A DNA stretch of 64,000 nt from Pandoraea sputorum. GTDB lineage: Bacteria; Pseudomonadota; Gammaproteobacteria; Burkholderiales; Burkholderiaceae. Location: NCBI RefSeq assembly GCF_000814845.2, contig NZ_CP010431.2:3720001-3784000 (forward strand), given 5' to 3'. How positions within the stretch are numbered: position 1 is the stretch's first letter; the number at the start of each line of letters is the position of its first letter. A program made the position numbers and the translations under genes. A model generated the notes under the pieces. It was given only the letters and a program-made list of their open reading frames with translations. It was not told the origin of the DNA and made no database searches. Shown here in pieces: positions 1-64,000 of this stretch.

Positions 1-273
1 CTCGTAAGCGCGCAACAAGTGCGGCTGATGTCCGTCGAGGTAAGCCCCGATCATCGTCAGTTCGGCCATGCGCAACGCTTGCGCCGAAGCGCCTTCGAGA
101 TAGGCCAGCGGCAGATCCTGATTGCCGGTGGTGTGGAGCAAACGGGTGTAGGTGTGGTTGTCCCAATACCAGTCCAGACCCAGTTCGACGAATGCGTTGT
201 TGAACGCATGCAGATGAGCGTTGGCAACCGGTGCCAGAGCGGCGGGTTTGATATGCGATTCGATGACCGACAT
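1..273 (-). CDS. Unrecognised protein, N-terminal part only (cut by window edge)
   Basis: An open reading frame starts at an ATG (complement 271-273) with a good ribosome site, GGGAG, about ten bases upstream, and runs off the left edge. The first 91 residues begin MSVIESHIKPAALAPVANAH and contain a Trp/Tyr-rich patch (LDWYWDNHTYTRLL). No signal peptide or membrane segment is visible. I do not recognise the family. It is transcribed away from a LysR gene with a 216-bp shared upstream region, the usual layout for a LysR regulator and its target, so it is probably controlled by that regulator (inference). Confidence 0.6.
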   Translation of the reverse strand, partial: MSVIESHIKPAALAPVANAHLHAFNNAFVELGLDWYWDNHTYTRLLHTTGNQDLPLAYLEGASAQALRMAELTMIGAYLDGHQPHLLRAYE

Positions 274-489
274 GATGGCGTCTCCCAAAATAGTGATCGT
301 CCAAACCCGCGTGCTTCTCTGGCGTGACGCGTCCTCCAACACCTTGCTGTCACACCGCCTTCATGCGGGCTGCCATTGCAGATTACGCAGCCCGACATAT
401 AAAAGACAGTTAAAGTTAATTATGCAAACCATCAACGATTACTTATACTTCCCGAAGCACATCATGCTCGTCATGCACATCGATCAAAC

Positions 490-1446
490 ATGAAACACGC
501 CACACTCCGTCAGTTGAAAGTCTTCGAAGCCGTGGCGCGCCATTTGAGCTTTTCGCGCGCCGCCGAAGAACTTCACCTCACGCAACCGGCCGTCTCGACG
601 CAAGTCAAGCAACTTGAGACACACGCCGGATTGCCGCTCTTCGAGCAGTTGGGCAAGAAGATTTTCCTGACGCCGGCAGGTGCGGAGATGCTGCATTACA
701 GCCGCGCAATCATCGCCCTCTTTCGCGAAACCGAAGAGGCGATGGACCACCTCAAAGGCATTACCGGCGGCAAGCTCAACGTGGCCGTCATCAGCGCGGG
801 CGACTACTTCTTCCCGCGTCTGCTGGCGGCGTTCACCGCTCGCTATCCCGGCGTCACGCTCAACCTCACGGTGCATAACCGCGAGGAACTGCTGCACCAG
901 CTCACCGAAAACCTGACCGATCTGGCGGTGATGGTGCGTCCGCCTCACGAGATCGACACGATCAACGAAGCCTTCGCGCCGCACCCTTACATCATCGTGG
1001 CCCCGCCCGGTCATGCGCTGGCCGGTCAGAAACAGATTCCGTTCTCCCGACTGACGCAAGAACCGTTCATCAGCCGGGAGCGCGGCTCCGACACCTGGAA
1101 CTCCTTGCAGGACGCCTTCGGTCATCGCACACAGCAACTGAAAATTGCGATGGAAATATCCAGCACGGAAACCATCAAGCAGGCGGTGATTGCGGGCATG
1201 GGGATCAGCTTCCTGTCCGCGCACACCGTCGGCATGGAGTTGCAGACGGGGCAGTTGACGGTGCTCGACGTGCAGGGCTTTCCGGCATGGCAAAGCTGGT
1301 ACGTCGTGCATCGCCGTAGCAAACGGCTGCCGCCGGTCGCACTCGCCTTCCGTCAGTTCCTGCTCTCGGAAGGCGCAGCGCTGATCGACGGGATGATGGC
1401 CTACAAAAGCACGGTGCCGCCGCCCTCAGGCAGCGACACGAGATAG
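490..1446 (+). CDS. LysR-family transcriptional regulator, CbbR-like
   Basis: This 318-residue protein has the LysR plan. An N-terminal winged helix-turn-helix (about residues 1-60, RQLKVFEAVARHLSFSRAAE then LTQPAVSTQVKQLE) is followed by a periplasmic-binding-protein-like effector domain (about 90-300). The N-terminus resembles CbbR-type regulators of autotrophy and C1 genes, and the length is typical. The effector is unknown. It is divergent from the partial gene at the left edge, and the AT-rich stretch at about 405-470 between them is the likely binding region. The CbbR resemblance does not show that it controls RuBisCO; no cbb genes lie in the window. Confidence 0.88.
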   Translation: MKHATLRQLKVFEAVARHLSFSRAAEELHLTQPAVSTQVKQLETHAGLPLFEQLGKKIFLTPAGAEMLHYSRAIIALFRETEEAMDHLKGITGGKLNVAVISAGDYFFPRLLAAFTARYPGVTLNLTVHNREELLHQLTENLTDLAVMVRPPHEIDTINEAFAPHPYIIVAPPGHALAGQKQIPFSRLTQEPFISRERGSDTWNSLQDAFGHRTQQLKIAMEISSTETIKQAVIAGMGISFLSAHTVGMELQTGQLTVLDVQGFPAWQSWYVVHRRSKRLPPVALAFRQFLLSEGAALIDGMMAYKSTVPPPSGSDTR

Positions 1447-1572
1447 GCCACCAACGCCCTCATTGCTCCCATGCCCTGGCAGATCGCGAAGATCTGCCGA
1501 ATGAAAAAGGGCGATCGGCTCAGGCCATTGCCACCCCGGCCGACCACCGTGAAATCGCTTGCGAGGTGCCGG

Positions 1573-2346
1573 TCAGCCGCCCATGCGGTTGGCCAGCGTG
1601 CCGAGTCCGTCGATGCTCACTTCCACCAGCGCGCCCTCTTTCATCGAGCCCACGCCAATCGAGGTGCCCACCGCGATCACATCGCCGGGCAGCAGCGTCA
1701 TGTCCTGGGACAGACGCGCAACGAGCTGCCACGGATTGAAGATCATGTCGGCAAGCGGGTAGCGCTGGCGCTCCGTGCCGTCGAGCGTCGTGACCAGTTC
1801 GGCCTCGCGCCAGTCGAAGTCCTCGGCAATGAACGGGCCGAGGCAGCCGAACGTGTCGAAGCCCTTGGCGCGTGTCCACTGTGCAAAGTTGCCGTCCTGC
1901 TCGATGATTTCAGCGGCCGTCACGTCGTTGACCAGCGTATAGCCGAGGATGTAGTCGCGTGCGGCTTCTTCGCTGACGTTGCTCGCCGCCTTGCCGATGA
2001 CGATGCCCAGCTCGCCCTCGAAGACGATCTTCCCCGCATACGACGCCGGGCGACGAATCACCGCGTCGGGACCGTTGAGCGTGGTCGCAGGCTTGATGAG
2101 GAAGAGCGGATGCGAAGGCGCCGCTTTGCCGAGCTTCGCGCCGAGCGCGTGATAGTTGTTCCAGAGCGCCACGATTTTCGACGGCTCGCACGGGCACAGC
2201 AGATCGACCGCGTCGCGCGCAATCGTCGCGCCGGTGGCGACCGGCTGATCGTAGAGATCGCCGCGATGTTCGAGAATCTGATCGCCCTGCAGCAGGCCAA
2301 AGCCAGTGCGGCCGTGTGCGGTCTTGAAACGGGTCCAGAGCTTCAT
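1573..2346 (-). CDS. Fumarylacetoacetate hydrolase (FAH) family protein
   Basis: This 257-residue protein fits the FAH/2-keto-hydratase fold. It has the typical short N-terminal region starting MKLWTRFKTAHGRTG, then the metal-site segment GKIVFEGELGIVIGKAA, in which the two Glu are expected Mg2+ ligands, and YTLVNDVTAAEI with a conserved Asp. The frame is open 16 codons further up, but the ATG at 2346 has AGGA upstream and matches where family members start. It lies 141 bp downstream of and in the same direction as an frc gene, so it may be co-transcribed with it. Family members hydrolyse or decarboxylate 2-oxo acids; the substrate here is unknown. Confidence 0.85.
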   Translation of the reverse strand: MKLWTRFKTAHGRTGFGLLQGDQILEHRGDLYDQPVATGATIARDAVDLLCPCEPSKIVALWNNYHALGAKLGKAAPSHPLFLIKPATTLNGPDAVIRRPASYAGKIVFEGELGIVIGKAASNVSEEAARDYILGYTLVNDVTAAEIIEQDGNFAQWTRAKGFDTFGCLGPFIAEDFDWREAELVTTLDGTERQRYPLADMIFNPWQLVARLSQDMTLLPGDVIAVGTSIGVGSMKEGALVEVSIDGLGTLANRMGG

Positions 2347-2487
2347 GCGTTTGCCATTCCTGTAGCGGCCCGGCAGCACGGCAACGTTCGCCATGTGCGC
2401 GCCGGGCGCGATGTCTTGAAGTCATTCACATCTGCCTCTTGCAGACACTGGGGCGCCTGCTACATGCATTGCGCCCGTTCAAATTCG

Positions 2488-3735
2488 TCAGACCGCCCCG
2501 ACCTCGCGTAGCGCCGCGATCTGTTGCGGGCTGTAGCCGAATTCGCCGAGCACGTCGTCCGTGTGTTCGCCCAGCAGCGGCGAACGCTCCACATGCGTGG
2601 GGCTGTCGGAGAGCTTGATCGGGTTGCCGACGGTGAGGTACTTGCCGCGCTTCGGGTGGTCGACTTCGACGATGGTGCCGGTCTCGCGCAGCGACATGTC
2701 TTCGGCGATTTCCTTCATCGACAGAATCGGACCGCACGGAATGTCGTACTCGTTGAGAATGCCCATGACCTCGAACTTGCTCTTCGTCATGGTCCATTGC
2801 TCGACGGTGTCGAAGATCTCGCGCAGACGCGGCAGACGCGCTCGCGGCGTGGCGTAATCGGGATGCTCGACCCACTCGGGCTTGCCGATCACCTTGCAGA
2901 TCGAACCCCACACGGGTGCCTGCGTAATGAAGTAGATGTACGCGTTCGGATCCGTTTCCCAGCCCTGGCACTTGAGAATCCAGCCCGGCTGACCGCCACC
3001 CGAGGCATTGCCCGCGCGCGGCACCGCATCGCCGAACTGACCGTTCGGGAACTGCGGATACTCTTCCATCACGCGCGCGCGCTCAAGGCGCTGCTGGTCG
3101 CGCAGCTTCACGCGGCACAGGTTCAGCACGCCGTCCTGCATGGCGGCCAGCACGCGCTGGCCCTGCCCGGTCATGGTGCGCTGATACAGCGCCGTCACAA
3201 TGCCCAGCGCCAGATGCAGGCCCGTGCCCGAATCGCCGATCTGCGCGCCCGTGACCATGGGCGGGCCGTCGTCGAAACCGGTGGTGGAGGCCGCGCCGCC
3301 CACGCACTGCGCCACGTTCTCATAGACCTTGCAGTCCTGATACGGACCGGGGCCGAAGCCCTTCACAGAGGCCACGATCATGCGCGGGTTCAGCGAATGA
3401 ATGTGCTCCCAGGTGAAACCCATGCGATCGAGTGCACCGGGTGCGAAGTTCTCCACAAGCACGTCGCAGTCGCGAATCATGCGCTCGAGCACCGCCTTGC
3501 CTTCCGGATGCTTCGTATCGAGCGTGATCGAACGCTTATTGCTGTTGAGCATCGTGAAGTAGAGGCTGTCCGCGTCAGGAATGTCGCGCAGCTGATCGCG
3601 CGTCACATCACCGTGCCCCGCGCGTTCGATCTTGATAACGTCCGCGCCGAACCAAGCCAGCAATTGCGTACACGTTGGCCCGGACTGCACATGCGTGAAG
3701 TCGAGAATGCGCACACCTTCGAGTGCCTTTCCCAT
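2488..3735 (-). CDS. frc: Formyl-CoA:oxalate CoA-transferase, copy 1
   Basis: A 415-residue class III CoA-transferase moves CoA from formyl-CoA to oxalate, giving oxalyl-CoA and formate. The N-terminus ([20 protein letters not shown]) is characteristic. Asp168 in GDSGTG corresponds to the catalytic Asp169 of the Oxalobacter formigenes enzyme. The mobile glycine loop reads S-G-G-G-Q at 245-249, where copy 2 reads G-G-G-G-Q. The start has a strong AGGAGGAGAC site. The promoter region about 160-190 bp upstream carries the tandem oxalate-regulon element. The copy with the altered loop may prefer another acyl-CoA or acid, but the overall resemblance to frc is high. Confidence 0.9.
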
Positions 3736-3893
3736 GGTTTGTCTCCTCCTGATGCGACGGCGTTTATGTAATGGGTGCGCGAGAGTCCCCCGATAGCCGT
3801 TCTGAAAGCAGCCTTACACGTGGGTCTCACCGGATCTGACGACGGCTGTCGCCTCTTCGGGCGCCATCCCATTCGTCGATCGAATCTTGTGAT

Positions 3894-3916
3894 ATACGGT
3901 ATTTCATACACGATAT
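3894..3916. promoter_or_regulatory. Tandem operator-like element A upstream of frc copy 1
   Basis: Two 9-mers, ATACGGTAT (3894-3902) and ACACGATAT (3908-3916), are separated by 5 bp. On the minus strand a possible -35 box TTGATA (complement of 3919-3924) sits just upstream, so the element fills the spacer and -10 region of the likely frc promoter. The same N9-5-N9 layout occurs at four other places in the island. It is probably bound by the GntR protein encoded at 12167-12880 (inference). Confidence 0.65.
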
Positions 3917-4177
3917 TTTATCAACGGCTTTTTGTTGCCGATGCGATTTGCTGTGTCGCCGCATTTCCTCATTAAGATCGCGCAAATCCCCATAAATAAA
4001 GGGTCTCCGCATTGCAACATCGCTCGACTTTTCCTCCCGGAATACGGGTTTACAGGCATGTGTCACAGAGATGAATCGAGGCAAGGGACAAGGTGAATGT
4101 GCATCGCGCCCCTTTAAATATATTGAATACAAAATACTTATTAGGTGATGCCCTCGCCTTTTCACTGTCGCTGAAAA

Positions 4178-4213
4178 CAAAAAAGCACCGGTGCGCATCG
4201 CGCATCGGTGCTT
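4178..4213 (-). terminator. Intrinsic terminator after the PAS gene
   Basis: A 14-bp stem with one mismatch (arms 4183-4196 and 4200-4213, loop ATC) is followed on the minus strand by a run of T (complement of 4178-4184). It lies 67 bp beyond the stop of the PAS-protein gene. The remaining DNA up to the frc copy 1 start, apart from element A, shows no gene. Confidence 0.8.
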
Positions 4214-4279
4214 CGTTCGCAGCTTGGGGAGGTCCGGCGCAGACGTTATGCCAACGACGCCCCTGCAATTGTCAGTCCA

Positions 4280-4720
4280 TCAACCTGCCGTGGCGGCGAG
4301 TTTGGCTTCGAGTTCGGTCACGCGCTTGCGCAACTGACGGTCTTCCTGAAAGCGTGCGGTCTCATCGCGTATGACGGCGACGATGCCAGTCACTTCGCCG
4401 CCCTCGCCATGCAGCAGCGCGACGGTGAAGGCAATCGACATGGCGCGGCCGTCCTTGTGCGCGGCGGGCACTTTGAGCAGATCGCTGCCGTACTTGGTCT
4501 GGCCGGTCTCCATCGTCTTGGCATAGCCTTCGTTGTGACGTGCCCGCAGCCGGTCCGGAATGATGATGTCCAACGGCTGACCGACCGCCTCTTCTGCCGA
4601 GAAACCGAACATCTTTTGCGCACCGGAATTCCAGAGCGTGATGATGTTTTGCGGGTCGGCCACGACGATGGCGTCGCCCACCACTTCTACCAACTGCCCG
4701 ACGTCGACAGATGCGCTCAT
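4280..4720 (-). CDS. Stand-alone PAS-domain protein of the oxalate island
   Basis: A 146-residue protein consists of one PAS domain (about residues 5-125; signature ITLWNSGAQKMFGFSAEEAV, then the PAC-like GIVAVIRDETARFQED) and a short C-terminal coiled coil (RQLRKRVTELEAKLAA). No kinase, cyclase, HTH or membrane segment is present. The ATG at 4720 is chosen because GGAGAC lies just upstream; the frame is open 19 codons further. It is encoded between the two frc genes on the same strand. It may sense redox state or a ligand and act by protein contact, for example on a kinase or enzyme elsewhere. Its partner cannot be told from the sequence. Confidence 0.82.
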   Translation of the reverse strand: MSASVDVGQLVEVVGDAIVVADPQNIITLWNSGAQKMFGFSAEEAVGQPLDIIIPDRLRARHNEGYAKTMETGQTKYGSDLLKVPAAHKDGRAMSIAFTVALLHGEGGEVTGIVAVIRDETARFQEDRQLRKRVTELEAKLAATAG

Positions 4721-4810
4721 GATGTCTCCAATAACCTTGTGGGGGAATGCGATTGACATGACTACCAAACATGCCAATAAAGTACATCAATTAGAGGACA
4801 ACACGGTCCC

Positions 4811-4851
4811 GAAAATAAAAATGGGTGCCGACTCCGCAGGGAGCCGCACCC
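4811..4851 (-). terminator. Intrinsic terminator after frc copy 2
   Basis: On the minus strand a 12-bp stem with one bulged base and a CTGC loop (complement of about 4823-4851) is followed by ATTTTTATTTT. It lies about 90 bp beyond the frc copy 2 stop and would end the oxlT-oxc-frc transcript. Confidence 0.75.
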
Positions 4852-4942
4852 ATGAACACCTTGCCTGCTTGCGAGATGCCCGCACCGCCGCCGCCCGAAG
4901 GCGGCGACGGCACATGCGACATCACGATGTTGCGTGACGGCC

Positions 4943-6193
4943 TTAGACCGAGCGCGACGTGTGCAGGTTAGCGATCTGGTCCTTGCTGTAGCCCAGCTCG
5001 GCCAGGATCTCGTCGGTGTGCTCACCCAGCAGCGGCGACCCCGTGATTTCCGGCTTCAGACCCGAGAACTTGATCGGGCTGCCGACCGTCAGGTACGAAC
5101 CACGTTCCTTGTGCGGCACTTCCACGATCGTGCCCGATGCGCGCAGCGACGGATCGTTGGCGATTTCCTTCATCGAGAGCACCGGGGCGCAAGGAATGTC
5201 GAACTTGCGCAGGATGTCGACCGCTTCGTACTTCGTCTTGTCGGCCAGCCAGGCTTCGATGGTCGCGAAGATGTCGAAGATGTGCGGTTGACGGGCTTGT
5301 GCCGTGGCGTAGTTCGGATCGCTGATCCACTCCGGCTTGCCCAGCGCGCGGCAGATCGGCTCCCAGGCGTGACCCTGAATCGTGAAGTAGATGTAAGCGT
5401 TCGGGTCGGTTTCCCAGCCCTTGCACTTGAGCACCCAACCCGGCTGACCGCCACCGCCGGCGTTACCGCCACGCGGCACGACATCGCTGAACTCGCCGTG
5501 CGGGTACTGCGGATACTCTTCGAGGTAGCCGACACGGTCCAGACGTTGCTGGTCGCGCAGCTTCACGCGGCACAGGTTGATGACCGAATCCTGCATCGAG
5601 ACAGCGACCTTCTGGCCACGGCCCGTCTGACCACGGCCGATGATGGCCGTCAGAATACCGATCGCGAGGTGCATGCCGGTGTTGCTGTCGCCCAGCGCTG
5701 CGGCCGACACCGTGGGGGGGCCGTCCCAGAAACCCGTCGTCGACGCTGCGCCGCCTGCGCACTGCGCCACGTTCTCATACACCTTCAGGTCGTCGTAGTG
5801 GTGACCGTCCGAGAAGCCCTTCACCGAGGCCATGATCAGCTTCGGGTTGAGTTCATTCAGACGTTCCCACGAGAAGCCCATGCGGTCGAGGGCGCCCGGG
5901 CCGAAGTTCTCCACCAGCACGTCGGATTCACGCACCAGCTTTTCGAGCACTTCCTTGCCTTCTTGCGTCTTCGTGTCCAGCGTCAACGAGCGCTTGTTGC
6001 TGTTGAGCATCGTGAAGTACAAGGCATCGGCGTCGGGGATGTCGCGCAGTTGGCTACGCGTGACGTCGCCCGAACCCGGGCGCTCCACCTTGATCACGTC
6101 AGCGCCGAACCAGGCCAGCAGCTGGGTACAAGCCGGGCCGGCCTGCACGTGCGTGAAGTCGATGATCTTGATTCCTTCGAGGGGTTTGCTCAT
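4943..6193 (-). CDS. frc: Formyl-CoA:oxalate CoA-transferase, copy 2
   Basis: This 416-residue class III CoA-transferase matches the canonical Oxalobacter-type enzyme closely: catalytic Asp169 in [10 protein letters not shown], the glycine loop G-G-G-G-Q at 246-250, and the N-terminal [21 protein letters not shown]. It transfers CoA between formyl-CoA and oxalate in the cytoplasm, feeding Oxc and recycling its formyl-CoA product. An AAGGAGAC site precedes the start. It lies 27 bp downstream of oxc on the same strand, so the two form an operon. It is clearly homologous to copy 1 along its whole length, and is the better candidate for the housekeeping enzyme of the pathway. Confidence 0.95.
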
Positions 6194-6220
6194 GTCATGT
6201 CTCCTTGATTGACTCGGCTC

Positions 6221-7999
6221 TTACTTTTTCATCGCCGCGCTTTGCGGATTCAGGTTCGTCAGACGACCGCTCTCGGTGCCTGCGGATTCATCGATCACGG
6301 CGTTGATCAGGACCGGCTTGCCCGAAGCAATGGACTCTTCGAGGGCCTTCGTCAGCTCAGCCGGCGTGGTCACGTTGTAACCAATGCCGCCGAACGCTTC
6401 GATCATCTTGTCGTAGCGCGCGCCCTTGACGAACACCGTCGGGGCCACGTCCTTGCCGCCCGTCGGGTTGACGTCGGTGCCGCGATACACACCGTTGTTG
6501 TTGAAGATGATGGTGGTGATGGGCAGCTCGTAACGGCAGATGGTTTCGAGCTCCATGCCGCTGAAGCCAAAGGCGCTATCACCTTCGATGGCCACGACCG
6601 GCAGGCCGCTCGTAACTGCTGCGCCGATGGCGAAGCCCATACCGATACCCATCACGCCCCACGTACCGGAGTCGAAGCGCTTGCGCGGCTGGTACTGGTC
6701 GATGATGCTGCGCGCGTAGTCCAGCGTGTTCGCGCCTTCGTTGACGAGGTTGATGTCCGGATGCTTCTTGAGCACGTCGCGGATCGCGCCGAGTGCGCTG
6801 TGGAAGTTCATCGGCGACGGGTTCTGCGCAAGCGTGGCCGCCATCTTCGTCAGGTTCTTGTTCTTGCGCTCGGCGATAGCGCCGGTCCACTCGGCGGACG
6901 GCTTGCCGAAGTTGGCATCCACACCGGCGAGCAGTGCCTTCACGCACGAACCAATGTCACCGATCACCGGAGCGGCAATCGCGACGTTGCTGTCGATTTC
7001 CGTCGGCGAGATGTCGATCTGCACGAACTTCTTCGGTGCGGCACCCCAGGTCTTGCCCTTGCCGTGTGCGAGCAGCCAGTTCAGGCGTGCGCCGATCAGC
7101 ACGACGACGTCGGCTTCTTGCAGCACGAACGAACGTGCAGCGGCAGCCGATTGCTCGTGCGTGTCGGGCAGCAGGCCCTTGGCCATCGACATCGGCAGGT
7201 ACGGAATGCCCGTCTTTTCGACGAGTGCACGGATGTCTTCGTCGGCCTGAGCGTACGAAGCGCCCTTGCCCAGCAGAATCAGCGGACGCTTGGCGCCCTT
7301 GATCACGTCGAGTGCGCGCTGGACAGCATCCTGCGCCGGGATCTGACGCGGTGCGGCGTCGATCACGCGAATCAGCGAATCCTTAGCCTTCTGTGCGTCG
7401 ATGGTCTGCGACAGCAGCTTGGCCGGCAGATCCAGATAGACGCCGCCGGGGCGACCCGACACGGCTGCGCGGATCGCGCGGGCAAGGCCCACGCCGATGT
7501 CTTCGGCGTGCAGCACGCGGTAAGCCGCTTTGCAATACGGCTTGGCCGCATTGAGCTGATCCATTTCTTCATAGTCGCCCTGTTGCAGGTCGACGATTTC
7601 ACGCTCGCTCGAACCGCTGATGAGAATCATCGGGAAGCAGTTCGTGGTGGCGTTGGCGAGTGCCGTCAGGCCGTTCAGGAAGCCAGGTGCCGACACCGTC
7701 AGGCAGATGCCCGGCTTTTGCGTCATGTAGCCGGCGATCGCAGCGGCGTGGCCAGCGTGCTGTTCGTGACGGAAGCCGATGAAGCGCAGGCCTTCGGCTT
7801 GCGCCAGGCGGGCCAGATCGGTGATGGGAATCCCCACCAGACCGAAGATGGTGTCGATGTCGTTCGCTTTCAGAGCATCGATAACCAGATGGAAGCCATC
7901 GGTCGTTGCTCCCTCGGACACGATGTTCGCGTGTCGGCTGTTGTCTTCGAGCGTCTCGTTTTCCGCCTTGCCGACTGGCACGGTCATCGCAATGGACAT
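6221..7999 (-). CDS. oxc: Oxalyl-CoA decarboxylase
   Basis: This 592-residue ThDP-dependent enzyme decarboxylates oxalyl-CoA to formyl-CoA and CO2. Visible features are the N-terminal pyrimidine-binding domain with the conserved Glu in [16 protein letters not shown], the central FAD/ADP-fold domain, and the C-terminal ThDP motif starting [20 protein letters not shown] and ending NNN. Length and order fit the family. The ATG at 7999 follows GGAGGAGAG; an upstream in-frame TTG lies inside that ribosome site and is rejected. It sits between oxlT (same strand, about 215 bp upstream) and frc copy 2. Confidence 0.95.
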
Positions 8000-8095
8000 A
8001 ATTCTCTCCTCCAATTTTTCCGGTTTCAGTGTTGCGTCGTCTTGTCTGACGATTAGTGGGTATTCCTGTACTGCTTCTCTACTTGCTCACCCGGC

Positions 8096-8130
8096 CGTGC
8101 AACCGAACCCGCGAGGGCCCGGGTTGCACG
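8096..8130. repeat. Inverted repeat between oxlT and oxc
   Basis: CGTGCAACC (8096-8104) pairs with GGTTGCACG (8122-8130), with further G:C pairing inside. No T-run follows on either strand, so this looks like an intercistronic hairpin that could adjust oxlT:oxc expression rather than a full terminator. Confidence 0.5.
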
Positions 8131-8214
8131 CCGGTTAAACATGTTGCTAATCAAGCCAGCCAATCTGCCTCTAATTAGTACTGCTCAACGTCTAGATGAC
8201 GTATCGAACTTGCT

Positions 8215-9546
8215 TTACGTGGTGCTGCGGCTCAGGTCCGCGGCTTTCACGACCGGCTCGCTCGACTCTGCCTTGTAGTCGCTGGCGTAACGCTGTGCCA
8301 GACGGGCACGCATCGGCTTCAAGACAAACAAGGCAAGGAAGGCGGCGAAGGCGTTCATGCCACAGGCGACCATGAAGACAGCCTGCCAGCTACCCGTCAT
8401 CGAGGTGATGACACTGGAGAACGGCACCAGCAAGGCGGCGGTCCCCTTCGCGGTGTACAACATCCCCGCATTGGTCGCGGCATACTTCGAGCCATACGTA
8501 TCGGCGCAGGTTGCCGGGAACAAGCTGTAGATCTCACCCCAGGCGAAGAACACCAGGCCGGTCAGCAGCACGAAGGCCACCGGATGCTGGCCGTACTTTG
8601 CCAGTGCGTAGATCCCCACGGCTTCCATCGCGAAAGCGATGAACATCGTGTTCTCGCGTCCGATCTTGTCCGATATCCAGCCAAACACCGGACGCGTCAC
8701 CCCGTTGAGCACACGGTCGATGGCCAGTGCGAAGGTGAGTGCGGGCAGTGTGAGACCGAGAAGCGAGACAGGCGCCTGATCCAGACCGTAGTCCTTGGCG
8801 ATCGGGCCGAGCTGTGCCGTTGCCATCAGACCGCCGGCGGCCATCAGCACGAACATCAGATACATCAGCCAGAACACCGGGGAGCGCATGACTTCCGTCG
8901 GCTTGGCGTTGTAGCGCATTGCGCCCGGCGCCAGCTTCTTGAGCGCTTCGATCGATGCGGGCGGACTGGCGAGCGCCAGACCCAGCACCAGCACGATGAT
9001 CCCCTGCCCCAGCCCGAAGGTCAGGAAGGTGTTCTCATAGCCGCTGGACTTGATCATGTTAGCGATCGGTACCACGGTCAGCGCCGAGCCGGCGCCGAAA
9101 CCGGCGGCGGTAATACCTGCGGCAAGACCACGACGGTCCGGGAACCACTTCAGTGCGTTACCCACGCAGGTGCCATACACCGCACCGGCGCCGACCCCGC
9201 CCACCGCCGCTGCGAAATACAGCATCGGCAGCGAGGACGCATAGGCATTGAGCACCCATGCGATACCGCACAACAGACCACCACCGACCACTACCGGGCG
9301 CGGGCCGAACTTGTCGACCAGATACCCTTCGATCGGCACCAGCCAGGTTTCCGTCACGACGAAAATCGTGAACGCCACCTGAATGGCCGTACGGCCCCAG
9401 TGATACTTTTCATCGATCGGGTTGACGAACAGCGTCCACCCATATTGCAAGTTGGCGATCATCGCCATGCAAATCACGCCGAACACGAGCTGAACCCACG
9501 GGCTCGCGAACACGGATTGCTTACCGTGTTGATTTGTCGTCTCCAC
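8215..9546 (-). CDS. oxlT: Oxalate:formate antiporter (MFS)
   Basis: A 443-residue, 12-helix major facilitator of the OxlT family exchanges external oxalate for internal formate across the inner membrane. The family's charged pocket residues appear present: an Arg in DRVLNGVTRPVFGW (TM8 region) and the Lys in MLYTAKGTAALLVP (TM11 region), corresponding to OxlT Arg272 and Lys355. The frame opens at an ATG at 9561, but its codons contain the strong site GGAGGAGG, so translation more likely starts at the GTG at 9546. A promoter with a tandem regulon element lies upstream. It leads the oxc-frc genes. Confidence 0.9.
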   Translation of the reverse strand: METTNQHGKQSVFASPWVQLVFGVICMAMIANLQYGWTLFVNPIDEKYHWGRTAIQVAFTIFVVTETWLVPIEGYLVDKFGPRPVVVGGGLLCGIAWVLNAYASSLPMLYFAAAVGGVGAGAVYGTCVGNALKWFPDRRGLAAGITAAGFGAGSALTVVPIANMIKSSGYENTFLTFGLGQGIIVLVLGLALASPPASIEALKKLAPGAMRYNAKPTEVMRSPVFWLMYLMFVLMAAGGLMATAQLGPIAKDYGLDQAPVSLLGLTLPALTFALAIDRVLNGVTRPVFGWISDKIGRENTMFIAFAMEAVGIYALAKYGQHPVAFVLLTGLVFFAWGEIYSLFPATCADTYGSKYAATNAGMLYTAKGTAALLVPFSSVITSMTGSWQAVFMVACGMNAFAAFLALFVLKPMRARLAQRYASDYKAESSEPVVKAADLSRSTT

Positions 9547-9700
9547 TTGTACCTCCTCCATCGGTTTTCAGTTGTTTGGCAGCTTCACAACAACAACACC
9601 TTCCGGATGGGGTCTGTGCCCCCTGGGTATGCTTTACGAGGTCTATGCCTCGTCGACTTGTCTCTGATGCTCACGGGAGTCCATTGCGTTTCCCGTAAAT

Positions 9701-9723
9701 ATACCGAACGAAATATACGATAT
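9701..9723. promoter_or_regulatory. Tandem operator-like element B at the oxlT promoter
   Basis: The 9-mers ATACCGAAC (9701-9709) and ATACGATAT (9715-9723) are separated by 5 bp, as in the other four elements. The second overlaps the -10 box and spacer of the oxlT promoter, a position that suits a repressor. Confidence 0.65.
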
Positions 9724-9739
9724 ATCAGATATAAGTCAA
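9712..9739 (-). promoter_or_regulatory. Sigma70-type promoter of oxlT
   Basis: On the minus strand TTGACT (complement of 9734-9739) and TATATT (complement of 9712-9717) are spaced 16 bp apart. It lies about 165 bp upstream of the oxlT start and is the best promoter match in this intergenic region. Confidence 0.6.
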
Positions 9740-9768
9740 CACTAATTTATCGCGGTCCTCGTTTTCCA

Positions 9769-9826
9769 CCTCGCGTGCCGAAGTCGTTTTCGTCCATTGC
9801 ATCGAAAACAACTACGGCACGCGAGG
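9769..9826. repeat. 58-bp near-perfect inverted repeat upstream of the oxlT promoter
   Basis: The outer arms CCTCGCGTGCCG (9769-9780) and CGGCACGCGAGG (9815-9826) match perfectly. Inside them, 9782-9792 and 9803-9813 pair in 10 of 11 positions around a 10-nt loop, giving a stem of about 24 bp. No T-run follows on either strand. It lies 30 bp upstream of the oxlT -35 box and could be a large operator, a cruciform or an RNA hairpin. Confidence 0.75.
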
Positions 9827-9936
9827 CACTGTCCTAAGTGGCGGCTAGATACAGTAACGCAACTGTAGGACGGAGCGGCGCAACAACGCAATGCGAAAAC
9901 ACTAAGGAGTTAACCTGATCCTGGAACCTTACCCAA

Positions 9937-9979
9937 CAAGGCGCTCAGCCCTTTTATATCGGGCTCCTTGCGATTTTTT
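9937..9979 (+). terminator. Possible plus-strand terminator in the oxlT-panE intergenic region
   Basis: CAAGG..AGCCC pairs with GGGCT..CCTTG, with a 5-nt bulge, and is followed by CGATTTTTT. No gene precedes it on this strand. The rest of 9827-10210 shows no convincing coding frame. Confidence 0.4.
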
Positions 9980-10216
9980 AAAACGGGCACAAGGCGATAT
10001 TTTTGCTAATTTTCCTCACAATAAGACATTCCCCTCCTCCCACCTCACCCTCTGTAACACACCGTAATAATTCGCTCGCACGCAGTCTCCGGACATTTCA
10101 CAAGTGCAGTTCATGACCGCAAAGCTCACACATGCGGAAGCCCTTTTTTCAGGCCTGTGCGGGGAAACCATGAGGGCAAAAGGGCGAGGAAGGCTTGGCG
10201 CTATTCTTCTTGTGAT

Positions 10217-10239
10217 ATACGATATACAACATTTGGTAT
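10217..10239. promoter_or_regulatory. Tandem operator-like element C upstream of the panE-family gene
   Basis: ATACGATAT (10217-10225) and ATTTGGTAT (10231-10239) are 5 bp apart. A weak promoter TTGGCG (10195-10200), 17 bp, TACGAT (10218-10223) overlaps the first 9-mer. The start codon of the reductase follows at 10312. Confidence 0.6.
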
Positions 10240-10311
10240 TAGAAGAATCAGAAGAATAAAGCGGCCAGTACCAGGCCCGGGTTTCGATTGACCTTTGGAG
10301 GGAGAGACTTC

Positions 10312-11325
10312 ATGAAGATTTGCATCTATGGCGCTGGTGCCATCGGTGGCTATCTCGGCGTGCAACTCGCGCGCGCCGGAGCCGATGTCAGTCTGGTGGC
10401 ACGTGGACCGCACCTCGCGGCCATGCGCGAGCACGGACTCAAGCTGCTCATCGACGGCGAAGAGCGCGTCGCCCACTTGCGTTGCACCGACGATGCGCGC
10501 GAACTCGGGCATCAGGATTACGTGATCATCGCCCTGAAAGCGCACTCGGTACCGTCGGTACTCGACGCGATGCAGCCGCTGATCGGCCCGAACACGGCCG
10601 TCGTCACGGCCGTGAATGGCATTCCCTACTGGTACTTCTATAAGCACGGCGGCGCGCTCGAAGGCACGACGCTGGAGAGCATCGACCCGGGTGGCCGCCA
10701 GTGGCGCGAACTTGGCCCGGAGCGCGCGATCGGCTGCGTGGTTTATCCGGCCACGGAAGTGGTCGCGCCGGGTGTCATTCAACACGTCTACGGCAACAAG
10801 TTCCCGTTGGGCGAAGCCAGCGGCGAGCGGACCGAGCGCGTCGAGAAGCTCTCGCAGATCATGATCGCCGGTGGACTCGACGCCCCGATCCGCGAAAACA
10901 TCCGCGATGAAATCTGGCTCAAGCTCTGGGGCAACCTCTGCTTCAACCCGATTTCAGCGCTCACCCACGGCACGCTCGACATTATCGCCAGCGATCCGGG
11001 TACGCGTGCCATTGCGCGCGCCATGATGCTCGAAGCGAAAGCCATCGGCGACAAGTTCGGTGTGCACTTCCGAGTGGACGTCGAACGTCGCATTAACGGG
11101 GCCGGCGCGGTGGGCGCACACAAGACGTCGATGCTGCAGGATCTGGAGCGCGACCGCGCGATGGAGATCGACCCGCTCGTCTCCGTCGTTCAGGAGATGG
11201 GACGCCTGGCCAACGTGCCGACGCCCACGCTCGATGTCGTGCTCGCACTGATCAAGCAACGTGAATTCATGACGAAGCCGGATGCCGTGGCGGCCGCGCA
11301 GGAACGTCTGGCTAAAGCGGCATAA
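10312..11325 (+). CDS. panE2: PanE/ApbA-family reductase, probable oxalyl-CoA reductase
   Basis: A 337-residue protein has the ketopantoate-reductase plan: an N-terminal Rossmann motif GAGAIGGYLG at about residues 7-16 for NADP(H), and a C-terminal helical domain with NPISALTHGTL. The ATG at 10312 follows GGAGGGAGAG; the frame is open 8 codons further up. In Methylobacterium extorquens a PanE-like protein (PanE2) encoded with oxalate genes reduces oxalyl-CoA to glyoxylate. Here the gene lies divergent from oxlT and carries the same tandem element as the oxalate genes. An assimilatory role is therefore likelier than pantothenate synthesis (inference). Confidence 0.8.
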   Translation: MKICIYGAGAIGGYLGVQLARAGADVSLVARGPHLAAMREHGLKLLIDGEERVAHLRCTDDARELGHQDYVIIALKAHSVPSVLDAMQPLIGPNTAVVTAVNGIPYWYFYKHGGALEGTTLESIDPGGRQWRELGPERAIGCVVYPATEVVAPGVIQHVYGNKFPLGEASGERTERVEKLSQIMIAGGLDAPIRENIRDEIWLKLWGNLCFNPISALTHGTLDIIASDPGTRAIARAMMLEAKAIGDKFGVHFRVDVERRINGAGAVGAHKTSMLQDLERDRAMEIDPLVSVVQEMGRLANVPTPTLDVVLALIKQREFMTKPDAVAAAQERLAKAA

Positions 11326-11354
11326 ACCAGCGGCATAACCCAGCGGCATAACGC
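11316..11354. repeat. 13-bp tandem repeat, three copies, spanning the panE2 stop codon
   Basis: AGCGGCATAAACC, AGCGGCATAACCC and AGCGGCATAACGC lie head to tail. The first copy contains the last sense codons and the stop of the upstream gene, so the array probably arose by local duplication of the gene end. Confidence 0.8.
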
Positions 11355-11811
11355 GCAATCGTTGTTTGTTTGAAACACCCGATCGCAGGGCACTTTGGCG
11401 TGCCCTGCCCGAATCGGCACTGACTATATATAGAGAGGGCGATGCGACGGGTCTGAAAATCTCGTCGTCAGCCCCACCCCGCAAGTGCTCACCCGTGCCG
11501 CCACCGGACCTCCGGTCGCGGCCGATTTTTTGCCGGAAACCTCGGCGCTGTATGGCCGATGCAGGGAATAACGGCTGTGGTTTCGCGGCAACGCAATAAC
11601 GTCCATTTGACCCACCCTAAAGCAACACCCGAATCACTGAAAACTGCGTGCGCCACTGGCGTCCCGAAATCCACACCATTGCAAGCGAGACGGACATCCG
11701 AGGAGGTTCATCGCCATCATCGACCCCACAAGCACTATCGGAAAAAGAGACAAATCCGAGACGTGTGAGAGCAGTGAGACCTAAAGAACGTCCCGAAAAA
11801 CGATAAATTTT
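11355..11811. other. Intergenic stretch with no recognised gene
   Basis: About 450 bp lie between the panE2 repeat array and element D. Short open frames occur on both strands, but none has a convincing ribosome site or protein-like composition. No terminator with a clear T-run was seen. Confidence 0.5.
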
Positions 11812-11814
11812 GAT

Positions 11815-11837
11815 ATTCGGTATGTGGTATATCTTGA
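11815..11837. promoter_or_regulatory. Tandem operator-like element D upstream of the small membrane protein and gntR
   Basis: ATTCGGTAT (11815-11823) and ATATCTTGA (11829-11837) are 5 bp apart. The latter matches ATATCGTGT of element E in 7 of 9 positions. The second half overlaps the -35 box of the promoter next to it, which suggests autoregulation of the gntR gene. Confidence 0.55.
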
Positions 11838-11862
11838 GACTTGTTGCGGCGCGACATACAAT
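11834..11862 (+). promoter_or_regulatory. Sigma70-type promoter for the small membrane protein and gntR
   Basis: TTGAGA (11834-11839), a 17-bp spacer and TACAAT (11857-11862) form a good promoter about 57 bp upstream of the 72-aa gene. Confidence 0.65.
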
Positions 11863-11918
11863 GCAAAGCAAGTTCTCCCCCACATTACGACCCGTCAACC
11901 TTTATCTGGAGTCTCACC

Positions 11919-12137
11919 ATGTTAGTCGCTGCCCTTACGCTTCTCGCCCTGGCTTCTGCCCTCGCCGCCGGTGTTGCAATGGTTCATCTGTTCGTCGCCC
12001 TGCCCGCCAAACTGCTCGAAAAGGCTGAAACCAACGGCCGTTTCGCCTACCTGGCAGAAACCACGCAGGCAAACGAATCGGGTAAACTCGTCACGAAGCC
12101 GGCAACCATCGTTGGGCAGCAAGCATTGCGCCTCTGA
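11919..12137 (+). CDS. Small membrane protein (72 aa) encoded before gntR
   Basis: A 72-residue protein has one hydrophobic segment at residues 2-29 (MLVAALTLLALASALAAGVA then MVHLFVALPAK). A polar tail of about 40 residues follows, ending KLVTKPATIVGQQALRL. The ATG at 11919 is preceded by TGGAG; an in-frame start 26 codons upstream lacks one. I do not recognise a family. It lies between regulon element D and gntR on the same strand, 29 bp before gntR, so the two are probably co-transcribed. It could be an accessory to oxalate uptake or a membrane partner of the regulator, but this is unsupported beyond position. Confidence 0.7.
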   Translation: MLVAALTLLALASALAAGVAMVHLFVALPAKLLEKAETNGRFAYLAETTQANESGKLVTKPATIVGQQALRL

Positions 12138-12166
12138 AGGGGCCGTAATACCTAGGAGACTATTGC

Positions 12167-12880
12167 ATGTCCCTGATCACCCCAACTCCGGTGCGCGTGA
12201 CGCCACTCGCACTGGAGCCGATCGACACCACCACGAGTTTTCGTAATCAGGCGTATGCGCTTTTGAAAAAAGCCATCGCCGATGCCGATATTTATAACCA
12301 GAAGGACGAAATTCGCCTGGACGAGCGTCAGCTCATCCAGGTGCTTGGCGTTTCGCGCACACCGATTCGCGAAGCCATGACCTTGCTGGAACAGGAAGGT
12401 TTTCTGCGCACGGTGCCGCGCCGGGGCATCTTCATCATCCGCAAGACCAAGCGTGAAATCGTGGAAATGATTCAGATGTGGGCCGCCCTGGAAGGGATGT
12501 CTGCACGGCTGGCCACGCTGAATGCGAGCGACGAAGAGATCGCCAAGTTGCGTCATTTGTTCGACGAGTTCGTGAATGCACCGCCGACGGATCATATTGA
12601 AGAGTATTCGGACGCGAACATCGACTTCCACCAGGCGCTGATCAATCTTGGCGGATCGCAAGCGATTGCCAACACGATCAAGAACCTGTTCATTCACGTG
12701 CGCGCCATCCGCAAGGTGACGATTGCTCAGAACGACCGGGCAGCCCGCTCGATTGTCGATCACCTGAAGATCATCACCGCGCTCGAAAAGCGCGATACGG
12801 AACTCGCCGAGAAGCTCGCGCGCGACCACACCCTCGGTCTGGCCGCGTTCGTCGAAGAGCACTGCGACTTCCTCGAATGA
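12167..12880 (+). CDS. GntR-family regulator, FCD (FadR-type) subgroup
   Basis: A 237-residue protein has an N-terminal winged helix-turn-helix (about residues 25-95, with LDERQLIQVLGVSRTPIREA) and a C-terminal all-helical FCD ligand domain. The FCD metal/ligand residues are suggested by DANIDFHQAL, IVDHLKIITAL and ARDHTLG. AGGAGAC precedes the start. The gene lies at the centre of the oxalate island, between panE2 and fds. It is the only local transcription factor that could read the five tandem elements, which overlap promoters; that suggests a repressor released by oxalate, oxalyl-CoA or formate (inference). Confidence 0.92.
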   Translation: MSLITPTPVRVTPLALEPIDTTTSFRNQAYALLKKAIADADIYNQKDEIRLDERQLIQVLGVSRTPIREAMTLLEQEGFLRTVPRRGIFIIRKTKREIVEMIQMWAALEGMSARLATLNASDEEIAKLRHLFDEFVNAPPTDHIEEYSDANIDFHQALINLGGSQAIANTIKNLFIHVRAIRKVTIAQNDRAARSIVDHLKIITALEKRDTELAEKLARDHTLGLAAFVEEHCDFLE

Positions 12881-12931
12881 ACGCCTGACCCACGTTTGAC
12901 GTCTCCACGACGCGCTCACCGCGCGTCTGCG

Positions 12932-12968
12932 AAAAAGCCAGTGATATGGAAGTGTCACTGGCTTTTTT
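12932..12968 (+). terminator. Intrinsic terminator after gntR
   Basis: AAAAAGCCAGTGA (12932-12944) pairs perfectly with TCACTGGCTTTTT (12955-12967), loop 10 nt. The arm ends in a T-run, and the A-run on the left makes it potentially bidirectional. Confidence 0.88.
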
Positions 12969-13061
12969 CTACCTCCCCGCCCGCCTGTCACGCCCATCGG
13001 CATTGCCTTTCCGGATTCGGGTAAACGATCCCGCGAAACCGCTTGCCTCGGTATTGCACGT

Positions 13062-13084
13062 ATACCGTATATGATATATCGTGT
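13062..13084. promoter_or_regulatory. Tandem operator-like element E upstream of fdsG
   Basis: ATACCGTAT (13062-13070) and ATATCGTGT (13076-13084) are 5 bp apart. This is the same pair as element A with the order of the halves swapped. A possible promoter TTGCAC (13054-13059), 17 bp, TATCGT (13077-13082) would be covered by it. fdsG starts at 13318, so the leader would be over 200 nt. Confidence 0.62.
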
Positions 13085-13317
13085 TTCACATACTGACCGA
13101 AGGTTGACGAAGTAAGCAACGGGCGAGAGGCCGAGCCCGTGCGGCATATGGTGGGGGCTATGTGTCGCACGCTCATCCGGCGTCACGCTGATCGACTAGA
13201 CCCGAGAAGCATCGTCGTATGTGACCAATGGGTCTCTCGCCCCGGGGCAGGACAAGAACATATAACCACCCTCAGGCGCACCGTTCCCCACAGTGCGCCA
13301 AACAGGAGACATCAGCC

Positions 13318-13785
13318 ATGCGCGAGGCTTATTCCATCGCGACGGTGCAAGCGATTCTGGACCATCATGCAGCTCAGGAAGGCCCCCTTCTGCCGATCCT
13401 CCATGATGTTCAGGAAGCTTTCGGCTACGTTCCCCCGGATGCCGTGTCCGTCATTGCCAACGCCCTCAACCTGTCACGCGCCGAAGTGCATGGCGTGATC
13501 ACGTTCTATCACCATTTCCGCACCACCCCGCCGCCGCGACACGTCATTCAGATCTGTCGCGCTGAGGCATGTCAGAGCATGGGCGCCGATGCGCTCGTGG
13601 CGCACGCAGAACGCGCGCTGGGTTGCGCGATGCACAGCCACAGCGGTGACGTCGCGCTCGAACCGGTCTTCTGTCTGGGCCAGTGCGCTACGTCCCCCGC
13701 GATCACCATCGACGACAAGCTGCACGCGCGCGTCACCCCCGAGAAATTCGACCGTCTGGTCGCCCGCGCCAAGGAAGCCGTATGA
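13318..13785 (+). CDS. fdsG: NAD-dependent formate dehydrogenase, gamma subunit
   Basis: A 155-residue NuoE-like subunit carries one [2Fe-2S] cluster. The expected Cys are C80, C85, C119 and C123 (CRAEAC and CLGQC). It is part of the soluble, molybdenum-containing, NAD-linked formate dehydrogenase that oxidises formate to CO2. The ATG at 13318 follows AGGAGAC; the frame is open 30 codons upstream with no support. Its stop overlaps the fdsB start by four bases (ATGA), which indicates translational coupling. Confidence 0.95.
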   Translation: MREAYSIATVQAILDHHAAQEGPLLPILHDVQEAFGYVPPDAVSVIANALNLSRAEVHGVITFYHHFRTTPPPRHVIQICRAEACQSMGADALVAHAERALGCAMHSHSGDVALEPVFCLGQCATSPAITIDDKLHARVTPEKFDRLVARAKEAV

Positions 13786-15374
13786 GCCAGTCCACCACGT
13801 CCGCCAAGACGGCTGTGCGCCTCTATCTGCCGCGTGACTCTGCCGCACTCGCCCTCGGTGCCGACGAAGTCGCCGACGCCATCGCCACTGAGGCCGCTAA
13901 ACGCGGCATCGAGATCGAGCTGGTCCGCAATGGCACGCGCGGCATGCTCTGGCTCGAACCGTTGCTCGAAGTCGTCACCCCGGCGGGGCGCGTCGCCTAC
14001 GGGCCTGTCGAAGTCGAGGACGTCGCCGCCCTGTTCGATGCGAACGTCACCGCAGGCGGCGATCATCCGCTCGCCCTCGGTCTGACCGAAGAGATTCCCT
14101 ATTTCAAGAAGCAGGAACGTCTGACGTTCGCACGCGTGGGCATCACCGACCCTGTCTCGGTCGACGACTACGTCGCGCACGACGGCTATCGCGGCCTGCG
14201 CAACGCCCTCGCGCTGGACGCCGCGACCATCGTCGCGCAAGTGACCGAATCGGGCCTGCGCGGACGCGGTGGCGCAGCGTTCCCGACCGGCATCAAGTGG
14301 AAGACAGTTCTGAATACGCCCGCCGCGCAGAAGTACATCGTCTGCAACGCCGACGAAGGCGACTCGGGCACGTTCGCCGACCGCATGCTGATGGAAGGCG
14401 ACCCGCTCGTGCTCGTCGAAGGTATGACGATTGCTGGCATCGCCGTGGGCGCCACACGCGGCTACATCTACGTGCGCAGCGAGTATCCGCATTCGATCGA
14501 CGTGCTCAACGAAGCCATCGACAACGCGAACAAAGCGGGCTATCTCGGCGAGAACATTCTCGGCTCGGGTCACGCGTTCCACCTCGAAGTGCGCAAGGCC
14601 GCCGGGGCTTACGTCTGCGGCGAAGAAACGGCGCTGCTCGAAAGCCTCGAAGGTAAGCGTGGCGTGGTGCGTGCGAAACCGCCGCTGCCCGCCATTGAAG
14701 GTCTCTTCGGCTTGCCGACGGTCATCAACAACGTGATCTCGCTCGCTTCCGTGCCGATCATCATGGACCGTGGCGCGGAGTTCTATAAGAACTTCGGCAT
14801 GGGACGCTCGCGCGGCACCCTGCCGATCCAACTCGCGGGCAACATCAAGTACGGCGGCCTCATCGAGAAGGCCTTCGGCGTGACGCTGCGCGAGATTCTG
14901 TACGACTACGGTGGCGGCGCCATCACCGGCCGCCCGCTGCGCGCGGTGCAGGTCGGTGGCCCGCTCGGCTCGTACCTGCCGGAATCGCAGTGGGACACCC
15001 CGCTCGACTACGAAGCGTTCGCCGCGCACTGGGCCGTGCTGGGTCACGGCGGCATCGTGGCGCACGACGACACGGTCGATCTCGCCAAGCTCGCCCGTTA
15101 CGCGATGGAGTTCTGCACCATCGAATCGTGCGGCAAGTGCACGCCGTGCCGCATCGGTTCGACGCGTGGCGTCGAAGTGATGGACAAGATCATCGACGGT
15201 CGCGATCGTCCCAAGCAAATCAAGCTGCTGCGCGACCTGTGCGACACGATGCTCAACGGCTCGCTGTGCGCCATGGGCGGCATGACGCCCTACCCCGTGC
15301 TGTCTGCGCTGAATCATTTCCCAGAAGACTTCGGCGCGGCCGAATCGTCGAACTTGCCGACCAAGGCCGCCTAG
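13782..15374 (+). CDS. fdsB: NAD-dependent formate dehydrogenase, beta subunit
   Basis: A 530-residue protein combines a thioredoxin-like N-terminal part with a NuoF-like diaphorase domain. Visible are the FMN/NADH-binding region (ESGLRGRGGAAFPTG and CNADEGDSGTFADR) and a C-terminal [4Fe-4S] motif ESCGKCTPCRIGS with a distal Cys in NGSLCAMGG. It passes electrons from the FdsA clusters to NAD+. The start is the ATG overlapping the fdsG stop, with fdsA 13 bp downstream. Confidence 0.95.
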   Translation: MSQSTTSAKTAVRLYLPRDSAALALGADEVADAIATEAAKRGIEIELVRNGTRGMLWLEPLLEVVTPAGRVAYGPVEVEDVAALFDANVTAGGDHPLALGLTEEIPYFKKQERLTFARVGITDPVSVDDYVAHDGYRGLRNALALDAATIVAQVTESGLRGRGGAAFPTGIKWKTVLNTPAAQKYIVCNADEGDSGTFADRMLMEGDPLVLVEGMTIAGIAVGATRGYIYVRSEYPHSIDVLNEAIDNANKAGYLGENILGSGHAFHLEVRKAAGAYVCGEETALLESLEGKRGVVRAKPPLPAIEGLFGLPTVINNVISLASVPIIMDRGAEFYKNFGMGRSRGTLPIQLAGNIKYGGLIEKAFGVTLREILYDYGGGAITGRPLRAVQVGGPLGSYLPESQWDTPLDYEAFAAHWAVLGHGGIVAHDDTVDLAKLARYAMEFCTIESCGKCTPCRIGSTRGVEVMDKIIDGRDRPKQIKLLRDLCDTMLNGSLCAMGGMTPYPVLSALNHFPEDFGAAESSNLPTKAA

Positions 15375-15387
15375 GAGACCCCCGATC

Positions 15388-18249
15388 ATGATGGATCCGA
15401 TGTTTGAGAAGGATTACGGCACCCCGCGCCGCGAATCGACGAAGGAAGTCACGCTGGAGATCGACGGCGAACAGGTCACCGTGCCTGCGGGCACGTCGAT
15501 CATGCGCGCGGCGTCCGAGGGCGGCGTGAACGTACCCAAGCTGTGCGCGACCGACTCGCTGGAGCCGTTCGGCTCGTGCCGTCTGTGTCTGGTGGAAATC
15601 GAAGGCCGTCGCGGCTTCCCGGCGTCGTGCACCACGCCGGTCGAACCCGGCATGAAGGTCCGCACGCAGTCGCCGAAGCTGCAAGAGTTGCGCAAGGGCG
15701 TGATGGAGCTGTACATCTCCGATCACCCGCTGGACTGCCTGACGTGCGCCGCCAACGGCGACTGCGAGTTGCAGGACATGGCCGGGGTGACGGGCCTGCG
15801 CGAAGTGCGTTACGGCTTCGACGGCGCGAACCACTTCGACAGCGAGAAGGACGAGTCGAACCCGTATTTCACTTACGACGCCTCGAAGTGCATCGTCTGC
15901 AACCGCTGCGTGCGCGCCTGTGAAGAAACGCAGGGCACGTTTGCGCTGACGATCTCGGGACGCGGCTTCGAAGCACGCGTGTCGGCGGGGCAGGATCAGG
16001 CGTTCATGGATTCGGAATGCGTGTCATGCGGCGCCTGCGTGGCTGCCTGCCCGACCGCAACGCTGCAAGAAAAGTCGGTCATCCATCTCGGTCAGGCCGA
16101 GCACGCCAAGATCACGACCTGCGCCTATTGCGGCGTAGGCTGCTCGTTCAAGGCCGAGATGAAGGGCAACGAAGTCGTGCGCATGGTGCCGCACAAGGAC
16201 GGTCAGGCCAACGAAGGTCACGCCTGCGTAAAGGGTCGCTTCGCCTGGGGCTACGCCACGCACAAGGATCGTATCCTCACGCCGAAGATCCGCAAGAAAA
16301 TCACCGATCCCTGGCAGGAAGTGTCGTGGGACGAGGCGCTCGACTACGCGGCGTCGGAGTTCAAGCGCATTCAGGCCAAGTACGGCCGCGACTCCATCGG
16401 CGGCCTGGTGTCCTCGCGCTGCACGAACGAAGAAGACTATCTCGTGCAGAAGCTGGTGCGCGCCGCGTTCGGCAATAACAACGTCGATACCTGCGCCCGC
16501 GTGTGCCACTCGCCGACCGGCTATGGTCTGAAGGCGACGCTCGGCGAATCGGCCGGTACGCAGACGTTCAAGTCGGTCGAGCATTCGGACGTCATTCTCG
16601 TGATGGGTGCGAACCCGACCGACGGTCACCCGGTGTTCGGCTCGCGTATGAAGAAGCGTCTGCGCGAAGGCGCGAAGCTGATCGTGATCGACCCGCGTCG
16701 TATCGATCTGGTCAAGAGCCCGCACATCAAGGCCGACTATCACTTGCAACTGCGTCCGGGCACGAACGTCGCCATGGTCAACGCACTGGCGCACGTGATC
16801 GTCACCGAAGGCCTGATGGCCGACGAATTCATCGCCGAGCGTTGCGAAGATCGCGCTTTCCAGCAATGGCGCGACTTCATCTCCCGTGCCGAGAATTCGC
16901 CGGAAGCGACCGAAGCCCACACGGGTGTGCCCGCACACCTCGTGCGCGGCGCTGCCCGTATGTACGCGACCGGCGGCAACGCTGCGATCTACTACGGTCT
17001 GGGCGTGACCGAACACGCACAAGGCTCGACGACGGTCATCGGCATCGCTAACCTTTCGATGCTTACCGGCAACATCGGCCGCGAAGGCGTGGGCGTGAAC
17101 CCGCTGCGCGGCCAGAACAACGTGCAGGGCTCCTGCGACATGGGCGCGTTCCCGCACGAACTGCCGGGCTATCGCCACGTGTCGGATTCGAGCGCCCGTG
17201 CATTGTTCGAAGCCGAATGGGGCGTCGAGCTGCAAGCCGAGCCGGGCCTGCGCATTCCGAACATGTTCGACGCGGCGCTCGCGGGCACTTTCATGGGCCT
17301 GTACTGCCAGGGCGAAGACATCGTCCAGTCGGACCCGAACACGCAACACGTCACGCATGCGCTGGAGCAGATGGAGTGCATCGTGGTGCAGGATATCTTC
17401 CTGAACGAAACCGCGAAGTACGCGCACGTGCTGCTGCCGGGCTCGTCGTTCCTGGAGAAGGACGGCACGTTCACCAACGCCGAGCGTCGTATCTCGCGCG
17501 TGCGTCAGGTCATGCCGCCGCGCGCCGGTTACGCCGACTGGGAAGTGACGATCCAGCTGGCGAAGCGTCTGGGCTACGAGATGAACTACTCGCACCCGTC
17601 GGAAATCATGGACGAAATCGCACGTCTCACGCCGACGTTCACCGGCGTGAGCTACGAGAAGCTCGACCGTATGGGCAGCGTGCAGTGGCCGTGTAACGAA
17701 GAAGCGCCGGACGGCACGCCCGTCATGCACATCGACGAGTTCGTCCGCGGTAAGGGCAAGTTCCTCATCACGCAATACGTGCCGACGGACGAAAAGGTCA
17801 CGCGCCGCTTCCCGCTCATCCTCACGACCGGGCGGATTCTGTCGCAGTACAACGTCGGCGCGCAGACGCGTCGCACGGACAACAACAACTGGCACAGCGA
17901 AGATCGTCTGGAGCTTCATCCGCACGATGCCGAAGAGCGTGGCATCAAGGACGGCGACTGGGTGGGCATTCAGAGCCGGGCGGGCGAGACGGTGCTGCGC
18001 GCCATTGTCAGCGACCGCATGCAGCCGGGCGTGGTGTACACGACGTTCCACTTCCCGGAGTCGGGCGCGAACGTGATCACCACCGACAACTCGGACTGGG
18101 CGACGAACTGCCCCGAGTACAAGGTGACGGCGGTGCAGGTCACGCCGGTGGCGCAACCGTCGGAATGGCAGCGTCAGTACTCGGACTTCAACCGTCAGCA
18201 GGAAGCGTTCCTCGGACACGACCAGACGACGGCGGCCAGCGCGAGCTGA
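15388..18249 (+). CDS. fdsA: NAD-dependent formate dehydrogenase, catalytic alpha subunit
   Basis: This 953-residue catalytic subunit binds the molybdenum bis-MGD cofactor. From the N-terminus it has a NuoG-like [2Fe-2S] site (C53, C64, C67, C81), a His/Cys [4Fe-4S] site (H113, C117, C120, C126) and two ferredoxin-type [4Fe-4S] sites (C168/171/174/178 and C211/214/217/221). A further [4Fe-4S] site (C245, C248, C252, C280) precedes the molybdopterin domain. The Mo ligand is expected to be C369 in NNVDTCARVCHSP, so this is a cysteine, not selenocysteine, enzyme. Length and cluster set fit FdsA of Ralstonia and Rhodobacter. Confidence 0.96.
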   Translation: MMDPMFEKDYGTPRRESTKEVTLEIDGEQVTVPAGTSIMRAASEGGVNVPKLCATDSLEPFGSCRLCLVEIEGRRGFPASCTTPVEPGMKVRTQSPKLQELRKGVMELYISDHPLDCLTCAANGDCELQDMAGVTGLREVRYGFDGANHFDSEKDESNPYFTYDASKCIVCNRCVRACEETQGTFALTISGRGFEARVSAGQDQAFMDSECVSCGACVAACPTATLQEKSVIHLGQAEHAKITTCAYCGVGCSFKAEMKGNEVVRMVPHKDGQANEGHACVKGRFAWGYATHKDRILTPKIRKKITDPWQEVSWDEALDYAASEFKRIQAKYGRDSIGGLVSSRCTNEEDYLVQKLVRAAFGNNNVDTCARVCHSPTGYGLKATLGESAGTQTFKSVEHSDVILVMGANPTDGHPVFGSRMKKRLREGAKLIVIDPRRIDLVKSPHIKADYHLQLRPGTNVAMVNALAHVIVTEGLMADEFIAERCEDRAFQQWRDFISRAENSPEATEAHTGVPAHLVRGAARMYATGGNAAIYYGLGVTEHAQGSTTVIGIANLSMLTGNIGREGVGVNPLRGQNNVQGSCDMGAFPHELPGYRHVSDSSARALFEAEWGVELQAEPGLRIPNMFDAALAGTFMGLYCQGEDIVQSDPNTQHVTHALEQMECIVVQDIFLNETAKYAHVLLPGSSFLEKDGTFTNAERRISRVRQVMPPRAGYADWEVTIQLAKRLGYEMNYSHPSEIMDEIARLTPTFTGVSYEKLDRMGSVQWPCNEEAPDGTPVMHIDEFVRGKGKFLITQYVPTDEKVTRRFPLILTTGRILSQYNVGAQTRRTDNNNWHSEDRLELHPHDAEERGIKDGDWVGIQSRAGETVLRAIVSDRMQPGVVYTTFHFPESGANVITTDNSDWATNCPEYKVTAVQVTPVAQPSEWQRQYSDFNRQQEAFLGHDQTTAASAS

Positions 18250-18455
18250 GTCGGCAATCAGGCACGCGACGGCGCCGGTCGAACGACCGCACCGCCGTGT
18301 GCCGCCACGGACAATCCGCGTCCATCGTCGGCACGCGCACAGTGTCGACGAGCTTCGCCGTCTATTGCCAAGAGACGGCGCGGCGGACGCGAGATTGGCC
18401 AAGCGAACCGGTGCAACGCATCGACACAGAACGATCACAGGGGACAAGACAGATC

Positions 18456-18689
18456 ATGGACACCGACAATCTGGTCAAGATGGCCAATCAGATCGGGGAT
18501 TTCTTCGAGACGATGCCCGATCGCGGCGAAGCGCTCGAGAACATCGCCGGCCATCTGCGTCGCTTCTGGGCGCCGCGCATGCGCATGACGATTCTGGAGC
18601 ATCTGGAGACGACGGACGGGCATGGCATGCGCGAGATCGTCGTGGCCGCCATCACCACGCATCGCGCCGAACTCTGGCCGCGCGGCTGA
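18456..18689 (+). CDS. fdsD: Formate dehydrogenase delta subunit
   Basis: A 77-residue soluble protein starting MDTDNLVKMANQIGDFFETM matches the small FdsD subunit in size, sequence style (IAGHLRRFWAPRMR) and position. FdsD is needed for assembly or activity of the Fds complex. A GGGGAC stretch lies upstream of the ATG. It is separated from fdsA by 206 bp with no gene. In the usual fdsGBACD order this gap would hold fdsC (FdhD-like sulfur carrier), which is missing here. Confidence 0.88.
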   Translation: MDTDNLVKMANQIGDFFETMPDRGEALENIAGHLRRFWAPRMRMTILEHLETTDGHGMREIVVAAITTHRAELWPRG

Positions 18690-18792
18690 CATTCATCAAG
18701 ACTGATCGGCAGGACCCGAGGTCCGGCCATGACATCCGGCGCACTCGTGGAAACGATTGCGCCTGATTTCGTTGGCAGACGCCAATGCCACT

Positions 18793-19650
18793 TCAAGCCC
18801 CCAGCTTGATAAGCACCGCACCGCCGACGACCAGACTGCATGCCACGATACGCCGCGCGTTGAGCTTCTCCCGCATGAACAGCCAGCCCAATAGCACCGC
18901 AAAGATGGCGCTCGATTCGCGCAACGCCGACACGACACCCATCGGCAGAAATTGCAGCGCGAAGACCACCATGCCGTAGGCACATTGCGCGACCACGCCG
19001 GCCCCCAGCGCTTCCGCCACCCGGCGGCGCGGCGCGAGGAACATGCCGCGCCATCCGCCCCGACACTTCCACACCGCCCCGACCAGCGGCACGCTCGCGA
19101 ACAGGTACGCCCAGGCGATGTACGCGAACCCGTTCCCGCCACTGCTGTTCGTCAGGCGAATGCCGAAGCCATCCACAATCGTATAGGCCGCAATGAACAC
19201 GCCGGTGAGCAAGGCGGCAGGCACGCTGTCGCCGGACAGACGCCGCCCACGCAACGCGAGCGTCAGAATGCCGATACAGATGCACGCGATGCCGACCACC
19301 GCAATCCAGCGCGGAAGTTCGCCCGCGAGCAGTAGCGCCGCCCCCGAGATCAGCAGCGGCGAGATACCACGCGCAATCGGATAAATCTGTCCGAACTCGC
19401 CCACGCGATAAGCGCGGATGAGCGCCGCCGTGTACGCCACCTGCGCGCAGGCCGAAAGCACGATGAGCGGCCAGACCTCGACAGGCGGTATCGGCAGCAC
19501 CGCAATGCCAACGGCGGCGGTGAGCAACTGCGGCACGGCCATCATGCCGACTTGCCAGAGACGATCGGGACTCGCGTGAAGGAAGGCGTTCCAGGTGGCG
19601 TGCATCAGTGCCGAGAGCAGCACGAGGAGCACGATGGGGGTGGTGGTCAT
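18793..19650 (-). CDS. EamA/DMT-superfamily inner-membrane transporter
   Basis: This 285-residue protein has about ten hydrophobic segments in two EamA repeats (for example ALMHATWNAFLHAS at the first and SALRESSAIFAVLLGWLF in the second). The frame is open 29 codons upstream of the ATG at 19650, but that extension is polar and unlike the family. The substrate is unknown; members export metabolites or amino acids. It is convergent with fdsD and not obviously linked to formate metabolism. Confidence 0.82.
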   Translation of the reverse strand: MTTTPIVLLVLLSALMHATWNAFLHASPDRLWQVGMMAVPQLLTAAVGIAVLPIPPVEVWPLIVLSACAQVAYTAALIRAYRVGEFGQIYPIARGISPLLISGAALLLAGELPRWIAVVGIACICIGILTLALRGRRLSGDSVPAALLTGVFIAAYTIVDGFGIRLTNSSGGNGFAYIAWAYLFASVPLVGAVWKCRGGWRGMFLAPRRRVAEALGAGVVAQCAYGMVVFALQFLPMGVVSALRESSAIFAVLLGWLFMREKLNARRIVACSLVVGGAVLIKLGA

Positions 19651-19740
19651 GTCAATCGGACGCAGCAGCGGCGTGTCGGAAATGGGATGACAAGGGCTTA
19701 AGCGTGGCACGCCGTCGGCAAGCGTGTCCGCGAACAAAAG

Positions 19741-19776
19741 TTGTCCACACCCTTTGTGGATAACCCACTGGATAAC
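19741..19776. repeat. Three DnaA-box-like 9-mers
   Basis: TTGTCCACA (19741-19749), TGTGGATAA (19755-19763, a perfect TTATCCACA on the minus strand) and CTGGATAA (19768-19775) are clustered in 36 bp of intergenic DNA. No dnaA, dnaN, gyrB or parAB lies near. The rest of 19651-19971 shows no gene. Confidence 0.5.
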
Positions 19777-19971
19777 CTGACATCGACTTCTGAGTCGCCC
19801 CGTGAACAGGGGCTGTCAAGAGCCTTGCTCAAAAAACGATCAGAGAAGGAACAAATATTCGGCTTGACGGTCTGCCCCCTCCCTGCTCAACGGCCCGCCT
19901 CCTCGTTTGCCGACACATGAGACGACATCTCGGCATCCTTCTCAGTTTGGGTCGGCGGGCGCGCTGCGCTT

Positions 19972-20412
19972 TCAGGCGTCGGGAGCAGGCGACTGCGGCG
20001 TAGCACGCAACGCCGCCATCACCTGGCTCTGGCCCATGCCCGCTTCCGGCGACTTCTGCAGTGCCAGCAGATAGCGCTCGCCGAACTCGTCTTCTGCGCC
20101 GCCGGTACGACGGAACAGTCGCGCGGCTTCGTCGGCCAGCGCAATGCCCGCTTCAGCCAGTGGCGGCTCCTGTTCCTGCCATTCGTCGAGTGCAACGATC
20201 AGGCGCGAGACAGGATCGAGCCAGCGGAACCAGGGGTCTTCGGTGAACAACTGGACGAAGCGGCCAGTCGGCACCGCGCCGAAAACCCCTTCGTATTGCT
20301 GACGGTCGTAGTCGATCAGCACCTTGTGCTGGGCAAGCAGTGCGGCGCGCAACGCCTTCAGGGCAGCGATCTGGGCGGCACTGGCCGGTGTGGTTTCGGT
20401 CGGTTCGGTCAT
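19972..20412 (-). CDS. Conserved hypothetical protein, 146 aa
   Basis: This acidic, helical, soluble-looking protein has no signal peptide or membrane segment. Its most distinctive part is YEGVFGAVPTGRFVQLFTED, followed by PWFRWLDPVSRLIVALDEW, and it ends in an Ala/Pro-rich tail. An ATG at 20412 is used; a GTG three codons earlier is also possible. No clear ribosome site is present for either. I do not recognise a function. It faces away from the candidate RNA and LOG gene to its right. Confidence 0.7.
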   Translation of the reverse strand: MTEPTETTPASAAQIAALKALRAALLAQHKVLIDYDRQQYEGVFGAVPTGRFVQLFTEDPWFRWLDPVSRLIVALDEWQEQEPPLAEAGIALADEAARLFRRTGGAEDEFGERYLLALQKSPEAGMGQSQVMAALRATPQSPAPDA

Positions 20413-20522
20413 CTCTGGCACCGGGTTACGTCAGAAAGGATAGGAAACAGAATTGGAAAGCGTCTGACATGCACTTTAGGACTTAGCCCATAGCCAACAG
20501 ACGTCTGGATCACGATACTACA

Positions 20523-20611
20523 CGGGTCTCGCAAACACCTCGCGAGACCAGGCTTTCACTTCCCCGTGGGAGGCCTGCTTCCTCACCCGCCAACCCGGCG
20601 GGTTTTTTTTG
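20523..20611 (+). ncRNA. Candidate small structured RNA or leader upstream of the LOG-family gene
   Basis: Three consecutive stem-loops lie in about 90 bases. GGTCTCGC pairs with GCGAGACC around a 9-nt loop (about 20524-20548). CAGGC pairs with GCCTG and encloses a smaller CT-rich stem. The last is a 7-bp hairpin (20586-20592 with 20598-20604) followed by eight T. Three hairpins ending in a T-run are typical of an intergenic sRNA or an attenuator. No open frame explains it. The promoter was not identified. Confidence 0.5.
20586..20611 (+). terminator. Intrinsic terminator 80 bp before the LOG-family gene
   Basis: ACCCGCC (20586-20592) pairs with GGCGGGT (20598-20604) and is followed by TTTTTTTT. 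It ends either a small RNA or an attenuated leader of the gene starting at 20691. Confidence 0.85.
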
Positions 20612-20690
20612 TCCGGACGCTTCATCCGCGCACTTCGTTTATCATCGGCGGCGCCCCGACTTCCCCACTTCACGAGGCTCACGTTTCGAT

Positions 20691-21263
20691 ATGACCCTTC
20701 CCCTGCGTCCCAAGACCATTGGCGTGATGGGGTCCGGCAAACAGCCGTGGCCCGAACTTGCCGTGCCGCTCGGCCGTGCGCTGGCACTCGCGGGGTTTCA
20801 CTTGCTTACCGGTGGTGGACAGGGGGCGATGACGAGCGTGAGCGAAGCGTTCTGCGCCGTGCCGCAGCGTATCGGTCGTAGCATCGGCATCGTGCCGACG
20901 GAGGCGGTCGGTGGCATGGATGATGGTGACGATGGGCAGACGGGCGTGCCCGCTACTTTCCGCGCAATGCCCGGCTATCCGAACCCGTTCGTCGAAGTGC
21001 CGATTCTCAGCCCGCTGCCGCGCCATCTGCCCGACGCGCCGCCCGGAACCCTTTCACGCAATCACATCAACGTGTTGTCCAGCGACGCCATCGTCGCCCT
21101 GCCCGGCAATCACGGCACGCGCAACGAAGTCGGGCTCGCCGTGCACTACGGCAAGCCCGTGATTCTGTTCGGGGAGAGCGAGCACTTCGCGGACATGCCC
21201 GCGTCGCTCGTGAGAACGGTATCGCTCGATACCGTGATGGACTTCGTCAGAACGGTACGGTGA
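20691..21263 (+). CDS. LOG-family (TIGR00725-like) nucleotide-binding protein
   Basis: A 190-residue Rossmann-like protein has the two LOG signatures: GGGQGAM at about residues 42-48 and PGNHGTRNE at about 138-146. Family members include cytokinin-activating phosphoribohydrolases and proteins once labelled lysine decarboxylases. The IGVMGSGKQ start is typical of the TIGR00725 branch. A structured element ending in a terminator lies just upstream and might control it. Its stop overlaps the convergent TpsB-like gene by 17 bp. The cellular substrate is unknown. Confidence 0.85.
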   Translation: MTLPLRPKTIGVMGSGKQPWPELAVPLGRALALAGFHLLTGGGQGAMTSVSEAFCAVPQRIGRSIGIVPTEAVGGMDDGDDGQTGVPATFRAMPGYPNPFVEVPILSPLPRHLPDAPPGTLSRNHINVLSSDAIVALPGNHGTRNEVGLAVHYGKPVILFGESEHFADMPASLVRTVSLDTVMDFVRTVR

Positions 21264-22623
21264 GCTTCGCGTCGATGGACTGGAAGCGGTAGGACCAGCC
21301 TGGAGGGCCGCTCGCTGCGGGCATCCAAGGTGCGTTCAACCGCTGCATCACCGACAAGTCGAGCTTCGACGTCCCCAGATAATGGGTGTGACTCAGCCCC
21401 ACCTCGGCGTAACTGTCGTAGGTGTGGATCGCGTTCGGATCTTCGGTGCGACTGCGGTTGTAGCGCAGCTCGACGCCGGTCGTCCCGTTGGACGTCACAT
21501 CGAACGCGCGGCGCACGCGCCATTGGAGCGTCTGCGTCTGCGTGGTGCCTGTCGCAATCTGATCGGTGGCGGCGTTGGTGGAGCCCGTGATACCCACCGT
21601 CCAGTCGGCATCGATGGGCAACGAATAGTTGGCCGTCAGATCGCGATTAGTCGTGTCACGCCGTGCATTCTGCAAATCCTGGCTGAGCTTCGTGTCGAGC
21701 TTGCCGTACATCCCCAGCGGGTTGTTCATCAGCAGATTGGCGGTGCCCTGCATCTTGCCGGTGGTCGTCATGCCGCTGTTGTTCATACCGACGTTGAACT
21801 GGTACGGACGATCGTTCAACACCTGAAGCCTGATAGCACCCTCGCCCGGCGTTCGGCTGCGGGTGGCGACGAAAGGCAACTGGTCGTCGCGCACCACGAG
21901 TCCGCGGCGCATCAGCATGCGGATGTTGCGGTTCGCCAGACTTTCGTGACGCGGCATGCCGCGCAGGCACGACGCACGTGCGAGGAACGCGTTGGGCGGT
22001 GCGACGTCGGGCAATGGCTGCGGCTCGGTGGCAGCAGTCGCGCCCGAGGCCACGGCATCGATATCGACGGCATGGATCGCGGTGCCGTCCGCGCTCAACT
22101 CGGGTGCGACGGCGAACTCGCCTGCGGCCAGTGGCGGCGAAGGCGGCGTCGGGGAGACGACCGGCGTCGCATCCACCGTCTCAGTGGTCTCGGCAGATGC
22201 GGCAGACGCGGCGCTACCGTCTGCCTCGACGGTTTGCGATGAATCGGAAGACGAGGATGGATCGGCGGCGGGTGTGACCGTGCTGGCCGTTGCAGCGGCA
22301 GCCGCATCGGCCGCTCGCTTTGAGGCCTCCCGATCGACGGCCGCAGCGACCGCATTCGGATCGTCGCCTGCGAACAGTGCAATGGGATCGGTGGACACAC
22401 CCGGGTCCTGCACCACTGGCGGCGCAGGTGGTGGTGGGGGCGGCACGAAATACTGAGGCGCCAGTCCGCGGTCCCACAGTCCGTAGGACACCGCATTCTG
22501 CTCAGTGAAACACGGCGGATTGGGATCCGAGAAGAGAGATTGTGCGTGCGCGCCTACCGGTATTCCGGCACTCAGACACGCGGCCAGCAGGAGGCGACTC
22601 CGCACGACCGGCTTTACTGACAT
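21247..22623 (-). CDS. Shortened TpsB/ShlB-like outer-membrane barrel protein with Pro/Ala/Ser-rich N-terminal region
   Basis: A 458-residue protein starts with a signal peptide (cut after about residue 27, AHA). A low-complexity stretch of roughly 150 residues rich in Pro, Ala and Ser follows (including PPPPPPAPP). The C-terminal 230 residues resemble the barrel of two-partner secretion transporters: GMNNSGMTTTGKMQGTANLL, NNPLGMYGKLDTKLSQDL and YSLPIDADWTVGITGS. It ends in Phe (AKLTVPF), the outer-membrane insertion signal. Recognisable POTRA domains are missing and the barrel is about half the usual length, with no TpsA partner nearby. It may be a specialised or decaying porin-like relative. 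Confidence 0.72.
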   Translation of the reverse strand: MSVKPVVRSRLLLAACLSAGIPVGAHAQSLFSDPNPPCFTEQNAVSYGLWDRGLAPQYFVPPPPPPAPPVVQDPGVSTDPIALFAGDDPNAVAAAVDREASKRAADAAAAATASTVTPAADPSSSSDSSQTVEADGSAASAASAETTETVDATPVVSPTPPSPPLAAGEFAVAPELSADGTAIHAVDIDAVASGATAATEPQPLPDVAPPNAFLARASCLRGMPRHESLANRNIRMLMRRGLVVRDDQLPFVATRSRTPGEGAIRLQVLNDRPYQFNVGMNNSGMTTTGKMQGTANLLMNNPLGMYGKLDTKLSQDLQNARRDTTNRDLTANYSLPIDADWTVGITGSTNAATDQIATGTTQTQTLQWRVRRAFDVTSNGTTGVELRYNRSRTEDPNAIHTYDSYAEVGLSHTHYLGTSKLDLSVMQRLNAPWMPAASGPPGWSYRFQSIDAKLTVPF

Positions 22624-22826
22624 TCGACACCTGAAAATCCCACCCCGCACCGTTGCCGTCCGCAAGCGTCGTGCACCGCGTTCGACATGAGGGGGTGATG
22701 TAGCGACAAGGGGCTATTTTACGTCGATCGGATGACGCTCTGCCAGTCACGAACCACCCAAAATCCCGGGGAACTCTTTCATGGGATTGCCACTCTTATC
22801 GCGTGACTTCCCCTGTAGTGATTTTT

Positions 22827-22855
22827 GCCCGCCTCGTGCGGGCGTTTTATTTTGC
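22827..22855 (+). terminator. Plus-strand intrinsic terminator with no gene in front
   Basis: GCCCGC (22827-22832) pairs with GCGGGC (22838-22843) and is followed by GTTTTATTTT. On the plus strand nothing annotated lies between 22624 and here, so it may end a small RNA or antisense transcript starting in 22640-22820. Confidence 0.65.
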
Positions 22856-22868
22856 GATTCCACATCGC

Positions 22869-22898
22869 AAAAAAAGCCCGGGAAGTGGGTTCCCGGGC
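22869..22898 (-). terminator. Intrinsic terminator of the aspT-asdA operon
   Basis: GCCCGGGAA (22876-22884) pairs with TTCCCGGGC (22890-22898). On the minus strand the hairpin is followed by seven T. It lies 90 bp past the asdA stop. Confidence 0.9.
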
Positions 22899-22987
22899 AA
22901 TGGTCGATCGCCATGGAGGGGCGACCGAGGGGGGGCCAGCCGATGCCGCGCCCCGGTCAGGGCGCAGCACCGTCGTCGTCACTGCAA

Positions 22988-24622
<1,635 letters not shown>

Positions 24623-24717
24623 TTACAACCCATAGCGACGTCGTCTTGCGGGGGCAGCGACGGACGATCGGGACGAATGCATCAATCAGATAAAAGCAAT
24701 AAGGGACGGTCGCAGCC

Positions 24718-26403
24718 TCAGGTCAGCGACACCACCAGCGGTCCGAGCAGCGTGAGCAGCACGTTGGCGATGGCGTAGGTGATGGCGAACGGCACGGTCG
24801 GCACGTTGCTCTCGGCCTTGTCCAGAATTTCACCGAATGCCGGGTTCGCACTGCGCGAGCCGGACAGCGCGCCGGCCAGAATCGCGACGTTGTCGTAGCG
24901 CAGCACATAGCGTCCGAACAGATACGTGAGCAGCAACGGCACGATGGTGACGATGACCCCGGCGACGAAGATCGAGATACCGCTTTGCTGCAACGTCTGC
25001 CAGGCTTGCGCACCGGCGGAGAGCCCCACGCAGGTCACAAACGTCGCAAGTCCCAACTCCTTGAGCAGCGAGCTTGCCGCAAGCGGCATCGCGCCGAATG
25101 TCGGATGCTTGCCGCGCAGCCAGCCGAAGACCAGACCCGCGAGCAGCGCACCGCCGCCGCTGCCCAGCGTGAGCGGAATGCCACCGACCTTGACCACGAT
25201 GTAGCCGATCAGCAAACCGACGACGATGCCGATACCCATGTACACGTAGTCGGTCTTCACCGAGTACGCGACCGGATAACCGGCTTCCTTGGCAGCACGT
25301 TGCACGTCGCTGTCGGCACCGTACAGCGTCACCACGTCACCGTGATAAATGATGGTGTCGTCGAGAATCGGCACGGGCTGGCCCATGCGCATGATCTTCG
25401 CGATGTACACGCCATGCTTGACGTCGCGCTCCACACCGGCCTTGAGTTCGCCGAGCGTCTTGCCGTTACCGCCCTTGCGCGCGAACACGACTTCCTGCAT
25501 GCGCAAAGGGATGTCGAGATCGGCTGACGGACGTTGTTCGTCGCCGAGCAGACGCCAGGCCTCCGTGGCTGCTTCACGTCGACCGATGAGCATGACGTCG
25601 TCACCCGCTTCGAGCACGAGATCGTCGGTCGCGATGATGATCTTGCCGTTGCGGCGCAGCCGTTCGATGGTCACGCCATCGGTCAGTTGCTTCTCGATCT
25701 CGATGACGCGCTTACCCGCACCGGTCGTCACACGATAGACGCGGCCCACGAGCGCCGGCAGCGAGTCGACCTGATCGGCGGAGAGGACCGCGCGGCCACC
25801 GGCCATTTCGAGTTCGGCCTTCTTGGAGTCTTCCTTGAGCGTGCGGCCCATGAGCTTCGGCACGAGCGACGCGCACACGATGATCGCGCCCAGACTGCCG
25901 AAGATGTACGTCACCGCGTAGCCGATGGCGACTTCGGATTGCAGGCGCTTCACTTCGTCCGCCGGGAGGCCGAGACGCGAAATGGCGTCGCCCGCCGTAC
26001 CGATGATGGCGGACTGCGTGAGACCACCGCCCGCCACACCGGCCGCGAGACCCTTGTCGAAGCCGAAGATCTTCGCGCAGATCAGCACCGTCACCAGACC
26101 CGACGCAGCCAGAAACACGGCCATGCCGATCTCACGCAGCGTTTTGCGCGAGAGCGAACTGAAGAACTGCGGACCGCTTTCGTAACCCACGGCGTAGATG
26201 AACAGCGCGAACATGATGCTCTTCACGCCCGCGTCGACCGAAATACCGATTTGCGAGACGACCACGGCCACCAGCAGAGAGCCACCCACCCCCCCTAGCT
26301 GGAACGAACCGAATTTGATCGCCCCGATGGCGTACCCGAGGGCCAGCGACAGGAAAATCGCGACCTCCGGGACATGATTAAGAATCGTATGCACCAGTTC
26401 CAC
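24718..26403 (-). CDS. aspT: Aspartate:alanine exchanger (AAE family)
   Basis: This 561-residue membrane protein has the AAE layout: about five N-terminal helices, a central cytoplasmic region of about 190 residues with two TrkA-C/RCK_C-like domains (GRVYRVTTGAGKRVIEIEKQ and DVMLIGRREA), and about five C-terminal helices. Small-residue motifs GVAGGGLTQSAIIGTAGDAI and GALSGSRSANPAFGEIL occur in equivalent places of the two halves. The start is a GTG preceded by GGAGG at good spacing. It lies 119 bp upstream of asdA and 60 bp downstream of a paralogue, all on one strand. It should exchange aspartate for alanine electrogenically. Confidence 0.92.
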   Translation of the reverse strand: MELVHTILNHVPEVAIFLSLALGYAIGAIKFGSFQLGGVGGSLLVAVVVSQIGISVDAGVKSIMFALFIYAVGYESGPQFFSSLSRKTLREIGMAVFLAASGLVTVLICAKIFGFDKGLAAGVAGGGLTQSAIIGTAGDAISRLGLPADEVKRLQSEVAIGYAVTYIFGSLGAIIVCASLVPKLMGRTLKEDSKKAELEMAGGRAVLSADQVDSLPALVGRVYRVTTGAGKRVIEIEKQLTDGVTIERLRRNGKIIIATDDLVLEAGDDVMLIGRREAATEAWRLLGDEQRPSADLDIPLRMQEVVFARKGGNGKTLGELKAGVERDVKHGVYIAKIMRMGQPVPILDDTIIYHGDVVTLYGADSDVQRAAKEAGYPVAYSVKTDYVYMGIGIVVGLLIGYIVVKVGGIPLTLGSGGGALLAGLVFGWLRGKHPTFGAMPLAASSLLKELGLATFVTCVGLSAGAQAWQTLQQSGISIFVAGVIVTIVPLLLTYLFGRYVLRYDNVAILAGALSGSRSANPAFGEILDKAESNVPTVPFAITYAIANVLLTLLGPLVVSLT

Positions 26404-26463
26404 GGCAGAACCTCCGTCAAATAGATGAATGCGGCCGCTGGCGGGGGAGCCAGCGCCGACTCG

Positions 26464-28152
26464 CTAACGCGAAAACTGATGGGCGACGAAAACCACCGCC
26501 GGTCCCATAAGCGGCAGCAGCACGTTCGACAGGGCGTACGTCACCGTGTACCCCACGACCGGCAATGCGCTGTTCGCGGTTTGCACCACTGCGCTGATGG
26601 CAGGCGTGCTTGCCTGCTGGCCTGCGATGGCGCCGATCAGAATCGGGCCATCGATGCGCAGCAACTTGTGGCCCACCCACAGCGACACGAGCGCCGGAAT
26701 GAGCGAAACGCAGATTCCCACGACCGGCAACGCCATACCGTGTTCGCGCAGCAGCACCGCCGCCTGCGGCCCGGCCGACAGGCCGACGCACACCACGAAC
26801 ACCGCCAGCCCGAGGTCTTTGAGCAATTCGTAAGCCGCCGGCGGGAACGTGCCCCACGTCGGCCGACGCGACAGCAGCCACCCGCTGGCCAGCCCCGAGA
26901 CCAGCGCACCACCGCCCGAGCCGAGCGTCATTGGCGCGCCGCCGATGTGCACCGACAAGTGCCCGATGCAAAGGCCCACGATCAACGCAAGCCCCAGGAA
27001 GATCAGGCTTGTCTTGTTGCCGTACGGCACGGATTTGCCCATCACGGCACCCGCGCGTTCGACGTCTTCCTGCAAGCCTTGCAGCGTCACCACGTCGCCA
27101 CGCTGCAGCGGAATCTTGTTGAGCGACGGCAACTGCATGCCCATGCGTTTGACGGATTTGACGAACACGCCGTGGCGCAGCTCGACCGGCGCTTCGCGAC
27201 GCAGATCGGCTACGGTGCGCCCTTCGGCTTCCTTGTTCGTCATGATGAAATCGCGCTCCACGAGCACGATATCGCCCGTCTCGGTGCCCGCAACTTCCGG
27301 GCCGATGAGCGCGTGCGCTTCGAGCATGGCGTCGCGACGGCCAACAAGCAGCAGCTCATCGCTCACCTCCAGCGTGAGGTTTTGTGCGACGGCCACTTGC
27401 GTCGCGGCGCGGCGTACCCGCTCGACAGCGACACGGCCGTCCAGCGAGGCTTCGAGCGCGGCAATGGTAAGTCCGGGATGCGCCACGCGATAGCTGCGCC
27501 CAACCAGATCGGGCGCGGCCGGTGCGCCGAGTTCGTCGCCGTTCTCGTCCTCCATTTCCTTGGCGAGACGTGCGCTGTCGGCTTTCAGATCGATACCGAG
27601 CAAACGCGGGGCGATCAGATTGGTGAACAGGACGATGGTAATGAGGCCGAACACGTAGGTCAGCGTATAAGCCGTGACGACGTTGGCCTGCCAGGCCTTG
27701 AAGGCTTCGGGATCGAGGCCGAGGCGTCCCAGCGCTTCGATGGCGGTGCCGACCATCGCCGACTCCGTTGCCGCACCGGCTGCCAGGCCACCCGCCGTGC
27801 CCGGATCGAGACTGAGGAATTTCACGGCCAGCATCACGATGCCGAACACGAACACCACTTCGATGATGGAGAGAACGCCGAAGCGCAGGCCGCGCAGGTT
27901 CAAGTTTTCAACGAACTGCGGACCGGCGGAAAAGCCCATCGCAAAGATGAATAGCGCAAAGGCGAAATCCTTGAGCGAGCCTTCGACCATGCAGCCGGTC
28001 TGTCCCACGAGCAATGCGACAAGCAGCGCACCGCACACACCACCGAGCTGAATAGGGCCGAACTTGATTCGCCCGAGCAGTTGGCCCAGGACGACGCAGA
28101 CGAACACGGTGATCAACGGCACAGCATCGAACAGCGGAACTGAACACTGCAT
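26464..28152 (-). CDS. aspT: Second AspT-type exchanger (AAE family)
   Basis: This 562-residue paralogue of the next gene has the same two-half membrane plan and central TrkA-C domains (GRSYRVAHPGLTIAALEA and DELLLVGRRDAML). It also has the matching small-residue motifs AAGAATESAMVGTAIEAL and AGQQASTPAISAVVQTANSA. The ATG at 28152 follows AGGAG; the frame opens 8 codons earlier. It is the promoter-proximal gene of the aspT-aspT-asdA operon. It could be a second exchanger with different substrates (for example succinate/alanine or other amino acids) or form a pair with the neighbouring AspT. Confidence 0.88.
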   Translation of the reverse strand: MQCSVPLFDAVPLITVFVCVVLGQLLGRIKFGPIQLGGVCGALLVALLVGQTGCMVEGSLKDFAFALFIFAMGFSAGPQFVENLNLRGLRFGVLSIIEVVFVFGIVMLAVKFLSLDPGTAGGLAAGAATESAMVGTAIEALGRLGLDPEAFKAWQANVVTAYTLTYVFGLITIVLFTNLIAPRLLGIDLKADSARLAKEMEDENGDELGAPAAPDLVGRSYRVAHPGLTIAALEASLDGRVAVERVRRAATQVAVAQNLTLEVSDELLLVGRRDAMLEAHALIGPEVAGTETGDIVLVERDFIMTNKEAEGRTVADLRREAPVELRHGVFVKSVKRMGMQLPSLNKIPLQRGDVVTLQGLQEDVERAGAVMGKSVPYGNKTSLIFLGLALIVGLCIGHLSVHIGGAPMTLGSGGGALVSGLASGWLLSRRPTWGTFPPAAYELLKDLGLAVFVVCVGLSAGPQAAVLLREHGMALPVVGICVSLIPALVSLWVGHKLLRIDGPILIGAIAGQQASTPAISAVVQTANSALPVVGYTVTYALSNVLLPLMGPAVVFVAHQFSR

Positions 28153-28795
28153 ACAGGCTCCTGCCACATGTCGCACTTCGGCGACGGGCTACCGCACTTG
28201 GCGGCATACGTCCGGCATACGAGACTTCAGAGAACGACAGATTGTCGCGGCATCAGCCACGGCAATCGGGAGACTGCAGACCATGCTTCGGTCGTACGTT
28301 TTGCACCTATGCGGGAACCGCCAGGTAGTTATGTAGGGAAGGCGCACACGGCGCACTTATCACTTGCGCAAATCACGCGATCGTCGCGCAATCAGGTAGC
28401 ACAAATAATTAAAATTACGCTATCTGCGACTGTTCCGCATTTCGAGGCGACGCGGTGTGGGCATAGTGTTGTTCAACGTTCCGGACGTGTCAACAGGTTT
28501 TGCGTAAGGTCTCCACCTTGTGCGCGTCAAGCCCACAATTTCACCCACTATGTCGGAATCCTGACCAATAGTCGACGAACGTCGGCCACTCGGGCGGCAC
28601 GTCGACGCCGCCCGCGAAACTGCGTGATCGCGCCGTCGGGACTGAGGAAAATCGCAGAGAGGATAGATGAAAATTTTTCAAGTTTCGCGACAGGATGCCG
28701 CAGGGGGATACGGCTGCCGAAGCGCCCGAAAGCCGTCGCCATCGCGTGATGGATGGCGCATGACGTCGTAGGACGATGGACGAGGGCGTGACTCG
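28153..28795. other. Intergenic region upstream of the aspartate operon
   Basis: About 640 bp contain no convincing gene. The frames here are interrupted or lack starts. An AT-rich patch at about 28400-28435 is the most likely promoter region for the operon to the left. No strong terminator was seen. Confidence 0.5.
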
Positions 28796-29143
28796 TTACT
28801 TCGGTGCGCGGATTTCGTGGATGGTGCCCGGCCCCCAGCCGGTGGCGTCCCACTTGCCGTCGCGCAGCGTCCATTCATGGACACCGGTCTCTTCCCAATG
28901 CGGCGGGGTGTAGCGCATGCCGGGGCGCTTGGCTTCCATGTGGCCGTCCACCCAGTCGTAGCGGCCGTCCTTCCATTGCCAGTAGCCCGGCACCCAGAAC
29001 TCGCCCTTGGGGGCGGCGTGCGGATCTTCGAAGCGCGGCGGCGGCGGGCCGCGTTGCAGCGTCACGTCGGCCAACGCAGGCAGGCTTGCCAGACACAGTG
29101 CGACCACAAGCGCATGGCGGCGACGTGCGGCGAGAAAGGTCAT
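28796..29143 (-). CDS. YXWGXW-repeat-type exported protein
   Basis: A protein of about 115 residues has a signal peptide (MTFLAARRRHALVVALCLAS, cut after PALA) and aromatic repeats of the YXWGXW type: FWVPGYWQWKDGRYDWVDGH and HEWTLRDGKWDATGWGPG. Such small periplasmic or surface proteins are common in Burkholderiales, and their role is not established. The ATG at 29143 is preferred because the signal peptide then starts cleanly; another ATG lies 18 codons upstream. Confidence 0.75.
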   Translation of the reverse strand: MTFLAARRRHALVVALCLASLPALADVTLQRGPPPPRFEDPHAAPKGEFWVPGYWQWKDGRYDWVDGHMEAKRPGMRYTPPHWEETGVHEWTLRDGKWDATGWGPGTIHEIRAPK

Positions 29144-29383
29144 GACGGACGTCACAGGCGTGGCGGGTGCGATGATCGAAAGCGACGAAGACGACATTGC
29201 GCAGACTTTCAGTGAAGACAGAGAAGTGACACATTGTACCGTCCGCTTACCCGCATCATCGGCCCAGAGCGCGCGCGATGCGTGTCATATCGTCACGAAA
29301 CCTTATAATCGGCGCACTCACAACCTGCCGCCCCGTGCGGATTCCGACGGCGCCGCCATGAACGGCTGCCGCAACGCTCACTC

Positions 29384-30715
29384 ATGAACCCTGCCCCTGC
29401 GGCCGCCGGTCACCGGCAATTGCTTCGTCTGGCGGTGCCGATCGTGCTCGCCAATCTCACCCAGCCCCTGCTCTCGGCCGTGGACACTGCCGTGGCCGGT
29501 CATTTGCCAGGCCCGGCTTATCTGGGCGGTGTCGCCCTCGGCGGGCTGCTGCTCAACCTGATCTTCTGGGGATTCTCGTTCCTGCGCATGGGCACGACCG
29601 GTCTCGCGGCGCAGGCCTTCGGCGCGCGAGATGCGCAACGGCTGCGCGACACACTCGCCCGTGCGCTGGCGCTGGCCTTCTGCATCGGTGCGGTGTTGCT
29701 CGTATTGCGCGTGCCGCTGGTGTCGCTGGGCGTCTCGTGGCTCGGCGGCAGCGGGCAAGTGCAGGCGCTGGCACGGGAGTACGCCAGCATCCGTATCCTC
29801 GCCGCGCCCTTCGCGCTCGGCAATTACGTGGTGCTGGGCTATTTGCTTGCGTGTCAGCGCGTGCGTCAGGGTCTGGCAGTGCAAGTGTTCATCAATGTGG
29901 TGAACATCGTCGCCGTGCTCGCTTTCGTTAGCGGCTTCGGCTGGGGTGTGGCGGGCATTGCCTGGGCGACGGCGCTGGCCGATCTGCTCGGATTCGCGCT
30001 GGGCGCGTGGCTGCTCTGGCTTGCGCGCACGCCCAATCTGCCGCCGCTGCGGGTGGCCACGCTCATCGAGCGCGCAGCGCTCTGGCGTCTGCTGCGCCTG
30101 AATCTCGACATCTTCCTGCGCACGCTGTTTCTGCAACTCGCGTTCGCGTGGTTTGCACGCGTGGGAGCGCGTCTGGGCGACACCACGCTTGCCGCCAACG
30201 CCCTGCTGCTGAACTTTCAGACGTTCATGGCTTACGGCCTCGACGGCTTCGCGCATGCCGCCGAAGCACTCGTAGGCGCCTACATCGGGGCGCGGCAACG
30301 GCAGGCGCTCTTGCATGCAATCCGACTCTCGCTGGGATGGGCGCTCGGATGCGCCGTGGCGTTCGCGCTCGTCTACGCGATGGCGGGCGGCGTCATCATC
30401 GACGCGCTCACCGATCAGGCGACACTACGCGAAACCGCACGCGAATTCCTGCCGTGGGCGATCCTCTCGCCCATCGTCGCCGTCTGGTGTTTTCAGCTGG
30501 ATGGTGTCTTCATCGGCGCGACGCGTACGCGCGAATTGCTCACGTCGTCGCTGATCGGCCTGCTGGTGTTTGGCACCGTCATGCCCTTCACGCTCGCGGC
30601 GTGGGGTAATCACGGCTTGTGGGTCGCCCTGATGGCGTTCCTTGCCACACGCGGCATCGTCCTTGGCATGTTGCTGCCCCGCATCTGGCGCGGCATGCCC
30701 CGTCAGGCCGCTTGA
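29384..30715 (+). CDS. MATE-family efflux transporter, DinF-like
   Basis: A 443-residue protein with about twelve hydrophobic segments opens with the MATE signature QLLRLAVPIVLANLTQPLLS, followed by VDTAVAGHLPGPAYLGGVAL. The second half repeats the pattern (LLLNFQTFMAYGLDGFAHAAEALVG), a version typical of the DinF branch. It should export drugs or organic cations by Na+ or H+ antiport. No strong ribosome site is seen. It is convergent with the phosphatase gene to its right. Confidence 0.9.
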   Translation: MNPAPAAAGHRQLLRLAVPIVLANLTQPLLSAVDTAVAGHLPGPAYLGGVALGGLLLNLIFWGFSFLRMGTTGLAAQAFGARDAQRLRDTLARALALAFCIGAVLLVLRVPLVSLGVSWLGGSGQVQALAREYASIRILAAPFALGNYVVLGYLLACQRVRQGLAVQVFINVVNIVAVLAFVSGFGWGVAGIAWATALADLLGFALGAWLLWLARTPNLPPLRVATLIERAALWRLLRLNLDIFLRTLFLQLAFAWFARVGARLGDTTLAANALLLNFQTFMAYGLDGFAHAAEALVGAYIGARQRQALLHAIRLSLGWALGCAVAFALVYAMAGGVIIDALTDQATLRETAREFLPWAILSPIVAVWCFQLDGVFIGATRTRELLTSSLIGLLVFGTVMPFTLAAWGNHGLWVALMAFLATRGIVLGMLLPRIWRGMPRQAA

Positions 30716-30779
30716 TTCAGACGATCTGAGGGGACGGGCCTGCACGCCCCGTCCATTCACGACGAGGCCTGCAGCGGCC

Positions 30780-31577
30780 TCAGCCCCGAATACAAGCCAG
30801 CGCCGCCGCGTGCAGTTCGGCGTTGGCGGCCGCCAGCACCTGTCCTTGCGAAGTGAGCGTGAGCGGCTTGCCCTCCCAATCGGTAATGACGCCACCGGCC
30901 GCCTCGACCACCGGCGCGACCGCCAGATAGTCGTACGTCTGCAAGCCCGCCTCCATCACCAGTTCGATGTGCCCGCTCGCGAGCAGCCCGTAGGCGTAAC
31001 AATCGCCACCGAAACGGCGACGGCTGACCGCCTTCGTCAGGCGTTCGAATTGGGCATACTCCGCGGCATCGAAAATGTCGGGAGACGTGGCATAGACGGT
31101 CGCGTCAGCCAGCGTCGTGACCGGGCTCGTCGCGCACAGCTCGCCACCGAAGCGCGCTTCGCGCACGCCCGCAGCGGCGTCGTTCACCCCCACCCAGCGC
31201 TCGCCCGTGGCAGGCATATCGATCACACCGACAACCGGGTTGCCGTTTTGCAGCAGCGCGAGCAACGTGCCCCACAGCGGATGCCCCGTGATGAAGCTGC
31301 GCGTGCCGTCGATCGGGTCGACCGACCAGACGAACTCGGCGTCCACGCCGGTTTTGCCGAATTCCTCGCCCCAGATGCCGTGCGACGGGTAACGCTCGGC
31401 GATCTTCTCGCGCAGCGCCGTTTCGACTTCGCGGTCGGCAATCGTGACGGGGCTTTCGTCGGCCTTGTCGTCGACCGCAAGACGACGGCGGAACCAGCCC
31501 ATCGACAGCGGGCGGACGGCGTCGGCAAGCGAGGCGGCGAACGCCGCATATTCGGCAACAGCGGGAACGGACGACAT
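30780..31577 (-). CDS. hisN: Inositol-monophosphatase-family phosphatase, HisN-type histidinol-phosphatase
   Basis: A 265-residue Mg2+-dependent, Li+-sensitive phosphatase-fold protein. The motifs are GEEFG (metal ligands Glu), WSVDPIDGTRSFITGHPLWG (the DPIDGT signature) and the C-terminal GLQTYDYLAVAPVVEAAGG. The RSF after the signature matches HisN-like histidinol-phosphate phosphatases more than SuhB. The ATG at 31577 follows AGGAG. A much longer open frame continues upstream, but its composition is unlike protein and it overlaps rarD. It has no histidine-pathway neighbours, so the substrate is an inference. Confidence 0.82.
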   Translation of the reverse strand: MSSVPAVAEYAAFAASLADAVRPLSMGWFRRRLAVDDKADESPVTIADREVETALREKIAERYPSHGIWGEEFGKTGVDAEFVWSVDPIDGTRSFITGHPLWGTLLALLQNGNPVVGVIDMPATGERWVGVNDAAAGVREARFGGELCATSPVTTLADATVYATSPDIFDAAEYAQFERLTKAVSRRRFGGDCYAYGLLASGHIELVMEAGLQTYDYLAVAPVVEAAGGVITDWEGKPLTLTSQGQVLAAANAELHAAALACIRG

Positions 31578-31778
31578 GCACGAATCTCCTGCAAAGGTGC
31601 CGCACGGTGCGGCAATGGTGAAATCACTCGGTGAATCGCGATGATACGCGTTCGGTGGTGACGCGACGACGACATTGGGCGCACCAATATACCTCGCGTG
31701 CCGTGCGCAGGGAGTGCCCAATACTGGTGCAAATTTGCTATGCTCGCGGCCTGATTTGCCCCCTCTCACAGGACTCCC

Positions 31779-32696
31779 ATGCTTTCCGGTCGCGGCGTGA
31801 TGCTTTCCGTATCGGCGTCGGTCATGTTTTCCGTCATGCCCGCGCTCGTGGCGCAATTGTCGCCCCTCTCGGGACTGGACGTCTTCGCATGGCGCATCCT
31901 GCTCACCCTGCCCGGCACGCTGGTCATCGTCACGGCGCTGCGCCGCTGGGAAATCGTCGGCAGCACGTTCTCGCACGTCTTTCACCGCCCCGCGCTGCTC
32001 GGCGCGGTCCTGTTGTGCGCTGCGATGCTGGCCGTTCAGCTCTGGCTGTTCGTCTGGGCGCCGCTGCAACAGCGCATGCTCGACGCCTCGCTCGGTTACT
32101 TCTTGTTGCCGCTCACGATGGTGCTGGCGGGTCGCACCGTCTACAAGGAGCGCCTGAGCCCCTTGCAGACAGCCGCTGTCGTGTTCGCCGCGCTCGGGGT
32201 CGCGCATGAACTGTGGGCGACGCGGGCGCTGTCCTGGGTGACGGCCGTCATCATGTTCGGCTACCCGCCCTACTTCCTGCTGCGCCGCCGCCTGCATCTG
32301 GACGCCCTGAGCGGCTTCATTCTGGAGATGCTCGCGATGGCGCCGGTCGCCGTCTTCCTGATCTGGCACGCGTGGGCGCAAAATGCGCCGGTGCTCGCCG
32401 AGCCGCGCTTCTGGTTCTGGCTGCCTGCGCTGGGGCTGCTCAGCGCGAGCGCGCTCGCCAGCACGTTCGCCGCCGCACGCGTGTTGCCTATCGGGCTTTA
32501 CGGCATTCTTGGCTACGTAGAGCCGGTGCTGCTGTTCGCCGTCTCGATCACGCTGTTGGGTGAGCCCTTCACCGAGCGCGGGCTATGGACGTACGTGCCG
32601 ATCTGGATCGGCGTGGCGCTCATCGTGTTCGACAGCGTGCGCACGCTGCGCCGCCAGCGGTTGCGCCGTCCCGCAGAAGAGACTGCACCGCTGTAA
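31779..32696 (+). CDS. rarD: RarD-like EamA transporter
   Basis: This 305-residue inner-membrane protein with about ten helices carries the RarD features LSGLDVFAWRILLTLPG near the N-terminus, ASLGYFLLPLTMVLAGR, and YGILGYVEPVLLFAVSITLLGEP. AGGA precedes the ATG. RarD proteins confer chloramphenicol tolerance when overexpressed, and the physiological substrate is not settled. It is divergent from the hisN gene. Confidence 0.85.
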   Translation: MLSGRGVMLSVSASVMFSVMPALVAQLSPLSGLDVFAWRILLTLPGTLVIVTALRRWEIVGSTFSHVFHRPALLGAVLLCAAMLAVQLWLFVWAPLQQRMLDASLGYFLLPLTMVLAGRTVYKERLSPLQTAAVVFAALGVAHELWATRALSWVTAVIMFGYPPYFLLRRRLHLDALSGFILEMLAMAPVAVFLIWHAWAQNAPVLAEPRFWFWLPALGLLSASALASTFAAARVLPIGLYGILGYVEPVLLFAVSITLLGEPFTERGLWTYVPIWIGVALIVFDSVRTLRRQRLRRPAEETAPL

Positions 32697-32803
32697 GGCT
32701 CGCGGTGGGGCTGACTGCGAGGTTGGCTGTGGGTTGTTGGGCACTACGTCATGCAAGGCAACATCGGCGCGTTATACTCGCGCAAGCTTGTACGACAACG
32801 ACT

Positions 32804-33058
32804 ATGAAAAATCTCGCCAGAACCGCCATTCTGCTTTCCTCGGGGCTTCTCACGGTGACGCTGTCCGCCTGCGGCACGTCTGCACCGCTGTTCACTTCCG
32901 ACGGACGCGCCACGCAGCAAATTCAGTGCTCCGCCACCAATTCGGGCGACTGCGACCAGCGCGCCCGCACACAGTGCGCGCAAAAGGGATACGACATCCT
33001 CACGCGCGACGTGAACGGTGGCGTCGCCAATCTCGTGATCGCCTGTCACCCGAGCTAA
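32804..33058 (+). CDS. Small putative lipoprotein
   Basis: An 84-residue protein has a lipoprotein signal peptide (MKNLARTAILLSSGLL then a lipobox L-S-A-C with Cys23). The mature part of about 60 residues contains four Cys (IQCSATNSGDCDQRA, TQCAQKGYD and ACHPS), probably forming disulfides. It resembles small Cys-rich lipoproteins of Burkholderiales with no known role. The frame is open far upstream, but only this ATG gives a signal peptide. Confidence 0.78.
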   Translation: MKNLARTAILLSSGLLTVTLSACGTSAPLFTSDGRATQQIQCSATNSGDCDQRARTQCAQKGYDILTRDVNGGVANLVIACHPS

Positions 33059-33270
33059 GCGCACCTCTTACAACGCACCTCTCACTCACGTTTCGACTGC
33101 TGGCACCGCACCTCAACCAGGCGCGCGCCGGCTGTTGGCATTCCGATGGGTTATTGCGCGCGGTCAAAGTCCCTCCCCGAGGCTGGGATGACTTTCAGGG
33201 CACGCGGTGCGAGAATGGTATGCGTTTTCCCGATTGCCGCACGCATTTTCAGCCCCAAGAGGACACCATC

Positions 33271-33732
33271 ATGTACGAACGCATTCTGGTTTCGATCGAC
33301 GGCAGCACGCCCTCGAACCGCGCCATCGACGAAGCGGTCAAACTCGTTGCACTCAGCCAGGGCAAGATTCGCCTGGTCTCGGTCGTGCCGTCCCTCGCCA
33401 ACGCCTACGCCGCCGGTGCCTACAGCGGCTTCGTGCCCCTGGAGAGCCAGGAGTCGTTCGAAAAGGAAACGGACGAGATTCTGGCCAATGCAAAGGCCGA
33501 ACTGCAAAAGCGCGGTGTCGATGCCGAGACGAAGCGGATCACGCTCGAAGCGGGCACCGACGAGATCGCCGACGCCGTGCTGCGTGAAGCGCAAGAATGG
33601 AACGCCGATGTCATCGTGCTCGGCACGCACGGACGTCGCGGCATCAACCGTCTGCTGCTGGGCAGCGTAGCCGAAACGCTGCTGCGCATCACCACGGTAC
33701 CGGTGCTGCTGGTCAAGGCCGCCGACAAATAA
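33271..33732 (+). CDS. Universal stress protein, UspA family
   Basis: A 153-residue single-domain UspA protein starts MYERILVSIDGSTPSNRA. Near its end it has the ATP-binding loop GTHGRRGINRLLLGSVAE (the G-2x-G-9x-G-S pattern), so it belongs to the nucleotide-binding branch. The ATG at 33271 follows AAGAGGA. It stands alone and is closed by a strong terminator. Confidence 0.92.
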   Translation: MYERILVSIDGSTPSNRAIDEAVKLVALSQGKIRLVSVVPSLANAYAAGAYSGFVPLESQESFEKETDEILANAKAELQKRGVDAETKRITLEAGTDEIADAVLREAQEWNADVIVLGTHGRRGINRLLLGSVAETLLRITTVPVLLVKAADK

Positions 33733-33830
33733 CTTCGAAAACGCTTCGCCCCTCTGCCTGACGTCCGCCCTTCCAGCTCGTTGAACGCAGTCCGAAAAGG
33801 TCGCTACGTCAGGCGAAGATAAGTCAGACG

Positions 33831-33864
33831 GCAAAACGGCACGCGCCCCCGCGTGCCGTTTTGC
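33831..33864. terminator. Bidirectional intrinsic terminator
   Basis: A perfect 15-bp inverted repeat (33831-33845 with 33850-33864, loop CCCC) has AAAA and TTTT on its flanks. It lies between the convergent universal-stress gene and the ABC permease operon. Confidence 0.9.
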
Positions 33865-33866
33865 TT

Positions 33867-34769
33867 TCAGCGAATCCCTGCGCGCATGAACGACTGCACG
33901 AACTGACGCTGAAACAGCAGGAATGCGATGAACAGCGGTGCAGCGGTCATAAGCGTCGCAGCGGTAATCAACGACCAGTCGATGCCCTGATCGGTCGCCG
34001 CGAAGACCTGCAAACCGACGGTCAGCGGACGCGTCTCCACCGAGTTCGTCACGATCAGCGGCCACAGGAAGTTGTTCCAGTGGTGACTGATCGACACGAG
34101 CGCATACGCCACATACACCGGTCGCGCGAGCGGCACGTACACGCGCCACAGCACCTGCCACGCGTTAGCGCCCTCCACGCGGGCCGCATCGTCCAGCTCG
34201 CGCGGCACCGTCTTGAACGCTTGCCGCAACAGGAAGATGCCGAATGCCGACGCGAAGTACGGCAGCGCAATGCCCAGAATCGTGTCGCGCAGCCCCATCC
34301 ATGCGATGGTGCGGTAGTTCTCGACGATCAACACGTCCGGCATGACCATCAATTGCAGCAGCACGATCATGAACGCCACTTCGCTGCCCCGGAACGTGAA
34401 GCGTGCGAACGCGTAGGCCGCAAGCGTGGCGAGTACGATTTGCGCCACGAGAATCACCGTTACCAGCACGAACGTATTGATGAGATAGCGTCCGAACGGC
34501 GCGGCCTGCCACGCGTGAACGAAGTTCTCCAGCGTGAGCGGCGCGTCGAGCACGAAGCGCGTGGCATAGGCCGACGGATGAATCGCGCTCCAGACACCAT
34601 AGAGCAGCGGCAGCAGCCACAGCAAGCCGAGCAGCCATGCGCCGGTCACGTCGAGGAGGTTGGCGCGTCCCGTTGCGCAGAAGGCAGGAAGCGACGCAGA
34701 CGCTTTGCCCGCACCGGCGGATGCGTTCGACGTCCCCGTGGCAGAAGAGGGATTGGCAGAAGTCGTCAT
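33867..34769 (-). CDS. CUT1-type ABC transporter permease (UgpE-like)
   Basis: This 300-residue inner-membrane permease has six helices and the EAA loop FKTVPRELDDAARVEGANAW, which contacts the ATPase. Its start overlaps the stop of the other permease by four bases (ATGA), so the two are translationally coupled. Much longer upstream frames in the same phase are shadows of that gene. With the neighbouring permease, binding protein and ATPase it forms an importer, probably for a glycerol-phosphate-like or sugar compound. Confidence 0.9.
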   Translation of the reverse strand: MTTSANPSSATGTSNASAGAGKASASLPAFCATGRANLLDVTGAWLLGLLWLLPLLYGVWSAIHPSAYATRFVLDAPLTLENFVHAWQAAPFGRYLINTFVLVTVILVAQIVLATLAAYAFARFTFRGSEVAFMIVLLQLMVMPDVLIVENYRTIAWMGLRDTILGIALPYFASAFGIFLLRQAFKTVPRELDDAARVEGANAWQVLWRVYVPLARPVYVAYALVSISHHWNNFLWPLIVTNSVETRPLTVGLQVFAATDQGIDWSLITAATLMTAAPLFIAFLLFQRQFVQSFMRAGIR

Positions 34770-35641
34770 TGGTAATGCGTACGTGAGTCGAGCAGACGGA
34801 ATTTCACGAAAGCGACGATGGCGAGCAGCGTGAGCAGCACCACCGTGAGCGCTGCCGCGTACGATGTATCCCAGAAACTGAAAGCCACCTGGTAGATGTA
34901 GTACAGGAGCAATTGTGTGGCGTTGTCGGGACCACCGCGCGTCATTACCACCACGTGATCGACCAGTCGGAACGCATTGATGACCGCATTGATCGCCACG
35001 AACACGGTCGTGGGCATCAGCAATGGCCATTGCACGCGACGGAAGAACTGCCAGCGCGACGCCCCTTCGAGCGCCGCCGCTTCGGCGAGCGTCGGCGAGA
35101 TCTGCTGCAACGCGGCCAGATAGAAGATCATGAAGAAACCGGCCTCTTTCCAGATCGTCACGATCATGAGCGCGGGCAGCGCGGTGCCTGGCTGTCCGAG
35201 CCAGTTGTGATCGCCCCAACCGAACGCCTGCGAGATCTGCGCGATGAGACCGTACTGCGGCGTGTAGAAGAAGAGCCAGATGTTCGCCACGGCGATCATC
35301 GGCAAGATCGCTGGCGTAAAGTACGCCAGACGTAGCAGCGCGCGCCCGGGTACCTGACGATGCACCCACAGCGCCATGACGATCGACAGCACGATCGCCA
35401 CGGGCACCGTGATCAGTGCGAACAGCAGGTTATTGCGCAGCGCCTGCCAGAAGACGGGATCGTCGACGAGCGCCTGATAGTTCTCGGCACCGACATACAC
35501 GGACGATACGCCGGCACGCGCGGTCGAGAACACGCTATGCCATAGCGTCGCAACGGCAGGATAGTGAGTGAAGGCGACCAGCAGCACCAGCGCCGGTAAC
35601 AACAGCAGCCAGGGCACCCATGAGGCGGAAGAACGGTTCAT
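34766..35641 (-). CDS. CUT1-type ABC transporter permease (UgpA-like)
   Basis: A 291-residue permease has six helices (WVPWLLLLPALVLLVAFTH first) and an EAA loop (LAEAAALEGASRWQFFRR). The sequence is typical of UgpA/MalF-like subunits. It lies between the binding-protein gene and the second permease. A GC-rich hairpin at 35663-35681 precedes it and may lower expression relative to the binding protein. Confidence 0.9.
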   Translation of the reverse strand: MNRSSASWVPWLLLLPALVLLVAFTHYPAVATLWHSVFSTARAGVSSVYVGAENYQALVDDPVFWQALRNNLLFALITVPVAIVLSIVMALWVHRQVPGRALLRLAYFTPAILPMIAVANIWLFFYTPQYGLIAQISQAFGWGDHNWLGQPGTALPALMIVTIWKEAGFFMIFYLAALQQISPTLAEAAALEGASRWQFFRRVQWPLLMPTTVFVAINAVINAFRLVDHVVVMTRGGPDNATQLLLYYIYQVAFSFWDTSYAAALTVVLLTLLAIVAFVKFRLLDSRTHYQ

Positions 35642-35662
35642 CGTCGGTCCATCGGTTCAACA

Positions 35663-35681
35663 CCCGGGGCCGGGCCCCGGG
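35663..35681. repeat. GC-rich intercistronic palindrome
   Basis: CCCGGGGCC and GGCCCCGGG flank a single G. It lies just downstream of the binding-protein stop and 22 bp before the permease start, where such hairpins usually protect the upstream message. Confidence 0.75.
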
Positions 35682-35722
35682 CTTCTACAGACTAATGCAC
35701 TGCAGCAGCTTCAACACAACCA

Positions 35723-37027
35723 TCAGCGAGCATACGGACGCAGGATACGATCCGCTTCACGCTGCGCATCGTCCAACGCCTGCTGGGGCGACTTGGTGCC
35801 CGTGAGCGCAGCTTGCAGGCCGTCGCTCAGCGCCTTCGTCACGCGCTGGTTGTCGTGCGTCGAGAACTCGGCAACGCTCACGCCGAGCTGATCGCGCGCC
35901 ACGGCTGCGGCGGGCACCTTCTGCACGTACGCCTTCATGGCCGGGGTTTCCCACGCGGCCGGCGTCACGGCGACGTAACCCGTGTCGATACCGAACTGCG
36001 CGGCACGCTCAGGCGTGGTGGCCCACTTGATGAACGTCATGGCCGCCTGCTTTTCTTCCGGCGTCGACTTCTTGAAGACGTAGAAGTTGCCGCCGCCCGT
36101 CGGGCTACCGCCACGCACCTTCGTCGGCATCTTGCCCACGCCGAACGGGAACGAAGCGTTGGTGCGGATATTGGTCAGGTTGCCGGTCGTCGTGTAGATG
36201 ATCGCGGTCTTCTTCTCGAGGAAGTCCTTCGGCGTGGTACCCCACTCGATTGCGCCGGTGGGCATGACCTTGTATTTGGTCGTGAGGTCGACCCAGTATT
36301 GCAGCGACTGCACGGCTTGCGGCGCGTTGAGGAACGTCTTCGTGCCGGCCGGATTCATCAGCTCGATGCCCGCCGGCGTGGTGAATGCCTGGAACAGCCA
36401 GTAGGCAAAGCCGACGGACGGCACCTTGATGCCCCACTGCGTCACGTTGCCCGAAGCATCGCGCTTGGTCAGCTTCTGCGCGTAGCTCACGAGTTCGTCC
36501 CAGTTCGCCGGGGCGCGGTCCGGATCGAGACCCGCTTCGCGGAAGGCATCCTTGTTCCAGTACATGACGATGGTCGAGCGCTGGAACGGCACGCCCCAGG
36601 TGTGACCGTTGATGCGTGAGTTCAGCATCAGCGCCGGGTAGAAGCTGTCGAGCCACTGCTTGTCGGCGGGTGTGTTGGCAATGCTGTCGATGGGCACGAC
36701 GGCGTCTTCGTCGATCAGCGTGAAGACGTCGGCGGCGGCGAGCACAGCCAGTTGCGGCGGCGTACCGGCCTTCGCAGCGGTCAGGGCTTTGACCACCGAA
36801 TCCTGATACGAACCGGCGTATACGGGTTTGATCTTGATGGACGGATGGTCCTTCTCGAAGTCCGCCACCAGATCGTTGATGATCTTCGTGACCGGGCCGC
36901 CCACGGCGACCGGGTAATAGAACTGGAGCTCAACGGGCTTCTGTTGCGCGATGGCGTGGCTCGTCAGACCGCTCAATGCCAGCGTGGCCAGACTGGCCGC
37001 AAACGTTTTCAGAATCGTGCGTCGCAT
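35723..37027 (-). CDS. ABC transporter periplasmic binding protein, UgpB-like (family 1)
   Basis: This 434-residue exported protein has a signal peptide (MRRTILKTFAASLATLALSG, cut after about residue 28). The mature part starts with VELQFYYPVAVGGP, has the family-1 binding-protein segment VPFQRSTIVMYWNKDAF, and closes with IKWATTPERAAQFGIDTGYV. The features are closest to glycerol-3-phosphate/UgpB-like proteins. AGGAAC precedes the ATG. It should deliver substrate to the two permeases encoded downstream. Confidence 0.9.
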   Translation of the reverse strand: MRRTILKTFAASLATLALSGLTSHAIAQQKPVELQFYYPVAVGGPVTKIINDLVADFEKDHPSIKIKPVYAGSYQDSVVKALTAAKAGTPPQLAVLAAADVFTLIDEDAVVPIDSIANTPADKQWLDSFYPALMLNSRINGHTWGVPFQRSTIVMYWNKDAFREAGLDPDRAPANWDELVSYAQKLTKRDASGNVTQWGIKVPSVGFAYWLFQAFTTPAGIELMNPAGTKTFLNAPQAVQSLQYWVDLTTKYKVMPTGAIEWGTTPKDFLEKKTAIIYTTTGNLTNIRTNASFPFGVGKMPTKVRGGSPTGGGNFYVFKKSTPEEKQAAMTFIKWATTPERAAQFGIDTGYVAVTPAAWETPAMKAYVQKVPAAAVARDQLGVSVAEFSTHDNQRVTKALSDGLQAALTGTKSPQQALDDAQREADRILRPYAR

Positions 37028-37086
37028 GTTCCTGGGTTCCCCATGAAAGCGTAGTGGTGATGTGACTGGTAGTGAAGTTTTGCCGC

Positions 37087-37122
37087 CCGGCCGTGTTTCC
37101 GGCCGTGTTTCCGGCCGTGTAA
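37087..37122. repeat. 12-bp tandem repeat, three copies
   Basis: CCGGCCGTGTTT is repeated at 37087-37098 and 37099-37110, with a third copy ending AA at 37111-37122, followed by a partial CCGGCC. It lies in the 123-bp gap between the ABC ATPase stop and the binding-protein start. Confidence 0.85.
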
Positions 37123-37150
37123 TCCGGCCGATGCTGGCCCCCGCCCTGAT

Positions 37151-38356
37151 TCAGGCGTGTTGTTCCGGCGTCAACGCCCTGGCCTCCATGGTTTGCGGGG
37201 CTTGTGGCGACATGGCGTCCGGCGTCTGCGCCGCGACGGGCGATGCAGGCAACGACGTCGACGGCGCGATCCGTGGGCTCACGTTCAGCGTTGCATCGCT
37301 CACGCGCTCGCCAGAGGTCGCGTCGAACACATGCTGATCGGCGGCATCCCACTGCAAGCCGATCGCGTCACCGGGCAGGAACGGCCGATGGCCCGGCACG
37401 CGCGTGGCGATCTCGCCCGCGTCGCCGAGCGCACACGCGACAAGCGTGTCCGCGCCCAGATACTCGACTGCGCTTACCGTCGCGAGCACCGCACCCACAG
37501 CGGTCGGCGCGACGGCGCGAACGTGTTCCGGACGCAGTCCGAGCAGCGCGGCGTCGCGCGAACCGGCCGGCGCGAGCGCAGGGCCGGTTTGTCCGGCGGG
37601 CACGAGCGCATCGCCATGACGCACCAGCTTGAGCAGATGCATCGGCGGCGTGCCGATGAAGCTCGCGGCAAAACGCGTCGACGGCGTGGCGTACAGCGTG
37701 TGCGGTGCACCGTGCTGTTCGATCCGGCCGTGACGCAGCAGCACGACCTGATCGGCCATGCTCATCGCTTCGGTCTGATCGTGAGTGACGTAGATGAGCG
37801 TCATGCCGAGCTGCTGTTGCAGCGCGCGGATTTCACGACGCATTTCCTGACGCAGCTGCGCGTCGAGATTCGAGAGCGGTTCGTCCATCAGACACACAGA
37901 CGTCTGCGCGATGACCGCACGCCCCAGCGCCACACGCTGCTGCTGGCCGCCCGAGAGCTGCGACGGCTTACGGTCCAGATACGGCTCCAGCCCGAGCAAC
38001 GACGCCACGCGGGCGAGGCGTTGCGGGTAATCGCGCGTCGGCTCGCGACGCACGCGCAGGCCAAACAGCAGGTTTTCGCGCACGGAAAGATGCGGGAACA
38101 GCGCGTAGGACTGGAACACCATCGAGAGCTTGCGACGCGCTGGCGGCAGTGCCGTAACGTCGTCGCCGCCGAGCAGGATTCGGCCGCTCGTCGGCGTATC
38201 GAGACCGGCGATCATGCGCAACAGTGTCGACTTGCCGCAACCCGACGGGCCGAGCAGAACGACCAGCGAGCCCGCGTCGGCCGAGAAACTCACATCCTGG
38301 AGCGCGTGTGTGTCGCCCCACTGCTTGCTGACGGATTCGATGACGAGCGATGACAT
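37151..38356 (-). CDS. ABC transporter ATP-binding protein (MalK/UgpC-like)
   Basis: A 401-residue ATPase has Walker A GPSGCGKST, Q-loop, signature LSGGQQQR, Walker B VCLMDEPLSNLD and H-loop YVTHDQ. A C-terminal TOBE-type regulatory domain (LLGLRPEHV) is followed by an unusual Pro/Ala-rich tail. It is the first gene of the importer, ahead of binding protein and permeases, whereas the usual ugp order puts it last. The substrate cannot be fixed from sequence. Confidence 0.92.
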   Translation of the reverse strand: MSSLVIESVSKQWGDTHALQDVSFSADAGSLVVLLGPSGCGKSTLLRMIAGLDTPTSGRILLGGDDVTALPPARRKLSMVFQSYALFPHLSVRENLLFGLRVRREPTRDYPQRLARVASLLGLEPYLDRKPSQLSGGQQQRVALGRAVIAQTSVCLMDEPLSNLDAQLRQEMRREIRALQQQLGMTLIYVTHDQTEAMSMADQVVLLRHGRIEQHGAPHTLYATPSTRFAASFIGTPPMHLLKLVRHGDALVPAGQTGPALAPAGSRDAALLGLRPEHVRAVAPTAVGAVLATVSAVEYLGADTLVACALGDAGEIATRVPGHRPFLPGDAIGLQWDAADQHVFDATSGERVSDATLNVSPRIAPSTSLPASPVAAQTPDAMSPQAPQTMEARALTPEQHA

Positions 38357-38565
38357 GAGCGGATATGCGCTGGCCGCGCAAAGGCGGCTGGATCGGAAAA
38401 ACCCGACCTTAACCGGCTATCGATGGCAGTTTGATGACATCGTGTGCACCCGTCCCGGCGCGGCTCTCGCGGGACAGGAATGTCAGGCATCCGATCAGCC
38501 TGGCGAAGGCATGTGCAGGCCCGATGCTTCTCTCGTCGCGTGAAAATTCAGCTATCCAAAAGAAC

Positions 38566-38595
38566 GTCGCACACGCTTGCGAAAGCGTGTGCGAC
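38566..38595 (-). terminator. Intrinsic terminator after the esterase gene
   Basis: A perfect 13-bp stem (38566-38578 with 38583-38595) with a short GCGA loop is followed on the minus strand by GTTCTTTT. It lies 55 bp beyond the esterase stop. Confidence 0.7.
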
Positions 38596-38649
38596 TTCAT
38601 GAACTGCGGGGATGTCGGGCGTCGGGAGACGACGCCCGTGAGATGACGC

Positions 38650-39519
38650 TCAGGCTGCGGCCTGACGGCGCTTGGCGCGCAACAGCGCCTTGGAGATGAT
38701 GCGGGTCTCGGACGTCGCGGCACCGGTGCGACGCGCCACCGCGTCGCGGAAGAAACGACGCGTCTCGTCGGCGACGGTCTCGCGCTCGTTGTCCATCGTG
38801 AGGATGTGATAGCTCTCGCCAAGCAGGCATTTCTGCTTCACTTCCGACGACACGCCGTTGTACACGATGCGCGCGTTGTGCGGGCTGGCCGTGTCGTCAT
38901 CCACAGCATGGACGATGAGGCAATCCGCCGTTACACGATCGAGACGGTTGCGCACGTGAGAGGCAAGCCGTCGCGCGTTATACAGATGTTCGATGGGCAG
39001 CGACGCCGAGCCGATTTCCGACGCGTCGTGCAGCGACATGGATTTCTCGACACGCGCACGCAGCCGCTCGTTCTTGAGCCCGAACGGTGCTTTTTCGTAG
39101 TAGCGGTAGCGATTGCCGAACGGCAAGTGATACAGCAAATCCAGCAGCGGATACGCGAGCGGAATCGTCCAGCCGTCGTACACGAGCGTGACGGCCAGCA
39201 CCGAGATCGCCGTGACGTCCGGCTCCTCTTCGGCCACGGCCAGACTGAGCGTCGCGCCCATGCTCAGCCCGCAAAGCGAGACGGTTTCGTGCGTGTCGCG
39301 CAACTCGCGATACTTCGCGCGCGCGGCAGCGATCCACTCGCGCCAGTGCGTGCACGGAGAGCCGAGGCCGTAGCCTTCGATATGGGGCACCGACACGGTG
39401 TACCCGTCGCGATGCAACGCCTTGGCGACCGGACGCATTTCGAGCGGTGTGCTCGAGAGTCCCGGCAACAGCAGCACGGCGTGTGCGCCGCCCTTGTAGA
39501 AAATGTCTTCTTGAAACAT
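38650..39519 (-). CDS. Alpha/beta hydrolase, carboxylesterase-like
   Basis: This 289-residue alpha/beta-hydrolase has its nucleophile Ser86 in GLSMG. The acid is probably in HAVDDDTAS and the His in ESYHILTMD. The oxyanion region is LLLPGLSSTPLEMR, and the sequence resembles the small EstA/carboxylesterase group. The ATG at 39519 is used; the upstream TTG lacks support. It begins two bases after the stop of the PAS protein gene, so the two are probably translated together. The substrate is unknown; short esters or lipids are likely. Confidence 0.85.
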   Translation of the reverse strand: MFQEDIFYKGGAHAVLLLPGLSSTPLEMRPVAKALHRDGYTVSVPHIEGYGLGSPCTHWREWIAAARAKYRELRDTHETVSLCGLSMGATLSLAVAEEEPDVTAISVLAVTLVYDGWTIPLAYPLLDLLYHLPFGNRYRYYEKAPFGLKNERLRARVEKSMSLHDASEIGSASLPIEHLYNARRLASHVRNRLDRVTADCLIVHAVDDDTASPHNARIVYNGVSSEVKQKCLLGESYHILTMDNERETVADETRRFFRDAVARRTGAATSETRIISKALLRAKRRQAAA

Positions 39520-39521
39520 GG

Positions 39522-40472
39522 TCAAACCCCGTCGGAGACGACAGGCGTCTCCGAAACTTCACTAACTTCGCGCCGGTCAGGTGTGCCGGTCTTCGGTTCA
39601 CTCTTATTGCTGGTCGTGCTATCTGAACGGTTGGCCGTGGATGCCTGCGACAGCGTATGAAGTGACGTCACCGGGCGCACCGTCGGCCCCGAGTGCAATC
39701 GCAGAATCACATAAGTCCCCACATGCGCGCGGAAATGCTGAAGCTCGCAGTGGATCAGGTCGTAGCCACCGTCGCGCGTACGCACGCGCAAGTTGTAAGC
39801 ACCGTGCGGCGGCGGCTCGACGTCGAGCGAGAAAAGACCTGCCATGCGCTTCGCGTCGTCCGGATGCAGCAGTGCGCGCAGTCCCTCGCGCTTGGCGACC
39901 TCCGGCGTCACGCCCGTCTCGCGCCGGAAGTGCTCATCGATGAAGACGTAATGCGAGGCCGGGTTCGCCAGATAAAAGATCGAGTCCAGGTGCTTCGTCA
40001 GGTACGTCATCAGGGCGTTGCCCAGTTGCACCGAATCGGTCAGCACCATGCGCTCGTTCTCGGCGCGCAACAGCATTTCGTATCGCGTCTGCGCCACCTC
40101 GGCGATCAGCTCGGCGCGATATTGCGCGCGACGCAGCCGCTCGATCAGCGCCACGGCAAGCGGCGTGATCATCAGGAAGCCGGTGACGATAAGCACATCG
40201 CGACGATCCAGTTGGGCAACGTCGCGAAACGGCGGCACGAAGAAAAAATCGAAAATGGGGATGCTGATGACCATCGCCATGATCGCGGGCCCCAGACCCC
40301 AGACGAACTCGACGATGATGGCCGCGCAAACAAAAAAGAGGCCTGGCATCGAGTGATCGAGCACCGGATGCAGGAGGCTGCGAACAAGGAACGCAGCGAG
40401 TACCACCATTAACGCACCGACATACCGCTTGGCGCCGGGCTCCGCCCAACGTCGGGCGTTTCTGATATCCAT
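39522..40472 (-). CDS. Membrane protein with DUF4118 and PAS domains, no kinase
   Basis: A 316-residue protein has four hydrophobic segments at about residues 17-110 in the arrangement of the KdpD-type DUF4118 sensor. The loop FDFFFVPPFRDVAQLDRRDV is characteristic. A helical linker (LRRAQYRAELIAEVAQTRYE) leads to a PAS domain (about 160-260, including YVFIDEHFRRETGVTP). The rest is a low-complexity tail. No histidine-kinase or output domain follows. It is co-transcribed with an esterase gene. It may be a stand-alone sensor or a kinase that lost its catalytic part. Confidence 0.8.
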   Translation of the reverse strand: MDIRNARRWAEPGAKRYVGALMVVLAAFLVRSLLHPVLDHSMPGLFFVCAAIIVEFVWGLGPAIMAMVISIPIFDFFFVPPFRDVAQLDRRDVLIVTGFLMITPLAVALIERLRRAQYRAELIAEVAQTRYEMLLRAENERMVLTDSVQLGNALMTYLTKHLDSIFYLANPASHYVFIDEHFRRETGVTPEVAKREGLRALLHPDDAKRMAGLFSLDVEPPPHGAYNLRVRTRDGGYDLIHCELQHFRAHVGTYVILRLHSGPTVRPVTSLHTLSQASTANRSDSTTSNKSEPKTGTPDRREVSEVSETPVVSDGV

Positions 40473-40769
40473 GATTCACCGCCGACGTTTGTCGACGCTC
40501 AATAATCCGAGGTTGTGCTCTAAAGGGCGGCACACCTGTTACAAAATATTACGGATTATCGCACGTCCGCTCTTGACGTTCGGGGGCATCAAACCCTAAT
40601 TCAGTCGCGCCTTAACAACATGGAAATGTCCGATCCAGCACTGGCGCGGCTGCGCGGCCAGTGCCGGTTCGGTTGACAGGGAAAAACCGGTGACAAAACT
40701 CGACAAAACCCTGCAAATCAAAAGGATACGGGGCCTTTTGGGGGACGTTTTCTGCGGATTTCGATGCCT

Positions 40770-41588
40770 TCAGCGCAGCATGGAAGACATGGCCGAGAGG
40801 CAATTGAGCATGCGAACGGCCGCCTCCACGGTGGGCGCTTCGAACTGCAATGTCACGCCGTCGACGCGCTCCAGCGTCGGCCATTGACAGAAGAGATCGG
40901 CCAGCGCCGTGGTCTGTGTTTGCAGACGCACTTCAACCGGCGTTTCCACCTTGAAGGTATGCCACTTGCGCGAGTCGGCCAGCGACACTTTCGCGGCCTC
41001 GCGAATCAGGTCGCACGACTGTGCCGGGTTGAGCGTCATGCCGCTACCCTGCCCCCACGCCGACTTCGTCTGCACAAAATGGGCGGACGGGAAAATCGGT
41101 TGCGTTTCCTCGACGAACACGTCGTCGCCGCTGGCCATGACCACCGGCACGCCGCGCTCGCCTGCAAGCGCGCCGTAGATCATCGCTTCGCCCGCTTCCA
41201 CGCCGCCCAGCCACACGCGCGCGAAGGCGAAGCTGTTGATGGTGTGGGCCAGAATGCCAGCGCTCTGCGCCTTGCCGTGAAAACCGATCATGAACATCGC
41301 GTCGCACCCGGCTTCCACGCCAGCGGCCATGCTCAGATAACGCGGCTTGCCCATCACCAGACGGGCGCGCGGGTCGAGTTCATCCGGCAGCAGATTGCGG
41401 AAGCTCCCATGCGAGTCGTTGACCATCACTTCGGTCGCGCCGCCCGCGAATGCGCCTTCGACGGCGGCATTGGCCTCGCGCGTCATCCAGCGACGGGCAA
41501 GTTCGTATTCGCCATTTCCGGCGCGGGTCTGTTCGGCATGAAAGACGCCTGCAACGCCTTCGATGTCGGTGGAGATCAGGATTCGCAT
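40770..41588 (-). CDS. dppA: D-aminopeptidase, M55 family (DppA-like)
   Basis: This 272-residue M55 zinc peptidase has the family's metal ligands in place: D8 and E10 (STDIEG), H60 (VNDSHGS), H104 (GFHGK) and an acidic residue near 131-134. His115 (HTINSF) is the expected catalytic His. DppA of Bacillus removes N-terminal D-amino acids from dipeptides. It is the last gene of the peptide-salvage operon, 81 bp behind the P1 peptidase. Confidence 0.9.
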   Translation of the reverse strand: MRILISTDIEGVAGVFHAEQTRAGNGEYELARRWMTREANAAVEGAFAGGATEVMVNDSHGSFRNLLPDELDPRARLVMGKPRYLSMAAGVEAGCDAMFMIGFHGKAQSAGILAHTINSFAFARVWLGGVEAGEAMIYGALAGERGVPVVMASGDDVFVEETQPIFPSAHFVQTKSAWGQGSGMTLNPAQSCDLIREAAKVSLADSRKWHTFKVETPVEVRLQTQTTALADLFCQWPTLERVDGVTLQFEAPTVEAAVRMLNCLSAMSSMLR

Positions 41589-41669
41589 AGTGTCATCAAT
41601 ATCTCAGCAATGTCTCGGCAGTGTCATCGATGGGGTTTCCCGGGCTCGCCGGACTGCGCCGGGCTGTAT

Positions 41670-42803
41670 TCAAAGCGTTGCCCAATCGGGCAGTACGTCG
41701 GCCAGCGCGCGGCGCACGTGACCATCACGTCCAAGAACCGACTCGGCGGCGAACAACGCGTGCAGGATGGCCTGCTCGGTGGCGTCGGCCGTCGCCTGGA
41801 AAATCGGATCGAGTAACGCATCGGGCACCAGCGCTGCGGGCGCGACACGCCCGAGTGCGTCGTGCGGCACCGTGTAACCGGTGGTGAAGGCAAGTGCGAC
41901 GTCCCCGCTGCCGTGACCGTAGACGGAGCCGGTGCGAGCCAACCCCGCGCCGGTGCGGGTCGCGACGCGGCGCAACTGGCGTGCGTCGAGCGGCGCATCG
42001 GTGGCGACGAGCATGATGATCGAGCCACGCTCGGGCGCCGCGCTTTGCTCAGGCTGGGCAAGGCGTTCGTCGAGCACCGGGCCGACGTGGCGCCCGTCAA
42101 TCGTCAGCTGCGAGGGGCGTCCGAAGTTCGACAGCACCAGCACGCCGACGGTAAACGTCGCCCCTGCCGTCTCCACCACGCGCGACGCAGAACCAATCCC
42201 GCCCTTGAGGCCGAAGCTGGACATGCCTCGCCCGGCCCCCACCGCGCCCTGTGCGAACACCGGCGACGCATTCGCCAGTGCCTGTGCGTAGTGCGCGTCC
42301 GAAACGGCGAACGCCTGCATATCGTTCAGGTAACCGTCGTTGCACTCGAACACGGTCGGGTTCAGCGACGGACCGCCGCGCCCGATGTCGGGGTTCGCAG
42401 CAATGGCAGCGCGCAGTTGCCCCAGAACGACCTGACTGACGGAGAAGGTGTTGGTGAGCGCCAGCGGCGCTTCGATCACGCCAAGCTCCTCGATCTGCAT
42501 GAGACCGACGCTCTTGCCGAAGCCATTGATCACAGCGGCGGCGGCAGGAATCTTGTTGCGGAACGGGTCCCACCGGACGTGGGGGGCGGAGGCGTCGGGC
42601 GCGCCGCCCCTGCCGTTCGTATCGACGGCAGAGGCCGGTGTCGGGCACACGACGGTGACACCGGTCTGCACCGGACCGTCCTCAAGCGTGACGTGTCCGA
42701 CGAACACGCCGGGCACATCGGTGATCGCATCGCGCGCCCCGGCGGGCAGTTGCCCCACGTGAGGCGCGCCGAACAAGGCTTCGCGAAATTCTGACGGGGG
42801 CAT
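41670..42803 (-). CDS. P1-family aminopeptidase (DmpA/BapA-like)
   Basis: A 377-residue member of the Ntn-type P1 (S58) family makes itself active by cleavage before a Ser. The N-terminal part has AITDVPGVFVGHVTLEDG and the family Asn/Gly motifs (INGFGKSVGLMQIEELG). The autocleavage region reads GLKGGIGSASR, close to the GGIG-S pattern of DmpA. The ATG at 42803 follows AGGAG; the longer frame upstream is a shadow of the permease. These enzymes release N-terminal D- or beta-amino acids from peptides, which suits its place between a peptide importer and a D-aminopeptidase. Confidence 0.88.
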   Translation of the reverse strand: MPPSEFREALFGAPHVGQLPAGARDAITDVPGVFVGHVTLEDGPVQTGVTVVCPTPASAVDTNGRGGAPDASAPHVRWDPFRNKIPAAAAVINGFGKSVGLMQIEELGVIEAPLALTNTFSVSQVVLGQLRAAIAANPDIGRGGPSLNPTVFECNDGYLNDMQAFAVSDAHYAQALANASPVFAQGAVGAGRGMSSFGLKGGIGSASRVVETAGATFTVGVLVLSNFGRPSQLTIDGRHVGPVLDERLAQPEQSAAPERGSIIMLVATDAPLDARQLRRVATRTGAGLARTGSVYGHGSGDVALAFTTGYTVPHDALGRVAPAALVPDALLDPIFQATADATEQAILHALFAAESVLGRDGHVRRALADVLPDWATL

Positions 42804-42826
42804 GGCTTCGCGCTCCTGCGGGAATA

Positions 42827-43732
42827 TCAGTGCCGGTCGAGCTTCGGATCGAGCGCGTCGCGCAGACCGTCGCCCAGCAAGTTGAAGGCAAGCACGGTCA
42901 GGAAGATGGCCAGGCTCGGAAAGATGGCGATATGCGGGGCGTTGACCATGTCGGCGCGCGCTTCGTTGAGCATTGCGCCCCACTCCGGCGTCGGCGGCTG
43001 TGCGCCCAGACCGAGGAACGACAGGCTCGCAGCCGTGATGATCGACGTGCCGATACGCATCGAGAAGTACACGACGATGGACGACACCGTTCCGGGGAGA
43101 ATGTGCCGCATGATGATCGTCCAGTCGGACGCCCCGATGGAGCGCGCCGCTTCGATGTACGTCAGATGCTTGAGCACCAGCGTGTTACCGCGCACGAGGC
43201 GGGCGAACGCCGGAATCGAGAAGATGGCCACCGCCACGATCACGTTGATCATGCCGTTACCCAGCACGGCCACCACGCCGATGGCCAGCAGAATGCCCGG
43301 GAAGGCGAACAGCACGTCGGAGATACGCATGACGATGCGATCCCACCAACCTTCGTAATAACCGGCCAGCAGGCCGAGCACCGTGCCGATGATCGCGCCG
43401 AGCGCGACCGAGCCGAAGCCCGCAGCGAGCGAGATTCGCGAACCGGCGAGCACACGGCTGAAGATGTCGCGGCCGAGCGAGTCGACGCCGAACCAGTGCT
43501 TGGCAGACGGTCCCGCATTCAGCGCGTCGTAGTCGAAGAAGTTCTCCGGGTCGAACGGCACCAGATGCGGCGCGAGAATCGCGACGACGACCAGCACCAG
43601 CACGAAGGCCCCGGCGACCATGGCGATATGTTGTTTCTTGAACTTGCGCCAGAATTCGCGCCACGGCGTGCGTACGCGGGTGTTGCTGGCGGTCGCCGCG
43701 TTCGCGGCCGTTGTCGGTTGGCTTGCGCTCAT
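42827..43732 (-). CDS. gsiD: Peptide/glutathione ABC transporter permease (GsiD/DppC-like)
   Basis: This 301-residue inner-membrane permease has an N-terminal cytoplasmic lead, six helices and the DppC-type segment [20 protein letters not shown]. It also has the EAA loop [17 protein letters not shown] precedes the start. It lies 10 bp after gsiC and 23 bp before the P1 peptidase, within one operon. Confidence 0.92.
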
Positions 43733-43742
43733 TGTGCTTGCC

Positions 43743-44663
43743 TCACTTGTAGCGAATGGTCGGGTTGATGACGGCGTACAGCACGTCGACCACGAGGTTG
43801 ATCAGAATGAACTCAAGCGAGAACAGCAGCACCAGCGCCTGAATCACCGGGTAGTCGCGCATCTCGACTGAGTCGATCAGAAGGCGTCCCAGTCCGGGCC
43901 AGTTGAACACCACCTCGACGACGATCGAGCCGCCGAGCAGAAAACCGAACTGCAACCCCATCATCGTGACGACGGGGATCATGGCGTTACGCAGCGCGTG
44001 CTTGAACACGACGCGCATTTCATTGAGGCCCTTCGCACGCGCGGTACGCACGAAGTCTTCATGCAGCACCTCGACGAAGGCCGAGCGCGTGAAGCGTGCC
44101 ATCACGGCGGCCACGGCCGCGCCCAACGTAATCGAGGGCAGTATGTAGCTCTTCCACGAGTCGGCCCCGATGGTCGGCAACCAGCCGAGCTGCACCGAGA
44201 AAATCTGCATCAGCAGCATGCCCAGCGCGAATGCCGGGAACGAGATACCGGAGACGGCAAAGGTCATGCCCAGCCGATCCGGCCAGCGATTACGCCACAC
44301 CGCCGAGGCCACACCCAGCCCCATACCGATCACCACCGACCACACCATGCTCACCAGCGTGAGCCACAGCGTCGGCAGGAAGCGGCTGGATATCTCTTGC
44401 GAGACCGGCTGCTTGCTGCGCATCGACAGACCGAAATCGCCGCGCACGGCGTTCGTGATGAAGGACGTGAACTGCGTAAGCAGCGGCTTATCGAGGCCGA
44501 GATCCTGACGCACCAGCGCCACGGTCGCCTCGTCCGCCTGCGGACCGGCGGCCAGACGCGCCGGATCGCCCGGCAGCATGTGCACGAAGGCGAACACCAG
44601 CACGGCCACGATCAGCAGCGTGGGGATCAGGCCGAGCAGGCGTTTGAGAAAGTAATTGAGCAT
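43743..44663 (-). CDS. gsiC: Peptide/glutathione ABC transporter permease (GsiC/DppB-like)
   Basis: A 306-residue permease starts [20 protein letters not shown] with the classic DppB N-terminal helix. It has the family loop [20 protein letters not shown], the EAA-type loop [16 protein letters not shown], and ends with NPTIRYK as GsiC proteins do. It pairs with GsiD. Confidence 0.92.
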
Positions 44664-44784
44664 CGCAGTCTTGCCGAACGTCTTGCCGAAACCATGTCTT
44701 GCGGTAGACCGCGCCGCCAGCGTCGAAGCTGCTTGGCTGGGCCGGGCGGCGCGGGGAACATCACACTCGCATCGCTCGCGCGAA

Positions 44785-44802
44785 GCCCCGGAACGCCGGG
44801 GC
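44785..44802. repeat. Intercistronic hairpin between gsiB and gsiC
   Basis: GCCCCGG (44785-44791) pairs with CCGGGGC (44796-44802) around a 4-nt loop, 18 bp past the binding-protein stop. It probably stabilises the binding-protein message and reduces read-through into the permeases. Confidence 0.7.
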
Positions 44803-44819
44803 CCACACGCGCCACGCGA

Positions 44820-46379
44820 TTACTTCATCGAGATGTCGGTGAAGTTGAACGAACCGTCAGGCATCGTGTACACGCCGGTCAGGTTCTTGTTACGTGCGTA
44901 CAGCAGCTTTTCCGTCACGAGGAACGCCCAGGGCGCGTCGTTCCAGATCTTTTGTTGTGCGTCCGTGTACAGCTTCGTCTTCTCGGCACGGTCCGTCGTG
45001 AGCAGCGCCTTGTTGAAGTCCGCATCGACCGCATCGTTCTTGTAGTACGCCGTGTTGAACAGCTTCGGCGGGAACGATTCCGAGCCCAGCAGCGGGCGCA
45101 GCGCCCAGTCGGCTTCACCCGTCGACGACGACCAGCCCACGTAGTACATGCGCACCGGCGCCTTGTCAGGATCCGGTGCGGACTCGACCAGCTCGACACG
45201 CTGACCGGCTTCGAGCGCGCGCACTTGCGCCTTGATGCCGACCTGCGCCAGTTGCTGCTGCACGAACTGGATCACCTTCTGCGCCGTCGTGTACGTGTAG
45301 GCGGACCACAGCACGGTCTCGAAGCCGTTCGGATAACCGGCTTCCTTGAGCAGTTCCTTGGCCTTGGCCGGGTTGTACGGCCACGGGCCGGTCTTGGCCG
45401 CGTAGTCGACGCCGTTCGGCACCACACCGTCGGCCGGCGTGGCATAGCCTGAGAAGGCCACCTTCACCAGCGCTTCCTTGTTGATAGCGTAGTTGATGGC
45501 CTGACGCACACGCACGTCGTCAAACGGCTTTTGCTTCGTGTTGAAGCTCACGTAGCGCTGGATGATCGACGGACCGGCGATCACGTCCACCTTGCCGCCC
45601 GACTTCAGACCTTCGGCCTGCTCATACGGCACCGGGAAGGCAAAACCGGCTTCGCCCGTCTGCATCACAGCCGCGCGCGTGTTGTTGTCCACCACCGGCT
45701 TGAAGGTGATCGTGTCGACCTTCGGATAGCCCTTCTTCCAGTAGCCGTCGAACTTCTTCACCTTCACGTAATCGGTGCGGTTCCATTCGACGAATTCGAA
45801 CGGGCCGGTGCCGACCGGGTGCGAAGCGATGTCCTTACCGTACTTCTTGAGCGCTTCGGGCGAGATGATCACGGCCGACGGGTGTGCCAGCGTGTTGATG
45901 AACGGCGAGAACGGCTCCTTGAGCGTGAACTTCACCGTGTGCGCATCGACGGCTTCCGTCTTCGCGATTTCCTTGTACAGGTTGTAGCGCTTGAGCTTGT
46001 TTTCCGGGTTCGTCACGCGGTCGAAGTTCGCCTTCACGGCGGCGGCGTCGAAGGTCGTGCCGTCCTGGAACTTCACACCCGACTTGAGCTTGATCGTGTA
46101 GACGAGACCGTCCGGCGAGACCGTGTAGCTATCGGCCAGCACGTTGATGAGTTTCATGTCCTTGTCGAAACCGAACATGCCCTCGTAGAACGACTTGGCG
46201 ACGGCTTGCGACAGCGTGTCGTTCGCATCGTAAGGATCCATCGTCGTGAAGGTCGATTGCACGGCCATCACGACATCCTTGGCGGCGAACGCAGGGGTTG
46301 CACCGAATACGGCGGACGCAACAGCGACGGACGCGAGCGCGGTTTTCCAGCGAGCGCCCAACAAAACGTTTTTCGACAT
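44820..46379 (-). CDS. gsiB: Periplasmic glutathione/peptide-binding protein (SBP family 5)
   Basis: This 519-residue exported binding protein has a signal peptide (about residues 1-32, ending PAFA). The mature region holds the family-5 pattern: [36 protein letters not shown], and [27 protein letters not shown] precedes the ATG. The resemblance and neighbours fit GsiB, which binds glutathione; di- or tripeptides are the alternative. Confidence 0.9.
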
Positions 46380-46555
46380 CTGTCTTTCTCCTTCTGGTCT
46401 GACGGGGTCGCCCCGGGCGAGTCGCAGGACTGCGCCACTTGGCGGGCATTATGGTGACAACATGAACTGCAAAAGGTACTGCCTGAAACTACCGGGAGCG
46501 AAGCCATCGCCCCCGGGGAAAACGGGTTCGGCTTACGACGTGCGCACCATGCGAA

Positions 46556-48442
46556 TCAGTAGGCACCCGCCACGCGATGGCGCGCGACAAAGTGCCCCGC
46601 GCCGACTTCGACCAGCGGCTGCACTTGCGGCTCGTCGCCCAGCGCGCGGATCGGGCTCGGAATCTCTTCCGTGAGCAGTTCGCGTTTGGCGTGACGACGC
46701 GCAGGATCGGCAATCGGCACTGCCGACATCAGCTTCTTCGTATATGGGTGTTGCGGGTTTTCGAAGATCGCGCGACGCGGGCCGATTTCGACGATCTGGC
46801 CGAGGAACATCACCGCCACGCGGTGGCTGATGCGCTCCACGACCGCCATGTCGTGCGAGATGAAAAGGAACGCAATGCCGAACTCCTTTTGCAGGTCGAG
46901 CATCAGGTTGATGATCTGGGCCTGCACGGAGACGTCAAGCGCCGAGACGGATTCGTCGGCGATCACGACCTTGGGTTTGAGCGCCAGTGCACGCGCGATG
47001 GCGATACGCTGACGCTGACCGCCCGAGAATTCATGCGGATAACGCTGGGCGTACTCGGCGGGCAGACCTACGCGCTCCAGCAATTCCGCCACGCGCTTTT
47101 CGGCTTCGGCACCGCTCGCCACACCATGCACCAGCAGCGGTTCCATGATCGAGAAGCCCACCGTCAGACGCGGATCGAGCGAGGCGAACGGGTCCTGGAA
47201 GATGAACTGGATATCGCGGCGCAGCGTCTGCAAGGCGCGGCCTGCGAGATCGTGAATCGGCTTGCCGCCGAACTCGATGGAGCCGCCCTGACTCGCGACC
47301 AGACGCAGCAGCGCACGGCCGGTCGTCGACTTGCCGCACCCCGATTCGCCCACGAGGCCCAGCGTTTCGCCGGGATACAGATCGAAACTCACTCGCTCGA
47401 CCGCGTGCACACGTTGCTTCACGCGGCCGAAGAAGCCCGACGGCACGTCGAAGCGCGCCACGAGATCCTTCACGCGCAGGATCGGACCGGCATCGGTCTT
47501 GACCGTCGGTTGCGGCGTTTCGGCTGCGGGCTTGGCGTCGGGCGGTGCGTCGTAGCGCAGCAGCGGGAAGCGTGCGGGCAGATCGGTGCCTTGCATCGAA
47601 CCGAGACGCGGCACGGCCGAGAGCAACGCCTGCGTGTAGCGCTCGCGCGGCGCGGCGAAGATCTCCGCCGACTTGCCTTCTTCGACCTTGTCACCGCGGT
47701 GCATGACCAGCACGCGATCGGCCACCTCGGCCACCACCCCCATGTCGTGCGTGATGAACACCACGCCCATGTGCATCTCGTCCTGCAACGCGCGAATCAG
47801 TTGCAGGATCTGCGCCTGAATGGTCACGTCGAGGGCGGTGGTCGGTTCGTCCGCGATCAGCAAACCCGGCTTGCACGAGAGCGCCATCGCGATCATCACC
47901 CGTTGACGCATACCCCCCGAGAGCTGGTGCGGGAAACGGCCGAGCACCCGGCGCGCTTCGGGGATGCGGACGAGTTCGAGCATGCGCAGGGCTTCGGCAC
48001 GCGCGGCGGCGGCATCTTTGCCCTGGTGCAGGCGAATCGACTCGGCGATCTGCTCGCCGACCGGGAACACCGGATTGAGCGACGTCATCGGCTCCTGGAA
48101 GATCATCGCCATGTCGGCACCCCGGATGCTGCGCATGGTGTGACCGCTTGCACGCGTGAGGTCGACCAGCTTGCCGTTGCGGCGGCGCATGATCATCGTG
48201 CCCTGCGTGATGCGTCCGCCGCCGTTTTCCACGAGACGCATGGCGGCCAGCGACGTCACGGACTTGCCGGAGCCGGATTCGCCGACGATGGCGAGCGTCT
48301 CGCCCCGGTCGACATGGAAGGACAGGTCGCGCACGGCCGTGACCACGCGCTCGGAGGTCGCGAACTGCACGGAGATGCCGCTCACGTCGAGCACACGCTC
48401 GTCGGGCAACGAAATGGTTGGGGTTGTCTTACGCTCAGCCAC
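46556..48442 (-). CDS. gsiA: Fused double ABC ATPase (GsiA-like)
   Basis: This 628-residue protein contains two complete ATPase domains: Walker A GESGSGKS near residue 55 and GESGCGKS near 365, with signatures LSGGMRQR and FSGGQRQR. Each domain ends with the OppD/OppF-type C-terminal extension. Fusion of the two ATPases is a hallmark of GsiA. The start is a GTG with GAGG six bases upstream. It follows iaaA and precedes gsiB, as in E. coli iaaA-gsiABCD. Confidence 0.93.
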
Positions 48443-48553
48443 GCCTGTCCTCGCTAATCTTCACTTGCCGAATCTGTTGCCAAGGGCGTTGCCGTCTCCG
48501 GTCCCGCCCTGTCCGGCCCGCCGTCCTGAGACGTCAGGCGATATTCATGGACG

Positions 48554-49510
48554 TTATTCGTGAATGGCCGTCACCGGCGTCTCGCCGACACGGGCCACGC
48601 CGCGATACATCCCTTCCGTGTTGAACGGCAGCGCCACGTTGCCCTGTGCGTCCACGGCAATCAGACCGCCTCGACCGTCCACGCGCGGCAGGCGCTCGCG
48701 AATGACGCGCTCGGCGGCATCGGCCAGTGACAGGCCCGCATAGGCCATCAGCGCCCCCACTTCGTAACACGCGACGGCGCGAATGAACGCCTCGCCAGTG
48801 CCCGTCGCCGAAACGGCGGCCGTGGCGTCGTTTGCGTAACAGCCCGCGCCGATCAGCGGCGAATCGCCCACACGGCCAATGGCCTTGTTCGTCATGCCGC
48901 CGGTCGAGGTCGCCGCCGCCACATGGCCGTGCATGTCACAGGCGACTGCGCCGACCGTGCCGAACTTCGTGTCCGGATCGATGGGCTCTTTCTTGAGTGG
49001 CATGTCGTGATCGAGCGACACGGCAGCACTCGCCAGCGCGCGCTGCAACTGGGCGTAGCGCGCCTCGGTAAAGAAGTACTCGGGATCGACCAGTTCTGCC
49101 CCGTTCGCCGCAGCGAAGGCTTCTGCCCCCTCGCCCACGAGCAGCACGTGCGGGCTGCGCTCCAGCACCGAGCGGGCAGCCAGAATCGGGTTGCGCACAC
49201 GGTGAACGCAGGCGATGGCGCCGGCGTCGAGCGTCGTGCCGTTCATGATCGCAGCGTCGAGTTCGTGGGTGCCTTCATGGGTGAAGACTGCACCACGTCC
49301 GGCATTGAAGCGCGGGCAATCTTCGAGGTGCTGCACGGCTACGGTGACCGCGTCGAGCGCCGAGCCACCCGCCGCCAGGACGGCCTGACCGGCGCGCAGC
49401 ACGTCGGCCAGAGCCTCGTGATATGCCTTGAGTTCTTCGGGCGACGTGTCGCGGCTGATCGTTCCGGCACCGCCGTGAATGGCGATGACGGCGCGTTGGG
49501 CGTGGCTCAT
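48554..49510 (-). CDS. iaaA: Isoaspartyl peptidase / L-asparaginase (Ntn-hydrolase)
   Basis: A 318-residue precursor cleaves itself before Thr185 in FGTVGAVACD to give the active alpha and beta chains. The substrate-binding motif GRVGDSPLIGAG and the N-terminal IAIHGGAGTI are typical. It hydrolyses isoaspartyl dipeptides and asparagine. Its start overlaps the stop of the RpiR-type regulator by four bases. A longer upstream frame is a shadow. In E. coli it is likewise the first gene of the gsi cluster. Confidence 0.93.
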   Translation of the reverse strand: MSHAQRAVIAIHGGAGTISRDTSPEELKAYHEALADVLRAGQAVLAAGGSALDAVTVAVQHLEDCPRFNAGRGAVFTHEGTHELDAAIMNGTTLDAGAIACVHRVRNPILAARSVLERSPHVLLVGEGAEAFAAANGAELVDPEYFFTEARYAQLQRALASAAVSLDHDMPLKKEPIDPDTKFGTVGAVACDMHGHVAAATSTGGMTNKAIGRVGDSPLIGAGCYANDATAAVSATGTGEAFIRAVACYEVGALMAYAGLSLADAAERVIRERLPRVDGRGGLIAVDAQGNVALPFNTEGMYRGVARVGETPVTAIHE

Positions 49511-50679
49511 GATGCGTTGTCCTTTCTGTCCAGACTGACGGGCGTCGCGCTGGACGCAGTGCTGGCATGACTCGAATGTCGGGGTGCGGTCTGATGGACG
49601 GGATTCGGTGCGCCCTGCGTGCTGGGCGTCGCCGCAGCGGCGGCGTTCGACAGCGACTTCACGGCGACGGTGGCAGTGGTGGCAGCGGTGGCCGTAGCGG
49701 CAGTGGTCGCGACGCGTCCCACGACAGGCGACGGCGCTCTGGCCACCGCTCTTGCCACATTGGCGGGCGCGTTCGACGGACTCTGTGACGCCGAGTCGAT
49801 CCACGGTAGCAGGAAATCTGTCAGCTCGGTGGCTCGGTCCACGGCGTGTTTCGCGCGTTGCGCGACGGCGTCGCAAATGGCATCGATCATCGCCAGCACG
49901 CTCGCTTCGGAGTTGCTGGACAGACGCGGCTTGCTACGCACGAAGAGGACGATATCGCCCAGCGGTGCCAGCGGCGACGTCGGACTGTCCGTGAGCACCA
50001 TCACCGACACACCGCGCCCGCGCAGGCGACGGCACAGTGTCACGGTATCTGAGACGTAGCGCGGGAAGCCGAGCGCGATCACCAGATCGCCCTCGCGCAA
50101 TTTGAAGAGCTGACGCGCGGCATGCGTCGATCCGCCTGCGCCGACGACCGACTGCACATTTTCACAATAAGGATCGAGACCGTGATGCAGCAGACCGGCG
50201 AGATAACCGCTCGCCCCTAGTCCCAGCACGTAAATACGGTGCGCTTGCAGAATCGACTCGATGGCGCGCTCACACGTACCTGCGTCGAGCGCGCGACGGG
50301 TCCAGTCCAGATTCTCGATGGCCTGCGCAAGCGATGCTGCCATCACGTCCGCGCTGTCGCTCGCCTGGGCCTTGCTCGTGCGAAGGCTTTCGATGGGGGC
50401 CAGCGTCGCCTCGTAGCCGCGAACCATGGCCGCACGGCATTGCGGGTAGCCGTCGAAGCCGAGCGCGCGCGCGAAACGATTGACGGTCGCGAGCGACACG
50501 CCAACGGCGTCGGCAAATTCGTCGATGCGCATGGTCGCGGCCCGAAACGTATTGTCGAGCACGAACGCCGCCATGCGCTGCTGCGCGGGCGTCAGTTCGG
50601 GCATGGCTCGCACGATGCGCTCAGTGAGCGGCAAGTCGGCGGGCAACGAATCGGCGTCGATCATGAAAATGAATTGCAT
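49507..50679 (-). CDS. MurR/RpiR-family regulator with SIS domain and low-complexity tail
   Basis: The protein has 390 residues. Residues about 20-95 are the RpiR helix-turn-helix (MRIDEFADAVGVSLATVNRF), and about 130-280 the SIS sugar-phosphate-binding domain (IYVLGLGASGYLAGLLHHGL). From about residue 297 to the end is an Ala/Thr/Ser/Val-rich tail of about 94 residues that normal RpiR proteins of about 290 residues lack. It is the first gene of the peptide-salvage operon and overlaps iaaA by four bases, so it probably regulates its own operon. The ligand may be a cell-wall-derived amino sugar. Confidence 0.88.
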   Translation of the reverse strand: MQFIFMIDADSLPADLPLTERIVRAMPELTPAQQRMAAFVLDNTFRAATMRIDEFADAVGVSLATVNRFARALGFDGYPQCRAAMVRGYEATLAPIESLRTSKAQASDSADVMAASLAQAIENLDWTRRALDAGTCERAIESILQAHRIYVLGLGASGYLAGLLHHGLDPYCENVQSVVGAGGSTHAARQLFKLREGDLVIALGFPRYVSDTVTLCRRLRGRGVSVMVLTDSPTSPLAPLGDIVLFVRSKPRLSSNSEASVLAMIDAICDAVAQRAKHAVDRATELTDFLLPWIDSASQSPSNAPANVARAVARAPSPVVGRVATTAATATAATTATVAVKSLSNAAAAATPSTQGAPNPVHQTAPRHSSHASTASSATPVSLDRKDNAS

Positions 50680-51340
50680 CCATCCTTCGGAGTGAAGGAA
50701 AGTATATTTTCATCGACACCCCGTCAAAAGAAAAAAAATAGTTCAAATGCAGCCAATCGAGCTTCCAACGCTGATGTATTTCCTCTTCTCAGCCCGCAAA
50801 CCCTGTCAAAACAAGGGGGCACGACCTCCGTCATACGTAAAAAGCGGGCATACTAGGGGAAACCCGAATGCACGAACTTGCCGGCGGCTTTGCAATCCGA
50901 CGCTGAAGTACGGTTTCACTGCGCACGGCGCTTGAGCGTCGCGCAGCGTCACTCAGATATCGCTTCGATATCACTCAATCGTCAGGTAACAGATTCACAG
51001 GACAGTCACTGGACCGCCTGGGGAGGCCAGGTCGGAGGCGAGTCGTAACGTGCGGTAAACATGGCGTAGTCACGGGCTTACATTCGCCCGTTACTGTGAT
51101 CGAACGAATCGTGCCGATGTCGTTGACGAGGGTGGTGAACGCCTGGGACGCGGGATCGGATCGGTTGGATCGGGCGGATCTGTTGGGACGATCGGGCTGG
51201 ACGAGAGGATGTCGCGGGGCCGATCGGGTCGGTCGAGTCAGTCGGCCCTTTCGATTCGGGCATCCGGCCAATCACAGATTCACAGCGTCGCAACATCGAT
51301 TACGCCGACGTGAAAGCTATACGCCTCAAGGAGCATGACC
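50680..51340. other. Intergenic region upstream of the RpiR-type gene
   Basis: About 660 bp contain no convincing gene. The first 80 bp are AT-rich and likely hold the operon promoter. The stretch 51153-51234 is full of GATCGG-like hexamers. Nothing else stands out. Confidence 0.5.
51153..51234. repeat. Degenerate GATCGG-rich repeat
   Basis: Short units such as GATCGG, TTGGATCGGG, GACGATCGGG and CCGATCGGGTCGG recur irregularly over 80 bp. They lie in non-coding DNA between the RpiR gene and the 91-aa gene. Confidence 0.55.
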
Positions 51341-51616
51341 ATGCTGAGTCCGCATGAAATCGCTACGCTGTTGCTGGCGGCCGCATCCCTGGGCCCCATC
51401 GATGCCGATGCGCTCGAACCACCCGACCTCGCCGCGCTGGAGCAAGCGCGCCTGGTGCATGTGGCGGTGGATGAGGGACAAACGAAAGTGAGCGTGACCG
51501 AAGACGGCCACAGAGTGTTGCGTCGTCTTGGATTGGAACGGGTGCCGCAGGCAGCCGCATCGCTGCCTGCGCACACGAACGCGGATGCGTCAGAGCATCG
51601 CGAAGAACAGGCTTAA
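51341..51616 (+). CDS. Small hypothetical protein, possibly winged-helix
   Basis: A 91-residue soluble protein has an N-terminal helical part (MLSPHEIATLLLAAASLGPI) followed by a beta-like stretch TKVSVTEDGHRVLRRLGLE. Together these resemble a small winged-helix domain. AAGGAG lies seven bases before the second ATG (51341), which is taken as the start rather than the ATG two codons earlier. It overlaps the end of the convergent yggT by 27 bp. I do not recognise the family. Confidence 0.6.
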   Translation: MLSPHEIATLLLAAASLGPIDADALEPPDLAALEQARLVHVAVDEGQTKVSVTEDGHRVLRRLGLERVPQAAASLPAHTNADASEHREEQA

Positions 51617-52147
51617 GCGCGCCAGGACGATCAGCAGAATCTGCATCAGCAGGAACAGCGCCAGCGGCGAGAGATCGAAGCCGCCGACCATCGGAATGAC
51701 GCGGCGAAGCGGGCGCAGCAGCGGATCAAGCAAGTGCTGGAGAATCGGCATCGCCGTGGCACGCGGATTGACCCACGACAGCACGGCCATCAGCAGCGTG
51801 AGCCACATCACCAGATTCGCGCCCCACTTGGCGACGAGCACCAGCGCCACCAGCAAGCCACGCGGGAACACCGTGACCGGCGACACCCCCACCACAGCCG
51901 TGATCAGCACCAGATAAAGGATCGCCGCGATCCACGCGCCGATCACGCACGCCCAGTCGATCCCCCCAACGCCCGGCACGACACGCCGCAGCGGCAACAC
52001 GATCCAGTTGGTGAACTGGAACACGCCTTGAGAGAGCGGATTGCGCGGCGGCAACCGCGTCGCCTGCATCCACACACGCAAAAGCAATAAAGCGCCGAAT
52101 AGCGAGAAAACAAGGTCTAGCAGCAGACGGGCGATTTCGACGAGCAT
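51590..52147 (-). CDS. yggT: YggT-family membrane protein
   Basis: This 185-residue protein carries two YggT repeats, each with two hydrophobic helices and the motif PLRRVVPGVGGIDW in the first or PLRRVIPMVGGFDLSPL in the second. The ATG at 52147 has GGAG just upstream; the frame continues 14 codons further up. YggT proteins have been linked to osmotic tolerance and to membrane-associated cell-division functions. It lies 64 bp after the hydroxyisobutyryl-CoA hydrolase gene. Confidence 0.9.
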   Translation of the reverse strand: MLVEIARLLLDLVFSLFGALLLLRVWMQATRLPPRNPLSQGVFQFTNWIVLPLRRVVPGVGGIDWACVIGAWIAAILYLVLITAVVGVSPVTVFPRGLLVALVLVAKWGANLVMWLTLLMAVLSWVNPRATAMPILQHLLDPLLRPLRRVIPMVGGFDLSPLALFLLMQILLIVLARLSLFFAML

Positions 52148-52211
52148 CTGGACTCCAACGGATTGTGCGGTCCCCCGCAAAACCGGCATTGTCGCATGCG
52201 TTTGCCCGAGT

Positions 52212-53351
52212 TCAATCCCTGCCTAACGCATTCAGTGGATGCTGCCCGTCCGGCCACGGTGAAACGAAGAAGGCATCCACCTCGGTCGTCGGCACGTCGT
52301 CCAATGTGGCGAAGCGCCAACGGGGTTGCTTGTCCTTGTCGATCAACAGCGCACGGACGCCCTCGACGAAATCGCCGGACGCGAATGCGTGATAGCCGAG
52401 CACCAGTTCCGTCCGGAATGCGTCAGCCAGATCGAGACGTCGTCCCTTCTGCAATTGGCGGTCGGTGACGCACAGACTGAGCGGCGAGCGTTGGCGAAGC
52501 AACGCCAGTGTCTCCGCCGACCAAGGGTTGTCGGTGTCGGCCGTGAGCGACGCCACGATGCCCGGCACGTCAAGGGCACTGAAATGCCTGTCGAGCGCCG
52601 CTCTCGCGCCAGCAAGCGACGCGGCGTCAGACGACGTACGCCCCAGCGGCAAAATGGCGGCGCGCAGACGCGCGAGTAACGCGTCGTTGCCGGAATCTGA
52701 GGCGTTCGGGTCGTCCTTGGCCCATTCGAACTTCAGCAGCACCTCGCGCAGTTGCGCCAGGGCATCGCCTTCGAGCCAGACATCGGCGAGTCCACAGTAG
52801 AGCGTATCGGCCGCCGCAATGGTCGCACCGGTCAGGCCGAGATAGCGCGCAAGCGTCGGCGCGAGATGCCCGAGGAACCAACTCGCGCCGACGTCCGGGA
52901 ACAACCCGATGGCCGTCTCCGGCATCGCGAGCTTTGTTCTGTCGGTCACAATGCGCAGCGCCGCCCCCTGCGCGACTCCCATGCCACCGCCCATGACGAT
53001 GCCGTCGAGCAAGGCGATATATGGCTTCGGATATCGGTGAATCAGATAGTCGAGCTGGTACTCGTCGACGAAGAACGCCTGATGCGCGTCAGCATTGCTC
53101 ACCCGGCTGTCGTATAGCGCGCGGACATCGCCGCCAGCGCAGAACGCCTTCTCCCCCGCCCCTTCGATCAGCACCGCACGCACCGTGGTGTCGTCTTTCC
53201 ACGCCATCAGCTGTCGCCACATGGCGCCCACCATACCGTGGGTGATGGCGTTCAGCGCCTTCGGCCGGTTGAGCGTGATCACACCGAACCCGTTGATCAC
53301 GTCGAACAACACTTCGTCTTGCGCCTCGACAGCGCCATCGTGCAGATTCAC
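52212..53351 (-). CDS. 3-hydroxyisobutyryl-CoA hydrolase
   Basis: This 379-residue protein of the enoyl-CoA hydratase/isomerase superfamily has the HIBCH pattern. It includes GVITLNRPKALNAITHGMV, the oxyanion-hole segments FCAGGDVRALY and IVMGGGMGVAQGA, and the catalytic acidic region PETAIGLFPDVGASWFL. The C-terminal extension past 300 residues distinguishes it from ordinary hydratases. The start is a GTG preceded by GGAGGAGGG. It removes CoA from 3-hydroxyisobutyryl-CoA in valine breakdown, and lies 12 bp behind an acyl-CoA dehydrogenase. Confidence 0.92.
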   Translation of the reverse strand: MNLHDGAVEAQDEVLFDVINGFGVITLNRPKALNAITHGMVGAMWRQLMAWKDDTTVRAVLIEGAGEKAFCAGGDVRALYDSRVSNADAHQAFFVDEYQLDYLIHRYPKPYIALLDGIVMGGGMGVAQGAALRIVTDRTKLAMPETAIGLFPDVGASWFLGHLAPTLARYLGLTGATIAAADTLYCGLADVWLEGDALAQLREVLLKFEWAKDDPNASDSGNDALLARLRAAILPLGRTSSDAASLAGARAALDRHFSALDVPGIVASLTADTDNPWSAETLALLRQRSPLSLCVTDRQLQKGRRLDLADAFRTELVLGYHAFASGDFVEGVRALLIDKDKQPRWRFATLDDVPTTEVDAFFVSPWPDGQHPLNALGRD

Positions 53352-53363
53352 TTGCCCTCCTCC

Positions 53364-54497
53364 TCAATCCAGTGCGCGGGCGATCACCTGCCGCTGAACT
53401 TCGCTGGTGCCTTCGTAGATTTGCGTGATGCGGGCATCGCGATAGAAGCGCTCGACCGGATAATCCTCCAGATACCCATAGCCGCCGTGAATCTGAATGG
53501 CATGCGTGCACACCCACTCAGCCAGTTCCGATGCGAAGAGCTTTGCCTGCGACGCCTCCGTCAGGCAGGGCAAGCCCTGAGTGCGCAGGGCCGCAGCGTG
53601 CAGGATCAGGAAGCGCGCCGCGTTGATGCGTGTCGTCATGTCGGCCAGCATGTTGGCAATACTCTGATGCTCGCGAATCGGCTTGCCAAATTGCTGACGC
53701 TCGTTCGCATATTGCAGCGCCGCCTCGAACGCGGCGCGCGCCACGCCCAGCGCCAGCGCCGCGATCCCAATGCGCCCGCCCTCAAGGTTTGACAACGCGA
53801 TCTTCAGCCCCTGCCCCGGCTCGCCCAGCATGGCGTCCTCGCCGACCTCGCAGTCGACCAGCGTGATCGGGCAGGTGTCCGACGCGCGAATGCCCAGCTT
53901 GTGCTCGGGACGCCCGACCTCGAATCCCTTCGTATCGGTCGGCACGATGAAGGCCGAGATGCCACGCTTACCCGCCGCCGGATCGGTGACCGCGAACACG
54001 ATGGCCACTGCCGCGCGCTTGCCGTTCGTCACGAACTGCTTGTTGCCGTTGAGCACCCACTTGTCGCCCCGACGCTCGGCACGCGTCTTCAGATTGCTCG
54101 CGTCCGACCCGGCTTGCGGCTCGGTGAGACAGAACGCCCCGATCTTGCGGCCTGCTGCCAGATCCGGCAGCCAGCGCTCGCGCTGGGCGTCGTTACCGAA
54201 CTTCAGGATCGGCGCACAGCCGACCGAGTTGTGCACGGACATCATTGTGGCCGTGGAAGCGCAACCCGCCGCAATTTCCTCCATCGCCAGCGCGTACGCC
54301 GTGTAATCGGTGTACGACCCGCCGTACTGCTCCGGCACCATCATGCCGAGCAGGCCAAGCTCGCCCATCTGCGCAACCATCGCGTCGGGTAACGCACATT
54401 CCCGGTCCCATTGGGCTGCATTCGGCGCAAGTTGCTCACTGGAAAACGCACGCGCCATATCGCGAATCATGCGTTGATCTTCGGTATAGAAATCCAT
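53364..54497 (-). CDS. Acyl-CoA dehydrogenase (short/branched chain)
   Basis: A 377-residue FAD enzyme. The motifs are [15 protein letters not shown] (flavin/substrate), [18 protein letters not shown], the [12 protein letters not shown] helix, and the catalytic Glu in the C-terminal [14 protein letters not shown]. Its place before HIBCH suggests isobutyryl-CoA or 2-methylbutyryl-CoA as substrate. AGGAGAC precedes the ATG. Direct repeats just upstream (54519-54549) may bind its regulator. Confidence 0.92.
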
Positions 54498-54518
54498 GCT
54501 CTGTCTCCTGCGCCGTGA

Positions 54519-54549
54519 CGTTATCGGAACGTTATCGGAACGTAACCGG
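54519..54549. promoter_or_regulatory. Direct repeats upstream of the acyl-CoA dehydrogenase gene
   Basis: CGTTATCGGAA occurs twice head to tail (54519-54529 and 54530-54540), followed by CGTAACCGG. They lie 22-52 bp upstream of the start, within the 482-bp divergent region. They could be a regulator site or a small tandem duplication. The rest of 54550-54979 shows no gene. Confidence 0.5.
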
Positions 54550-54979
54550 TGAAAATCGCGTTTAAGAATCGTCGAGGTCTTTCGCCTGTCAATAGGTCCA
54601 GTGTAGGGATCGCGCCCCGTTGGCACCATAGCCAAAAACGGCAAATTGGATGAGCGGAATTGCCATCGGAATCGTCTGTATTGGGCTCAGGACAAACCCT
54701 CATGGCCGCAAGGATTCGCCGCAAGCCCTGTCGGACAACGACCAGGGTACGCCTGACGCGAGGCGATATCCCCTGTTTGCGGAGTGGATAAATCCCTCAC
54801 GAACTCTGACCCGATTGGACATTGCCTGCCGCCGACGCCACCCATTACGATGAATTTCCCCTTGCCCGCGAGCGTCGCCCCCGAGAACAGACGGTGCCGC
54901 GGGCGGTCGGCGAAGCGCTTAGAGGTCACTGCATCGTATGCGCGCTTGCCGACCGGCATCGGACTTCAGGAGACAACCC

Positions 54980-56641
54980 ATGACTGCGGATTACGCTCAA
55001 GCCTATGAGGCGTTCGACCTCGACGCCACCGTGCGCGCCACGCTGGACGGCAACCTCGACGCGATGAATGCCTGTGTCGAATGTTGCGACCGTCACGCCC
55101 TTCCCGGGCGCATCGCCTTGTTCTGGGAAGGCAAGGACGGCACGAGCCAGACCTGGACGTTCAAGTTGCTGCAAACCCTGTCGGCGCGCTTCGCCAACTT
55201 CCTGCGCGAACAGGGTGTGCAGCCTGGCGACCGCGTTAGCGGCCTGCTGCCTCGCACGCCGGAATTACTCGTCACAATTCTCGGCACGTGGCGCGCAGGC
55301 GCGGTGTATCAGCCGCTCTTCACGGCGTTCGGGCCGAAGGCGATCGAACACCGTCTGCAGAGCGCGCAAAGTAAGCTCGTCATTACCGACGCGACCAACC
55401 GGGCGAAGCTCGACGAAGTCGCCAACTGCCCGCCGGTCGCAACGGTCGGCGGCCCTCGCGGTCAGGGTGTACGACGTGGCGACTTCAGTTTCTGGCACGA
55501 GGTGGAGCACCACGACGAGGTGTTCGAACCGGTCATGCGCCGGGGCGACGATCCGTTCATGATGATGTTCACCTCGGGCACGACGGGCGCGGCCAAGCCG
55601 GTGATGGTGCCGCTGCGCGCGATCATGGCGTTCATGGGCTATATGCGTGACGCCGTCGATCTACGTCCGACCGACACCTTCTGGAACATTGCGGACCCGG
55701 GATGGGCGTACGGGCTGTATTACGCTGTCACGGGACCGCTCGCGATGGGGATTCCCACGACGTTCTACGATGGGCCATTCACCGTAGAGAGCACGTACCG
55801 GATCATCAACAAACTCGGTGTCACCAACCTTGCGGGGTCACCGACAGCGTTCCGTCTGCTCATCGCCGGTGGCGAGAAGGCCGCGGCTCCGGTCAAAGGC
55901 CGACTGCGCGCCGTGTCGAGCGCCGGTGAGCCGCTGAACCCGGAAGTCATTCGTTGGTTCGCCGAGCATCTCGGTGTGACCATTCATGATCATTACGGCC
56001 AGACGGAACTGGGCATGGTGGTCTGCAACCATCACGCACTCGCGCACCCGGTGCAAGCAGGTACAGCGGGCTTTGCCTCACCGGGGCATCGTGTTGTAGT
56101 ACTGGACGACGAAGGTCGGGAGTGCCCCGTCGGCCAGCCGGGCGTGCTCGCTCTGGACCGCAAGCAATCGCCGCTGATGTGGTTCGGCGGCTACTGGGAG
56201 CGGGAGACGCCAGCGTTCATGGGCGATTACTACCTTTCCGGCGACACCGTCGAGCGCAACGCCGACGGCAGCATCAGCTTCGTCGGACGTAACGACGACG
56301 TCATCACCTCGGCGGGCTATCGCATCGGTCCGTTCGACGTGGAAAGCGCGCTGATCGAACATCCGGCTGTGGTCGAAACGGCCGTAGTCGGCAAGCCGGA
56401 CCCCGAGCGCACGGAGCTGGTCAAGGCATTCGTCGTGCTGCACGCCCAGTTCGCGCCGTCGGACGCCCTCGCCCGCGAATTGCAGGAGCACGTTCGCCAC
56501 CGGCTGTCGACGCACGCGTACCCGCGCGAAGTCGAATTCGTGACCGAACTGCCCAAGACGCCGAGCGGCAAGCTTCAGCGCTTCATTTTGCGCAATCAGG
56601 AAATCGCTAAAGCCGCGCAAGCGTCGGCCAATGTGGCCTGA
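54980..56641 (+). CDS. AMP-forming acyl-CoA synthetase
   Basis: This 553-residue ANL-superfamily enzyme has the P-loop FTSGTTGAAKP, A5-like YGQTELGMVV, the hinge SGDTVERNADGSISFVGRND, and the terminal catalytic Lys in KTPSGKLQR. The closest style is medium-chain or branched acyl-CoA ligase. AGGAGAC precedes the ATG at 54980. It is divergent from the acyl-CoA dehydrogenase and 30 bp before an SDR, so the four genes probably make one catabolic unit that activates and oxidises a short or branched carboxylic acid. Confidence 0.9.
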   Translation: MTADYAQAYEAFDLDATVRATLDGNLDAMNACVECCDRHALPGRIALFWEGKDGTSQTWTFKLLQTLSARFANFLREQGVQPGDRVSGLLPRTPELLVTILGTWRAGAVYQPLFTAFGPKAIEHRLQSAQSKLVITDATNRAKLDEVANCPPVATVGGPRGQGVRRGDFSFWHEVEHHDEVFEPVMRRGDDPFMMMFTSGTTGAAKPVMVPLRAIMAFMGYMRDAVDLRPTDTFWNIADPGWAYGLYYAVTGPLAMGIPTTFYDGPFTVESTYRIINKLGVTNLAGSPTAFRLLIAGGEKAAAPVKGRLRAVSSAGEPLNPEVIRWFAEHLGVTIHDHYGQTELGMVVCNHHALAHPVQAGTAGFASPGHRVVVLDDEGRECPVGQPGVLALDRKQSPLMWFGGYWERETPAFMGDYYLSGDTVERNADGSISFVGRNDDVITSAGYRIGPFDVESALIEHPAVVETAVVGKPDPERTELVKAFVVLHAQFAPSDALARELQEHVRHRLSTHAYPREVEFVTELPKTPSGKLQRFILRNQEIAKAAQASANVA

Positions 56642-56671
56642 ACGCCACCTCTTACTTATTCGGAATTTGCT

Positions 56672-57439
56672 ATGCAAATCAAGGATCGTGTCTTTCTCGT
56701 CACCGGCGCATCGTCGGGGCTCGGTGCAGCAACCGCCCGCATGTTCGTCGACGCAGGCGCCAAAGTCGTGCTCGGCGACATCAACGCCGAAGCCGGCGCC
56801 AAGCAGGCCGAAGCGCTCGGCGAGGCCGCGCGCTTCGTCACGACCGACATCACGCGCGAAGACGATGTGCAGCGCCTCGTCGACACGGCGAAAAGTGCCT
56901 TCGGCACGCTCAACGGTGTGGTCAACTGCGCGGGCATGGTCATTGGCGAGCGCATTCTCGGCAAGCAGGGGCCGCACCGGCTCGAGAGCTTCGCGCGCGT
57001 CATCAATGTGAACCTGATCGGCACATTCAATGTGCTGCGTATTGCGGCTGCGACGATGGCCGAGAGCGAAGCGGATACCGAAGGCGAACGCGGCGTCGTC
57101 GTGAACACGGCATCGGTCGCAGCGTTCGACGGGCAGATCGGTCAGGCGGCATATGCGGCGTCCAAGGGAGGGGTTGCCGCGCTGACCTTGCCCGCCGCGC
57201 GTGAGCTGGCGCGACTGGGCGTACGTGTCGTGACCGTCGCGCCGGGGATTTTCGAAACGCCGATGATGGCTGGCATGACGCCCGAGGTGCAGGCTGCGCT
57301 CGGTGCGTCGGTACCTTTTCCGCCGCGCCTGGGACGTCCATCGGAGTACGCCGCACTGGTGCGACACATCGTTGAGAACACGATGATCAACGGTGAGGTC
57401 ATTCGTCTTGACGGCGCATTGCGCATGGCACCGAAGTAA
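56672..57439 (+). CDS. Short-chain dehydrogenase, 3-hydroxyacyl-CoA type (HSD10-like)
   Basis: A 255-residue SDR has the NAD-binding motif TGASSGLG at 12-19, NCAG, and the catalytic Ser plus Tyr-X3-Lys in [21 protein letters not shown]. The phrase [15 protein letters not shown] and the whole arrangement match type II 3-hydroxyacyl-CoA dehydrogenases that also oxidise 2-methyl-3-hydroxybutyryl-CoA. That fits the branched-chain acyl-CoA neighbours. It is co-transcribed with the acyl-CoA synthetase. Confidence 0.9.
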
Positions 57440-57625
57440 GCCGAAGGGAGTCTCGACGTCTCACTCCGCCATCGAAAAGCTAAGTCCACCCGCCACGCCA
57501 AATCTACGATTTCGGAATACTCCGATCAGCGTTTCGGACGGCGACGGAAGCGCCGACAGGGGCCGCACTGCTAGAATTCCTGCGTCCCCCTGCTACGGCA
57601 TTCCGCCGGCACCGATTCGCGACGC

Positions 57626-58636
57626 ATGGAAAAAGGCAGCATTTCGATTCATTTTGTGATCAACGCATTGGCGCACGTCGAACGACTCGGCGGCGATCCG
57701 ATGGCGTTGCTGCGGGCCGCAGACATCGCCCCGTCGTTGCTCGCGCATCCACAGGGGCGTGTCTCGGCGGATCGATACGCGCATCTGTGGCGGCTGATCA
57801 GTCTCGCACTGGACGACGAGTTCTTCGGACAGGATTCGCGGCGCATGAAGGTCGGCAGTTTTGCGATGCTGTGTCACAGCGTCGTCGCCTGCCACACGCT
57901 GGAGCAGGCGTTGCAGCGTGCCTGCCGCTTCATGGGGCTGTTGCTCGACGATCTCGAAATGCATCTGGTGCGCGACGGCGCCCTTGCCCGGCTCGAAGTC
58001 CATGAGCGGCCGGATGCGAAAGCGCCGCGCATCTTCGGACACGAGACGCTGCTGATCCTCTTCTACGCACTCACCTGCTGGCTGATCGCGCGGCGCGTAA
58101 CGTTGGGAACGGCGTACTTCGCCTTTGACGAACCGGTCTACAGCGATGAGTACCGAACCATGTATTCGGCGCGGCTGGTTTTCGGTGCTCCGCATACCGC
58201 GATCGAATTCGACGCTGTCTGTCTGGACTTGCCGGTCGTGCAAAACGAAGTCACGGTGAAGGATTTTCTGAGGGCCGCGCCGGGCAACATCATCCTCAAG
58301 TACAAGAACACCAAGGGGATGGTGGCGCGGGTCCGGCGGCGACTGAAAGCCATGCCGACGGATAGCTGGCCGGCGTTCGAAGCGTTGGCTGGCGAGTTTC
58401 ATACAACGCCGTCGACGTTGCGCCGACGGTTGGAAGACGAGGGGCAGTCGTACCAGTCGATCAAGGATCAGCTGCGACGCGATCTTGCGATTCACGCGCT
58501 TTGCCACACGTCCAAGCCGATGCTGGAGATTGCGCTGTCATTGGGCTTCGCCGATCCCAGCGCATTCTTCCGGGCATTCCGGAAATGGACCGGCGCGCGT
58601 CCGGGAGATTACCGGCGTCAGGCGGTGGAAGCCTGA
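57626..58636 (+). CDS. AraC-family transcriptional regulator (OruR/Arabinose_bd type)
   Basis: This 336-residue regulator has an N-terminal ligand domain of the Arabinose_bd/OruR kind (about residues 15-200). The C-terminal pair of helix-turn-helix motifs includes LAGEFHTTPSTLRRRLEDEG and MLEIALSLGFADPSAFFRAF, then RAFRKWTGARPGDYR. It lies downstream of the SDR in the same direction but has a 186-bp gap of its own. It is the best local candidate regulator of the acyl-CoA cluster. Confidence 0.88.
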   Translation: MEKGSISIHFVINALAHVERLGGDPMALLRAADIAPSLLAHPQGRVSADRYAHLWRLISLALDDEFFGQDSRRMKVGSFAMLCHSVVACHTLEQALQRACRFMGLLLDDLEMHLVRDGALARLEVHERPDAKAPRIFGHETLLILFYALTCWLIARRVTLGTAYFAFDEPVYSDEYRTMYSARLVFGAPHTAIEFDAVCLDLPVVQNEVTVKDFLRAAPGNIILKYKNTKGMVARVRRRLKAMPTDSWPAFEALAGEFHTTPSTLRRRLEDEGQSYQSIKDQLRRDLAIHALCHTSKPMLEIALSLGFADPSAFFRAFRKWTGARPGDYRRQAVEA

Positions 58637-58720
58637 CGTGGCCTAAACCGTTCGATCCCGGTTCGCTACCCCATCAGGCGGTGCTGTCCGTCATCCGCCA
58701 GGTGGACGACGGTAGCGATC

Positions 58721-60094
58721 TCAGGCCGTGCGGGCCTTCCCGGTCACCGCAGCACTTTGCCCCTCCTTGCCGTCATCGTCATCGTCGTCCAGTTCGATGC
58801 GTTTGACTTCGCCGAGCAGCAGCAGGTAGCACAGCACGCCAGCGATGGCGAAGATGCTGATGAGGCCGAGTGCCCAGCCGAACGAGCCCGTCGCTTTGAC
58901 GATGAAGCCAATTGCGATGGGCGTGATGATGCCCGAGAGGTTACCGGCGAAGTTCACCGCACCACCCGTGATGCCGACCATGCCCTTCGGAGCGATGTCT
59001 GCTACGAGCGACCACGACGCCGACGCCACGCCCTGCGCGAAGAACGCGAACGACATGATGGCGATGACGAGCCAGTTGGCGTCCGTGAGAACCGTGAGCG
59101 ACATCGTCGGCACCAGCAGCAGACCGGTGACGATGGGCGTCTTTCGCGCCGTGCCGACCGCCACGCCTCGACGCAGCAGCCAGTCCGAGAGCAGACCACC
59201 GCACACCACACCGATGGACGCCGCCACGAACGGCACCGACGTCATGCCGCCCGCCTTGAGCACCGTCATGTGACGTTCGGTAATCAGGTACGTCGGGAAC
59301 CACGTCAGGAAGAAGTACAGCGACGAGAGCGACGCGAACTTGCCCACGCAGATCGCGATGATCTGGCGATTGCGAAACAGCGCCATCAGCTTGCGCCACG
59401 GGAATTTCTGCGCCGTTGCAGGTTCCGCCGATTTCACTTCGACCAGCGCCCCACCGCTACGAATATGTTCGAGTTCTGCGGCGTTGACCCACGAGCACTT
59501 GTCCGGATCGCGATATCCGACGAACCAGACACCAGCCCACACAATGCCCAGCAGCCCAGTCGCATAGAATATCTCGCGCCAGCCCCACGTATGAGCAATC
59601 CAGAACAGCACCGGGGTGAGGGCCGCCATGCCGATGTACTGCCCGACGAGGTAGACGCTCGTGGCCACACCTCGTTCACGTTGTGCGAACCAGATCGAGA
59701 CCACGCGATTGTTCACCGGAAACGTCGGCGCTTCGGCAATGCCCACGCCCAGACGCATACCGAAGAGCGTGGCGAAGCGCGACGTGAAACCTTGCATGAA
59801 CGTCAGCACCGACCAACTGAGAATGGCCACGCCGTAGATCGCACGTGTGCCGAAACGGTCGATGACCCAACCGCCGGGAATGTTGGCGATCACATACGTC
59901 CATGCGTACGCCGAAAAAATGAAGCCGAGTTCGACCGGTCCGAGACCAAACTCCTGCTTGAGCATTGGGGCGGCGACCGACAGATTGGCGCGGTCGACGT
60001 AATTAATGACCGTGCCGACGAAGACCAGAAAGAGCATCCAGTAGCGCACGCGCGAGGGGCGCTGGGAGGATGCGGGGGGCAGAGAACCTGACAT
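58721..60094 (-). CDS. MFS transporter, anion:cation symporter (sugar-acid) family
   Basis: A 457-residue 12-helix transporter has the ACS-family signatures VGTVINYVDRANLSVAAPML in TM1 and YVIANIPGGWVIDRFGTRAIY in the TM2-3 loop. It ends in an acidic Asp-rich tail. Members import glucarate, galactonate, phthalate and similar organic acids with protons. The ATG at 60094 is taken as start; the frame opens 11 codons earlier. It lies 126 bp behind a porin gene on the same strand, so outer- and inner-membrane uptake may be coupled. Confidence 0.9.
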   Translation of the reverse strand: MSGSLPPASSQRPSRVRYWMLFLVFVGTVINYVDRANLSVAAPMLKQEFGLGPVELGFIFSAYAWTYVIANIPGGWVIDRFGTRAIYGVAILSWSVLTFMQGFTSRFATLFGMRLGVGIAEAPTFPVNNRVVSIWFAQRERGVATSVYLVGQYIGMAALTPVLFWIAHTWGWREIFYATGLLGIVWAGVWFVGYRDPDKCSWVNAAELEHIRSGGALVEVKSAEPATAQKFPWRKLMALFRNRQIIAICVGKFASLSSLYFFLTWFPTYLITERHMTVLKAGGMTSVPFVAASIGVVCGGLLSDWLLRRGVAVGTARKTPIVTGLLLVPTMSLTVLTDANWLVIAIMSFAFFAQGVASASWSLVADIAPKGMVGITGGAVNFAGNLSGIITPIAIGFIVKATGSFGWALGLISIFAIAGVLCYLLLLGEVKRIELDDDDDDGKEGQSAAVTGKARTA

Positions 60095-60220
60095 GTTGAA
60101 TCTCGCGAATCTCGAAATAGGCGGCAACGTTATACGGACGCCGCAGAAAACCCTGCAATCACCAACATCGTCGGTATCGAACGAATTCGACGCCGACGAT
60201 ACCGAGACTTAGACGCTTCC

Positions 60221-61306
60221 TCAGAAGCTGTGATACATCCCGACGCGCACCAGCATCTGATCGTGATTGCTCGATGCGCCGATCGGATACGACGCGGCGT
60301 GGTTATTCCCCGTCGCGCCGATGTACGTCACTTGCGCCTGCAACTGCGTACGCTTCGAGAACGAATACAGGTCGCCCGCTTCGATCTGGTTGTAGTGCGT
60401 GTGGTTGAACGACGAGTACGAATAACCCAGCGTCAGCGCGTTCGCTTCCGTGACGCGGTATTCCGTGCCCACGTCGTAGTTGAACATGTTGCCCGAGCCG
60501 CCCGGCGCGCGAACTTCGCTGCGCGTGTAGAGGGCGTGCACGTTCCAGCGCGACGAAATGCGGTACGAAGCGCCGATACCGGTGTTGTTCACGGCGTCCG
60601 ACTGGAACAACTTCGTGGCGGAGAGGGCCGACTGACCGAAGATCGACGAAATGCCGAGACGTGACGAGAAATCGAACGTCCGCTTGTTGATGCTGACGTA
60701 AGTTGCAGCCATCGACAGCGCGCCGTTGTCGTACTTCACGTAGGCACCGGCCGTGCGTCCCTGGGCGTTGCCGCCAGCGAAGCCATACATCAGACCGCCC
60801 GTCAGTCCGTGGAAGCTCGTGCTGTTCCACTTCACGGCGTTATCGATCTGTGATGAATTCGCCAGATTGTCGAGGTTGCCGGGGTGATAGGCGTACAGAT
60901 TGTGCTGCCAGAAGCCGTTCGAGAAGCGGATCGAGACGTCTTGCATGAAGTCTGTCTGGTGCCCGATCGATACCGTACCGAAACGATCGCTGGCGAGTCC
61001 GACCCATGCCTGACGATTCCACTCGACGCCGCTATTGATCAGCGCACCGGAGCTTGTATTGAAGCCCTGTTCGAGTTGGAAGACAGCGGCGAGACCGCCC
61101 CCGAGATCCTCACGTCCTTTAATGCCGAAACGGTCGGGTTGACCGATACCGGCGTCCATTTTGAACAGACGTCCGCCGCCCTGATTGCTCACATAAGTGA
61201 GGCCGTCGTCGACCGTCCCGTAAATCTGCAACGAATTGCCAGCGGCATGTGCCGCGCCAACGCATGCCAAAAGGCAGGCTGCGCCGATACTGCGTCTCTT
61301 CACCAT
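60221..61306 (-). CDS. Outer-membrane porin, Gram-negative trimeric type
   Basis: This 361-residue porin has a signal peptide (about residues 1-22, ending AHAA). Beta-barrel strands follow, starting with SLQIYGTVDDGLTYVSNQGG and including FGIKGREDLGGGLAAVFQLE, a hallmark of Burkholderiales OmpC-like porins. It ends VGMYHSF with the C-terminal Phe. AGGAG precedes the start. A striking palindrome lies about 90-130 bp upstream. Confidence 0.93.
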   Translation of the reverse strand: MVKRRSIGAACLLACVGAAHAAGNSLQIYGTVDDGLTYVSNQGGGRLFKMDAGIGQPDRFGIKGREDLGGGLAAVFQLEQGFNTSSGALINSGVEWNRQAWVGLASDRFGTVSIGHQTDFMQDVSIRFSNGFWQHNLYAYHPGNLDNLANSSQIDNAVKWNSTSFHGLTGGLMYGFAGGNAQGRTAGAYVKYDNGALSMAATYVSINKRTFDFSSRLGISSIFGQSALSATKLFQSDAVNNTGIGASYRISSRWNVHALYTRSEVRAPGGSGNMFNYDVGTEYRVTEANALTLGYSYSSFNHTHYNQIEAGDLYSFSKRTQLQAQVTYIGATGNNHAASYPIGASSNHDQMLVRVGMYHSF

Positions 61307-61397
61307 CCACTCCTGTTTGCCTCTGATGCCCGGGGCTGTTGACGCCCTTTGCCAGCACGCTCGACGTCATTCCCAACGTCCCGACCGCCGCACCAAA

Positions 61398-61438
61398 ATT
61401 GTCTTACCTATGAAACAATGATTAATAGGTGAGACAAT
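61398..61438. promoter_or_regulatory. Long palindrome upstream of the porin gene
   Basis: ATTGTCTTACCTAT (61398-61411) and ATAGGTGAGACAAT (61425-61438) are inverted repeats matching in 13 of 14 positions with a 13-bp AT-rich spacer. A further half, GTGAGACAAG, follows at about 61457. This looks like an operator for the porin gene and perhaps the MFS gene. The IclR protein encoded just beyond is a candidate binder (inference). Confidence 0.65.
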
Positions 61439-61664
61439 TATGTCGAAGTGGTTACTGTGAGACAAGCAGAAAATAAGTAAGCATTTATTGATGTTGTGCA
61501 AATGCTAATGACAAAGGTGACGCGCGTCTGCGGGAAAAAATAGGGGAATGGCACGACTGGGGCCGTTTAGGCGTGGCCGATCGGCAGAAGGCGAGACGAG
61601 CGCAACAAAGTGCGCAACGAGGTGGGGCGGAGAAAAGTGGGGGGCGCAGGAGTGGCGGCGATCG

Positions 61665-61717
61665 CCGGCCCCCTGACGCAGTGACTTAAAGGTAGTGGAA
61701 CGGAGTCAGGGGGCCGG
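61665..61717. repeat. Perfect 13-bp inverted repeat downstream of iclR
   Basis: CCGGCCCCCTGAC (61665-61677) pairs with GTCAGGGGGCCGG (61705-61717), separated by 27 bp. There is no T-run, so it is not a standard terminator. It lies 77 bp past the IclR stop. Confidence 0.7.
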
Positions 61718-61793
61718 TGATTGGCGCTGCCCGGAGGGTATATAGAGCGGCGAGGATTTGGGACCGCGGGGGGTGGTAACGGTCGACGTTAAA

Positions 61794-62612
61794 TCACGGA
61801 TGCCCGCTCAGAGGCACAACGCCGGAACGTTCCGAACGGTAATTCAGCTTATGCGAGAGTTCATCGGCAGCGGAAACCACCTTCTCGACGATGCCGTTCT
61901 CGAGCAAGTCGGCTTCGACACGTGCCTGCGGGATAGTCACGCTGATAACGGCGGCGATTTGCCCGCGATGATTACGCACCGGCGCGGCGATCGTCGAAAT
62001 GTTCTGTTCGAAGAAGGCTTGGCTCATGCTGTAGCCGCGAGCGATGTCTTCCTGCACCACGCGGTGGAGCGCTTCGACCGTAGTGGGCGTATGCGCCGTA
62101 TAAGCTTCGAGCTTGCGTTCGGGATAGAGCTGCTTGAGCGACGGCAACGAATAGTCGCCGAGCAGAATGTGCCCGACGGCGGTCGCGTGAGCGGGCAGAC
62201 GCGTACCGACGCGCACCGTACCGAACACCAGTTCGCGGCTGGCCGCCTTCGCAACGAACACTGCGTCGCGCTGATCGAGAATCAGGATGTGACTGGAGAA
62301 GCCCGTTGCGTCGCGCAGCTTCTCGATAACCGGTGTCCCGAGATCCGTCAGCTCCAGCGAGTTCAGATACTCAAACCCGAGGCGCAGCACTGCCACACCG
62401 AGCCGGTAATGACGGTCGTCGCCCGCCTTCTCGATAAAGCCTTCGGCTTCCAGCGTCTGCAACAGACGGAACACCGTCGAGCGAGGAATGTCCAGCCGGC
62501 GGGCAAGGTCCGCCCCTGCCAGCACCGGCTCGCGCGCCGAAAAAGTCATGAGGATCCGCAGACCGCGCTCCAGGCCCGGGACCGAATATTTGTTATCGCT
62601 GTCGTTGCTCAT
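61794..62612 (-). CDS. IclR-family transcriptional regulator
   Basis: This 272-residue regulator has an N-terminal winged helix (VPGLERGLRILMTFSAREPV, then ADLARRLDIPRSTVFRLLQT). The C-terminal ligand domain includes RVGTRLPAHATAVGHILLG and FFEQNISTIAAPVRNHRGQI. The ATG at 62612 is chosen over one at 62678. A TATAAT box (complement of 62690-62695) places the transcript start almost at the upper ATG, and the extra 22 residues are unlike the family. It probably controls the porin/MFS uptake genes on the same strand. Confidence 0.88.
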   Translation of the reverse strand: MSNDSDNKYSVPGLERGLRILMTFSAREPVLAGADLARRLDIPRSTVFRLLQTLEAEGFIEKAGDDRHYRLGVAVLRLGFEYLNSLELTDLGTPVIEKLRDATGFSSHILILDQRDAVFVAKAASRELVFGTVRVGTRLPAHATAVGHILLGDYSLPSLKQLYPERKLEAYTAHTPTTVEALHRVVQEDIARGYSMSQAFFEQNISTIAAPVRNHRGQIAAVISVTIPQARVEADLLENGIVEKVVSAADELSHKLNYRSERSGVVPLSGHP

Positions 62613-63124
62613 GCCGTTTGCGCACAATGGCGCCGACCGGTGTGCGGCGGTTCCGCGCAGCCGATAGACGATATTCATGGAAGGCGCACATTATAGGCTA
62701 CGGTCCGGCCACCCGACCATGACGGAAGACCATGAGTCGACCGGGCCACTTTCTCACTGTGCGAGACGGAGTTGCGCCGATGGCATCGCGACGGTTGCGC
62801 TTGGTTGCGCCCGTTCTCGAGACACCATGCCCTATGCAAGCGCAGGCTGGCACTCATCCAGGGCAAGCGGGGCGGGCTTTCGGCCGATTTGGGGTCAGAC
62901 ACCCTCGTCCGACGGCATGCACCGCAATGGGGGTAATTCCGAAGCGCGTCGACTCGCGGTTTTTGTCATGATTGCGGCTGCAAGCTTGACAAGCTGGCGC
63001 ATGTGGAGCGAGACACCGTGGCCCGAGCCGAGAACAATAAACGATCCGGACTGGCCAAAAGGCACGTATTCCTTTTCTCCTGACGCTTTTGCGATTGCCT
63101 ATCCCAATAGCCACCCAGGAGCTG
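62613..63124. other. Region with no recognised gene right of iclR
   Basis: This stretch holds a TATAAT box for iclR near 62690 and otherwise only frames that lack starts or protein-like composition. A TTGACA at 62986-62991 is a possible plus-strand -35 box for a transcript ending at the terminator at 63125. Confidence 0.45.
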
Positions 63125-63152
63125 CGCCCACCTGCCAAGTGGGCGTTTTTTT
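63125..63152 (+). terminator. Plus-strand intrinsic terminator with no gene in front
   Basis: GCCCAC (63126-63131) pairs with GTGGGC (63139-63144) and is followed by GTTTTTTT. No coding gene reads into it on the plus strand, so it may end a small RNA. Confidence 0.75.
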
Positions 63153-63381
63153 GCTGGTCAAACGCTCCCTTCGCAGTGTGGTTCGACCCGCCCGCGGCGT
63201 TCTTCAAAAGAGAACCCGATGTCCTGGCATGCTTGTTGCTTGTATTTCCAGCATCGGGGATCGACGCCGCCTTGGCCGAGTTTTGACGATAAGTACGCAC
63301 CAAACTGCACCGGTTCGTACCAGATCGCGAAACCCGGACTCGCCCCCTGCGGCGCCTCCGTTTGTTTTGGGTCGAGGTGTT

Positions 63382-63777
63382 ATGTTTAATGAACTGAGCG
63401 ACGTTGAATGGCACGCCCTGCGTGATCTGATTTGCGACCGACCGGTCCGTACGGAACGACGCGGCCGCCCTCAAGTCGAGCAGCGCACGCTGACCAATGC
63501 TGTCTTGTGGGTGCTGTTCACTGGCGAGAGCTGGTCCAAGCTGCCCATGCAGTACCCCTCCGTGCCGACCTGCCGTCGCAAACTGAACGAATGGCGCGAA
63601 TCGGGCATGCTCGATACGATTCTGAAACGCCTGCAACAATCGGGCCGCGATATCAGCGCCTGTGCAGGCCAGATCAGCAAACCTGCTCGCAGCACGCCGT
63701 GCGGCGACACCGATCGCCTACGTGGCGTGTTCTGGACGAACCCCGCTTCGTGGAAGCCGCCGGTCGCCGTGCGGTAA
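63382..63777 (+). CDS. Transposase-like protein (IS5-type N-terminal DUF4096 domain only)
   Basis: A 131-residue protein starts MFNELSDVEWHALRDLICDR and continues with GRPQVEQRTLTNAVLWVLFT and WSKLPMQYPSVPTCRRKLNE. This is the helix-turn-helix domain found at the N-terminus of IS5/IS4-type transposases. No DDE catalytic part follows, and I see no terminal inverted repeats or target duplication. The GAGGTG before the ATG is a usable ribosome site. It may be a remnant of an insertion sequence or a domesticated DNA-binding protein. Confidence 0.72.
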   Translation: MFNELSDVEWHALRDLICDRPVRTERRGRPQVEQRTLTNAVLWVLFTGESWSKLPMQYPSVPTCRRKLNEWRESGMLDTILKRLQQSGRDISACAGQISKPARSTPCGDTDRLRGVFWTNPASWKPPVAVR

Positions 63778-63882
63778 TGGATGTCGAGTGGCGCTGATGG
63801 GGCGGCGAGATGTGACCGGGCGGTCCATCTCGCGATTTGCCGCCTGACTTTTTCAGCCGACTTTTTCGCCTGACGTCTCCCG

Positions 63883-64000
63883 TCAGGAAAGCGCGGCGCG
63901 CACTGCTTCGGCAATCGCCAGCGACGCCGTCAGGCCCGGCGATTCGATGCCGAACAGATTGACGAGTCCCGCCACGCCATGCACCGCAGGCCCATCGATC
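63883..64000 (-). CDS. C-terminal end of an FAD-dependent oxidoreductase (cut by window edge)
   Basis: The last 38 residues of a minus-strand gene read into the window from the right: [20 protein letters not shown] close to the end, then a short tail ending AALS and TGA. The [10 protein letters not shown] stretch is characteristic of the DAO-type FAD oxidoreductases near L-2-hydroxyglutarate oxidase/dehydrogenase (LhgO). The exact member cannot be told from the fragment. A small CCTGACG/CGTCAGG hairpin overlaps the stop. Confidence 0.75.

Follow-up and report, generated by a model that had tools for sequence, protein, structure and literature searches.

The biochemistry of oxalotrophy is known. 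No regulator of the frc, oxc or oxlT genes was found for Burkholderiaceae in the accessible parts of the literature, mostly outside subscription journals (PMC5987411, PMC9476978, PMC3886118 and PMC2864759 included). Operators of the FadR subfamily follow the palindromic consensus NyGTM-N0-1-KACNy (PMC4494728). NanR of E. coli uses the operator (GGTATA)3 (PMC8012715). Atu1419 of Agrobacterium fabrum, a member of the VanR group, has the 10-bp palindrome ATGTATACAT as operator and a folate as effector, and the VanR group possesses six effector-domain helices instead of seven (PMC7797058). FdsR of Cupriavidus necator is formate-responsive and controls a formate-inducible promoter (PMC7057948).

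The same short DNA switch stands before genes for oxalate and formate uptake and breakdown in a soil bacterium, Pandoraea sputorum, and in its relatives, and is most likely worked by a GntR-type regulator encoded in the same cluster. In the window (the whole stretch of 64,000 nucleotides of Pandoraea sputorum that was analysed), the genes concerned were as follows.

490-1446: LysR-type gene
2488..3735, minus strand: frc copy 1 (frc1), formyl-CoA transferase (TIGR03253)
4943..6193, minus strand: frc copy 2 (frc2), formyl-CoA transferase (TIGR03253)
6221..8014, minus strand: oxc, oxalyl-CoA decarboxylase (TIGR03254)
8215..9561, minus strand: oxlT, oxalate/formate antiporter (TIGR04259)
10312..11325, plus strand: panE2, ketopantoate-reductase-like enzyme (PF02558/PF08546)
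11919..12137, plus strand: 72-aa ORF with hydrophobic N-terminus, adjoining gntR on its 5' side
12167..12880, plus strand: GntR/FCD regulator, proposed binder of all operators (PF00392 + PF07729)
13318..18249, plus strand: fdsG-fdsB-fdsA, NAD-linked formate dehydrogenase (PRK05988 for fdsG; fdsB and fdsA named by position and from the preliminary description)

For the 72-aa ORF, neither Pfam nor NCBIfam gave a match at E 0.001, and tblastn matched it at 19/19 Pandoraea loci. The fds genes listed are the second copy in the genome, the other one lying in L097.

Six candidate operator sites were identified beside these genes.

3894..3919, minus strand: putative proximal operator upstream of frc copy 1 (pattern, conservation, matrix)
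4116..4138, minus strand: further operator-like site before frc copy 1, distal to the first and absent from the preliminary description
9701..9734, plus strand: putative operator for oxlT-oxc-frc2, with its best core at 9713-9727
10213..10239, minus strand: putative operator before panE2, with its best core at 10213-10227
11812..11837, plus strand: putative operator before the small ORF and gntR, for autoregulation, extending to the -35 box at 11834
13059..13084, plus strand: putative operator upstream of the fds operon (matrix score 26.4)

The preliminary description had reported five of these as AT-rich sites of paired ATACSGTAT-like 9-mers, four overlapping likely promoters and the fifth touching the -35 box of gntR. 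All five stretches were found in place, while the pairing fitted only four, the mismatches in the first and second 9-mer being 0+2 at 3894, 2+1 at 9701, 1+2 at 10217, 1+4 at 11815 and 0+2 at 13062. The second 9-mer at 11815, missing four of nine letters, was rejected as a true second copy by the consensus of the preliminary description itself. Paired 9-mers with up to three mismatches in total occurred at 4 places in the window versus none in 100 shuffles. The AT-richness was evident, with 30-43% G+C in the 60-bp site regions against 62.6% for the window. For the promoters, oxlT (TTGACT-16-TATATT, 9739-9712, minus strand) and gntR (TTGAGA-17-TACAAT, 11834-11862) passed a promoter scan and the other three of the five did not; the scan itself was no better than chance (4 found, 3.6 expected), and promoter conservation is the better evidence. 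The best core at oxlT lies between the -35 and -10 boxes of its minus-strand promoter.

A matrix was trained on promoters of Paraburkholderia, Burkholderia and Cupriavidus only, without Pandoraea, and ranked exactly the five promoters of the preliminary description first in the window, with scores from 31.2 (gntR) to 14.6 (frc1, proximal site); the best place away from them scored -0.3. The fds site has no mismatch to ATAYNGTATRTGATATATCR. For the proximal frc1 site, the best of 20 local shuffles reached 10.6, and with another background its score of 16.4 was near 16.0, the highest value from 100 local shuffles. The distal frc1 site scored 14.6, by itself not above shuffles; among 18 Pandoraea relatives, 15 keep it as a conserved 20-bp island whose flanks vary, L017 has a different version, and it is missing from L016 and L019.

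The five sites are kept in Pandoraea (18-19 loci per promoter), and their core is common to other genera. This shared core is best described as 15 bp, GTATGTGATATATCA, instead of two side-by-side sites. Among 120 genomes of the family, 41 had both the strict motif and the gntR gene, 3 the motif only, 5 the gene only and 71 neither (Fisher 6.7e-23, kinship uncorrected), while a reversed-pattern control matched once. Motif and gene also co-vary within the genera g11, g13, g20 and g25. The genomes of three relatives gave 15 matches (up to three mismatches), of which 13 lay in the oxalate locus.

The regulator gave 42.2 bits with PF00392 and 90.3 bits with PF07729 (cut-offs 27 and 24.3), placing it in the FCD subfamily of the GntR superfamily. 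Neither NanR (NCBIfam, 56.6 bits, cut-off 260) nor PhnR (TIGR03338, 105.5 bits, cut-off 271.5) was accepted as its identity. Six helices were found in the effector domain of the predicted model (95-119, 122-136, 140-162, 165-185, 191-207 and 211-232; mean pLDDT 80.9), as in the VanR group, and Atu1419, named VanR, was among the top folds. N151, H155, H199 and H221 were invariant in 8 aligned sequences, giving the ligand pattern of Asp/Asn and three His for a predicted metal site, and align by eye with N137, H141, H192 and H214 of Atu1419 (PMC7797058). We infer a metal-binding FCD repressor of VanR type.

The six sites are likely operators of this GntR/FCD protein, which would be released by an acid of the oxalate pathway. 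Without oxalate, the repressor would occupy or adjoin the promoters, most clearly between the -35 and -10 boxes of oxlT, and would repress gntR itself, oxlT (oxalate/formate exchange), frc and oxc (activation and decarboxylation), panE2 (side enzyme) and fds (formate oxidation). Release may be brought about by a small pathway acid. Oxalate, which the metal would coordinate at the four residues above, is the most likely one; formate, oxalyl-CoA and formyl-CoA could be alternative effectors. In this reading the operator is probably an asymmetric composite in which RTAT half-sites follow one another in steps of 7 bp, and it may hold either a single asymmetrically bound dimer or a stack of several, the arrangement of NanR. 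Counted against the assignment were the upstream regions of relatives, of which only some carry a site (oxlT 3/43, panE2 16/34, frc2 0/11), the shared occurrence of a LysR gene, the frc1 score near that of shuffles, the matches of the core and of the longer motif outside the cluster, the departure from the FadR-subfamily consensus and the chance level of the promoter scan.

Instead of local occlusion, each promoter could be controlled by a loop in which a tetramer joins two operators, the mechanism put forward for Atu1419; we regard this as possible yet rather unlikely. Such a loop spans 190 bp in Atu1419 (PMC7797058). In L020-L080, 47 pairs of neighbouring sites less than 300 bp apart were counted, and 45 of them are convergent, spaced 70-211 bp; 37 of 61 loci have such pairs. 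Of 19 Pandoraea loci, 15 have two frc1 sites, at a distance of 218-225 bp in 13 loci and of 239 and 298 bp in the other two. However, the spacings are variable and no helical phasing was seen by eye, 24 of the 61 loci have no such pair, and the Pandoraea pairs are of mixed orientation (8 same, 6 convergent, 1 divergent). The site pairs are not independent either, because the loci are related.

Each operator could also consist of two independent 9-bp palindromes 14 bp apart, with one dimer on each and an indifferent 5-bp spacer, but this is improbable. The arrangement fits four of the five Pandoraea sites. In relatives, 9-mer pairs most often lie 14 bp apart (145 pairs, versus 0-12 at each other spacing from 9 to 30 bp), and this spacing is also the most frequent in Pandoraea loci (109 pairs), though 21 bp with 75 pairs and 9 bp with 73 come not far behind. 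Against it, the relatives' motif (rawATaygGTATGTGATATATCA) has the supposed spacer, GTGAT, as one of its best-conserved stretches, and conservation is lost in the outer half of the second 9-mer. The fixed 14-bp spacing turned out to be one possible register, which was kept at frc1, gntR and fds, while panE2 and oxlT scored best when shifted by 7 bp and 14 bp (matrix from other genera, shifts by hand). Self-similarity of the relatives' matrix peaked at a direct shift of 7 and, for inverted repeats, at centres 15.5 and 12 in the frame of the preliminary description, whose own first centre, 5, gave -1.38 per column; its second, 19, lay beyond the computed range. The direct self-similarity peaks at the 7-bp step yet is negative (mean -0.48 per column). 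In the window, 9-mer pairs with up to four mismatches were counted 5 times at 7 bp, 4 times at 14 bp and at most once at any other spacing.

It is also improbable that the binder is the LysR-type protein encoded at 490-1446. The 46 genomes (of 120) that have its ortholog are exactly those with a gntR ortholog, and its gene lies in the same neighbourhood at many loci, so co-occurrence could not single out GntR and sites before the regulators' own genes were used to discriminate: sites were found upstream of 80 of 82 gntR genes but of none of 35 lysR genes. LysR proteins usually control a promoter adjoining their own gene, and no T-N11-A box, the LysR consensus, was seen in the motif by eye. Matrix, conservation, co-occurrence and the sites before gntR together support the earlier view of a single regulatory set for oxalate and formate genes, with the GntR/FCD protein as the most likely binder.

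Matrix scoring covered the window and the fetched stretches, and the whole genome (5.74 Mb) was searched by patterns. The four best places of ATAYSRTAT-N5-ATAYSRTAT (up to two mismatches) were all in this cluster; up to three mismatches brought in places elsewhere, with 14 forward matches in total versus 3 for the reversed control. The 15-bp core with up to one mismatch recovered all five promoters (reversed controls 0 and 1) and six further places. Four of these are probably chance matches (matrix scores 0.6 at 3494363, -2.6 at 2166344, 8.2 at 1249379 and 14.2 at 301035). The stronger two, 2291576 and 2535077, scored 19.6 and 18.3, partly above the range of oxlT or frc1, and lie at genes for an HPP-CBS protein and an esterase-like ORF, without evident oxalate role. 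The HPP-CBS site is conserved in 27 of 31 Pandoraea, and a second oxlT also carries a conserved site, so the regulon was too narrowly drawn as local. The longer motif in the relatives' form was found at 7 places, 4 in the cluster and 3 outside (one at 204226); neither oxlT nor the second oxlT site was among them.

In Pandoraea, the second fds operon is attached to the oxalate regulon, and in Cupriavidus sites stand by an oxlT, after which comes a formate dehydrogenase distantly related to Pandoraea fds and about 35-39% identical to it. Five fds stretches of relatives (up to about 1.5 kb upstream) gave best scores of -6.2, -6.2, -7.0, 8.8 (L084) and -13.5, and the stretch of the genome's own other fds copy gave 1.2. 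Identity of the GntR protein with FdsR was rejected because the protein beside fds in L081 (Cupriavidus) is of another class (HTH_1-like/PBP_like). The divergent gene beside fds in L081 is presumably FdsR, from its position and from recall. A similar 408-aa ORF exists at the corresponding place in L083. On kraft lignin, formyl-CoA transferase and formate dehydrogenase were both up in one Pandoraea proteome (PMC5987411), which is consistent with co-regulation and no proof of it.

With a candidate regulator, its operator and targets in several genera, the control of oxalotrophy becomes directly testable, and use as an oxalate sensor is possible. The comparison also suggests how pathways gain final steps, two different formate dehydrogenases being apparently under one operator in two lineages. 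More tentatively, and with the odds rather against it, this could be an oxalate-sensing FCD repressor with a new operator grammar, in which an asymmetric array of RTAT half-sites with a 7-bp step (stacked dimers) occurs in pairs about 165-225 bp apart, convergent in other genera (loop), and captures different formate dehydrogenases, fds in Pandoraea and the oxlT-linked enzyme in Cupriavidus.

Compared with the described systems, the relatives' motif does not contain, by eye, the palindrome of FadR-subfamily operators (PMC4494728). NanR is alike in being an FCD-type GntR protein with tandem RTAT-type half-sites and an operator outside the FadR consensus, but its repeats are direct GGTATA, whereas a 7-bp step and an added inverted half (TGATATATCA) are found here. 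FdsR likewise controls a formate-inducible promoter in a relative (PMC7057948), but the gene beside fds in L081 is not GntR and no operator of the present type is there. By sequence, the nearest chain of known structure is PmiR of Pseudomonas aeruginosa (7xp0, 7xp1; E 1.5e-17), which also ranks with the top folds, though with 27% identity in the fold comparison. Atu1419 shares the six-helix FCD fold, the metal site of Asn and three His, an operator between the -35 and -10 of its own promoter and an operator pair 190 bp apart, and differs in its operator ATGTATACAT, its folate effector and an identity of 24-26% in the fold comparison.

The five stretches that the preliminary description had claimed as operators were all found in the sequence, and they are a real, conserved set of candidate operators. 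Expectation maximisation was used to learn a 23-column matrix from upstream regions in Paraburkholderia, Burkholderia, Cupriavidus and an unclassified betaproteobacterium (L025). Of 256 such regions 158 were used, the others being near-duplicates or too short, and no Pandoraea sequence entered the training. The five best distinct places in the window under this matrix, which reads r-a-w-ATay-g-GTATGTGATATATCA, were the same five promoters, with a best score of 10.6 in 20 local shuffles; a repeat with another background gave a best of 16.0 in 100 shuffles. Each promoter was also aligned across Pandoraea relatives. The sites, with their scores under the first and second background and the relatives carrying the site footprint, were as follows.

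3894, frc1 promoter: 14.6 and 16.4; 18 of 19 aligned loci, the row of L018 being not homologous
9701, oxlT-oxc-frc2 promoter: 17.7 and 20.2; 18 of 18
10217, panE2 promoter: 24.6 and 26.7; 19 of 19
11815, promoter of the small ORF and gntR: 31.2 and 32.6; 19 of 19, diverged in L017
13062, fds promoter: 26.4 and 28.0; 19 of 19
4116-4138 (-), sixth operator-like site, upstream of frc1: sixth in the repeat with 14.6; in 15 of 18 relatives an island of conservation flanked by variable sequence, with a different version in L017

Because the best of 100 shuffles reached 16.0, the two frc1 sites (16.4 and 14.6) are supported more by conservation than by score. The described pair of 9-mers near ATACSGTAT at 14-bp spacing held at four sites and failed at 11815, where the second 9-mer had 4/9 mismatches. 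This paired pattern matched the window four times and 100 shuffles never, and its four best places genome-wide were all inside this cluster.

The own genome was one contig of 5.74 Mb, in which the window is G000:C1:3720001-3784000. The nearest named loci were all from Pandoraea (L001-L019), with GntR protein identities of 95-100%. The gene order was frc1 - PAS protein - frc2 - oxc - oxlT - panE2 - small ORF - gntR - fdsGBA, and in L017 the fds genes lay about 2.7 kb past the gntR end. The PAS protein (4280-4720, -) had a single PAS domain, and such a gene also adjoined frc2 in Cupriavidus, at four loci (L055, L063, L069, L070). The small ORF ahead of gntR (11919-12137, +) encoded 72 aa with a hydrophobic N-terminus; it was present in 19/19 Pandoraea loci and listed in 0/61 loci of other genera at E 1e-10. 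Many Paraburkholderia loci carried between gntR and frc1 a thiamine-diphosphate enzyme whose identity to Oxc was only about 26% (e.g. L035:11239-12894); the one scanned was below all listed family cut-offs, closest to PRK05858 and 2-hydroxyacyl-CoA lyase.

The GntR protein (gene at 12167-12880, +) had been proposed as the binder, and a LysR regulator is also encoded in the window (490-1446). Of 120 Burkholderiaceae genomes, evenly drawn from a larger group, 46 carried a GntR ortholog (E <=1e-60) and 44 the strict motif (<=2 mismatches); 41 had both, 3 only the motif, 5 only the gene and 71 neither (cross-counted by hand; Fisher 6.7e-23, ignoring kinship). A reversed control pattern matched in 1/120. 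The three motif-only genomes were small (1.2-2.0 Mb), and three of the five gene-only genomes were Pandoraea, whose sites deviate more from the strict form; in genera g11, g13, g20 and g25 gene and motif appeared or vanished jointly. The LysR ortholog occurred in exactly the same 46 genomes, and the two regulators are separated by autoregulation: a site lay within about 450 bp upstream of 80/82 gntR genes (19/19 in Pandoraea and 61/63 in others, the latter partly in the matrix training set) versus 0/35 lysR genes. Thus the GntR protein is the most likely binder. The oxlT core lies inside its promoter spacer, which argues for repression; the gntR site extends to its -35 box.

The regulon had been described as local, but it is wider than the cluster. 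A search of the own genome with the 15-bp core RTATRYSRTATATCR (<=1 mismatch) recovered each of the five promoters and had six hits elsewhere; the reversed controls gave 0 and 1. Four of these six had matrix scores <=14.2. One of the others, C1:2291567-2291592 (L118:4563-4592, score 19.6), lay where an HPP-CBS membrane protein gene begins and was kept in 27/31 Pandoraea genomes, 26 of them with <=1 mismatch. Another, near C1:2535077 (L119:4572-4600, score 18.3), was directly ahead of an esterase-like ORF, past a LysR-type gene. These two sites have no evident oxalate link: either they weigh against a regulon for oxalate alone, or a different regulator uses them. The paired pattern and the matrix (score 23.1), but not the core, picked out one more site (C1:4776572-4776599; L098:6578-6600). 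It was upstream of a second oxlT, beside glcC/glcDEF of glycolate oxidation, and was kept in 26/31 Pandoraea genomes. This second transporter scored 634 bits for TIGR04259, whose cut-off is 335.

In relatives, sites were upstream of frc1 (40/56), oxc (9/9) and panE2 (16/34), but of oxlT in only 3/43 and frc2 in 0/11; frc2 mostly comes after oxc and may share its promoter. At <=3 mismatches C. necator had seven matches, six of them within the oxalate region on contig C11, the contig that also carries the seventh, upstream of another oxlT; the oxalate locus held 4/5 matches in P. fungorum and 3/3 in P. mimosarum. Two of the six C. necator matches adjoined an oxlT that showed 77-79% identity across the relatives covered. 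After this oxlT came a formate dehydrogenase with about 35-39% identity to FdsB and FdsA, and the L059 and L040 genomes had the same arrangement. In Pandoraea the window's fds operon carries the operator, but at the fds stretch of five Cupriavidus, Paraburkholderia and Burkholderia genomes no clear operator was found (L081-L083 and L085 below -6, L084 8.8). So, judged from present distributions, the regulon appears to have gained a formate dehydrogenase twice, in separate lineages. The own genome had a second fds operon (L097; FdsA-like 84%, FdsB-like 63%). Its divergent regulator gene, of the PBP_like/HTH_1 type, was 46% identical to the counterpart at the fds of one Cupriavidus; at this second operon the matrix scan gave no such operator.

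Two palindromes and a spacer do not fully describe the operator. Information in relatives peaked over GTATGTGATATATCA; the 5-bp spacer of the first description was conserved as GTGAT, and the second 9-mer lacked conservation in its outer half. Direct self-similarity of the relatives' matrix was best at a 7-bp step, where it was nonetheless below zero (-0.48 per column; -1.24 at 14 bp), and inverted self-similarity was best at centres 15.5 (TGATATATCA) and 12, counted in the 23-bp frame first described. The commonest 9-mer pair spacings were 7 and 14 bp in the window and 14, 21 and 9 bp (range 9-30) over all Pandoraea loci. From this self-similarity, these spacings and the conserved spacer, the operator is read as RTAT half-sites repeating in 7-bp steps, with a 14-bp pair as one part of the series.

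Such an operator does not fit the FadR-subfamily consensus NyGTM-N0-1-KACNy, to which NanR is a published exception (PMC4494728); on (GGTATA)3 three NanR dimers are described, each roughly half a turn from the next (PMC8012715). In L020-L080, from other genera, neighbouring operators <300 bp apart were convergent in 45/47 pairs, often at about 165, 170, 198 or 204 bp. In 15/19 Pandoraea loci frc1 had two sites; 13 of these loci placed them 218-225 bp apart, and the orientations were mixed. For Atu1419 a loop over 190 bp is described (PMC7797058). The GntR protein may stack like NanR, loop like Atu1419, or do both. An FCD fold was given for the GntR protein by Pfam and a predicted model (mean pLDDT 80.9, pTM 0.74, eight sequences), and the nearest solved folds were a Brucella GntR protein, PmiR, Atu1419 and TM0439. 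N151, H155, H199 and H221, invariant in eight aligned sequences, are by eye the counterparts of the Atu1419 zinc ligands; in Atu1419 crystals citrate is bound beside the zinc (PMC7797058), and oxalate would sit at the predicted metal of the GntR protein.
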